Notes under the pieces: model-generated
Told to the model about the DNA's origin: nothing
Database searches by the model: none
Seen by the model: only the letters and a program-made list of their open reading frames with translations
Position numbers and translations under genes: made by a program
Source of the DNA: a virus
DNA length: 21,989 nucleotides
Virus record (IMG/VR): IMGVR_UViG_3300044695_003381
Coordinates: 1-21,989 of that record
Reading direction: 5' to 3' (one strand)
In this document: one piece after another, positions 1 to 21,989 of the stretch
Numbering within the stretch: the first letter of the stretch is position 1
How the letters are laid out: each line of letters opens with the position of its first letter

Positions 1-154
1 CATTCGTTTCTAACATTTGACGTTCTAAACGACCACCTTTAACACGTAGTTCATCGAGTAGTTGGTCTTGCTTTTTCATTTCAGCACCAACCGCTTGAAG
101 GTCTTTTGTGTTAGTATCCCAACTAATTTTGGCTACAAGGTCTAAGATTTCCAT
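1..154 (-). CDS. Tape measure protein, N-terminal 51 residues (cut by window edge)
   Basis: An open frame starts with ATG at 154 and runs off the left edge without a stop. It begins MEILDLVAKISWDTNTKDLQ and continues with a charged helical stretch rich in K, Q, E and L. This resembles the start of phage tape measure proteins, which set tail length and help DNA ejection: a short beta-strand segment with an 'S-W/Y-D-T' motif, then a long coiled coil. The start lies 1 nt after the stop of the lipoprotein gene upstream. The tail-chaperone frameshift gene just before it supports the call, because that pair normally precedes the tape measure gene. Only the N-terminus is visible, so size and domains are unknown. 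Confidence 0.65.
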   Translation of the reverse strand, partial: MEILDLVAKISWDTNTKDLQAVGAEMKKQDQLLDELRVKGGRLERQMLETN

Positions 155-155
155 A

Positions 156-395
156 TTAATAGCAGTTTATAACTAAGTCTCCTGAAGGGTCGAAAGTCTT
201 TAATGAATCCTCTAGTGTTTGAGCAGAATAAGGGTAGTTGTTGTATTGATGGGTTTGGACTGCCACTGTATCACCTGTTGCATCAATAGCATAGACTGTA
301 CATGTAAAGTTATTGCCACCGTTCAAAGTAGCTTGATTACATGAAAATAACCCTGCCAAAGCAAGTAATCCGAGTATAAATAGTATTCCTTTCAT
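156..395 (-). CDS. Small predicted lipoprotein (79 aa)
   Basis: The N-terminus is a lipoprotein signal: one lysine, a hydrophobic core (ILFILGLLALAG) and a lipobox-like LFSC with Cys19 as the modified residue. The roughly 60-residue mature part is polar, with many N, T and Y and no family I recognise. The gene sits between the tail chaperone extension, whose stop is 10 nt upstream, and the tape measure gene 1 nt downstream. A TAACTTTG hexamer-type -7 box lies just before the ATG, so the gene may be transcribed separately. Phage lipoproteins can block superinfection, and some act on the tape measure (for example Ltp of TP-J34). That role is only a hypothesis from location. Confidence 0.7.
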   Translation of the reverse strand: MKGILFILGLLALAGLFSCNQATLNGGNNFTCTVYAIDATGDTVAVQTHQYNNYPYSAQTLEDSLKTFDPSGDLVINCY

Positions 396-399
396 ATCG

Positions 400-407
400 C
401 AAAGTTA
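400..407 (-). promoter_or_regulatory. Possible -7 box (TAACTTTG) before the lipoprotein gene
   Basis: On the minus strand TAACTTTG matches the Bacteroidota TAnnTTTG -7 element and ends 4 nt before the ATG at 395. It overlaps the stop codon of the gene upstream. No TTTG is present at the -33 position, and such 8-mers turn up by chance in AT-rich DNA, so support is weak. Confidence 0.3.
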
Positions 408-722
408 ACGTAATTTAGATTTATTTTGATTAGTTTTTTTTGCGTCCTCTATTTTACGAGCGTGGATGTTATTAGCATAGATAAATTGATACCAACTTTC
501 TAAACTCCATGTACTTAACTCTTTGATTTTCAAAGGGTCACGTTCTGCAATGGCAAACAAAAGATAATTATATTCTTCAATGTGCTTTGTTACTAGCTTT
601 TCTGCGTCAACTTCGGTAATTGTCCTATTCTTTCTTCGACTGCCTGCCATACGGCTAACAAATCTTTCGCTGATATATTTTGTGAGGCGTTCATGCTGTT
701 GAATGCCTCCAACGTAAAAAAA
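405..722 (-). CDS. Tail assembly chaperone -1 frameshift extension (T part of a G/GT-like pair)
   Basis: This is the -1 reading frame reached from the slippery heptamer at 716-722. It is open from that point to the stop at 405 (103 codons). An in-frame TGA lies directly before the heptamer, so the frame opens exactly at the slip site. Slippage would fuse residues 1-134 of the chaperone to 103 new residues, giving 237 aa. An internal ATG at 650 could start an 81-residue protein (MAGSRRKNRT...), the alternative reading. The extension is basic at its start and end (GSRRKNR; KKTNQNKSK). It lies just upstream of the tape measure region, as expected for lambda GT-like proteins that bind the tape measure. 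No sequence family was recognised. Confidence 0.65.
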   Translation of the reverse strand, partial: FFYVGGIQQHERLTKYISERFVSRMAGSRRKNRTITEVDAEKLVTKHIEEYNYLLFAIAERDPLKIKELSTWSLESWYQFIYANNIHARKIEDAKKTNQNKSKLR

Positions 723-1117
723 TCACGTTCCTCCTTCCAAATAGCTTTCTTTTTGCTTTGCCAATCTAAATCATATTCTATCGGTTCGCCTTCCAACATG
801 AAGTAAACGCACGCTAGTTCTTCATACATTGTGCGTTGTGCTATCATGCCCAAACGGCCTTTTAAGTTTTGACCAACTGCGACCATATCTTCTTTGAGTG
901 CCTTTAGGTCTTTAGCTTCCATTGCTCGGTCTATTAAGAGTTGGGCGATACCTTCCATAAATCCCTGTGAAACTCCAGAACGGATAAAGATTTCCTGAAT
1001 TTCGGCCACCATGTAACGAGTACGGAGTATTTGGTCAGCTTGTCTAATGTCGTAGAATTTGTGCTTACCTATGACTTTAATAGGTTGTTGGGTTTTTGAT
1101 GGGTGTTGAGGTTGCAT
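593..1117 (-). CDS. Putative tail assembly chaperone (G-like, 174 aa)
   Basis: The 174-residue protein is mostly helical and charged, with no signal peptide or membrane segment. It begins MQPQHPSKTQQPIKVIGKHK; the start ATG at 1117 is 2 nt after the preceding stop. I do not recognise its family from sequence. The chaperone call rests on position, two genes after the large terminase and just before the tape measure region, and on the in-frame T_TTT_TTT site at codons Asp132-Phe133-Phe134. That site would divert some ribosomes into a long open -1 frame. Lambda G/GT and relatives use this arrangement to coat the tape measure during tail assembly. The unshifted product ends at 593. Confidence 0.6.
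   Translation of the reverse strand: MQPQHPSKTQQPIKVIGKHKFYDIRQADQILRTRYMVAEIQEIFIRSGVSQGFMEGIAQLLIDRAMEAKDLKALKEDMVAVGQNLKGRLGMIAQRTMYEELACVYFMLEGEPIEYDLDWQSKKKAIWKEERDFFTLEAFNSMNASQNISAKDLLAVWQAVEERIGQLPKLTQKS
716..722 (-). promoter_or_regulatory. Programmed -1 ribosomal frameshift site T_TTT_TTT
   Basis: The minus strand reads GA[T TTT TTT] ACG in the zero frame of the chaperone gene, a perfect X_XXY_YYZ heptamer made of seven T. Both tRNAs would re-pair fully after slipping. In the -1 frame a TGA stop sits immediately upstream and no stop follows until 405. No downstream pseudoknot was worked out. Confidence 0.65.
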
Positions 1118-1119
1118 AG

Positions 1120-1284
1120 TTATAGTTTGTTTATATTCGAAAGTTTTGTAATTAAATCTAAAATTAATTGTTTTACTTCTTTTCTTTTTTCTTTATCTAA
1201 GATAGTTAACTCGTATTTCGATAAATTAGTTAATTTAACAATATATGATTCTAAACTTAATTTATCTGATTCATTTTTGTGCAT
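1120..1284 (-). CDS. Small charged protein (54 aa), unknown function
   Basis: ATG at 1284, stop TAA at 1122-1120. The product begins MHKNESDKLSLESYIVKLTN and is a lysine- and leucine-rich helical protein without a membrane segment. It fills the gap between the large terminase, whose stop is 2 nt upstream, and the chaperone gene, whose start is 2 nt downstream. Such tight packing supports translation as part of the operon. Its position is where small head-tail or terminase-associated proteins can occur, but nothing in the sequence identifies it. Confidence 0.6.
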   Translation of the reverse strand: MHKNESDKLSLESYIVKLTNLSKYELTILDKEKRKEVKQLILDLITKLSNINKL

Positions 1285-1286
1285 AG

Positions 1287-2621
1287 TTATAGTTTTCGTT
1301 TAGCAAAATTATTAAAGTAAGTAGCCAATAAATACACAAAGCAGTCAACTAAGTGCATACCAAATTCAGTATTACCACTTGTTTTGTATAGCTTATCGCT
1401 ACCATCCATAGTTTGCGCAATTTGCATATCGTGTATTAATTCTTTGCAATTTACACCACAAATGTTAATTCTAGGATGATTTTGTAAAATATTATTTACA
1501 AAGATTCTTAATTCAGTATGAGCAGTTGCCTTGGTATAGTTTAGCAATGGCTTTGACATTTGGCTTAATCCTAAGTTCAATTCAGTTCTTATGATGTTGT
1601 GCATGGTTGTGTTGATAGAATCATAACCTGCGTTTCTAGCACCGCCAGCAGGATCTGAAGTAACTAAAAACACAGCACCATGATAGTCAGATTTAATTCT
1701 AGTTAGTAATTCTTTTAGTGGGCAATTATTGACTTTGTAAGACTTGATTACATTCAAAAAACCACCTTCGACAAATTGAGAAACCACACATGTAGCAGGG
1801 TCTATATTAAAGTCAAACGATAAATATAAAGGTAACTGCCTATTATAGATTAACGGTACTTTAGAAACGTGTTTATCTTGGTCGAATGCGTAAAAATAAG
1901 GGTTTTTGTTTTCCTCAATACCCCAAAATCCATGCACGTTAACATTGAGTAAGTTTTGCCTATTGCCATAGTTTAGTTCCAATGTACGCAAATAGGCTTC
2001 CTGGTCGATGTATTCATTGTGTAAGTAGGTAGAATGATTTATGTGTATATCACCTTCAAATCGTTCGTGCGCTTGGTATGAATCTGAATCGCTAAAGAAA
2101 AATGACTTTAACCAATGTTTTTCGCTGACTGGATTAAACGATACAATAAGTTGCAATGTTTTAGCCTTTGGAGTTCTAAGGACCGAGTTAATCATTGTAA
2201 CTTGGTCTTCTTTACACTTATCAACCTCATCTATCCAAATATGTGTTGCGTCTGAAATACCCTTAGTTTTTTCGGCATCGTCTAAGCCAAACGGCAAAAG
2301 TTGTTTGCCTGTAATCTTATTTCGGAATATCATTGAACTATTATAGGCTTCTGAATATTCAAATGAATCTTTGTATTTTGAGTTCTTGATATAATTTACA
2401 ATATCACGAAATGTAGTATCTCTTAACGTGGTCTTCTCATGCCTACAATAAACGATATTAATATGTTCTTCTAAGAATGTAAGTGCCAATAATTTAAGGA
2501 TAACATGGTTTGTTTTCCCACTACCACGACCACCAAATAAAACTAAGTACCTATGATTTGATTCAAGTATAGGTATAAAATGTTTCGAATATTGGTTGCG
2601 TTCAATTCTAACTAACTTCAT
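1287..2621 (-). CDS. terL: Terminase large subunit (packaging ATPase/nuclease)
   Basis: The 444-residue protein has both terminase domains. The N-terminal ATPase shows Walker A FGGRGSGKT (residues 29-37), Walker B THIWIDEVDK (about 126-135) and a motif III-like IVSFNPVS (159-166). The C-terminal RNase H-like nuclease has candidate acidic residues Asp270 (LSFDFN), Asp323 (TSDPAG) and Asp425 (MHLVDCFVY). It powers DNA packaging into the prohead and cuts the concatemer. Length and motifs fit the Terminase_3/PBSX-type family. Its ATG overlaps the stop of the small subunit gene by one base (TAATG), so the two are translationally coupled. Confidence 0.93.
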   Translation of the reverse strand: MKLVRIERNQYSKHFIPILESNHRYLVLFGGRGSGKTNHVILKLLALTFLEEHINIVYCRHEKTTLRDTTFRDIVNYIKNSKYKDSFEYSEAYNSSMIFRNKITGKQLLPFGLDDAEKTKGISDATHIWIDEVDKCKEDQVTMINSVLRTPKAKTLQLIVSFNPVSEKHWLKSFFFSDSDSYQAHERFEGDIHINHSTYLHNEYIDQEAYLRTLELNYGNRQNLLNVNVHGFWGIEENKNPYFYAFDQDKHVSKVPLIYNRQLPLYLSFDFNIDPATCVVSQFVEGGFLNVIKSYKVNNCPLKELLTRIKSDYHGAVFLVTSDPAGGARNAGYDSINTTMHNIIRTELNLGLSQMSKPLLNYTKATAHTELRIFVNNILQNHPRINICGVNCKELIHDMQIAQTMDGSDKLYKTSGNTEFGMHLVDCFVYLLATYFNNFAKRKL

Positions 2622-2875
2622 TATTTTTCAATGAATAAAGTATCGCCTCCAGTGTTATCGGTTACAGATACTTCTTGCTTTTCGATAGGCTTACCAAAGG
2701 CGTGTTCATAGACAAACTTTAGCAAACTTGGTTCGTTTGTTTCAATTAAGTAATTTAACGCCCCTTCCTTGCTTCCAAATTTATTTACAAGGGTTTGCAT
2801 AGCTATTTGCCTTGTATTCAATTCTTCCGCTACTGATTTGCGTCCTGCGCCTATTCTTGCACCACCTTTAGCCAT
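2621..2875 (-). CDS. terS: Terminase small subunit-like DNA-binding protein (84 aa)
   Basis: The protein begins MAKGGARIGAGRKSVAEELN, the GGARxGAGRK opening common in small proteins placed directly before large terminase genes in Bacteroidota phages. The rest is helical, as expected for recognition of the packaging site, and the end is acidic (GGDTLFIEK). It is shorter than classical TerS proteins (about 140-180 aa), so it may be a minimal form. Gene order and the one-base overlap with terL carry most of the call. A strong promoter lies about 60 nt upstream. Confidence 0.75.
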   Translation of the reverse strand: MAKGGARIGAGRKSVAEELNTRQIAMQTLVNKFGSKEGALNYLIETNEPSLLKFVYEHAFGKPIEKQEVSVTDNTGGDTLFIEK

Positions 2876-2910
2876 AGTTTGAATTTACTTGATTATTCAA
2901 TGCAAACTTG

Positions 2911-3051
2911 TCACATTGTCGCACTTAGTATGCACAAAATTACGCTAAAGTCTAAGAATATGCAAATTAATTTTGCAGCGTTGATTTCTGACTGTTTGTC
3001 TTGGTCTGATTCGGCCTTTAGATTTCGGCCTATTGTTGTGTAGAATATCAT
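2911..3051 (-). CDS. Possible 46-aa membrane microprotein
   Basis: ATG at 3051, stop TGA at 2913-2911. The product starts MIFYTTIGRNLKAESDQDKQ and ends with a hydrophobic stretch (about residues 28-46) that could be a C-terminal membrane anchor. It occupies an otherwise empty 200-bp gap. Against it, the terminase promoter lies inside its last third, so the stretch may simply be intergenic. Confidence 0.35.
   Translation of the reverse strand: MIFYTTIGRNLKAESDQDKQSEINAAKLICIFLDFSVILCILSATM
2935..2966 (-). promoter_or_regulatory. Promoter for the terminase/tail operon
   Basis: The minus strand has TTTG (2966-2963), a 20-nt spacer and TAATTTTG (2942-2935), an exact fit to the Bacteroidota TTTG-N19/20-TAnnTTTG promoter. 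Transcription would begin near 2930 and give a leader of about 55 nt before the small terminase gene. This makes it the likely start of a packaging and morphogenesis transcript. Confidence 0.6.
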
Positions 3052-3077
3052 GGTTAAAGCATTAGTTGGTGAAAAAA

Positions 3078-3269
3078 TTAGTTCATGTTTTTAATTGCCC
3101 ACTTAGCAGCAGCTCCGTAATTCTTAAAATTATTCTTAGTCATTACAAAATCTTTTTCGATGCCTATGCCAGTGTTAACGATTTGGCATATTGTAGCTTT
3201 ATACCCTTTTGCTATTGTGTAAACTATTGTTGCTTCTTTTTTACCGCTTGTTGATGTTATCGTGTTCAT
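3078..3269 (-). CDS. Small protein (63 aa), unknown function
   Basis: The product starts MNTITSTSGKKEATIVYTIA and has an alternating hydrophobic pattern suggesting beta strands, followed by a helix at the end (FKNYGAAAKWAIKNMN). There are no cysteines in metal-binding spacing, no signal peptide and no membrane helix. A TACATTTG -7 box overlapped by a short palindrome lies 25-40 nt upstream, suggesting a separately regulated gene. I do not recognise a family. Confidence 0.6.
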   Translation of the reverse strand: MNTITSTSGKKEATIVYTIAKGYKATICQIVNTGIGIEKDFVMTKNNFKNYGAAAKWAIKNMN

Positions 3270-3293
3270 TTTCTTTAGTTTTTATTTCTGATA

Positions 3294-3309
3294 CAAATGT
3301 ACATTGTAC
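3294..3309 (-). promoter_or_regulatory. -7 box with overlapping palindrome
   Basis: TACATTTG on the minus strand (plus 3294-3301) overlaps GTACATTGTAC (3299-3309), a palindrome apart from its centre base. A protein bound to the palindrome would cover the promoter, so this could be an operator. No TTTG is seen at -33. Confidence 0.35.
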
Positions 3310-3368
3310 TTTTTAATTAATTATATAAAATATTGTGAATGTGCATAATTTTGCGGTGAATGACCATT

Positions 3369-3382
3369 GTTGTTATAACAAC
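3369..3382. repeat. Perfect 14-bp palindrome GTTGTTATAACAAC
   Basis: The palindrome lies in the gap after the HTH gene ending at 3420 and before the gene starting at 3269. No T-tract follows on either strand, so it is not an intrinsic terminator. A dimeric DNA-binding protein site is plausible, and two small DNA-binding proteins are encoded next to it. Confidence 0.4.
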
Positions 3383-3419
3383 TATTGTATAGTAGTAGTT
3401 ATTATTGATATTTATTTAT

Positions 3420-3806
3420 TTACTCCAAAACACTAGATTCTGCGGTTATCCAACATTTGTATCGATTAACATTAAAGAATCCATTACATTCATCTTCTTG
3501 GATAGGTCTACCACGTTCGATATAGGGTGTTAATCCTAATCGTTTGATAAAGTGCTTGCATCGGTGTATAGTCCACCCGAAATGATGTGCTATCTTGTAT
3601 GGAGACATGATTTCGGCATGTTGTTTAAGGTATTGTGTTTGCTCATCGGTTAAGTCACCATAATAACGTGATCGGTCGGCTTTAAGGTTGTTAGCTTGTA
3701 GGAACTTGGATAATGTGTTTTGGCTAATACGTATTTCTTTGCGTATTTGCGGACCCGTTAAGGCTTGGAAGTTGTCGAGTATAAATCGTTCTTGTTGTGG
3801 TGTCAT
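3420..3806 (-). CDS. Tandem helix-turn-helix DNA-binding protein (128 aa)
   Basis: Two similar HTH-like segments are visible: about residues 18-41 (GPQIRKEIRISQNTLSKFLQ, then ANNL) and 68-91 (SPYKIAHHFGWTIHRCKHFI, then KRLG). Each has the pattern of a short helix, a turn and a recognition helix, and each opens after a 'T..Q..' lead (MTPQQERF; LTDEQTQY). This suggests an internal duplication. The gene starts 1 nt after the stop of a small GRPK-containing gene, so the two form a likely regulatory pair. It probably controls phage transcription, but targets cannot be read from sequence. Confidence 0.65.
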   Translation of the reverse strand: MTPQQERFILDNFQALTGPQIRKEIRISQNTLSKFLQANNLKADRSRYYGDLTDEQTQYLKQHAEIMSPYKIAHHFGWTIHRCKHFIKRLGLTPYIERGRPIQEDECNGFFNVNRYKCWITAESSVLE

Positions 3807-3807
3807 G

Positions 3808-3963
3808 TTAGTTTGTTTTATCTTGTTTTACTTCACATTGTTTTCTAGCTATCTTGGCTAGCTGATAGAACACCTTAACCTTGCTTGATGGTATTCTCAT
3901 ACACTTAGTTAGTATAGCTTCTGAATGTTGTATTTTCGGTCTGCCTGCTTTTTTGTTATCCAT
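3808..3963 (-). CDS. Small basic protein with AT-hook-like GRPK (51 aa)
   Basis: ATG at 3963, stop at 3810-3808. The product starts MDNKKAGRPKIQHSEAILTK and is strongly basic (many K and R). A GRPK motif near the N-terminus recalls AT-hook or ribbon-helix-helix DNA-binding proteins, and MRIPSSKVKVFYQLAKIA could be the RHH helix pair. A TATATTTG -7 box ends 4 nt before the ATG, so its mRNA would be nearly leaderless. The tandem-HTH gene follows after 1 nt. Confidence 0.55.
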   Translation of the reverse strand: MDNKKAGRPKIQHSEAILTKCMRIPSSKVKVFYQLAKIARKQCEVKQDKTN

Positions 3964-3967
3964 ACCA

Positions 3968-3975
3968 CAAATATA
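3968..3975 (-). promoter_or_regulatory. TATATTTG -7 box, nearly leaderless start
   Basis: The minus strand reads TATATTTGTGGTATGG, with the ATG of the 51-aa gene 4 nt after the box. The context TTTGTGG(T/C)ATGG recurs at the HTH gene at 14486. No TTTG is seen at the -33 position. Confidence 0.45.
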
Positions 3976-4020
3976 CACCTATTTTTTATATTTTATATTT
4001 TTATTGAAAGTTTTTTTGGA

Positions 4021-4185
4021 TTAATTATAATAAACCACCAACATTTCTTTCCGTATCGCATTAGCAAGCATCAAGTCCTCTATTAGTTGCTGATTCGTAC
4101 TGCGTGACATCATAGCGTTCGCATTGGCTATGTTGACTTCAAGGATTAGCCATTCAGGTAGGCATTGGTAGGATATGGTTGTCAT
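4021..4185 (-). CDS. Small protein (54 aa), unknown function
   Basis: ATG at 4185, stop TAA at 4023-4021. The product starts MTTISYQCLPEWLILEVNIA and is mostly helical and hydrophobic-to-polar mixed. Its ATG overlaps the stop of the nuclease gene upstream as ATGA, typical of translational coupling, which is the main support for it being real. No motif identifies a function. Confidence 0.55.
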   Translation of the reverse strand: MTTISYQCLPEWLILEVNIANANAMMSRSTNQQLIEDLMLANAIRKEMLVVYYN

Positions 4186-4691
4186 AGCGGTGTAGAGTTA
4201 AATTCATCATACCACGCCATCAAATCTCCTAAGCTACGGATTATGATATACACCCCGCCTGCTTGGTTAATTGACTGCTCGTATAGTTTTTGGTCGTGTT
4301 TCTGATAGTCACGTCCGTACTTTACCTCTATCTTGACACTTATACCAAACTTGGACCATGTAGGCTTAATAGTTGCTGAAATATCAGCACTACCCTTTGT
4401 GCCAGTACCTTTTTGCCACTCAACACTTCCGACTATTCTAGTACGACCTAATACGTCTTTAACTTCTCGCTTATTGTCTTTCATTCTACCCATTGTGTTT
4501 ATCCTTTCGGCTTGGTGTCCGTTGAACCTTAAGAAGTCAATAGCACATCGAGTTAATCCATTCGCCGAATTATCGTTTTTATCATACCATCCATCCTCCC
4601 TACGTTCCTTGTCGGTCATGGTTACATTGTACTTCCGTTCGTGATGTGATAGCTTCAGTTCTATCATTCGTTGTTTTTCTTGCTTGGTCAT
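4182..4691 (-). CDS. VRR-NUC-like PD-(D/E)XK nuclease (169 aa)
   Basis: The C-terminal half carries a restriction-type nuclease core: TKGSADISATI with Asp103, then SVKIEVKYG with Glu122-x-Lys124, and QSINQAGGVYIII with a conserved-looking Gln. This order (GSxD, ExK, Q...GG) is that of VRR-NUC and related Holliday-junction/flap nucleases found in phage replication modules. The middle part (residues 36-66) contains a conserved-looking WYDKND..A.GLT..I..F...GHQAERIN stretch. It may process branched DNA during replication or packaging. The start could be ATG at 4691 or an internal ATG at 4619 (MTDKERREDG). Confidence 0.75.
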   Translation of the reverse strand: MTKQEKQRMIELKLSHHERKYNVTMTDKERREDGWYDKNDNSANGLTRCAIDFLRFNGHQAERINTMGRMKDNKREVKDVLGRTRIVGSVEWQKGTGTKGSADISATIKPTWSKFGISVKIEVKYGRDYQKHDQKLYEQSINQAGGVYIIIRSLGDLMAWYDEFNSTPL

Positions 4692-4782
4692 TTTTAATGT
4701 AATTTAAGATGAAAGTTTTTCTCTCCGATTCATTGCAATATTTCATTGCTTTGAGGATAGTTTGTGCTGTTTTGGGTGTCAT
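4600..4782 (-). CDS. Possible small protein (60 aa) overlapping the nuclease start
   Basis: The product starts MTPKTAQTILKAMKYCNESE and is charged and helical for its first 35 residues. The last 30 residues lie inside the N-terminal codons of the nuclease gene in another frame (92-nt overlap). If the nuclease really starts at its internal ATG at 4619, the overlap shrinks to 20 nt and both genes become easy to accept. It is the first gene after the putative origin. Confidence 0.45.
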   Translation of the reverse strand: MTPKTAQTILKAMKYCNESERKTFILNYIKNDQARKTTNDRTEAITSRTEVQCNHDRQGT

Positions 4783-4813
4783 AATGGTGTGAAATTAGTG
4801 ATTATTTTTAAGA

Positions 4814-5113
4814 GTAAACCAAAAGTAAACTAAATTTACTTGGTTTACAGGCATCAAAGCCAATGTAGGCTTGACTTTGATAGAAAAGTAAACCAGGTTT
4901 ACTAGTTTACTGAGTAGAAATATAATTTTAGAAAAAAATAAAATGAGTAAACTAAAGTAAACTATATATATATATACTATAATATATACTATAATATATA
5001 TACTAATATATAATAATGATATATAATACAATACTTTACACATTATGATTTTTTATATACATTGGTTTACTTTTGGTTTACTTTTGGTTTACTTTAGTTT
5101 ACTTTTAGTTTAC
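4814..5113. other. Putative replication origin: GTAAAC iterons flanking an AT-rich tract
   Basis: Thirteen copies of GTAAAC(C/T)A (one GTAAACCT) lie in this 300-bp gene-free stretch. Left block: plus orientation at 4814, 4825, 4888, 4947, 4957; minus orientation at 4841, 4895, 4903. Right block: five minus-orientation copies at 5063, 5074, 5085, 5095, 5106, spaced 11, 11, 10 and 11 bp, one helical turn apart. Between the blocks, about 4965-5062, is a nearly pure A/T run with TATATA repeats, a likely easily melted region. The block sits directly after the primase/ATPase gene. Iterons phased by one turn beside an AT-rich element are the hallmark of initiator-bound origins. A frame starting at 5043 is low-complexity and considered non-coding. 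Confidence 0.7.
5063..5113 (-). repeat. Five directly repeated, helically phased iterons
   Basis: Consecutive units on the minus strand read GTAAACTA, GTAAACTA, GTAAACCA, GTAAACCA, GTAAACCA, each preceded by AAA or AAAA. Start-to-start distances are 10-11 bp, so all face one side of the helix. This is the most regular part of the putative origin. Confidence 0.75.
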
Positions 5114-5147
5114 TTTTTTCGGTCATTTTTGCTAATTTAGTATTTAA
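5094..5147 (-). pseudogene. In-frame echo of the primase C-terminal HTH after its stop
   Basis: Directly after the primase stop (TAA 5150-5148), the same frame continues LNTKLAKMTEKSKLKVN before another TAA. This mirrors the protein's own end NTEIAKMVGKSKQFVGKV, and the DNA matches too (AAATTGCAAAAATGG versus AAATTAGCAAAAATGA). It looks like the remnant of a longer C-terminus with two HTH copies, now cut by a stop. Its last codons run into the iterons. Confidence 0.4.
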
Positions 5148-7427
5148 TTAACAAACTGATTTTAAAACCTTTCCTACAAATTGTTTGCTTTTACCGACCA
5201 TTTTTGCAATTTCGGTATTCTTAAATCCTTTTTCAGAAAGTGATATTATCTTCTCAGTAGATGTCTTCCCTTTCATCTTATCAAACACCTCATTTTTTTC
5301 ATTTGTCAATGCATTTTCAACGAATACTCCCTTAGCTGTGTTCGCAAAATAATGTATTAGCTTTTCAGCCTTTTCTACGTGTTCTTTCTCGATTACTAAC
5401 TCAGTACCATAGTCGAACATTTCAATGGCGCAAATAAGCAAAGCAAAGCGCTTAACGTATGTTCTTAACTTTGCATAGTACTTTTGTAGTGCAGGTAGTG
5501 TATCGTCATTATTTTGAATCATTGTATCTTTCATTTCTATTTCCAAAAAGTAATCCAATGCCCATTCACTTGTTTGAACTATTTTAATATCCTTTGCGTC
5601 AATGTATGATAGTGAAGCGTCGATTTGTTTTACCTTTTCATCCCACCATTCCATGTAGCGTTTATCCATTGAGTATTTAGTCAAAGGTTTTGCTAGTTTT
5701 TCGCTTTTGCTAAATAAAAACCTATCTAATAGTCCATTATCGGTATGATTACTTGCTAATCTAGTAAGGACTTCATCCTGTATAGTGCCTATAATATTTA
5801 TAAATATGTTGTTTAGCCTAATAGTATCTTGAGTTTTACGATTAATAGTAAATGATCCGCAGTTAAACGATTCGAGTATAAATTCCTCGTCTGAGCCTTT
5901 TTTATTATACTTATTGAAATCATTAATTACGCCTTGCAATTCATCCTTGTAAAGTAAAACGCCTTTTTTATTAAAGTCGATTACCTGGCATAGTGCCTCA
6001 ATAGTGAAATCGGTTACTATTTTTTGTTTAAACAATGGTTTTTTATTCTTTTCTTTATCATCTTTCGACAACTTATTAAAGTTTGCTATTTCTATTGAGT
6101 AGTTTTTAAAGTTTTCATCGTCTATTTTGTTTAGTGGTGTTAATACTTTTTTGACTGGATGCGATTTACTTGCACCCCTTGATCCTACAATAGCAAACCA
6201 AAATATAGGACTATCTAAATAGTCCTCTTTTACTTGTATTTTAAGGCTATTACCTATGCTTGTTGCGATGGTTGATAACATTGTACACGCTAGGTAATCT
6301 TTTGAGAATGATAGCGATTTACTAGCCTCTATGATGTAAGTTTGGTAATTCTTAGGCAATACATCAATAGGAAACTCAATATCTTCATGGTCCGTAATAT
6401 CTAGGACCTCAATATTTGACGTTTTAGGCTTAGTATTGAATACCATCGGTTTTTGTGATTCTATTTCAATGTTATATTCCTTTGCCATACGTTTAATGAC
6501 TTCCATTGTTTCAACCCAGTTGCACTTACATTTGTAGTAAACTATTTTAGTTGCTGTCAATATCCAGTTATGATCATGTTCGTTAATTCGTGAATGAAAC
6601 GATGGAAAACCTGCAATAGATGAAGTAAAAAGTAATAGCTTGTTACTATTAAAATAAACCTTTGCTGAGTAATCAGCCTTTGAGCCTTTGCGAAGGTATT
6701 TTAAATGTTTGTCTTTGCTACGTTGTGATTTCTTAACCTCATACAAGTCAATGGAATTTAGCAAATATTCAAACGCTTTCTCATTGCAAAACCTATCAAA
6801 GTGCAAAGCTATTGATTCATATTCAATAGGGTAATCAATAACGATGTGATTTTCATAGTTGTAGGTGTCAACGTGCTTGTTAAATGATAATGAAATAGCG
6901 TTAACCATATCAAACTCGTCTTGAGTAAGTTCGTAAATTTCATCAAATGAACCATGTATAACCTCATATCCTGGTGTTGGCTCACAGAATGACAATAAAC
7001 CGCCTGTATAGTTTGCAATAACTTCATTTCCTGATTCTGATTTAGCTAGTGTTTGCTTCTGTATTATCCCTCTAAACTTGCAATACACATGGTAACCTCC
7101 ATTTCGTGTTTTTTCAATACATACTTTCGAAGTGAAATCGTCTAATACCGACGTTACAGCCTTTATCCATTTGTCGTAAATAGTTTTATCATCTGTATTT
7201 TTCAAGTCAAAATCAACCATGTAAAATGGTGGAAATAGTTTCAAGGCTATACCATTACATTCATTTATTTCATTTAGCCAAAGGTTAATAACTTCATCGG
7301 GATTACTACCAGCATGAATCATACCATGTTCTACATATTTAATTGCGTTTTTATTTTTTTCATCCCAAACAATAGGTATTGGTGAAAGTCCTGCACGTTG
7401 CAGGTCCTGGAATTTATTTAGATTCAT
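5148..7427 (-). CDS. Primase-polymerase / DUF3987-type ATPase fusion (759 aa)
   Basis: The N-terminal third looks like an archaeo-eukaryotic-type primase-polymerase: MVDFDLKN with Asp72-x-Asp74, then TRNGGYHVYCKF with His113, and GGLLSFCEPTPGYEVIHGSF (142-161). The middle to C-terminal part fits DUF3987/YfjI-like ATPases: Walker A-like GSRGASKS (415-422), Walker B-like VLLYKDELQG (490-499), a LESFNCGSFTINRKT segment and LLDRFLF (566-572) as a likely arginine-finger region. The last 30 residues hold an HTH (FKNTEIAKMVGKSKQFVGKV). It likely primes and unwinds at the adjacent iteron origin. The start is 1 nt after the upstream stop. Confidence 0.82.
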   Translation of the reverse strand: MNLNKFQDLQRAGLSPIPIVWDEKNKNAIKYVEHGMIHAGSNPDEVINLWLNEINECNGIALKLFPPFYMVDFDLKNTDDKTIYDKWIKAVTSVLDDFTSKVCIEKTRNGGYHVYCKFRGIIQKQTLAKSESGNEVIANYTGGLLSFCEPTPGYEVIHGSFDEIYELTQDEFDMVNAISLSFNKHVDTYNYENHIVIDYPIEYESIALHFDRFCNEKAFEYLLNSIDLYEVKKSQRSKDKHLKYLRKGSKADYSAKVYFNSNKLLLFTSSIAGFPSFHSRINEHDHNWILTATKIVYYKCKCNWVETMEVIKRMAKEYNIEIESQKPMVFNTKPKTSNIEVLDITDHEDIEFPIDVLPKNYQTYIIEASKSLSFSKDYLACTMLSTIATSIGNSLKIQVKEDYLDSPIFWFAIVGSRGASKSHPVKKVLTPLNKIDDENFKNYSIEIANFNKLSKDDKEKNKKPLFKQKIVTDFTIEALCQVIDFNKKGVLLYKDELQGVINDFNKYNKKGSDEEFILESFNCGSFTINRKTQDTIRLNNIFINIIGTIQDEVLTRLASNHTDNGLLDRFLFSKSEKLAKPLTKYSMDKRYMEWWDEKVKQIDASLSYIDAKDIKIVQTSEWALDYFLEIEMKDTMIQNNDDTLPALQKYYAKLRTYVKRFALLICAIEMFDYGTELVIEKEHVEKAEKLIHYFANTAKGVFVENALTNEKNEVFDKMKGKTSTEKIISLSEKGFKNTEIAKMVGKSKQFVGKVLKSVC

Positions 7428-7428
7428 A

Positions 7429-8361
7429 TTATTTGAATTTTGGTTTTAAATCATTGATAGTAATCGTTCTAGTAGTATGGTCGGTGTATGCGTTTTTATC
7501 ATATACAATATGATATGATTCGACTATTCTATAATCGTTTCTATCTTTGCATACTTGAGTAACAATATCTTGATATAAGTTCAATTTCAATAAATCAACA
7601 ATATTATTATTTTTCTTTATGTCAAAAACTACTACTTTGCTTTCGTTTGAACAAATTAAATCGGGTATTCTAACAGAATATTTACCATCAATTTCCAAAG
7701 AAAAATACACTTGATCTGATACATTACTAAATAACTCATTGCAAATAGACTTCACTATAAATTCTTCCTTTTTAGATTGTTTTGATGCATTAACGCCTGT
7801 TTGAAACGTATTTGATTTCATATCAATAGCGTAACATTCTTGTCCATAAACTTCAAATAGAAACTCATATAGCACAGAAGCCATAATAAAAGTAATACCA
7901 TAATGATTCCTAAAATCGTTTAAATATGTTTTAGACCAAATGTAATCATTGCAAAATTGATGAAATGATTGTAACTCTGTTACATCCTTATAATTATAGC
8001 TTGTATGTCTATAATCTTCATTTCTATAATCACTACAACCAACAAAATTAAAATTTTTAATGTACTTTAACTGAGCACCGCAAATGCAATAATGTGTACG
8101 TACATTGTTTTTAACATCGTTGATAATGTTATTGTTATCTATTGATAATGATATACTACTATCATATTGTTCTTTGTATTTATTATACTTTTTTTCAAGA
8201 TGGATAAGGTAGTAATCCTCATGTTTACGAATTAAATCGTTAATGTTTTTTGCACAATAGTCAGCAGATAATTGTTTCTTTTCACTACCTGCACCATAAA
8301 CCTTTTTTTTAAAGTTGGCTACTTCTTCAGCAGTCATAACTTTTATTTTTGATAGAACCAT
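7429..8361 (-). CDS. Zinc-finger plus PD-(D/E)XK nuclease (310 aa)
   Basis: The C-terminal part has a nuclease core: an early Glu (KKEEFIVKSICNEL), then VRIPDLICS with Asp234 and VVVFDIKKN with Asp247-x-Lys249. The middle has CICGAQL...FNFVGCSDYR (Cys92, Cys94, Cys109), closely resembling the zinc fingers of type IA topoisomerase tails (CxxCG...FxGCSxYP) but with one Cys missing or shifted. The start is taken as ATG at 8361, because the upstream TTG lies within a terminator-like hairpin. The structured RNA upstream ends only 4 nt before this ATG, so expression may depend on read-through. The primase gene follows after 1 nt. A role in replication or DNA-end processing is inferred. Confidence 0.68.
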   Translation of the reverse strand: MVLSKIKVMTAEEVANFKKKVYGAGSEKKQLSADYCAKNINDLIRKHEDYYLIHLEKKYNKYKEQYDSSISLSIDNNNIINDVKNNVRTHYCICGAQLKYIKNFNFVGCSDYRNEDYRHTSYNYKDVTELQSFHQFCNDYIWSKTYLNDFRNHYGITFIMASVLYEFLFEVYGQECYAIDMKSNTFQTGVNASKQSKKEEFIVKSICNELFSNVSDQVYFSLEIDGKYSVRIPDLICSNESKVVVFDIKKNNNIVDLLKLNLYQDIVTQVCKDRNDYRIVESYHIVYDKNAYTDHTTRTITINDLKPKFK

Positions 8362-8365
8362 AAAT

Positions 8366-8480
8366 AAAAAACCCTTCAAGAAGTCACCAGTGAGAGCCTA
8401 CTTAGTAGGTGGCAACCCCTTGAAGGGCGTGTAAATTGTTATTGATTAGACGCCTCTCACAGCATCAATTAATTAAAGAA
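8366..8480 (-). ncRNA. Structured RNA or attenuator leader with interleaved helices
   Basis: A promoter ends at 8487, so a transcript of about 115 nt would end in TTTTTT at 8371-8366. In minus-strand order the pairing segments are GTGAGAG (8460-8454), GGCGT/ACGCC (8454-8450 with 8430-8426), CCCTTCAAG (8427-8419), CCTAC-TTA-type hairpin (8409-8397), CTCTCAC (8396-8390) and CTTGAAGGG (8380-8372). GTGAGAG pairs with CTCTCAC (7 bp) and CCCTTCAAG with CTTGAAGGG (9 bp); these two helices interleave, giving an H-type pseudoknot or two exclusive states. The second helix plus the T-tract acts as an intrinsic terminator 4 nt before the nuclease ATG. It may be a stand-alone small RNA or a riboregulator. 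It matches no riboswitch class I know. Confidence 0.6.
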
Positions 8481-8486
8481 CTACCG

Positions 8487-8517
8487 CAAATATACTACAA
8501 CCTAATCAAAGTTCCAA
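8487..8517 (-). promoter_or_regulatory. Promoter of the structured RNA
   Basis: The minus strand reads TTGG (8517-8514), a 19-nt spacer and TATATTTG (8494-8487), a close fit to the Bacteroidota promoter. The -7 box begins directly after the TAG stop of the zinc-ribbon gene. Transcription should begin near 8480. Confidence 0.6.
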
Positions 8518-8668
8518 GTATTTTTTTATCTAAATACTTATCCCTCTCATACTTTTTCTTACACTCGCTACAACGGCTATCTAATCCATCAAGCATTCCT
8601 TTCATCTTGTAAAACTCTCGTGACGCTTTAGGTTCAAGACATTGTTTGCATATTTTCAAAGTATTCAT
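8495..8668 (-). CDS. Small zinc-ribbon protein (57 aa)
   Basis: ATG at 8668, stop TAG at 8497-8495. The product starts MNTLKICKQCLEPKASREFY and has two CxxC pairs, CKQC (7-10) and CSEC (33-36), separated by a F-Y-x-x-x-G-x-x-D-G-L segment. This is the treble-clef metal-binding arrangement seen at the N-terminus of HNH/endonuclease VII-like proteins and in stand-alone small phage proteins. No HNH catalytic part is present, so it is more likely a nucleic-acid-binding protein than an enzyme. The -33 region of the downstream RNA promoter lies inside its last codons. Confidence 0.7.
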   Translation of the reverse strand: MNTLKICKQCLEPKASREFYKMKGMLDGLDSRCSECKKKYERDKYLDKKILGTLIRL

Positions 8669-8688
8669 CAAGTTGTTTTAAAAAGGGA

Positions 8689-8997
8689 TTAAAATGGCAA
8701 TTGCGAATCGTCTGCACTTGGAGTACTGGGTGTTTGCGCCTGTTCCTGCTTATCAGCTACCTTAATAACCCCATCAGTCCAAAATACCTTACCATTGGCA
8801 AAATAGTACTTTGGTTGTTTTGCTTCACGTTGTTCCTTGCTTTGTTCGGCAAAGAATGAAACGTTTTGCCCAAATTGATTAGACTGCTCGGATATTGAAG
8901 CCGAGAATTTAAAGCCTTTTTCATTTTTTGATTTCGTAACTCTTACGATTTCTTCTAGTTTTTCTAGGGTAATGTAACCCGATAGTAATGCACTCAT
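8689..8997 (-). CDS. Single-stranded DNA-binding protein-like (102 aa)
   Basis: The protein begins MSALLSGYITLEKLEEIVRV and has a beta-rich middle: FKFSASISEQSNQFGQNVSF and KYYFANGKVFWTDG. It ends in a disordered Q/T/S/D-rich tail and DDSQLPF. The acidic tip ending in P-F is the hallmark of bacterial SSB C-termini, which bind partner proteins. The body is short for an OB-fold SSB, so it may be a diverged or minimal form. Its place among annealing, exonuclease, DnaA-like and primase genes supports the call. Confidence 0.65.
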   Translation of the reverse strand: MSALLSGYITLEKLEEIVRVTKSKNEKGFKFSASISEQSNQFGQNVSFFAEQSKEQREAKQPKYYFANGKVFWTDGVIKVADKQEQAQTPSTPSADDSQLPF

Positions 8998-9019
8998 GTT
9001 GTTTGTGTGTTTTTATTTG

Positions 9020-9050
9020 TTTGTAAATGTAATTAATTTAGTTATCTTTG
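9020..9050 (+). promoter_or_regulatory. Plus-strand promoter for a small RNA
   Basis: TTTG (9020-9023), a 19-nt spacer and TATCTTTG (9043-9050) match the Bacteroidota consensus exactly on the plus strand, against the direction of the surrounding genes. Confidence 0.62.
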
Positions 9051-9054
9051 CCTC

Positions 9055-9101
9055 GTTCATCAGTTATTTAGTTTTGAGGCATCCGCAAGGGTGCTTTTTT
9101 T
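9055..9101 (+). ncRNA. Compact plus-strand small RNA (about 45-50 nt)
   Basis: The exact promoter at 9020-9050 is followed after about 30 nt by an intrinsic terminator, leaving no room for a gene. A GCCTC at 9050-9054 could pair with GAGGC at 9076-9080 if transcription starts early enough. The RNA lies between two minus-strand genes; its T-tract overlaps the stop codon of the gene at 9100-9474. It could act as an antisense RNA on the leader of the SSB-like gene or on other targets. Confidence 0.5.
9079..9101 (+). terminator. Intrinsic terminator (plus strand)
   Basis: GCATCC (9079-9084), a GCAA loop, GGGTGC (9089-9094) and seven T (9095-9101). The six-pair stem (one G-U) with a tetraloop is a strong intrinsic terminator. 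Confidence 0.75.
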
Positions 9102-9474
9102 ATTTACCGAGTGGGTAGTTGTCCAAATCAGGTTTAAACTTAGCATCTATCAACTTGCGTAGTTCGGTCTTATCGCCTTCGTATTCACGTTCGACATAGT
9201 GCGATACTTCAAGTAGTTGTTGGTAGTCTTGTGCGGATTCGATGCGTTGGGTGAGTTCGGTGTGTTGAGTATATAAATTGTGGTGGAAATGGAATAAAGT
9301 ATAATCAGAATCTGAGACACTATCCCATACATAATCTCCCTCATCTGTACTTTCCCAACAGAACGCATCTTCTAGTATGTCTGTCGTTTTACTAAATCCT
9401 TTAGTACATTCTCTCTGACACTCCAACGCCCTTTGTTTGATAGATTCAGGTAATTGTGATATTAGTTTGCTCAT
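9100..9474 (-). CDS. Acidic protein (124 aa), unknown function
   Basis: The product begins MSKLISQLPESIKQRALECQ and is rich in D and E in the middle (STDEGDYVWDSVSDSDYTLF), then helical (HHNLYTQHTELTQRIESAQD). The central acidic, aromatic part resembles DNA-mimic or protein-binding surfaces, but no known family is recognised. It follows the small gene at 9480 after 5 nt and lies within the replication module. Its stop codon overlaps the T-tract of the plus-strand terminator. Confidence 0.65.
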   Translation of the reverse strand: MSKLISQLPESIKQRALECQRECTKGFSKTTDILEDAFCWESTDEGDYVWDSVSDSDYTLFHFHHNLYTQHTELTQRIESAQDYQQLLEVSHYVEREYEGDKTELRKLIDAKFKPDLDNYPLGK

Positions 9475-9479
9475 TTTGT

Positions 9480-9725
9480 TTATTTTATTTTAGTTAAATT
9501 AATTAATTGTTCATCGGTTAATTGGGTGATGTAAAAGCTATCTTCTTTGCGCTTTTTAACGTACAATTTAGGCTTATCTAGTTCGCCATAGCATACTTGG
9601 ATACTAGCCTTAGAATTAAGGTCAAATGATAGGTAAAAGCCGCCATAACCAGTTTGGTTAAATTCAACAGCATCATCCGTATCGTGCCGAGTGAATCCTA
9701 GTTTTATGTAATCGGAGTATTTCAT
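9480..9725 (-). CDS. Small beta-rich protein (81 aa), unknown function
   Basis: The product begins MKYSDYIKLGFTRHDTDDAV and alternates hydrophobic and polar residues (GGFYLSFDLNSKASIQVCYG), suggesting a single small beta-sheet domain. It starts on the last base of the DnaA-like gene's stop, a one-base overlap. Proteins of this size and look are common in Bacteroidota phage replication operons, without known function. Confidence 0.65.
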   Translation of the reverse strand: MKYSDYIKLGFTRHDTDDAVEFNQTGYGGFYLSFDLNSKASIQVCYGELDKPKLYVKKRKEDSFYITQLTDEQLINLTKIK

Positions 9726-10102
9726 TATATTTTTGGTTTATATTTTAGTGATGTAAAATTTTGCCTTTCAATAGTTAGTAATGAGTAATTACGTGCAGTT
9801 GTAGTTTCTGTTTGTATGTGGTTCTTAAACTTAATTATAGCATTTCTAACCGTTGTATGGTCTTGCGCTATTATAGACAACATTGCGCCTATTTTCTCCA
9901 TGCTATACATTTTGACCGTATAGAAATAAAATGATGCCATGTGACGTGCCATTACTATTTCTTGTTTTCTTGTCTTAATAAATATATCATCAAGTTTAAC
10001 ATCGTATGTTGTAGCACATTCAGCAATGATAGCTAAATCATCATTATTCAAACCTTTTATGTGGTTTCTAATCGCTTGTTCTTGTTCTGTGTGTGTCATC
10101 AT
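9725..10102 (-). CDS. Stand-alone DnaA domain IV-like protein (125 aa)
   Basis: The core matches the DNA-binding domain of DnaA: KTRKQEIVMARHMASFYFYT (about 44-63), then SMEKIGAMLSIIAQDHTTVR (about 67-86), with the DHTTV signature and the basic R-Q-E-x-V-x-A-R-H helix. There is no AAA+ ATPase part, so it cannot act as a full initiator. It may bind origin DNA, recruit or compete with host DnaA, or act as a regulator. Its place upstream of the primase and iteron origin fits a replication role. There are two ATG codons at the start. Confidence 0.82.
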   Translation of the reverse strand: MMTHTEQEQAIRNHIKGLNNDDLAIIAECATTYDVKLDDIFIKTRKQEIVMARHMASFYFYTVKMYSMEKIGAMLSIIAQDHTTVRNAIIKFKNHIQTETTTARNYSLLTIERQNFTSLKYKPKI

Positions 10103-10107
10103 AGCTT

Positions 10108-10275
10108 TTAATTTGTTTTTAATTCAAGTTCATCTTTGCGTAATCGTACCAAGTCGTACGCCTCAGAACGTTGTTCTATAAACGGAAAAATGTAATCTAT
10201 CCACTTGATGCACGTGTCAAGAGTTTCATGAGTTTCACAACTATTGATTACTGATTTTATTTTTTCGGGTATCAT
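10108..10275 (-). CDS. Small protein (55 aa), unknown function
   Basis: ATG at 10275, stop TAA at 10110-10108. The product starts MIPEKIKSVINSCETHETLD and ends basic then acidic (VRLRKDELELKTN); it appears all-helical. It fills the gap between the 69-aa gene, 2 nt upstream, and the DnaA-like gene, 5 nt downstream. No family recognised. Confidence 0.6.
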   Translation of the reverse strand: MIPEKIKSVINSCETHETLDTCIKWIDYIFPFIEQRSEAYDLVRLRKDELELKTN

Positions 10276-10277
10276 TG

Positions 10278-10487
10278 TTAGTTAAGTTTTAGTTGAGTTA
10301 ATCCGCAAGTTAATTTTATAGCTTCTAAAATATCATTATAAGATTCATCAACATAGTATTCAGAACCATCGCCTAAATCTACAACGCATTTATTTTTAGT
10401 AGATATATAAACCCCTTTTATTTTACCTATTTGAACCAAACATTTTGTGCCTGTTCCTATTGTTAATTCAATAAATTGTAATTGCAT
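10278..10487 (-). CDS. Small protein (69 aa), unknown function
   Basis: The product begins MQLQFIELTIGTGTKCLVQI and has strand-like segments (GVYISTKNKCVVDLGDGSEYYVDES) followed by a helix (YNDILEAIKLT). This resembles small beta-barrel-plus-helix proteins that are common fillers in phage early operons. It begins 1 nt after the exonuclease stop. Confidence 0.6.
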   Translation of the reverse strand: MQLQFIELTIGTGTKCLVQIGKIKGVYISTKNKCVVDLGDGSEYYVDESYNDILEAIKLTCGLTQLKLN

Positions 10488-10488
10488 C

Positions 10489-11187
10489 TTATTTAAGTTT
10501 TAATGTGTTATAATAATTTCTAGCCTTCTCTATTTGACCTTTCAACTTCTCAATAACCGCCTCATCATAAGTAAACTCGAATATTTTAACTCTATCCGCT
10601 TTCGGTATTTCATTAATCAAGTCGTTGTTGCGTTGTATCTGTTGACACTCTGCAATGTAGTCAAGATTATCGTAGTTTCCACCATAAGCATAAGATAGCT
10701 TCTGCATTTGGCTTGATATGATGTCTTGAGGCGTAGGTACTAAGCAATAGATTAAACGATAACTATGCACCCCTGTAAGCCACATATAACATTGCGCTTG
10801 CACCTTGTACATCGTAGTTGGTTCGGCATTGAAGTACGTTTTTAAGTTCCATGACGTTTTTATATCCTCTACGCAGTCGGTTAATACGATGTCGGGAGTA
10901 CCGACTATGTAATCGTTTTCTAACTTAGTAGCAAATCTTGAACGAAACGCACCGCCTAGAACTTCCTGCACCAACTCCATGCTATCTTGCTCACACGTAT
11001 TACCTTTATCCATGTAGTCATTTTTAATGCTTTCACGAAACCCATAAGTATTGTATAACCATAAATCTTCTACAAATGTCTTAGCTGTGTCGGATAGCTT
11101 GCCCGCTTCTTTGTCGGTCTTTAGTTTTGGTTCAGTTAGCAATGCACCTGCACCGCTACAACGTATAAGTATTTTATTTGTTCCCAT
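10489..11187 (-). CDS. YqaJ/Cas4-like recombination exonuclease (232 aa)
   Basis: A PD-(D/E)XK exonuclease core is visible: Glu66 (GNTCEQDSM), YIVGTPDIVL with Asp99, VEDIKTSW with Asp108-x-Lys110, and KVQAQCYMW (128-136), matching the Q-x-Q-x-Y motif of YqaJ and lambda exonuclease relatives. Such enzymes resect double-stranded DNA ends to expose a strand for an annealing protein. The Rad52-like gene lies directly upstream, overlapping by 14 nt. This gives a two-component homologous recombination system for the phage. Confidence 0.82.
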   Translation of the reverse strand: MGTNKILIRCSGAGALLTEPKLKTDKEAGKLSDTAKTFVEDLWLYNTYGFRESIKNDYMDKGNTCEQDSMELVQEVLGGAFRSRFATKLENDYIVGTPDIVLTDCVEDIKTSWNLKTYFNAEPTTMYKVQAQCYMWLTGVHSYRLIYCLVPTPQDIISSQMQKLSYAYGGNYDNLDYIAECQQIQRNNDLINEIPKADRVKIFEFTYDEAVIEKLKGQIEKARNYYNTLKLK

Positions 11188-11815
11188 TGATTAATTCTTT
11201 TTTTGATTCATAAATAGTTACCAAGTTATATTTACCTACCAAATCATAAACTTGTAATAGTTCATCTTCGGTTTTGCATTGTAGTATATGCTTTGTAACT
11301 CTTTCTTTCTCTTTGGTGTTGTGGGTTTCTTCGGCTGATTCAGTATTAACCGATATTTCTCTAAATTCATCTTTGCCATAAATATCGCTAGCAATTCCAA
11401 TATCGGCAGCGCATTTCTTTAGTGCATCGGTAGCAGCAGCCTTGTAGTCATTACCTAAGTTCAATGGGTCTTGTGTGCCACGTTTATACATGATTTCTTT
11501 GCATCCAAATTGCGTCTTAACAATAGCACGACCATTAACACGACAAGTTAATTTACCTTTTACAATTACTTGATTTGCTTGTACTGATTCACTCAATACT
11601 TCAAAATCCCAGTCCCAACCAAACATAAGATTTAATACTTTGCGGATATAACCACCGCTTACATAAGTCCAAGCGCCACCGCCTTTGGCAGGTCTAGTTC
11701 TAACAAACTTATCAGGTGTGCGTTTCATTAATAATGCTAGTTGGTTAGCATTTAGCGAATTATCTTGTACTAATGATAATTCTTTGGCTTCAATTTTTAC
11801 TAGTTCTTTGCTCAT
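11174..11815 (-). CDS. Rad52/Rad22-like single-strand annealing protein (213 aa)
   Basis: The middle of the protein fits Rad52-type annealing proteins: WTYVSGGYIRKVLNLMFGWD, WDFEVLSESV, KGKLTCRVNGRAIVKTQFG and NLGNDYKAAATDALKKCAAD. The last one is the conserved 'A-x-x-D-A-x-K-x-x-A' helix. It anneals complementary strands made by the neighbouring exonuclease. The start is taken as ATG at 11815 (MSKELVKIEAK); a longer frame from 11872 adds 19 residues of unlikely lysine/leucine-rich sequence. The C-terminal 60 residues are more variable and acidic or basic mixed. Confidence 0.8.
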   Translation of the reverse strand: MSKELVKIEAKELSLVQDNSLNANQLALLMKRTPDKFVRTRPAKGGGAWTYVSGGYIRKVLNLMFGWDWDFEVLSESVQANQVIVKGKLTCRVNGRAIVKTQFGCKEIMYKRGTQDPLNLGNDYKAAATDALKKCAADIGIASDIYGKDEFREISVNTESAEETHNTKEKERVTKHILQCKTEDELLQVYDLVGKYNLVTIYESKKELINGNK

Positions 11816-11884
11816 GTTATTTTTTAGTTTAAGTTTAAAAAGTTTGGCGTTTATTAAGGAGTATTTCGCCACCCACTCACTTTT

Positions 11885-12160
11885 TTACTTATCCAAATGA
11901 GCAAATAAACATTGTTCTTCTTCGCTATCCAATTCCTTGTCTAAGAATACTTTGTCGAATACCATAGTATGATGCTCAATACTAGCCTCGTCAAATGCGA
12001 AGTCGCAAAAGGTTTCAAATCTATGCTTGTCGATGTGTTCATCCATGTTACTCATTCGGCTACATGATGCGAAGTAAAATAGCAATTCCCATGATATTGC
12101 GTTCGTGTATTCATTCTCGTTTAGGAATACCGATAGTTTGATAAATTGTTCTTTGTTCAT
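11885..12160 (-). CDS. Acidic helical protein (91 aa), unknown function
   Basis: The start is taken as ATG at 12160 (MNKEQFIKLSVFLNENEYTN), because the longer frame from 12199 would overlap the promoter at 12185-12216. The protein is all-helical with acidic segments (DEHIDKHRFETF; DKELDSEEEQ) and several Phe and His. It is the first gene of the recombination module. No known family is recognised; a role in early takeover or regulation is possible. Confidence 0.6.
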   Translation of the reverse strand: MNKEQFIKLSVFLNENEYTNAISWELLFYFASCSRMSNMDEHIDKHRFETFCDFAFDEASIEHHTMVFDKVFLDKELDSEEEQCLFAHLDK

Positions 12161-12184
12161 TGTTATTTGTTTTAATTGTTTAAG

Positions 12185-12216
12185 CAAATGTATAAACAAG
12201 TTTTGATATAAACTAA
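12185..12216 (-). promoter_or_regulatory. Candidate promoter of the recombination/replication operon
   Basis: On the minus strand TTAG (12216-12213), a 20-nt spacer and TACATTTG (12192-12185). The -7 box is exact and the -33 box differs by one base. Transcription would begin near 12180, about 20 nt before the ATG at 12160. Confidence 0.5.
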
Positions 12217-12217
12217 T

Positions 12218-12388
12218 TTATTTTAAAGTTTTTTTTATTTGATTATAAGTTATTTGTTCACCTTTGATATCCCATACTAAAATAGAGCCTTTTACCACCG
12301 CTTTAATTAACTTAAATTCATCTTTAGGCATTAAGTAATAAGGCTTCTTAAATTCATATTCTTTATTTTTAACTCGTATTGTAATCAT
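12218..12388 (-). CDS. Small basic protein (56 aa), unknown function
   Basis: ATG at 12388, stop TAA at 12220-12218. The product begins MITIRVKNKEYEFKKPYYLM and is rich in lysine, with strand-helix-strand pattern and a final basic helix (NQIKKTLK). It lies between the methyltransferase cassette region and the early operon promoter. No family recognised. Confidence 0.55.
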   Translation of the reverse strand: MITIRVKNKEYEFKKPYYLMPKDEFKLIKAVVKGSILVWDIKGEQITYNQIKKTLK

Positions 12389-12418
12389 TTGAATATCAAT
12401 AGCTTATAAGTATTAGTT

Positions 12419-12453
12419 GGTTCTAGCGAGTAGTTACCAGCAATGCCAGAACC
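12419..12453. repeat. Hairpin after the second methyltransferase gene
   Basis: GGTTCT (12419-12424) and AGAACC (12448-12453) form a six-pair stem, extended by GC/GC across bulges. The loop contains GTTACCAGC, whose reverse complement GCTGGTAAC also occurs in the repeat inside the methyltransferase N-terminus (13101). No T-tract follows on either strand, so this is not a standard terminator; it may be a third boundary element of the cassette region. Confidence 0.45.
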
Positions 12454-12460
12454 GACACCG

Positions 12461-13174
12461 CTAAAACAACCGTAATTGTGATTTAAAGTCATTAAAACGC
12501 TTTTCTTGTTTCTCATAATATTCTTTGTCAATTTCAAATCCTACAAAGTTAAACCCACCTTTATACGCTGCAATCCTACTGCTTCCACTTCCTAAATGGG
12601 TGTCTAAAATCAAATCGCCTTCTTTGGCATAATTTTGTAAAATCCAGTCGTAAAGCGGTATTGGTTTTTGTGTTGGATGTACTTTGTCAACTTGGTTATG
12701 TTTGTGTATTGAGTAGGTAAATAGCTTTGCGGGTTTCTTCAATCCCATACTTACCCAAGCATATTCTAAAGTAGCAAAGTTTGGCATTGCTTGTTGTTTA
12801 TTCCAACACAAAAAATACTCACTTGGTGGTAGTTCAAAATTATTAGCACCCCAAACAATTTGATTTTTAGATACACGAAACAACTCACTCCAATATTCAT
12901 CGCTTGGCTTATCATTGTTCACAGTTTCCATTCTTTGAAATCTTTTAGCGTGAACATCTTTACTGCTTGGTGTGGTTGTTACGTTTTTAAACCTTTCAAT
13001 CCCATAAGGCGGGTCAACTATTGCCAAATCAAAATGGTTATCTGCATAGCGTTTTAATGCTGTTACACAATCTTCCAAATACACCTCCGACAAAGGCACT
13101 GCTGGTAACACGTGCTTTGCAAAAGCGGGGGTTTCCGTTTTCAAAGGAACATTTTCGTTAAATATATCATTCAT
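12461..13174 (-). CDS. Beta-class DNA methyltransferase (237 aa)
   Basis: The motif order is that of beta-class N6-adenine/N4-cytosine methyltransferases: catalytic DPPYGI (54-59) first, then HPTQKP (166-171), then the AdoMet-binding motif ILDTHLGSGSSRIAAY (189-204; Asp191). It transfers a methyl group to DNA, probably to evade host restriction. No restriction partner is next to it, consistent with an orphan phage enzyme. The target site cannot be read. The first 30 codons overlap one arm of an inverted repeat (13101-13134) whose other arm lies before the start. Confidence 0.88.
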   Translation of the reverse strand: MNDIFNENVPLKTETPAFAKHVLPAVPLSEVYLEDCVTALKRYADNHFDLAIVDPPYGIERFKNVTTTPSSKDVHAKRFQRMETVNNDKPSDEYWSELFRVSKNQIVWGANNFELPPSEYFLCWNKQQAMPNFATLEYAWVSMGLKKPAKLFTYSIHKHNQVDKVHPTQKPIPLYDWILQNYAKEGDLILDTHLGSGSSRIAAYKGGFNFVGFEIDKEYYEKQEKRFNDFKSQLRLF

Positions 13175-13235
13175 CTTTCTAATTAAATTTAGTGGTTAAA
13201 AGCCCCGCCTTCGCAAAGCACCATACGTTAGCCGC
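13101..13235. repeat. Inverted repeat bounding methyltransferase 2 (attC-like)
   Basis: The outer arm at 13198-13235 (minus strand GCTAACGTATGGTGCTTTGC then GAAGGCGGGGCTTT) lies between the stop of methyltransferase 1 and the start of methyltransferase 2. The inner arm at 13101-13134 (plus strand GCTGGTAACACGTGCTTTGC then AAAAGCGGGGGTTT) lies in codons about 14-25 of methyltransferase 2. The arms pair imperfectly around the start codon. The outline (GCTAAC ... GCTTTGC ... GCGGGG-TTT) is shared with the repeat at 14158-14290. The YAAC/GTTR ends recall integron attC sites, but no integrase gene is visible. Confidence 0.6.
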
Positions 13236-13239
13236 AATA

Positions 13240-14238
13240 CTAAGAACACCTCCGTAAAGCGACATTGTAATAATTCTCATCTTTCTCTACTCCGATAAAG
13301 TTTCTATTTGTGTTTTTACAAGCTACACCAGTTGAGCCGCTTCCCATAGTTAAATCCACTACTAAATCATTTTCGTTGCTGAAAGTTTTTATTAAATCTT
13401 CCAATAACAAAACAGGCTTTTGCGTTGGGTGTAGACCTGTAAAATCTTTTTCATATTCTAAAATATTACTTTTAAATTTACCGCCTTCCCATAAATTAAA
13501 AGTAGATGCAAACTGATTTTTAAATTTATCGTCTATCTTTTTTAATTCCGAAAAACATTTAAACCCTTGCATCTTATCAATTCCAAATACCTCTATTAAT
13601 TCTAAGTATGTTATTTCGGTACATAACCCGTATTGAGTGCTATCAATATAAAATGTATGTTCGGCTCTCCTGTGTCCTAATTTATTGTTTATTTGTTTCA
13701 AATTTAATCCTATAAAATCCATTACATTTTTAAAGTATGGTCTAAGTGGGTGCATCGCTTCTGTTTCGTGTACTTTACTAAAAATCAAAATATCTTCAAC
13801 ATAAGAAACAGGTGCTTTATTAACTAATAAGCAATTTGCAAAATGTTTTTTATCCCAGTACATATTATAATTGTGTGGCAAGTTTGGAATTTGTCCATTT
13901 ATTAATTCGGTAGTAAATGGTTGATTAGCAAATAATATCATTTTACCATTTTTACGGAGTATTCTGTTTGCAATCTCCATTATTTTATTTACAGGAATAA
14001 CATTATCCCAATCACTATTTGATAGCCTTTTATATTTTTCAATATCTCCACCAAGACCTTTTATAGTTCCATAAGGCAAATCAGTCAATATTAAATCAAC
14101 CGAACCGCTTTCTATTGTATCGCTTTCAATTAAGCAATCCCCGAATAACAAAGTACTGCGGCTAACAGCACCTATACAAAAGGCGGGGTTTAGTGGTTCA
14201 ATCATATTTTCGTTTTCAAATAAAGTTTTCTGCATCAT
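13240..14238 (-). CDS. Beta-class DNA methyltransferase (332 aa)
   Basis: Catalytic motif IV is TDLPYGT (52-58), a Leu variant of DPPY. HPTQKP follows at 270-275, and the AdoMet motif LVVDLTMGSGSTGVAC at 292-307. This order marks the beta class (N6-adenine or N4-cytosine). The long middle part (about 130-260) is probably the target recognition domain and differs wholly from methyltransferase 2, so the two should recognise different sites. The start could be either of two adjacent ATG codons or ATG at residue 12. Codons about 14-27 overlap one arm of an inverted repeat. Confidence 0.87.
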   Translation of the reverse strand: MMQKTLFENENMIEPLNPAFCIGAVSRSTLLFGDCLIESDTIESGSVDLILTDLPYGTIKGLGGDIEKYKRLSNSDWDNVIPVNKIMEIANRILRKNGKMILFANQPFTTELINGQIPNLPHNYNMYWDKKHFANCLLVNKAPVSYVEDILIFSKVHETEAMHPLRPYFKNVMDFIGLNLKQINNKLGHRRAEHTFYIDSTQYGLCTEITYLELIEVFGIDKMQGFKCFSELKKIDDKFKNQFASTFNLWEGGKFKSNILEYEKDFTGLHPTQKPVLLLEDLIKTFSNENDLVVDLTMGSGSTGVACKNTNRNFIGVEKDENYYNVALRRCS

Positions 14239-14290
14239 ATTAAATTTTCGTTTTTAAATCCCGCCCTTCGTATAGCTGCAAAACGTTAGC
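14158..14290. repeat. Inverted repeat bounding methyltransferase 1 (attC-like)
   Basis: The outer arm at 14256-14290 (minus strand GCTAACGTTTTGCAGCTATA then CGAAGGGCGGGATTT) overlaps the end of the HTH gene and the gap before the methyltransferase. The inner arm at 14158-14198 (plus strand GCGGCTAACAGCACCTATAC then AAAAGGCGGGGTTTAGTGGTT) lies in its N-terminal codons. Both arms share GCTAAC, CTATAC and GGCGGG in order. The inner arm's TAGTGGTT also appears next to the outer arm of the other cassette (13190-13197), tying the two elements together. Confidence 0.6.
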
Positions 14291-14486
14291 TATTCCACTC
14301 CGCTAATTTCTTATTTACATCAGTTAATGTCTTTGGGTCGCACGTTTCACGCTCTAACAAATTGCTTAATGTCAAACGATGCACACCTAAGTATTCAGCA
14401 GTTGCGGTTTTAGTTAATTTTGCCTTTACTAACTTGCGAAGTGCTTGTTTAGTTTCTTTTGGGATTCGTATTGATTTTTCTGCCAT
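14286..14486 (-). CDS. Small HTH transcriptional regulator (66 aa)
   Basis: The start is taken as ATG at 14486 (MAEKSIRIPKETKQALRKLV), because the longer frame from 14525 runs through a perfect promoter. The HTH is clear: LVKAKLTKTATAEYLGVHRL followed by TLSNLLER, i.e. a helix, a turn at YLGV and a recognition helix. Its size suits a Cro/repressor-like switch protein. The promoter ends 4 nt before the ATG, so the mRNA is essentially leaderless. It lies between the endolysin terminator and the methyltransferases, a good place for an early-late or lysogeny control gene. Confidence 0.75.
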   Translation of the reverse strand: MAEKSIRIPKETKQALRKLVKAKLTKTATAEYLGVHRLTLSNLLERETCDPKTLTDVNKKLAEWNS

Positions 14487-14490
14487 GCCA

Positions 14491-14522
14491 CAAAAATATG
14501 TATAAACTTTTGTATATGCAAA
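14491..14522 (-). promoter_or_regulatory. Promoter of the HTH regulator
   Basis: TTTG (14522-14519), a 20-nt spacer and TATTTTTG (14498-14491) on the minus strand match the Bacteroidota consensus exactly. The ATG lies 4 nt downstream (TTTGTGGCATGG). The spacer contains TATACAAAAGTTTATA, an imperfect inverted repeat (TATA-AA..TT-TATA) that could be an operator for self-control. Confidence 0.7.
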
Positions 14523-14540
14523 CATTTTATTATTTAATTT

Positions 14541-14572
14541 AAAAAACCCGCAAAGTAGACACTAAGCAGGGT
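14541..14572 (-). terminator. Intrinsic terminator after the endolysin gene
   Basis: The minus strand reads ACCCTGC (14572-14566), a loop of about 14 nt, GCGGGT (14551-14546) and a T-tract to 14541. The stem has six pairs with one bulged T. It separates the lysis transcript from the HTH regulator's own promoter. Confidence 0.6.
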
Positions 14573-14600
14573 AAAATTAAACTAACTATGAATAAAAGAG

Positions 14601-15131
14601 TTAAGCCTCGTTGGTAGACAACTTGCCACCACTTGCATAATGATATTTTATACAAGATTCAGGCATTGCAATTTTATAAATCGGTCTATTGATACTATGG
14701 ATTCTTGACTTCGATATTTCAGCAATACTTACTTTGTCACCTTGATTTCCACCAAGCACAAAGTATGTTGTTGCTGATTCCCCAACATACAACCCAACAT
14801 GACCACCTCCATTACGTGAAAATACCAATATATCGCCTAATACAGCCTCTTTAACGACTTGACCGAACTTATCCCATGCCTTCGCCCTCAAAGGCTCTTT
14901 AACCACCTCCCAATTAGCACGTTGGGCAACAACCGCCATAAACAAACCGCACCACGGAATAGAATCAGCATTATACCAATCATCCTCTTTAGTATTCGTT
15001 TCTTTTGCCCAATTCACAATAATAGGATTAGATTTTGTTCCTGGCGTTTCTAGCGTTCCAAGCAATGCCATTGCTTCACGAACTATGCGAGGTGGTGTTA
15101 TTGTGCGTAATGTGTTTAGTATTGCTTTCAT
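14601..15131 (-). CDS. CHAP/NlpC-type endolysin, TIGR02594-like (176 aa)
   Basis: The protein has the cysteine amidase/peptidase core: IPWCGLFMAVVAQ (about 58-70) with the catalytic-type Cys60, then LGDILVFSRNGGGHVGLYVG (about 98-117) with the likely catalytic His, and YFVLGGNQGDKVSIAEISKS (about 122-141). This pattern is typical of the TIGR02594 family of phage endolysins, which cut peptidoglycan. There is no signal peptide, so release through a holin is expected; a holin-like gene lies at 18253. The start overlaps the preceding stop as ATGA. Confidence 0.85.
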   Translation of the reverse strand: MKAILNTLRTITPPRIVREAMALLGTLETPGTKSNPIIVNWAKETNTKEDDWYNADSIPWCGLFMAVVAQRANWEVVKEPLRAKAWDKFGQVVKEAVLGDILVFSRNGGGHVGLYVGESATTYFVLGGNQGDKVSIAEISKSRIHSINRPIYKIAMPESCIKYHYASGGKLSTNEA

Positions 15132-15280
15132 TCTAATTCAGATAAAAAGATTATAAATTGGTTATTGTTGTGCAAGTTTTTAAGTTCAACTTTTAGATCG
15201 CCTTTGTAGTCGAATACTCTAAGCACTCGGTGTGACATCCCATTGTAATTTATAAGTTTCCCTGCGATTATTGTGGTCAT
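15128..15280 (-). CDS. Small protein (50 aa), unknown function
   Basis: ATG at 15280, stop TGA at 15130-15128, overlapping the endolysin start as ATGA. The product begins MTTIIAGKLINYNGMSHRVL and looks like a small beta-barrel (SH3-like: G-K-L-I-N-Y-N-G ... R-V-L-R-V-F-D-Y-K-G-D-L-K-V-E-L). The overlap couples its translation to the endolysin. It could be an accessory or a cell-wall-associated factor, but nothing proves this. Confidence 0.6.
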   Translation of the reverse strand: MTTIIAGKLINYNGMSHRVLRVFDYKGDLKVELKNLHNNNQFIIFLSELE

Positions 15281-15283
15281 AAA

Positions 15284-15541
15284 TTATATTTTTACAAATT
15301 TACTTAATACACTTGCAATCCTAGCTATAAACCTCGCTATCTTACCGCCTTTTGTAGTTGGTTGAGTTGCGGTGTATTCGTCTAAGGCTACTTGTAACGC
15401 TTTGATAATAAACTCTTTTTTATTAGGTGCATCGTTTAGTATCGAATGCGACCATGCGTTATTGAAATAGTTTCTATCTTGTGGGAGTTGGTTAAGGATA
15501 TGCTTAATATCAGCATCCGTTTTGAGTTGCATGTATGTCAT
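15284..15541 (-). CDS. Small protein with cationic amphipathic C-terminus (85 aa)
   Basis: The first 60 residues are helical and polar (MTYMQLKTDADIKHILNQLP). The end, GGKIARFIARIASVLSKFVK, is a cationic amphipathic helix like membrane-active peptides. With the endolysin 150 bp downstream in the same operon, a membrane-disturbing lysis role is possible; a plain DNA- or lipid-binding role is equally possible. It has an exact promoter (15563-15593) right after a terminator. The first of its two ATG codons is at 15541. Confidence 0.6.
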   Translation of the reverse strand: MTYMQLKTDADIKHILNQLPQDRNYFNNAWSHSILNDAPNKKEFIIKALQVALDEYTATQPTTKGGKIARFIARIASVLSKFVKI

Positions 15542-15562
15542 ATTATTTAGTTTTTAGTCACA

Positions 15563-15593
15563 CAAATCTAATACGAATATTTTATATTACAAA
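15563..15593 (-). promoter_or_regulatory. Promoter of the endolysin operon
   Basis: TTTG (15593-15590), a 19-nt spacer and TAGATTTG (15570-15563) on the minus strand match the consensus. The TTTG is the end of the T-tract of the terminator just upstream. Transcription would begin near 15557, about 15 nt before the ATG. Confidence 0.62.
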
Positions 15594-15618
15594 AAAAACC
15601 TAACATTTAAGTTAGGTT
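15591..15618 (-). terminator. Intrinsic terminator with 8-bp stem
   Basis: AACCTAAC and GTTAGGTT (15618-15611 and 15604-15597 on the minus strand) form a perfect eight-pair stem around a six-base loop, followed by a run of T ending at 15591. Confidence 0.78.
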
Positions 15619-15659
15619 GTGACTGATACACATAGTGAATCTAAACGTCATTTTAATAT
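15591..15659 (-). ncRNA. Possible small RNA between promoter and terminator (about 70 nt)
   Basis: A TATCTTTG -7 box at 15671-15664 and the strong terminator at 15618-15591 delimit a short minus-strand transcript without a gene. It contains TGAC and GTCA segments that could close a stem. The -33 box is poor. The RNA might be only the 3' end of read-through from upstream. Confidence 0.4.
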
Positions 15660-15682
15660 ACTGCAAAGATAGTATATATTTG
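15651..15682 (+). promoter_or_regulatory. Back-to-back promoter pair
   Basis: The plus strand has TTTT (15651-15654), a 20-nt spacer and TATATTTG (15675-15682), ending 4 nt before the ATG at 15687. The minus strand has TATCTTTG (15671-15664). The two -7 boxes point away from each other and are only 3 bp apart, so the polymerases could not bind both at once; this is a likely switch point. Confidence 0.5.
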
Positions 15683-15686
15683 CCCA

Positions 15687-15896
15687 ATGAATAAGCCTGC
15701 TAGAATATTTAATGGTAATGTCAATATAAACACAACTAACTTTATGAACGTTGATAAAATAATAACAGAAGAACAATATTTACTAGCACTTGCTGAAAAA
15801 ATCCGCATTGAGAAATACCTAGAACACTTGACAGCTATAACTCGTGCGTACAATTACCAAAACTATAACTCGCCAAATGTGGGTAAAAAAGTATAG
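15687..15896 (+). CDS. Plus-strand small protein (69 aa), unknown function
   Basis: The product begins MNKPARIFNGNVNINTTNFM and has a well-formed central helix (ITEEQYLLALAEKIRIEKYL). It has no membrane segment or known motif. It is the only plausible plus-strand gene in the window and has a plus-strand promoter placing the start of transcription at or next to the ATG. An inverted repeat follows its stop (15898-15944). The opposite strand is also open, but with a composition unlike a real protein. A role in a lysis-lysogeny or late switch is possible from position only. Confidence 0.5.
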   Translation: MNKPARIFNGNVNINTTNFMNVDKIITEEQYLLALAEKIRIEKYLEHLTAITRAYNYQNYNSPNVGKKV

Positions 15897-15897
15897 A

Positions 15898-15996
15898 TTT
15901 GGCAACTTATAAATTCCGAAGTATAGTTCGTATTTGTTGCCAAATATGGCTAAATATGCTATAAAATAGCCTAAAACCTTATTATAGTTCGTATTT
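15898..15996. repeat. Nested inverted and direct repeats in AT-rich non-coding DNA
   Basis: TTTGGCAAC (15898-15906) and GTTGCCAAA (15936-15944) form a 9-bp inverted repeat. TATAGTTCGTATTT occurs at 15922-15935 and again at 15983-15996, an exact 14-bp direct repeat 61 bp apart. GGCTA and TAGCC (15949-15953, 15968-15972) flank ATATGCTATAAAA, echoed by AGCATATAAAATAGC near 16060. The whole 15897-16105 stretch has no convincing gene. Confidence 0.55.
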
Positions 15997-16105
15997 AATA
16001 TCGTTATTTTATACCCTATCACACACGTAAGATAAAATTAGACTATTTCGTACCCAATAGCATATAAAATAGCTAAATATTATCGCCTTATATTTAATTG
16101 CATAT

Positions 16106-16255
16106 AAAAAAAGCTCCCAGTAGGAGCAGGTCTATACTAAATATAATATAGAGTTGTCAAAAAAACTAATGTAGCATCAGCACTCCTGCTCTGATCCCTT
16201 TATTATTTAATGTGTAGTTCGAGCTTCTACATTGCAGTTTTTCACATTAGCCAAT
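16106..16255 (-). ncRNA. Structured RNA (about 150 nt) with interleaved helices and terminator
   Basis: A TATATTTG -7 box at 16267-16260 is followed on the minus strand by CTAATGT (16250-16244), a hairpin TGTAG/CTACA, a hairpin ATCAG/CTGAT whose loop holds AGCAGG, then ACATTAG (16172-16166) with a T7 run, a hairpin CTATA/TATAG, and a terminator GCTCC-TACTG-GGAGC plus T7 (16127-16106). CTAATGT pairs with ACATTAG, and GAGCAGG (16191-16185) with CCTGCTC (16130-16124). The two helices interleave, and the second competes with the terminator stem. No gene follows directly, so it is probably a stand-alone RNA. The layout parallels the RNA at 8366-8480. It matches no class I know. Confidence 0.6.
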
Positions 16256-16259
16256 ATTG

Positions 16260-16267
16260 CAAATATA
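16260..16267 (-). promoter_or_regulatory. TATATTTG -7 box of the 150-nt RNA
   Basis: The box lies just after the stop of the 59-aa gene (16276). A TTG lies about 23 nt upstream of it, slightly farther than the usual 19-21 nt. The downstream RNA ends in a strong terminator, which supports a real transcription unit. Confidence 0.45.
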
Positions 16268-16275
16268 CAACTTTT

Positions 16276-16455
16276 CTATTCTAAATTCACCAATAATTCA
16301 TCGATGTCAGCCAAACATTCATAAATTAAATCCGTTGTATCGTCTTTTAAACACCGCCTAATTCGTTCTTTAATAGTGTGTAGTCGTGGCAATAAATCCA
16401 TTGCCGAAAGCATTAAGATAGCTTCTTTTTCATCGCATTCGATTTGTACTTTCAT
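16276..16455 (-). CDS. Small acidic helical protein (59 aa), unknown function
   Basis: ATG at 16455, stop TAG at 16278-16276. The product begins MKVQIECDEKEAILMLSAMD and continues as two amphipathic helices ending ADIDELLVNLE. It overlaps the end of the membrane-protein gene upstream by 26 nt. The helical, E/D/L-rich nature suggests a protein-binding role, but no family is recognised. Confidence 0.58.
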   Translation of the reverse strand: MKVQIECDEKEAILMLSAMDLLPRLHTIKERIRRCLKDDTTDLIYECLADIDELLVNLE

Positions 16456-16588
16456 ATTTACAAGGTTTAAATATTATTTGATAAATCCCCATCACCAACG
16501 CCCCAAACATTGCACAATATAATACCATAAGCGTGATACCCATGTACGAATAATCTCGTAACTTACTATCGAAAGTATTAGTTCCCAT
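16430..16588 (-). CDS. Small single-pass membrane protein (52 aa)
   Basis: The start is taken as ATG at 16588 (MGTNTFDSKLRDYSYMGITL), which lies just after the stop of the gene upstream; a longer frame from 16654 would overlap that gene by 62 nt. One transmembrane helix is clear (about residues 15-40, MGITLMVLYCAMFGALVMGI). The end is basic (KPCKYESTNRMR), suggesting the C-terminus is in the cytoplasm. It could be a pinholin- or antiholin-like protein, but evidence is thin. Confidence 0.55.
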   Translation of the reverse strand: MGTNTFDSKLRDYSYMGITLMVLYCAMFGALVMGIYQIIFKPCKYESTNRMR

Positions 16589-16592
16589 AGTT

Positions 16593-16799
16593 TCATAGTT
16601 TAGACTTTGTTTCAGATGGTGTTTTTGTTCTAAATCTATCTTGTTGAGTTTCATAATACCAAATATGGATAAGCGGAAAATTCCTAACTATATTATCTTC
16701 AAATAATAAAGCTAAAGTATTGCCTTCTAAAAAATGGCTTAAAACTCCCTCATAATAAATTGGAGTTGTTGTGTCTTTTAATTTAATTTTTACATTCAT
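16593..16799 (-). CDS. Small beta-rich protein (68 aa), unknown function
   Basis: The product begins MNVKIKLKDTTTPIYYEGVL and has alternating strand-like segments (TLALLFEDNIVRNFPLIHIW) and a polar, basic tail (RFRTKTPSETKSKL). It reads like a single small barrel domain. It starts 18 nt after the winged-helix-like gene. Confidence 0.58.
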   Translation of the reverse strand: MNVKIKLKDTTTPIYYEGVLSHFLEGNTLALLFEDNIVRNFPLIHIWYYETQQDRFRTKTPSETKSKL

Positions 16800-16817
16800 T
16801 TTATTTTGTTTTAATTA

Positions 16818-17030
16818 TTATTTTAGTTTTATTTCTTTGCCTTTTTGTGTTAAAATTACTTTGTCCCCTTTGCGTTCAATAAGTTTTAAATCTTCTAACC
16901 GAAATATCGTTGCCCAACTAATGTTTTTATCCAGTATGTAGCACCTACCTTCTAACCCACTTTCGTAGTGACATACAACCTTTGCTTGCAGTTGCTTGAT
17001 TAATTCGGTTTGGACTTTGCTTAGTTTCAT
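16818..17030 (-). CDS. Winged-helix-like small protein (70 aa)
   Basis: The product begins MKLSKVQTELIKQLQAKVVC and ends with DLKLIERKGDKVILTQKGKE. The latter matches the end of a winged-helix domain (L-x-x-L-x-L-I-E-R-x-G-x-x-V-x-L-T-x-K-G), where the wing hairpin follows the recognition helix. The middle part is unusual (CHYESGLEGRCYILDKNISW). DNA binding is likely but not certain. Confidence 0.55.
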   Translation of the reverse strand: MKLSKVQTELIKQLQAKVVCHYESGLEGRCYILDKNISWATIFRLEDLKLIERKGDKVILTQKGKEIKLK

Positions 17031-17078
17031 GGTAAGGTTATAGGTTTACTTTTTATCTTATTTTGTCAGTCTATACGC

Positions 17079-18233
17079 TTAGAATAAATGCGTAATTCTG
17101 CAACACTGACCATGTAATTTATGATGAAGGAATGCCTCGATAGCTTTTGGGGAATGGATAAATCCGTTTTTCGCATGCCATGAATCCGCCCCACTCGGGC
17201 TTCTCAACGATTCGACACAAACACCCATATAATCCTTTGCAACCTTATGATGCACATGATGAGTATATATGTACTTATGTTTGCATGCACTCCAACTATC
17301 CGCCTCGTGTGCCATTAACATAGGCAAATCAGCTACTTTAGCGCCATCGCCATGACAAGTGCTAATTAAATTATTAAAGTAGGTAAAGTATTTACGATGC
17401 CTCATATCAACGTTGAAAGTTATGTTTTTGCATTTCGCAAATTGAGCCTCAATAGTTTGACATAAAAAAAACCCATGTACATAGTCATGATTTGAAGGGT
17501 TATAAACGAACTCAACATCAGCGACACCGAGTAAAATAGTTAGTATATCAACATACAATTTACGTGCAGTTCGGTAATTATCATACCACATAGCATCCGT
17601 ATCTTGCTTAGTTCCACTTGTGGTTTCATTACGTGGACTATCAACGTGCAATATATCGTTTCCTGCCACAAAAAGTATCTTATCAATGTGATACCCTTGA
17701 CACTTCTGTAATATACCTCTTACGCCCTCTAAAACACGTTGTACCGCTATCTGACTATTGTAATCTTCTCCGGTTTCGAATGATGAGCAAAGTTTACCAA
17801 TATGAATGTCGGCAGGGTCAACAACAAGCAAATAACTATCTTTATTTTCTATTCGTTTCGGTGCTTTTATTACCACCGCTTCTTTTCGTATATCTTCTAA
17901 TATTAAATCCTTGAGTGTTTCAAATTCTTTTAGTTGCGGTTCTTGATAGTTAGGATTTTTTATAAACAAAGAAGCACCATTGTCTTTCATCCAAAGGTGC
18001 TTTACATCTCTATTCTCAATGTCTAATCTATCAGTGGCTTCATAAACTCCTTGATAATCACTTTCTATTCTATGCTTATTTCGGTCAATGTACTTACGAA
18101 AAGCGTGTACTTTCTTATTCTTATTTCTTGAATCGGTGGTGTTAAGCAGTTTAGCAACTATTTCAGTTGAGGATAAGCCTTCTCCTAAAAGTTGTTTTAT
18201 TTGAACGTAATAATCCCTAAAGTTATATTGCAT
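17079..18233 (-). CDS. HTH plus calcineurin-like metallophosphoesterase (384 aa)
   Basis: Residues about 8-32 form a small HTH-like unit (YVQIKQLLGEGLSSTEIVAK). From about 132 the metallophosphoesterase motifs follow in order: DPADIHIG (Asp142, His144), VAGNDILH (Gly191-Asn192-Asp193), YNPSNHDY (Asn248-His249-Asp250), STCHGDG (His294, Asp296) and YTHHVHH (His325-His328). This matches the two-metal active site of the family that includes Mre11/SbcD nucleases. Phage members are thought to act on DNA or nucleotides. The N-terminal HTH suggests DNA as substrate. It lies between the holin-like gene and small unknown genes. Confidence 0.78.
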   Translation of the reverse strand: MQYNFRDYYVQIKQLLGEGLSSTEIVAKLLNTTDSRNKNKKVHAFRKYIDRNKHRIESDYQGVYEATDRLDIENRDVKHLWMKDNGASLFIKNPNYQEPQLKEFETLKDLILEDIRKEAVVIKAPKRIENKDSYLLVVDPADIHIGKLCSSFETGEDYNSQIAVQRVLEGVRGILQKCQGYHIDKILFVAGNDILHVDSPRNETTSGTKQDTDAMWYDNYRTARKLYVDILTILLGVADVEFVYNPSNHDYVHGFFLCQTIEAQFAKCKNITFNVDMRHRKYFTYFNNLISTCHGDGAKVADLPMLMAHEADSWSACKHKYIYTHHVHHKVAKDYMGVCVESLRSPSGADSWHAKNGFIHSPKAIEAFLHHKLHGQCCRITHLF

Positions 18234-18252
18234 GGTTATAATTTACATTTAC

Positions 18253-18486
18253 CTACAATATAGGTTCTATTTTTTCTTTTCCGTAATTTTTATATTCAGG
18301 ATTAAACCAATTGATAATAATAGGCAAATTAGCAATTAAACCAGCCGTTAATAGTTTCTTTGCTAGTTCAATATCCATTGTAAACAAGTCGTGACCTGCT
18401 GACAATTCAGTCAACCACATAGTTAGTACAATAGATGCAAACCCTTTAATAAACGTGCCTAATGGCGTTGCAAGTAATTTTTTCAT
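18253..18486 (-). CDS. Holin-like small membrane protein (77 aa)
   Basis: Two hydrophobic segments are visible, about 9-28 (LGTFIKGFASIVLTMWLTEL) and 43-60 (KKLLTAGLIANLPIIINW), with a short acidic loop between and a charged tail (NPEYKNYGKEKIEPIL). Size and layout fit a two-helix holin that forms holes so the endolysin can reach the wall. It is next to two coiled-coil membrane proteins of spanin type, which supports a lysis cassette. Confidence 0.65.
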   Translation of the reverse strand: MKKLLATPLGTFIKGFASIVLTMWLTELSAGHDLFTMDIELAKKLLTAGLIANLPIIINWFNPEYKNYGKEKIEPIL

Positions 18487-18498
18487 AGTATATAATAA

Positions 18499-18795
18499 TT
18501 AAAAATTAATGATACGATTTCGAGTACAAATAGAATCAAACCCCAACGGAATATCCATAACACATTGTAAAACGTAGGTTTGTGAATCTTGCAATATCTG
18601 TATAGAATTTTCCAATTCTTCATTGACTTCTTTTTGTTTTTCATTACATACCTTTTCAAGTGAATCGATTATATTTGTTTGTATGTTTACATTAGGCAGT
18701 TTGTTCATCTGACTTTTTTCCAATTCGTAATCAGTAAACATTAAGAAAAATGCTGTGACAAATATTGAGATTATATGTATAATAGTTAATTTCAT
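18499..18795 (-). CDS. Membrane-anchored coiled-coil protein, spanin-like (98 aa)
   Basis: An N-terminal hydrophobic helix (residues 3-20, LTIIHIISIFVTAFFLMF) is followed by a heptad-like region (about 43-78: IIDSLEKVCNEKQKEVNEEL). There is no lipobox, so it is not a classical outer-membrane spanin partner. The start overlaps the previous gene's stop as ATGA, linking it to the other coiled-coil membrane protein. The two may form an envelope-spanning lysis complex; other envelope roles are possible. Confidence 0.58.
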   Translation of the reverse strand: MKLTIIHIISIFVTAFFLMFTDYELEKSQMNKLPNVNIQTNIIDSLEKVCNEKQKEVNEELENSIQILQDSQTYVLQCVMDIPLGFDSICTRNRIINF

Positions 18796-19103
18796 TTCTT
18801 TGGCAATATTTGTTTGATTGACAATTTAATTCTATTAGCTTCACGAAGTAACGAATCTGTTTTTTTAATCTCATTCGTCAAAGCGTCTATCTTAGTGTTA
18901 ACATACACCACACTTAATGAATCGTACTTAGCCTTCCATTGATTTCGCTCGTCAATAAAGACTTGCTGCTGCGCTAGATTTTGCTTGTATAAGTAACCTG
19001 ATACGGGTATAAATAAGAATATCAACAATAGCAATATAACTAGCGTTCTATCGCTCAAAGGTAGCCTAAGCCATTCTTTTATTATTTGCCATGCTGTCTG
19101 CAT
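18792..19103 (-). CDS. Inner-membrane spanin-like protein (103 aa)
   Basis: The first 20 residues are cytoplasmic (MQTAWQIIKEWLRLPLSDRT), followed by a transmembrane helix (21-40, LVILLLLIFLFIPVSGYLYK) and a long periplasmic coiled coil (about 42-98). This topology is the hallmark of Rz-type i-spanins, which fuse inner and outer membranes in the final lysis step of Gram-negative hosts. A separate lipoprotein Rz1 was not found here. The holin-like gene is two genes downstream. Confidence 0.65.
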   Translation of the reverse strand: MQTAWQIIKEWLRLPLSDRTLVILLLLIFLFIPVSGYLYKQNLAQQQVFIDERNQWKAKYDSLSVVYVNTKIDALTNEIKKTDSLLREANRIKLSIKQILPKK

Positions 19104-19112
19104 TATAATTAT

Positions 19113-19355
19113 CTATTTTTTAAATTTATAAAGTATTTGAAAATTATGCGACACATTCGTAGTTGTAAACGAATATGTTATTATATATTTTTTGTGATCT
19201 AAACCAAAAGCAGGTGCAAAATCCATTCGTGACCATTGAATAAAATTAGGCCGTTGTTTATGCGCTAAACGATAATTTACACCCATGCAAAAGTCAAACT
19301 TCTTAGGCTTAGCTAAGGTTGTTAATGATAGTAATATGAGTAGTAAAGTTCTCAA
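19113..19355 (-). CDS. Small secreted protein (80 aa), unknown function
   Basis: An N-terminal signal peptide is clear (MRTLLLILLSLTTLAKPKKF) with a likely cut after LA. The mature part is beta-rich with many aromatics (GVNYRLAHKQRPNFIQWSRM ... YSFTTTNVSHNFQILYKFK). A periplasmic or outer-membrane site is expected. Its start overlaps the preceding gene by 4 nt, and both signals end in a shared AKPK, suggesting a common origin for the signals. Function unknown. Confidence 0.6.
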   Translation of the reverse strand: MRTLLLILLSLTTLAKPKKFDFCMGVNYRLAHKQRPNFIQWSRMDFAPAFGLDHKKYIITYSFTTTNVSHNFQILYKFKK

Positions 19356-19774
19356 TAGATTAATGTATATGTTGTGTGAAAGCCTACGTTATAAGTCACT
19401 GAAGCCAATATAAAATCCTTAGCGTATTTCTTCCAATTACGTTTGCCACTACCGATAGTAATAACACCGCCTAACATTAGCGTTTTATGTAGTGTATTCG
19501 TCAAATGTGCGCCATCGGTAGTCCATACCATTGCAGTAGTAGCTAATGGTACTTTACTATTGTATTTGTTTTTATAGCTTTGTTGCCATCGCCAAAATTG
19601 GTCATTTGCGCTAGGGTGAACTGCCTTAAATTGTGGGTAATGCCATAGCAATGTTTCTCTTAATCCGTATGTTGCACCTGCTAAATAAATGCTAGAATAG
19701 CCTATGACTTTCGATAGCTTAGGCTTTGCGGTTACCATGAATGGTAGTAATAATATGAGAAGTATTTTATTCAA
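19352..19774 (-). CDS. Secreted conserved phage protein (140 aa), unknown function
   Basis: A signal peptide (MNKILLILLLPFMVTAKPKL) is followed by a Trp/His/Tyr-rich region (GLRETLLWHYPQFKAVHPSA, then NDQFWRWQQSYKNKY) and TTDGAHLTNTLHKTL. This 'NDQFW..SW/YKNKYK ... TTD..HL' layout resembles a protein I have seen in Bacteroidota phages and prophages without known function. A possible membrane helix is at MLGGVITIG. It overlaps the next gene by 4 nt and the previous one by 8 nt. Confidence 0.62.
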   Translation of the reverse strand: MNKILLILLLPFMVTAKPKLSKVIGYSSIYLAGATYGLRETLLWHYPQFKAVHPSANDQFWRWQQSYKNKYNSKVPLATTAMVWTTDGAHLTNTLHKTLMLGGVITIGSGKRNWKKYAKDFILASVTYNVGFHTTYTLIY

Positions 19775-19964
19775 TGGTAATTTCTATTGGTGTTCCTAAT
19801 ATTTCAGTCCATTCACTAAATTGAATGTAGTAGTTGCATTCAAACTCAATAAATGAATCAATAGTAAATTGAGTTAACCCTCCCTCAACTGGTAAGCCAT
19901 GATGTTCGTTCAATGTCTTAACAGCATCATCAACTTCTTCTATTGTATATCTGAATCCTAACAT
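19767..19964 (-). CDS. Small acidic protein (65 aa), unknown function
   Basis: The product begins MLGFRYTIEEVDDAVKTLNE and is acidic, with a helix, then strands (FTIDSFIEFECNYYIQFSEW). It starts 1 nt after the appendage gene's stop and overlaps the next gene by 8 nt. Such small proteins after a fibre gene can be assembly chaperones, which is a hypothesis only. Confidence 0.58.
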   Translation of the reverse strand: MLGFRYTIEEVDDAVKTLNEHHGLPVEGGLTQFTIDSFIEFECNYYIQFSEWTEILGTPIEITIE

Positions 19965-19965
19965 C

Positions 19966-21642
19966 TTAGTAAATATTAAAGCGTGAATTAACGTTTGTTT
20001 TTATCGTTGTAATACTTGGTTGAATGTCGTATATAACCAACTCTTGAAACTCTTGTGTTGGTCCTGTAATAACTCGTAAATCACTACTTGATGCCGAACT
20101 TGATACACTCGCTGTATTGGTATTGTTTTTGATTTCAGCACCATTATTAAAACACATTGCGCTTCTATTCGCTGCGGTTGCATTATTAGCATCTATCTTG
20201 TCAAATATCAACATTTGGCTACCTGTTGTAGTTGTAGATGTTGCCGATGTATTATTTACTGAAAAAGCAACACCACCACCATTCCCGATAAGTGAATTTA
20301 ATCTGTTACCCGAATTTTCTCCAAACCAATAACCAATACTTGACGTTGCGGATGTTGTCATAGTTCTAAGCAATGGAGTATTTGCAGATATAGTTTTTGT
20401 TATGCCATAAACCAAACTATCCGTTCCATCATGTAAAAATTTGAACGTATTCGTAGAACTTGGAACGGTTAAAAAGTCTGTTGATAAACTTCTAAATGCT
20501 ACTCGTGAATTTGTAGTCAATAATACCCCAGATGTCACTATTGCTAATTGATCACTTGGCGTTGTCTGTGTTAAATGATTTCCTTGTCCGCTTTGGTCGT
20601 ATATTTTAACTATAAATCCACTTTGCGCTCCACCACCTGCAACACAGAACGCTACTAATGCGCTCGTATCTAAAATACCTGCTGTCGTTACTCCGAAATC
20701 GAACTCCGAACTATCACCGCTACGTCTTACACGAACCAATGGACTACCATAATAAGCACCTCGTAAAAGGTATGATGAATAAGCACCTTTGGCGTTTCCT
20801 GTAATGTCAAGGATAGTCGCTAAAATCGAACTACCTGCACTCGTAGCACTTGCTGAACCTGCTAATGTAGTAGCTGTAACTTCGCATGTTATATTTTGAC
20901 CTGCATCTGCTTGGACTAATGTATATGTTGATGCTGTTTCGGCTACGATATTACTCCCATTGCGCTTCCATTGATAGCTGTATGTTATTGCGCCTACTGC
21001 ACCCCATACCCCATCGTCAGTTGTTAGTACTTGACCGACTATTAGAACTCCACTTATTATGGGTAGTGTTTTAGATATTGGAACTGTTGCAATAAGTATT
21101 TGATTACTCGTAGCAGGTAAACTAGCGCCATCTGAATCTATTGCAATTACTTTACAAGTTAAATTAGTATCAACGTCATCAATAGTTATAACGTACCCAT
21201 CAAAAATTGCACCTACTATCTCAACGCCATCTCTATACCATTGATACTCATAGCTTATTATTCCTGTATCGCTTGTCCATGTTCCGTTGTCTGAAACACC
21301 AACATCACCACCTATTACTATTTCTCCAAATACATCTATCGTAGGTGGTACTACATTTACTGGTACGTTACCATCATTAGAAATAGTTACCTGGTTCCAG
21401 GTTACTCCATTAAAAGAATAAAGTTTTCTTGTAGATGTATCTATTCCTAATTTATTAATGGTAATACCGCTAGTTGGAAATAAAGCAACATTACTACCAA
21501 TATATAATGAAGAATTACTCAATGCTGTAAGCTCTGCTTGCAAATCAAAAATAAGTTGATCAAGCATATTAATAACTTGATTTACATTATTAGATGTTGC
21601 AAAATAAGGAACTCCTTTTATATGCTTTGATTGATAATTCAT
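19966..21642 (-). CDS. Tail appendage protein with Ig-like repeats and ArabFuran-B/lectin-like region (558 aa)
   Basis: Residues 20-45 form a short helical stretch (NVNQVINMLDQLIFDLQAEL), perhaps for trimer formation. Two related Ig-like repeats follow (about 98-186 and 190-274), each with the YxYQW(Y/K)R(D/N)G ... LTC/ITC(K/E)V core. From about 285 comes a segment like the catalytic-type domain of arabinofuranosidase B: YSSYLLRGAYYGSPLVRVRR (288-307), then DFGVTTAGILDTSALVAFC and IYDQSGQGNHLTQT. The final 160 residues look like a concanavalin-type jelly roll ending ELVIYD. It probably binds or digests a surface glycan for host recognition. Start and upstream stop share one base. Confidence 0.75.
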   Translation of the reverse strand: MNYQSKHIKGVPYFATSNNVNQVINMLDQLIFDLQAELTALSNSSLYIGSNVALFPTSGITINKLGIDTSTRKLYSFNGVTWNQVTISNDGNVPVNVVPPTIDVFGEIVIGGDVGVSDNGTWTSDTGIISYEYQWYRDGVEIVGAIFDGYVITIDDVDTNLTCKVIAIDSDGASLPATSNQILIATVPISKTLPIISGVLIVGQVLTTDDGVWGAVGAITYSYQWKRNGSNIVAETASTYTLVQADAGQNITCEVTATTLAGSASATSAGSSILATILDITGNAKGAYSSYLLRGAYYGSPLVRVRRSGDSSEFDFGVTTAGILDTSALVAFCVAGGGAQSGFIVKIYDQSGQGNHLTQTTPSDQLAIVTSGVLLTTNSRVAFRSLSTDFLTVPSSTNTFKFLHDGTDSLVYGITKTISANTPLLRTMTTSATSSIGYWFGENSGNRLNSLIGNGGGVAFSVNNTSATSTTTTGSQMLIFDKIDANNATAANRSAMCFNNGAEIKNNTNTASVSSSASSSDLRVITGPTQEFQELVIYDIQPSITTIKTNVNSRFNIY

Positions 21643-21989
21643 TAAGAAAGAAGTTTATAAAATTCTTTAAATTCTTTAATGCGTGCACTTAAACCAATTG
21701 TACCTCCATTTACTCTTTTAGTAACTTTAGTAACTACATCATCTGATGAACCTAAGTCACATATAGACCAAAGTTTATTTGAATTAAAAAAGAAAGCAGC
21801 TGATGCTAAAGGATATTTAGTTGCTACTAAATCTGGATTTGCAAGTATGTTATCTTCTACTGTTGCATCAAATAATGTATAATTTGATTTACCGGTTAAT
21901 TGGATATATCCTCTACCTCTATGTTTCCAACCATCACCTGATGATTCAGGACCATTACCCATTCTAGAAGCATATACTTTATTTGCAAT
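21642..21989 (-). CDS. GH19 chitinase/muramidase-type hydrolase, C-terminal part (cut by window edge)
   Basis: The open frame enters from the right edge and ends at 21642; the first visible residues are IANKVYASRMGNGPESSGDG, so the ATG at 21962 is internal. WKHRGRGYIQLTGKSNYTLF is a signature of glycoside hydrolase family 19, which in phages includes endolysins that cut the sugar backbone of peptidoglycan. The catalytic glutamates lie farther upstream and may be outside the window. Another endolysin lies at 14601-15131, so this one may be a virion-borne or tail-linked enzyme. Confidence 0.8.
   Translation of the reverse strand: MANKVYASRMGNGPESSGDGWKHRGRGYIQLTGKSNYTLFDATVEDNILANPDLVATKYPLASAAFFFNSNKLWSICDLGSSDDVVTKVTKRVNGGTIGLSARIKEFKEFYKLLS

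Follow-up and report, generated by a model that had tools for sequence, protein, structure and literature searches.

Frameshifting of the −1 G-T type is widely conserved in long-tailed phages (review PMC5009743, citing Xu, Hendrix and Duda 2004). The gene pair described here lies in a 21,989-base virus record from IMG/VR (hereafter the window, meaning the whole stretch of DNA that was analysed), with open reading frames called by program and the pair on the minus strand, and it resembles lambda G/GT in that two overlapping frames sit just upstream of the tape-measure gene with the second in −1, that the slippery heptamer falls near the end of the first frame, and that there is no clear conserved stimulator. 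The two systems differ in the heptamer itself, which is GGGAAAG in lambda and TTTTTTT here, and in their surroundings, as the pair here comes after the terminase gene or unrelated genes and not after a recognisable major tail protein gene, and a lipoprotein gene often sits between the pair and the tape measure; between the lambda genes and this pair there is no detectable sequence similarity. A second point of comparison is provided by the Korravirus-type actinophages (phrog_1326, Arthrobacter phage Sergei NC_054428), in which the annotated frameshifted chaperone also directly precedes the tape measure and the tape measure shares a homologous domain with that of this phage (46.6% over about 270 aa). 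Unlike these tape-measure domains, the extension domains are unmatched, with an hhalign probability of 0.3%, the same as for a reversed control; a resemblance of the extension to the actinophage chaperone extension domain that had caught the eye was rejected when an 11-sequence profile gave hhalign values at control level. In the open-access literature we found no paper on frameshifted tail chaperones in this phage group.

The gene pair and its probable slip site

The zero-frame ORF, gene A (593-1117, minus strand), encodes a 174-aa G-like product and carries the slip site toward its 3' end, where the codons read ...GAA CGT GAT TTT TTT ACG.... An earlier note on this DNA had described a run of seven T in the phase GA[T TTT TTT], and our reading agrees to the base, placing T_TTT_TTT at 722-716 on the minus strand, with the zero-frame codons GAT TTT TTT specifying D-F-F. 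The TGA that the note saw in the −1 frame immediately before the heptamer is indeed there, at 725-723. No further stop interrupts this frame between the slip site and a TAA at 407-405, which leaves 103 codons after the two phenylalanines (105 including them). Translation of this extension (405-722, minus strand) as the putative T-like domain, FF plus 103 residues, gives the fusion length that the note had stated, 132 + 105 = 237 aa. Within it, the apparent ATG of a separately called 81-aa gene B (648-650, minus strand) is a by-product of zero-frame Val-Trp/Cys codons.

In the window by itself, these features are only suggestive, because the heptamer is unremarkable here and the open −1 stretch has a 7-8% chance. 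Codon-usage shuffles of 16 window genes led us to expect 1.94 in-frame occurrences of T_TTT_TTT where one is observed, with similar counts in the relatives, and the heptamer alone, in one AT-rich sequence, is thus no better than chance. The 22 codons from the slip site to the gene B ATG remained free of stops in 7-8% of synonymous shuffles of the window.

Conservation among relatives and the status of gene B

Scans of IMG/VR yielded seven divergent lineages, represented by the window together with L025 and by contigs L020, L022, L023, L024, L039 and L042; L020 and L015 are the same record, as are L023 and L008, and L040 and L041 were grouped with L039 and L042, respectively. Gene A proteins of L020, L022, L023 and L024 are 58-69% identical to that of the window, and L039-L042, which were retrieved with a profile of the B frame (the extension) alone, provide an independent, blind test because they were found through the extension frame only. 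A search of 84,980 species genomes of bacteria and archaea turned up no relative of A or B, and GenBank phages yielded none of gene A. Across the seven lineages GAT TTT TTT occupies the homologous Asp-Phe-Phe position without exception (63/63 codon comparisons invariant), and a homologous extension is encoded by an open −1 frame after the slip site in each. The product of codon-usage probabilities for T_TTT_TTT at D-F-F in all seven is 2.3e-6, a value that assumes independent lineages and that shared ancestry makes only approximate. L024, L039 and L042 prefer TTC, with TTT making up 32-37% of Phe codons, yet keep the heptamer. Gene A codons show a synonymous identity of 0.38 ahead of the slip site and of 0.60 within the overlap (permutation p = 0.0001), and the slip codons are identical throughout (30/30). 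The −1-frame TGA also lies directly 5' of the heptamer in L022 and two codons upstream in L023, and in L020 and L024 a −1-frame stop is found 16-17 codons upstream. Relatives that keep both products and a strong second start with no slippery site, which the earlier note had proposed to look for, were the opposite of what emerged: heptamer and open −1 frame are retained together in 7/7 lineages, and two of these have no ATG for the second frame.

The discriminating piece of sequence is the stretch from the slip site to the ATG of gene B, since it would be unconstrained in the −1 frame if B started at that ATG. This stretch is stop-free in 7/7 lineages (product of null probabilities 8e-7), and the peptides that it encodes in the −1 frame (for example YVGGIQQHERLTKYISERFVSR, YYRGVQAHEHLTNYVFERYIKR and YWRSVQAHERLGQYLNERYFSR) reached a conservation score of 1266 over the seven lineages against 137 +/- 87 in 3000 synonymous shuffles that kept the zero-frame protein, none of which attained the observed value (z = 13.0, 0/3000). 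The shuffles ignore kinship, and eight control windows taken farther 5' in gene A, which carry the same relatedness, show no signal (z = -0.6 to 1.2 in a five-lineage test). Were B instead a gene of its own, starting from the ATG at 650 and overlapping A through tight packing with the T run incidental, the ATG found in 5/7 lineages and a heptamer that chance alone would place about twice among the genes of the window would be easily accommodated. The same reading has to contend with ATT in place of the ATG in L022 and L023, with −1-frame conservation of the 22 codons 5' of the ATG (z 9-13), and with synonymous constraint within the overlap that is higher before the ATG (0.67) than after it (0.53). 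Conservation of the −1 peptide ahead of the ATG refutes it as a full account, and we assign it next to no probability. Because the heptamer is kept, a −1 peptide is conserved 5' of the ATG and the ATG itself gives way to ATT, it is wrong, judged by these comparisons, to call B as a separate gene, and the proposal that the 81-residue frame belongs to a fusion gains support. Some internal initiation at B on top of slippage is possible.

Proposed slippage mechanism and surrounding elements

Gene A and the −1 frame that follows it are very probably decoded as a unit, a G/GT-like pair produced by −1 slippage at T_TTT_TTT, which on this comparative evidence is by far the best explanation of the pair. 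Under this model most ribosomes would read gene A to its own stop and release the 174-aa protein, and a minority, paired through tRNA-Phe with the two TTT codons, would slip one base back into the −1 frame to make the 237-aa fusion, with the called gene B falling within the last 105 residues of that product. If the pair works as lambda gpG/gpGT does, the role of the short protein would be to coat the tape-measure protein, the extra domain of the fusion would recruit tail-tube subunits, and the slip rate would set the product ratio needed for tail assembly. The comparative evidence covers the conserved slip site, selection on the −1 frame from that site onward, and the linkage to the tape measure; that ribosomes rather than RNA polymerase slip, and with what efficiency, is what we infer.

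The T tract measures seven bases and is flanked by A on both sides in five lineages. Nine T stand at the slip site in L022 (4399-4407) and L023 (3911-3919), the same two lineages that have no gene B ATG, and in these two slippage may be more or less efficient, or partly transcriptional. If transcriptional slippage were the source of the fusion throughout, RNA polymerase would stutter along the T run, giving a mixture of mRNAs for A and for the fusion. Tracts that support transcriptional slippage are usually about 8-9 bases or more, so that the seven A-flanked T of five lineages are shorter than usual, and the phase in which the run is kept, over a Phe-Phe pair, is exactly the one that a tandem −1 slip requires. 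The homopolymer itself, with its nine consecutive T in L022 and L023, favours polymerase stuttering, as does the reported underrepresentation of UUUUUUU in all frames, which is possibly owing to transcriptional slippage (PMC4066793). Taken with the tract length and phase, these points leave a polymerase origin a very slim chance, and ribosomal slippage remains the preferred reading. The same study describes UUN codons as shift-prone in E. coli, with most heptamers there exceeding background (PMC4066793).

Candidate stimulatory elements were also considered. A possible hairpin beginning 6 nt 3' of the heptamer (684-709, minus strand, in the window) is predicted in the window, L020 and L024, and against a null that kept the zero-frame protein and conservative −1 residues it was unusual only in L020 (p about 0.01, nominal). 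Covariation for the hairpin over all seven lineages was no better than shuffled, and the hairpin is absent in L039 and L042; a conserved stimulatory hairpin was rejected on these two grounds. A Shine-Dalgarno-like GGAGG 5' of the slip site in the window was likewise set aside, as its spacing is not fixed in the relatives.

Genomic context and the probable tail chaperone assignment

At the edge of the window, a partial ORF (1-154, minus strand) corresponds to the start of an 892-aa tape-measure protein that is present at full length in the near-identical contig L002 (5964-8642) and was identified through phrog_7025 (E 1e-30). A tape-measure gene lies 3' of the pair in the window, L020, L023, L024, L039, L040 and L042, a tally that leaves out L041 and L022, the contig of the latter ending at the lipoprotein gene. 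The gene for this small predicted lipoprotein, a neighbour that stands outside the mechanism, occupies 156-395 (minus strand) between the pair and the tape-measure gene in the window; it has the same place in L020, L023 and L039 and is absent in L024 and L042, where the pair is directly upstream of the tape-measure gene. In relatives it is located at 4239-4526 of L008, 1645-1923 (minus strand) of L015, 4741-4983 of L022 and 4342-4572 of L039. The predicted products carry an N-terminal signal with a lipobox-like LFSC, FEGC, TSAC or AVSC, and a tape-measure-linked lipoprotein of this kind could act in superinfection exclusion.

On the other side of the pair, terL lies upstream of gene A in the window family, L020, L023 and L039, and a different gene takes this position in L024, which marks the tape measure as the fixed partner of the pair. 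In the window about 170 bases (1118-1286), holding a 54-codon ORF (MHKNESDKLS...), separate terL from gene A; L002 has gene A directly after terL without these bases, and the difference presents itself as a recent insertion or deletion. Elsewhere in the window, adjacent genes at 12461-13174 and 13240-14238 (minus strand) encode proteins that appear DNA methyltransferase-like by reading of their sequence.

The phage group appears to be so far uncultured, the longest record seen being 37 kb, and its gene order seems unusual, running from terminase through chaperone, lipoprotein, tape measure and distal tail to the head genes. In L017 (G002) the order over 1605-19618 is small terminase, large terminase, chaperone pair, lipoprotein, tape measure and distal tail proteins, after which come genes resembling those for a portal, head morphogenesis and a capsid, the first and the last of these named by guesswork from size and order; here the tail module seems to precede the head module. 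Three of these proteins (552, 381 and 590 aa) had no match in 50,697 GenBank phage records.

The −1-frame ORF overlaps gene A without a conserved start of its own in the seven lineages, a trait of G/GT-type pairs, and a slippery heptamer of the form X_XXY_YYZ falls where the −1 frame turns coding, as T_TTT_TTT in 7/7. Pfam and PDB gave no match for A or the extension, the only PHROG match of the pair was a weak one to phrog_25875 (tail assembly chaperone, E 0.11-0.19), Foldseek returned no meaningful fold match for AlphaFold models of low confidence (pLDDT 46 and 68), and no major tail protein gene, after which G/GT-type pairs usually though not necessarily lie, could be recognised. As neither sequence nor fold searches tied the proteins to known chaperones, the chaperone role rests on position and architecture, by which the pair is most likely a tail assembly chaperone of the lambda G/GT type. 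The tail chaperone label given in the earlier note is well upheld by the adjoining tape-measure gene and finds no backing in sequence homology, none being detected. It is improbable that the pair, though frameshifted, is no tail chaperone and serves as another structural or packaging pair, for example as a terminase-associated protein; this would fit the undetectable homology to tail chaperones and the abutment of gene A on terL in the window family, and it fits poorly with L024, where the tape-measure gene still follows a pair that has no terL upstream, and with the tape-measure gene directly after the pair, with no lipoprotein gene, in L024 and L042. Keeping to the chaperone assignment, it is conceivable, if rather unlikely, that A and the fusion constitute a chaperone family that shares no common descent with those described, in which G/GT-like slippage arose convergently at an all-T site in a group with an unusual gene order.

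In summary, our analysis corrects a gene model, in that B is to be seen as the extension of a fusion rather than a gene, and brings to light −1-frameshifted pairs in seven lineages, a family without a match in any of those searched. The probable tail chaperone of the phage group, missed by family libraries, is thereby identified, and a clean T_TTT_TTT slip site is seen to be kept across lineages of quite different base composition. The general picture of tail chaperone frameshifting, a mechanism already well known in phages, is unchanged, and the comparisons strongly support programmed −1 slippage at T_TTT_TTT in a G/GT-like pair that is a sequence-divergent addition to a well-known class.

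Follow-up and report, generated by a model that had tools for sequence, protein, structure and literature searches.

This locus raises the question of what kind of RNA is encoded between a promoter and the start codon of a nuclease-like phage gene, and whether it is a stand-alone RNA or a leader that controls the gene behind it. The window, the whole stretch of DNA that was analysed, is a phage fragment of 21,989 nt whose minus strand holds nearly all genes. A 117-nt predicted RNA on the minus strand sits between the ORF at 8495-8671 and the ORF at 7429-8361. The original prediction had placed here a promoter, interleaved helices of 7 and 9 bp, two hairpins and a T-tract ending 4 nt before an ATG, and each was found on the minus strand where it had been located. 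The features of the region, in the order of transcription, are these.

8495-8671: upstream small ORF, HNH/endonuclease-VII-like
8487-8517, minus strand: promoter of the Bacteroidetes type (TTG 8517-8515, 20 nt, TATATTTG 8494-8487); from the sequence, and retained in relatives whose RNA otherwise differs
8449-8466, minus strand: HP1, the 5' hairpin, with the stem GATGC (8466-8462) / GCGTC (8453-8449); MFE fold, with compensatory changes among type I relatives
8454-8460, minus strand: P1, the 7-nt kissing strand GTGAGAG within the HP1 loop, complement of 8396-8390
8428-8448, minus strand: A-rich linker joining both hairpins
8419-8427, minus strand: P2 5' strand CCCTTCAAG, first half of the terminator stem; sequence, fold and covariation
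8410-8418, minus strand: P2 extension, or P3 5' strand, GGGTTGCCA, with its partner at 8389-8381; MFE fold
8397-8409, minus strand: apical hairpin CCTAC-TAA-GTAGG; MFE fold, an insertion absent from same-locus relatives
8390-8396, minus strand: P1', the 7-nt kissing strand CTCTCAC, complementary to P1; sequence, same-locus relatives and covariation
8381-8389, minus strand: P3, or P2 extension, 3' strand TGGTGACTT; MFE fold
8372-8380, minus strand: P2 3' strand CTTGAAGGG, second half of the terminator stem; sequence, fold and covariation
8366-8371, minus strand: T-tract TTTTTT, predicted intrinsic terminator end; relatives have a T-run directly after P2'
7429-8361, minus strand: downstream ORF of 310 aa, ATG 8361-8359, 4 nt past the T-tract; nuclease-like by eye (IPDL...FDIKK)

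The TAnnTTTG box is the flavobacterial sigma-A -7 box and occupies positions -12 to -5 (PMC9723704), which places the predicted start near 8482. The 310-aa ORF at 7429-8361 has no match in Pfam. The layout had been taken to be of the pseudoknot type. Its interleaved helices are present, and the MFE fold arranges them as kissing hairpins with the complements in two hairpins. The first hairpin (GATGC/GCGTC) carries GTGAGAG in its loop. The second is one long stem, CCCTTCAAGGGGTTGCCA with TGGTGACTTCTTGAAGGG, topped by an apical hairpin and leaving CTCTCAC unpaired; the 9-bp helix CCCTTCAAG/CTTGAAGGG is prolonged here by GGGTTGCCA/TGGTGACTT to 18 bp in total. Because GTGAGAG lies in the first loop and CTCTCAC toward the apex of the second hairpin, the contact would be a loop-loop (kissing) interaction and not a plain two-helix pseudoknot. 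The modeled element is better described as two kissing hairpins, of which the second would be the terminator. By sequence and fold, a predicted intrinsic terminator hairpin with its U-run is present between the promoter and the start codon. A simple terminator scan did not flag the window element because the loop limit of the scan is 8 nt, and no alternative antiterminator was apparent in its MFE or centroid fold.

The fold of the 126-nt segment has a z of -4.2, and 0/200 shuffles were as stable. Dinucleotide shuffling produced some pseudoknot of this kind with a T-run in 73/3000 sequences (2.4%), and 7/3000 (0.2%) scored as high as the window element. Neither strand of the 22-kb window has a second such layout (P1≥7, P2≥8). 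The case from the window element alone is moderate, and the homologs turn it decisive.

Same-locus relatives were retrieved via the upstream SSB-like protein; a protein search with the primase gave no IMG/VR relatives. In the same-locus relatives the promoter and layout are kept and the sequence is quite different. Their kissing pairs are GTGCGAG/CTCGCAC (L007), GTTGCGG/CCGCAAC (L008), GTTGCAG/CTGCAAC (L009) and TTAAGGG/CCCTTAA (L010 and L002). The complement is exactly the loop of the second hairpin in L007 and L010 and lies inside that loop in L008 and L009. The window and L002 have a common downstream gene (96% identical) and different RNAs of the same class, and L002 and L010 have a common RNA and different genes. 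The RNA and the gene are thus swapped independently, which points to a gene-independent leader and led to the rejection of a riboswitch for the downstream gene. The stretch that separates the SSB-like gene from the primase region (window 8495-8671; L002 3195-3374; L007, L008 and L010) is the swap site: near-identical phages differ there in the small ORFs preceding the RNA and in the gene that follows it. On the minus strand of L010 near 700-860, some 140 bases contain several repeats of the GGTGTGACAT type, which may be binding sites or an origin.

Further members were sought with a pairing-blind pattern in which only the promoter and the terminator end were fixed (TATATTTGCRG N70-100 RGGGTTTTTTA). 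It matched 20 stretches in IMG/VR, 14 of them distinct. The program found the crossing fold in 12/14 distinct phage matches versus 0-12% in shuffles, and a thirteenth match (L076) has the fold by eye. The pattern match L078 is an ordinary terminator and was rejected as a class member. The identical pattern gave 12 matches in 84,980 bacterial and archaeal genomes with the fold in 0/12, and a bacterial origin of the class was rejected on this result. Two replicate patterns had the fold in 12/27 matches and, among the matches listed, in 46/63, each versus about 8%. The class is abundant, since the last replicate scan alone has at least 63 matches. When a descriptor was run over every promoter-like site in 1.2 Mb, it gave 25 distinct matches at 1554 sites versus 2 at 1397 in the reversed sequence. 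The loci it found include those found by the pattern, and the window element was also recovered; the descriptor matches L019, L115 and L078 look like false positives. The first pattern tried, TATATTTGCAG..ACAAACTT, matched mostly coding DNA and gave real elements only in the already known L007 and L008. A DNA similarity search of reference phages with the window element and a type I element yielded chance or terminator-sized matches only.

Compensatory changes were the check proposed in the original prediction, and they were found in both helices among relatives. Eighteen elements were chosen by location or pattern, not by pairing, and their P1 and P2 segments were joined via artificial spacers. 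All cells were paired (100%), a figure that is partly by choice because the segments were placed by fold and P2 was the most G+C-rich 6 bp; the score was 1.276 versus 0.258 for shuffled sets (0/500). In P1 of these elements, all 6 pairs counted had changes on both sides. In a natural alignment, 13 type I members were 97.3% paired versus 72.1%, with slid controls at 32-50%. Changes on both sides occurred in 21/28 of its pairs, all four helices were supported and the kissing helix was 100% paired. Because the fold was a selection criterion for these 13 members, the independent evidence is the enrichment in the pattern searches. The HP1 and P3 stems were longer than in shuffles (p=0.0005 each; 28 elements for the HP1 stem around P1).

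A covariance model of the type I elements (R1), built from three nested helices, matched Cellulophaga phage phi18:3 (E=2.7e-5) and the same-locus relatives L007 (E=0.001) and L009 (E=0.02). It had no match to the window element at E≤1; the window element carries the apical insertion. Three features define the class, namely the promoter, complementarity of the HP1 loop to the apex of the second hairpin, and a T-run after the base of that hairpin; the window element has all three. R1 matched 0/296 genomes of one phylum, a set without a positive control, and neither Bacteroides phage B124-14 nor the scanned part of Polaribacter phage P12002L has an element. A type I subgroup (many of L180-L254) retains ANNAUA on the 3' side of P1 within the HP1 loop, together with an internal loop, UGAA/GGAU, that resembles tandem G-A pairs.

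The original prediction held that no described class has this layout. This was borne out by Rfam 15, in which no family reached the gathering threshold in the window element or its relatives; two tRNAs elsewhere were the only matches at that score in the window or the searched relatives. A search of the window and L002 elements up to E=10 gave chance-level matches only. The apparent absence from catalogs is explained by a sequence that turns over while the fold stays. Near-identical phages, reference phages and many IMG/VR contigs keep the layout with different matching loops, which argues for a real RNA class. Judged from sequence, it is a real, widespread class of predicted RNAs outside Rfam in dozens of Bacteroidetes phages.

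The element is present without RNA annotation in Flavobacterium phages 11b (33621+) and FCL-2 (37475+), the elemo phages, and the Cellulophaga phages phi18:3, phi46:3 (2965- and 22095+) and phi13:2 (3060-3232- and 23462+). The annotated hypothetical CDS at 152-271 in elemoA_2-5C (L132) overlaps the promoter and 5' part of its element and is unlikely to be a real gene. Three elemo phages of one Flavobacterium host strain have the loops TGAGAGC, GTGAGATG and GTGGAGG at a single locus. Between elemoA and elemoA_2-5C, from one host strain, the linker is almost unchanged and the terminator is kept, whereas the interiors of both flanking hairpins differ; the string TGAGA is still common to their loops. 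Phages phi18:3 and phi13:2 have a common promoter and unrelated RNAs. Five genomes hold two elements each, and the loops within a genome are unrelated. The 98-nt RNAs of L202 and L204 have five differences, four of which make up two compensated pairs within the kissing loops. Most close pairs have identical loops, and accelerated loop evolution as a general rule is unsupported by them.

Position relative to genes bears on whether the RNA is a leader. P1 is 6-9 bp long and starts a median of 11 nt after TTTG (n=83), near +7, which makes HP1 the 5' end of the RNA. The P1-P2 spacer is 14-41 nt in relatives, and P2 ends a median of 91 nt after TTTG. In nearly all copies, 5-55 nt separate the end of the element from the same-strand start codon that follows. 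Among the matches listed in the replicate sets, the median distance from P2 to the next same-strand ATG is 19 nt; an ATG lies within 120 nt in 51/54 elements, and 3/54 have no ORF start there. The gaps are mostly 11-26 nt, too short for a second promoter of this kind. With a stem and U-run placed after the promoter and ahead of the start codon, and in most cases too little space for a further promoter, the layout suggests a leader that would terminate part of the transcripts. A stand-alone RNA and a terminating leader had both been proposed; the leader is favored because the spacing to a same-strand start codon recurs in nearly every copy, and a leader function is likely on this positional evidence. 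The specific tie to the nuclease and primase genes did not hold. The downstream genes include primases (DUF3987, PriCT/BT4734-like), a DEAD helicase, RepO-like proteins, HNH endonucleases and small unknowns. In three phage groups (L062:14270-14761, L034:2718-3206, L110:2400-2849) the element is followed immediately by an HNH endonuclease gene, and phi13:2 and phi19:3 keep the RNA with different sequence behind it.

We infer transcription start, termination, readthrough and action in trans from sequence, and the following scheme is a proposal. Transcription would begin a few bases before HP1, which would fold first and display a loop sequence of 6-9 nt. The second hairpin would then present the exact complement in its apical loop, its base and the U's forming an intrinsic terminator, and the loop-loop kiss would lock the leader. 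Most transcripts would probably stop at the U-tract, leaving a short RNA 75-120 nt long, and polymerase readthrough would allow expression of the downstream gene. Because HP1 would be exposed before its cis partner is complete, short RNA that has built up could in addition make the kissing contact in trans with a newly made copy. The exact self-complementarity of the loops, their turnover and their swapping suggest that they serve recognition, and recognition in trans is possible. The most likely use would be that each RNA controls a single gene in a self-limiting way, the loop sequence acting as its address tag. A promoter-proximal attenuator leader whose kissing loops may let the terminated RNA recognize its own kind for such control is our preferred reading, held tentatively and at a little short of an even chance. 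Neutral compensatory drift speaks against it in that drift also predicts orthogonal loops within one genome.

A stand-alone small RNA gene, whose loops act on other phage or host RNAs and whose neighbor is driven from upstream promoters, is possible but unlikely. It would suit an RNA of 75-120 nt that is compact and highly structured, has its own promoter and a strong terminator, and swaps independently of both neighbors. Such a gene would not need a same-strand start codon, yet one nearly always lies 5-55 nt behind the terminator; GTGAGAG occurs once in the 22-kb window, at the element, and nowhere else; and the mutual complementarity of the loops would mask them as seeds. We regard as doubtful a purely structural 5' UTR that shields the 5' ends of early mRNAs, or offers an unstructured U-rich start region to non-Shine-Dalgarno ribosomes, while the loops drift and stay paired. 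Neutral compensation would explain the loop variety, and the placement before unrelated genes and the unchanged loops of most close pairs fit as well. Against this, a G+C stem followed directly by T5-T8 is a terminator signature that would cost expression, a simple hairpin would suffice for protection, and slow compensation would not change both hairpin interiors around an almost unchanged linker, as in elemoA and elemoA_2-5C.

The nearly invariant unpaired letters of the 13-member type I alignment could point to a riboswitch-like attenuator, in which letters such as ANNAUA of the HP1 loop and the UGAA/GGAU that separates P2 from P3 bind a metabolite, a host factor or RNA polymerase. This is quite improbable: the window RNA and many other members lack these letters, the downstream genes have no common function, and no Rfam riboswitch matched. 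Chance inverted repeats around an ordinary terminator are hardly credible; about 2% of the window-element shuffles yield some crossing helix and a T-run, but covariation and enrichment in independent sets already contradict this explanation. An extension of the attenuator reading is an RNA-only self-recognition system of Bacteroidetes phages, in which a 6-9 nt loop code would shut off (or license) readthrough of own-type leaders, diversify, be exchanged among phages that share hosts and avoid cross-talk, both among the RNAs of competing phages and among those of separate genes within one phage. We consider this extension speculative and rather unlikely.

The proposed working principle, attenuation with loop-loop recognition, is already known. 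Phage P4, a satellite and prophage of Enterobacteria, makes the CI immunity RNA, a short RNA from the leader of the alpha replication operon; its pairing partner is a target sequence present twice in the longer leader, and internal complementarity with a short specificity sequence sets termination. Both are phage leaders before replication genes. The complements of the kissing leader, unlike those of CI RNA, lie in two adjacent hairpin loops, one in the terminator, and two different sets are possible per genome. The Pistol self-cleaving ribozyme is a small RNA whose 5' hairpin loop pairs with a downstream internal segment, whereas in the kissing leader the pairing strand is in an apical loop and the RNA ends in a U-tract; HDV-like and pistol ribozymes, candidates because of the layout, were rejected for want of any Rfam match. 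Attenuators of the pT181 type have a 5' UTR hairpin, loop-loop recognition, an intrinsic terminator and specificity set by the loops (PMC4878617). The hairpin, loop-loop pairing and terminator are common to the kissing leader, but pT181 uses a separate antisense transcript and a separate antiterminator helix, whereas in the kissing leader one transcript contains both complements, and no antiterminator was apparent in the MFE or centroid fold of the window element. IsrK RNA of prophage Gifsy-1 is likewise a short RNA with its own promoter and terminator; some transcripts continue into the genes downstream, and the short RNA then works in trans on this readthrough mRNA (PMC4825925). IsrK activates translation at a single prophage locus, and no kissing-loop layout is described for it (PMC4825925). 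The STAXI motif (Weinberg 2010), in the available part of its report, is a pseudoknotted RNA whose neighbors include genes for single-strand binding protein and for other DNA-handling functions (PMC2864571). The pseudoknot is tandemly repeated, and that part describes no promoter-kissing-terminator layout (PMC2864571).

Kissing leaders would offer a direct handle on early-gene timing in Bacteroidetes phages. The elemo phages and the Cellulophaga phi13:2/phi18:3 pair render the self-recognition idea directly testable, and natural orthogonal kissing-loop leaders could become parts for Bacteroidetes genetics. In L074, L068, L133 and others, the kissing sequences GTGGAG, GTGAGA and GGCTSGAC each reappear on different backbones, and the loop types may be a limited set.
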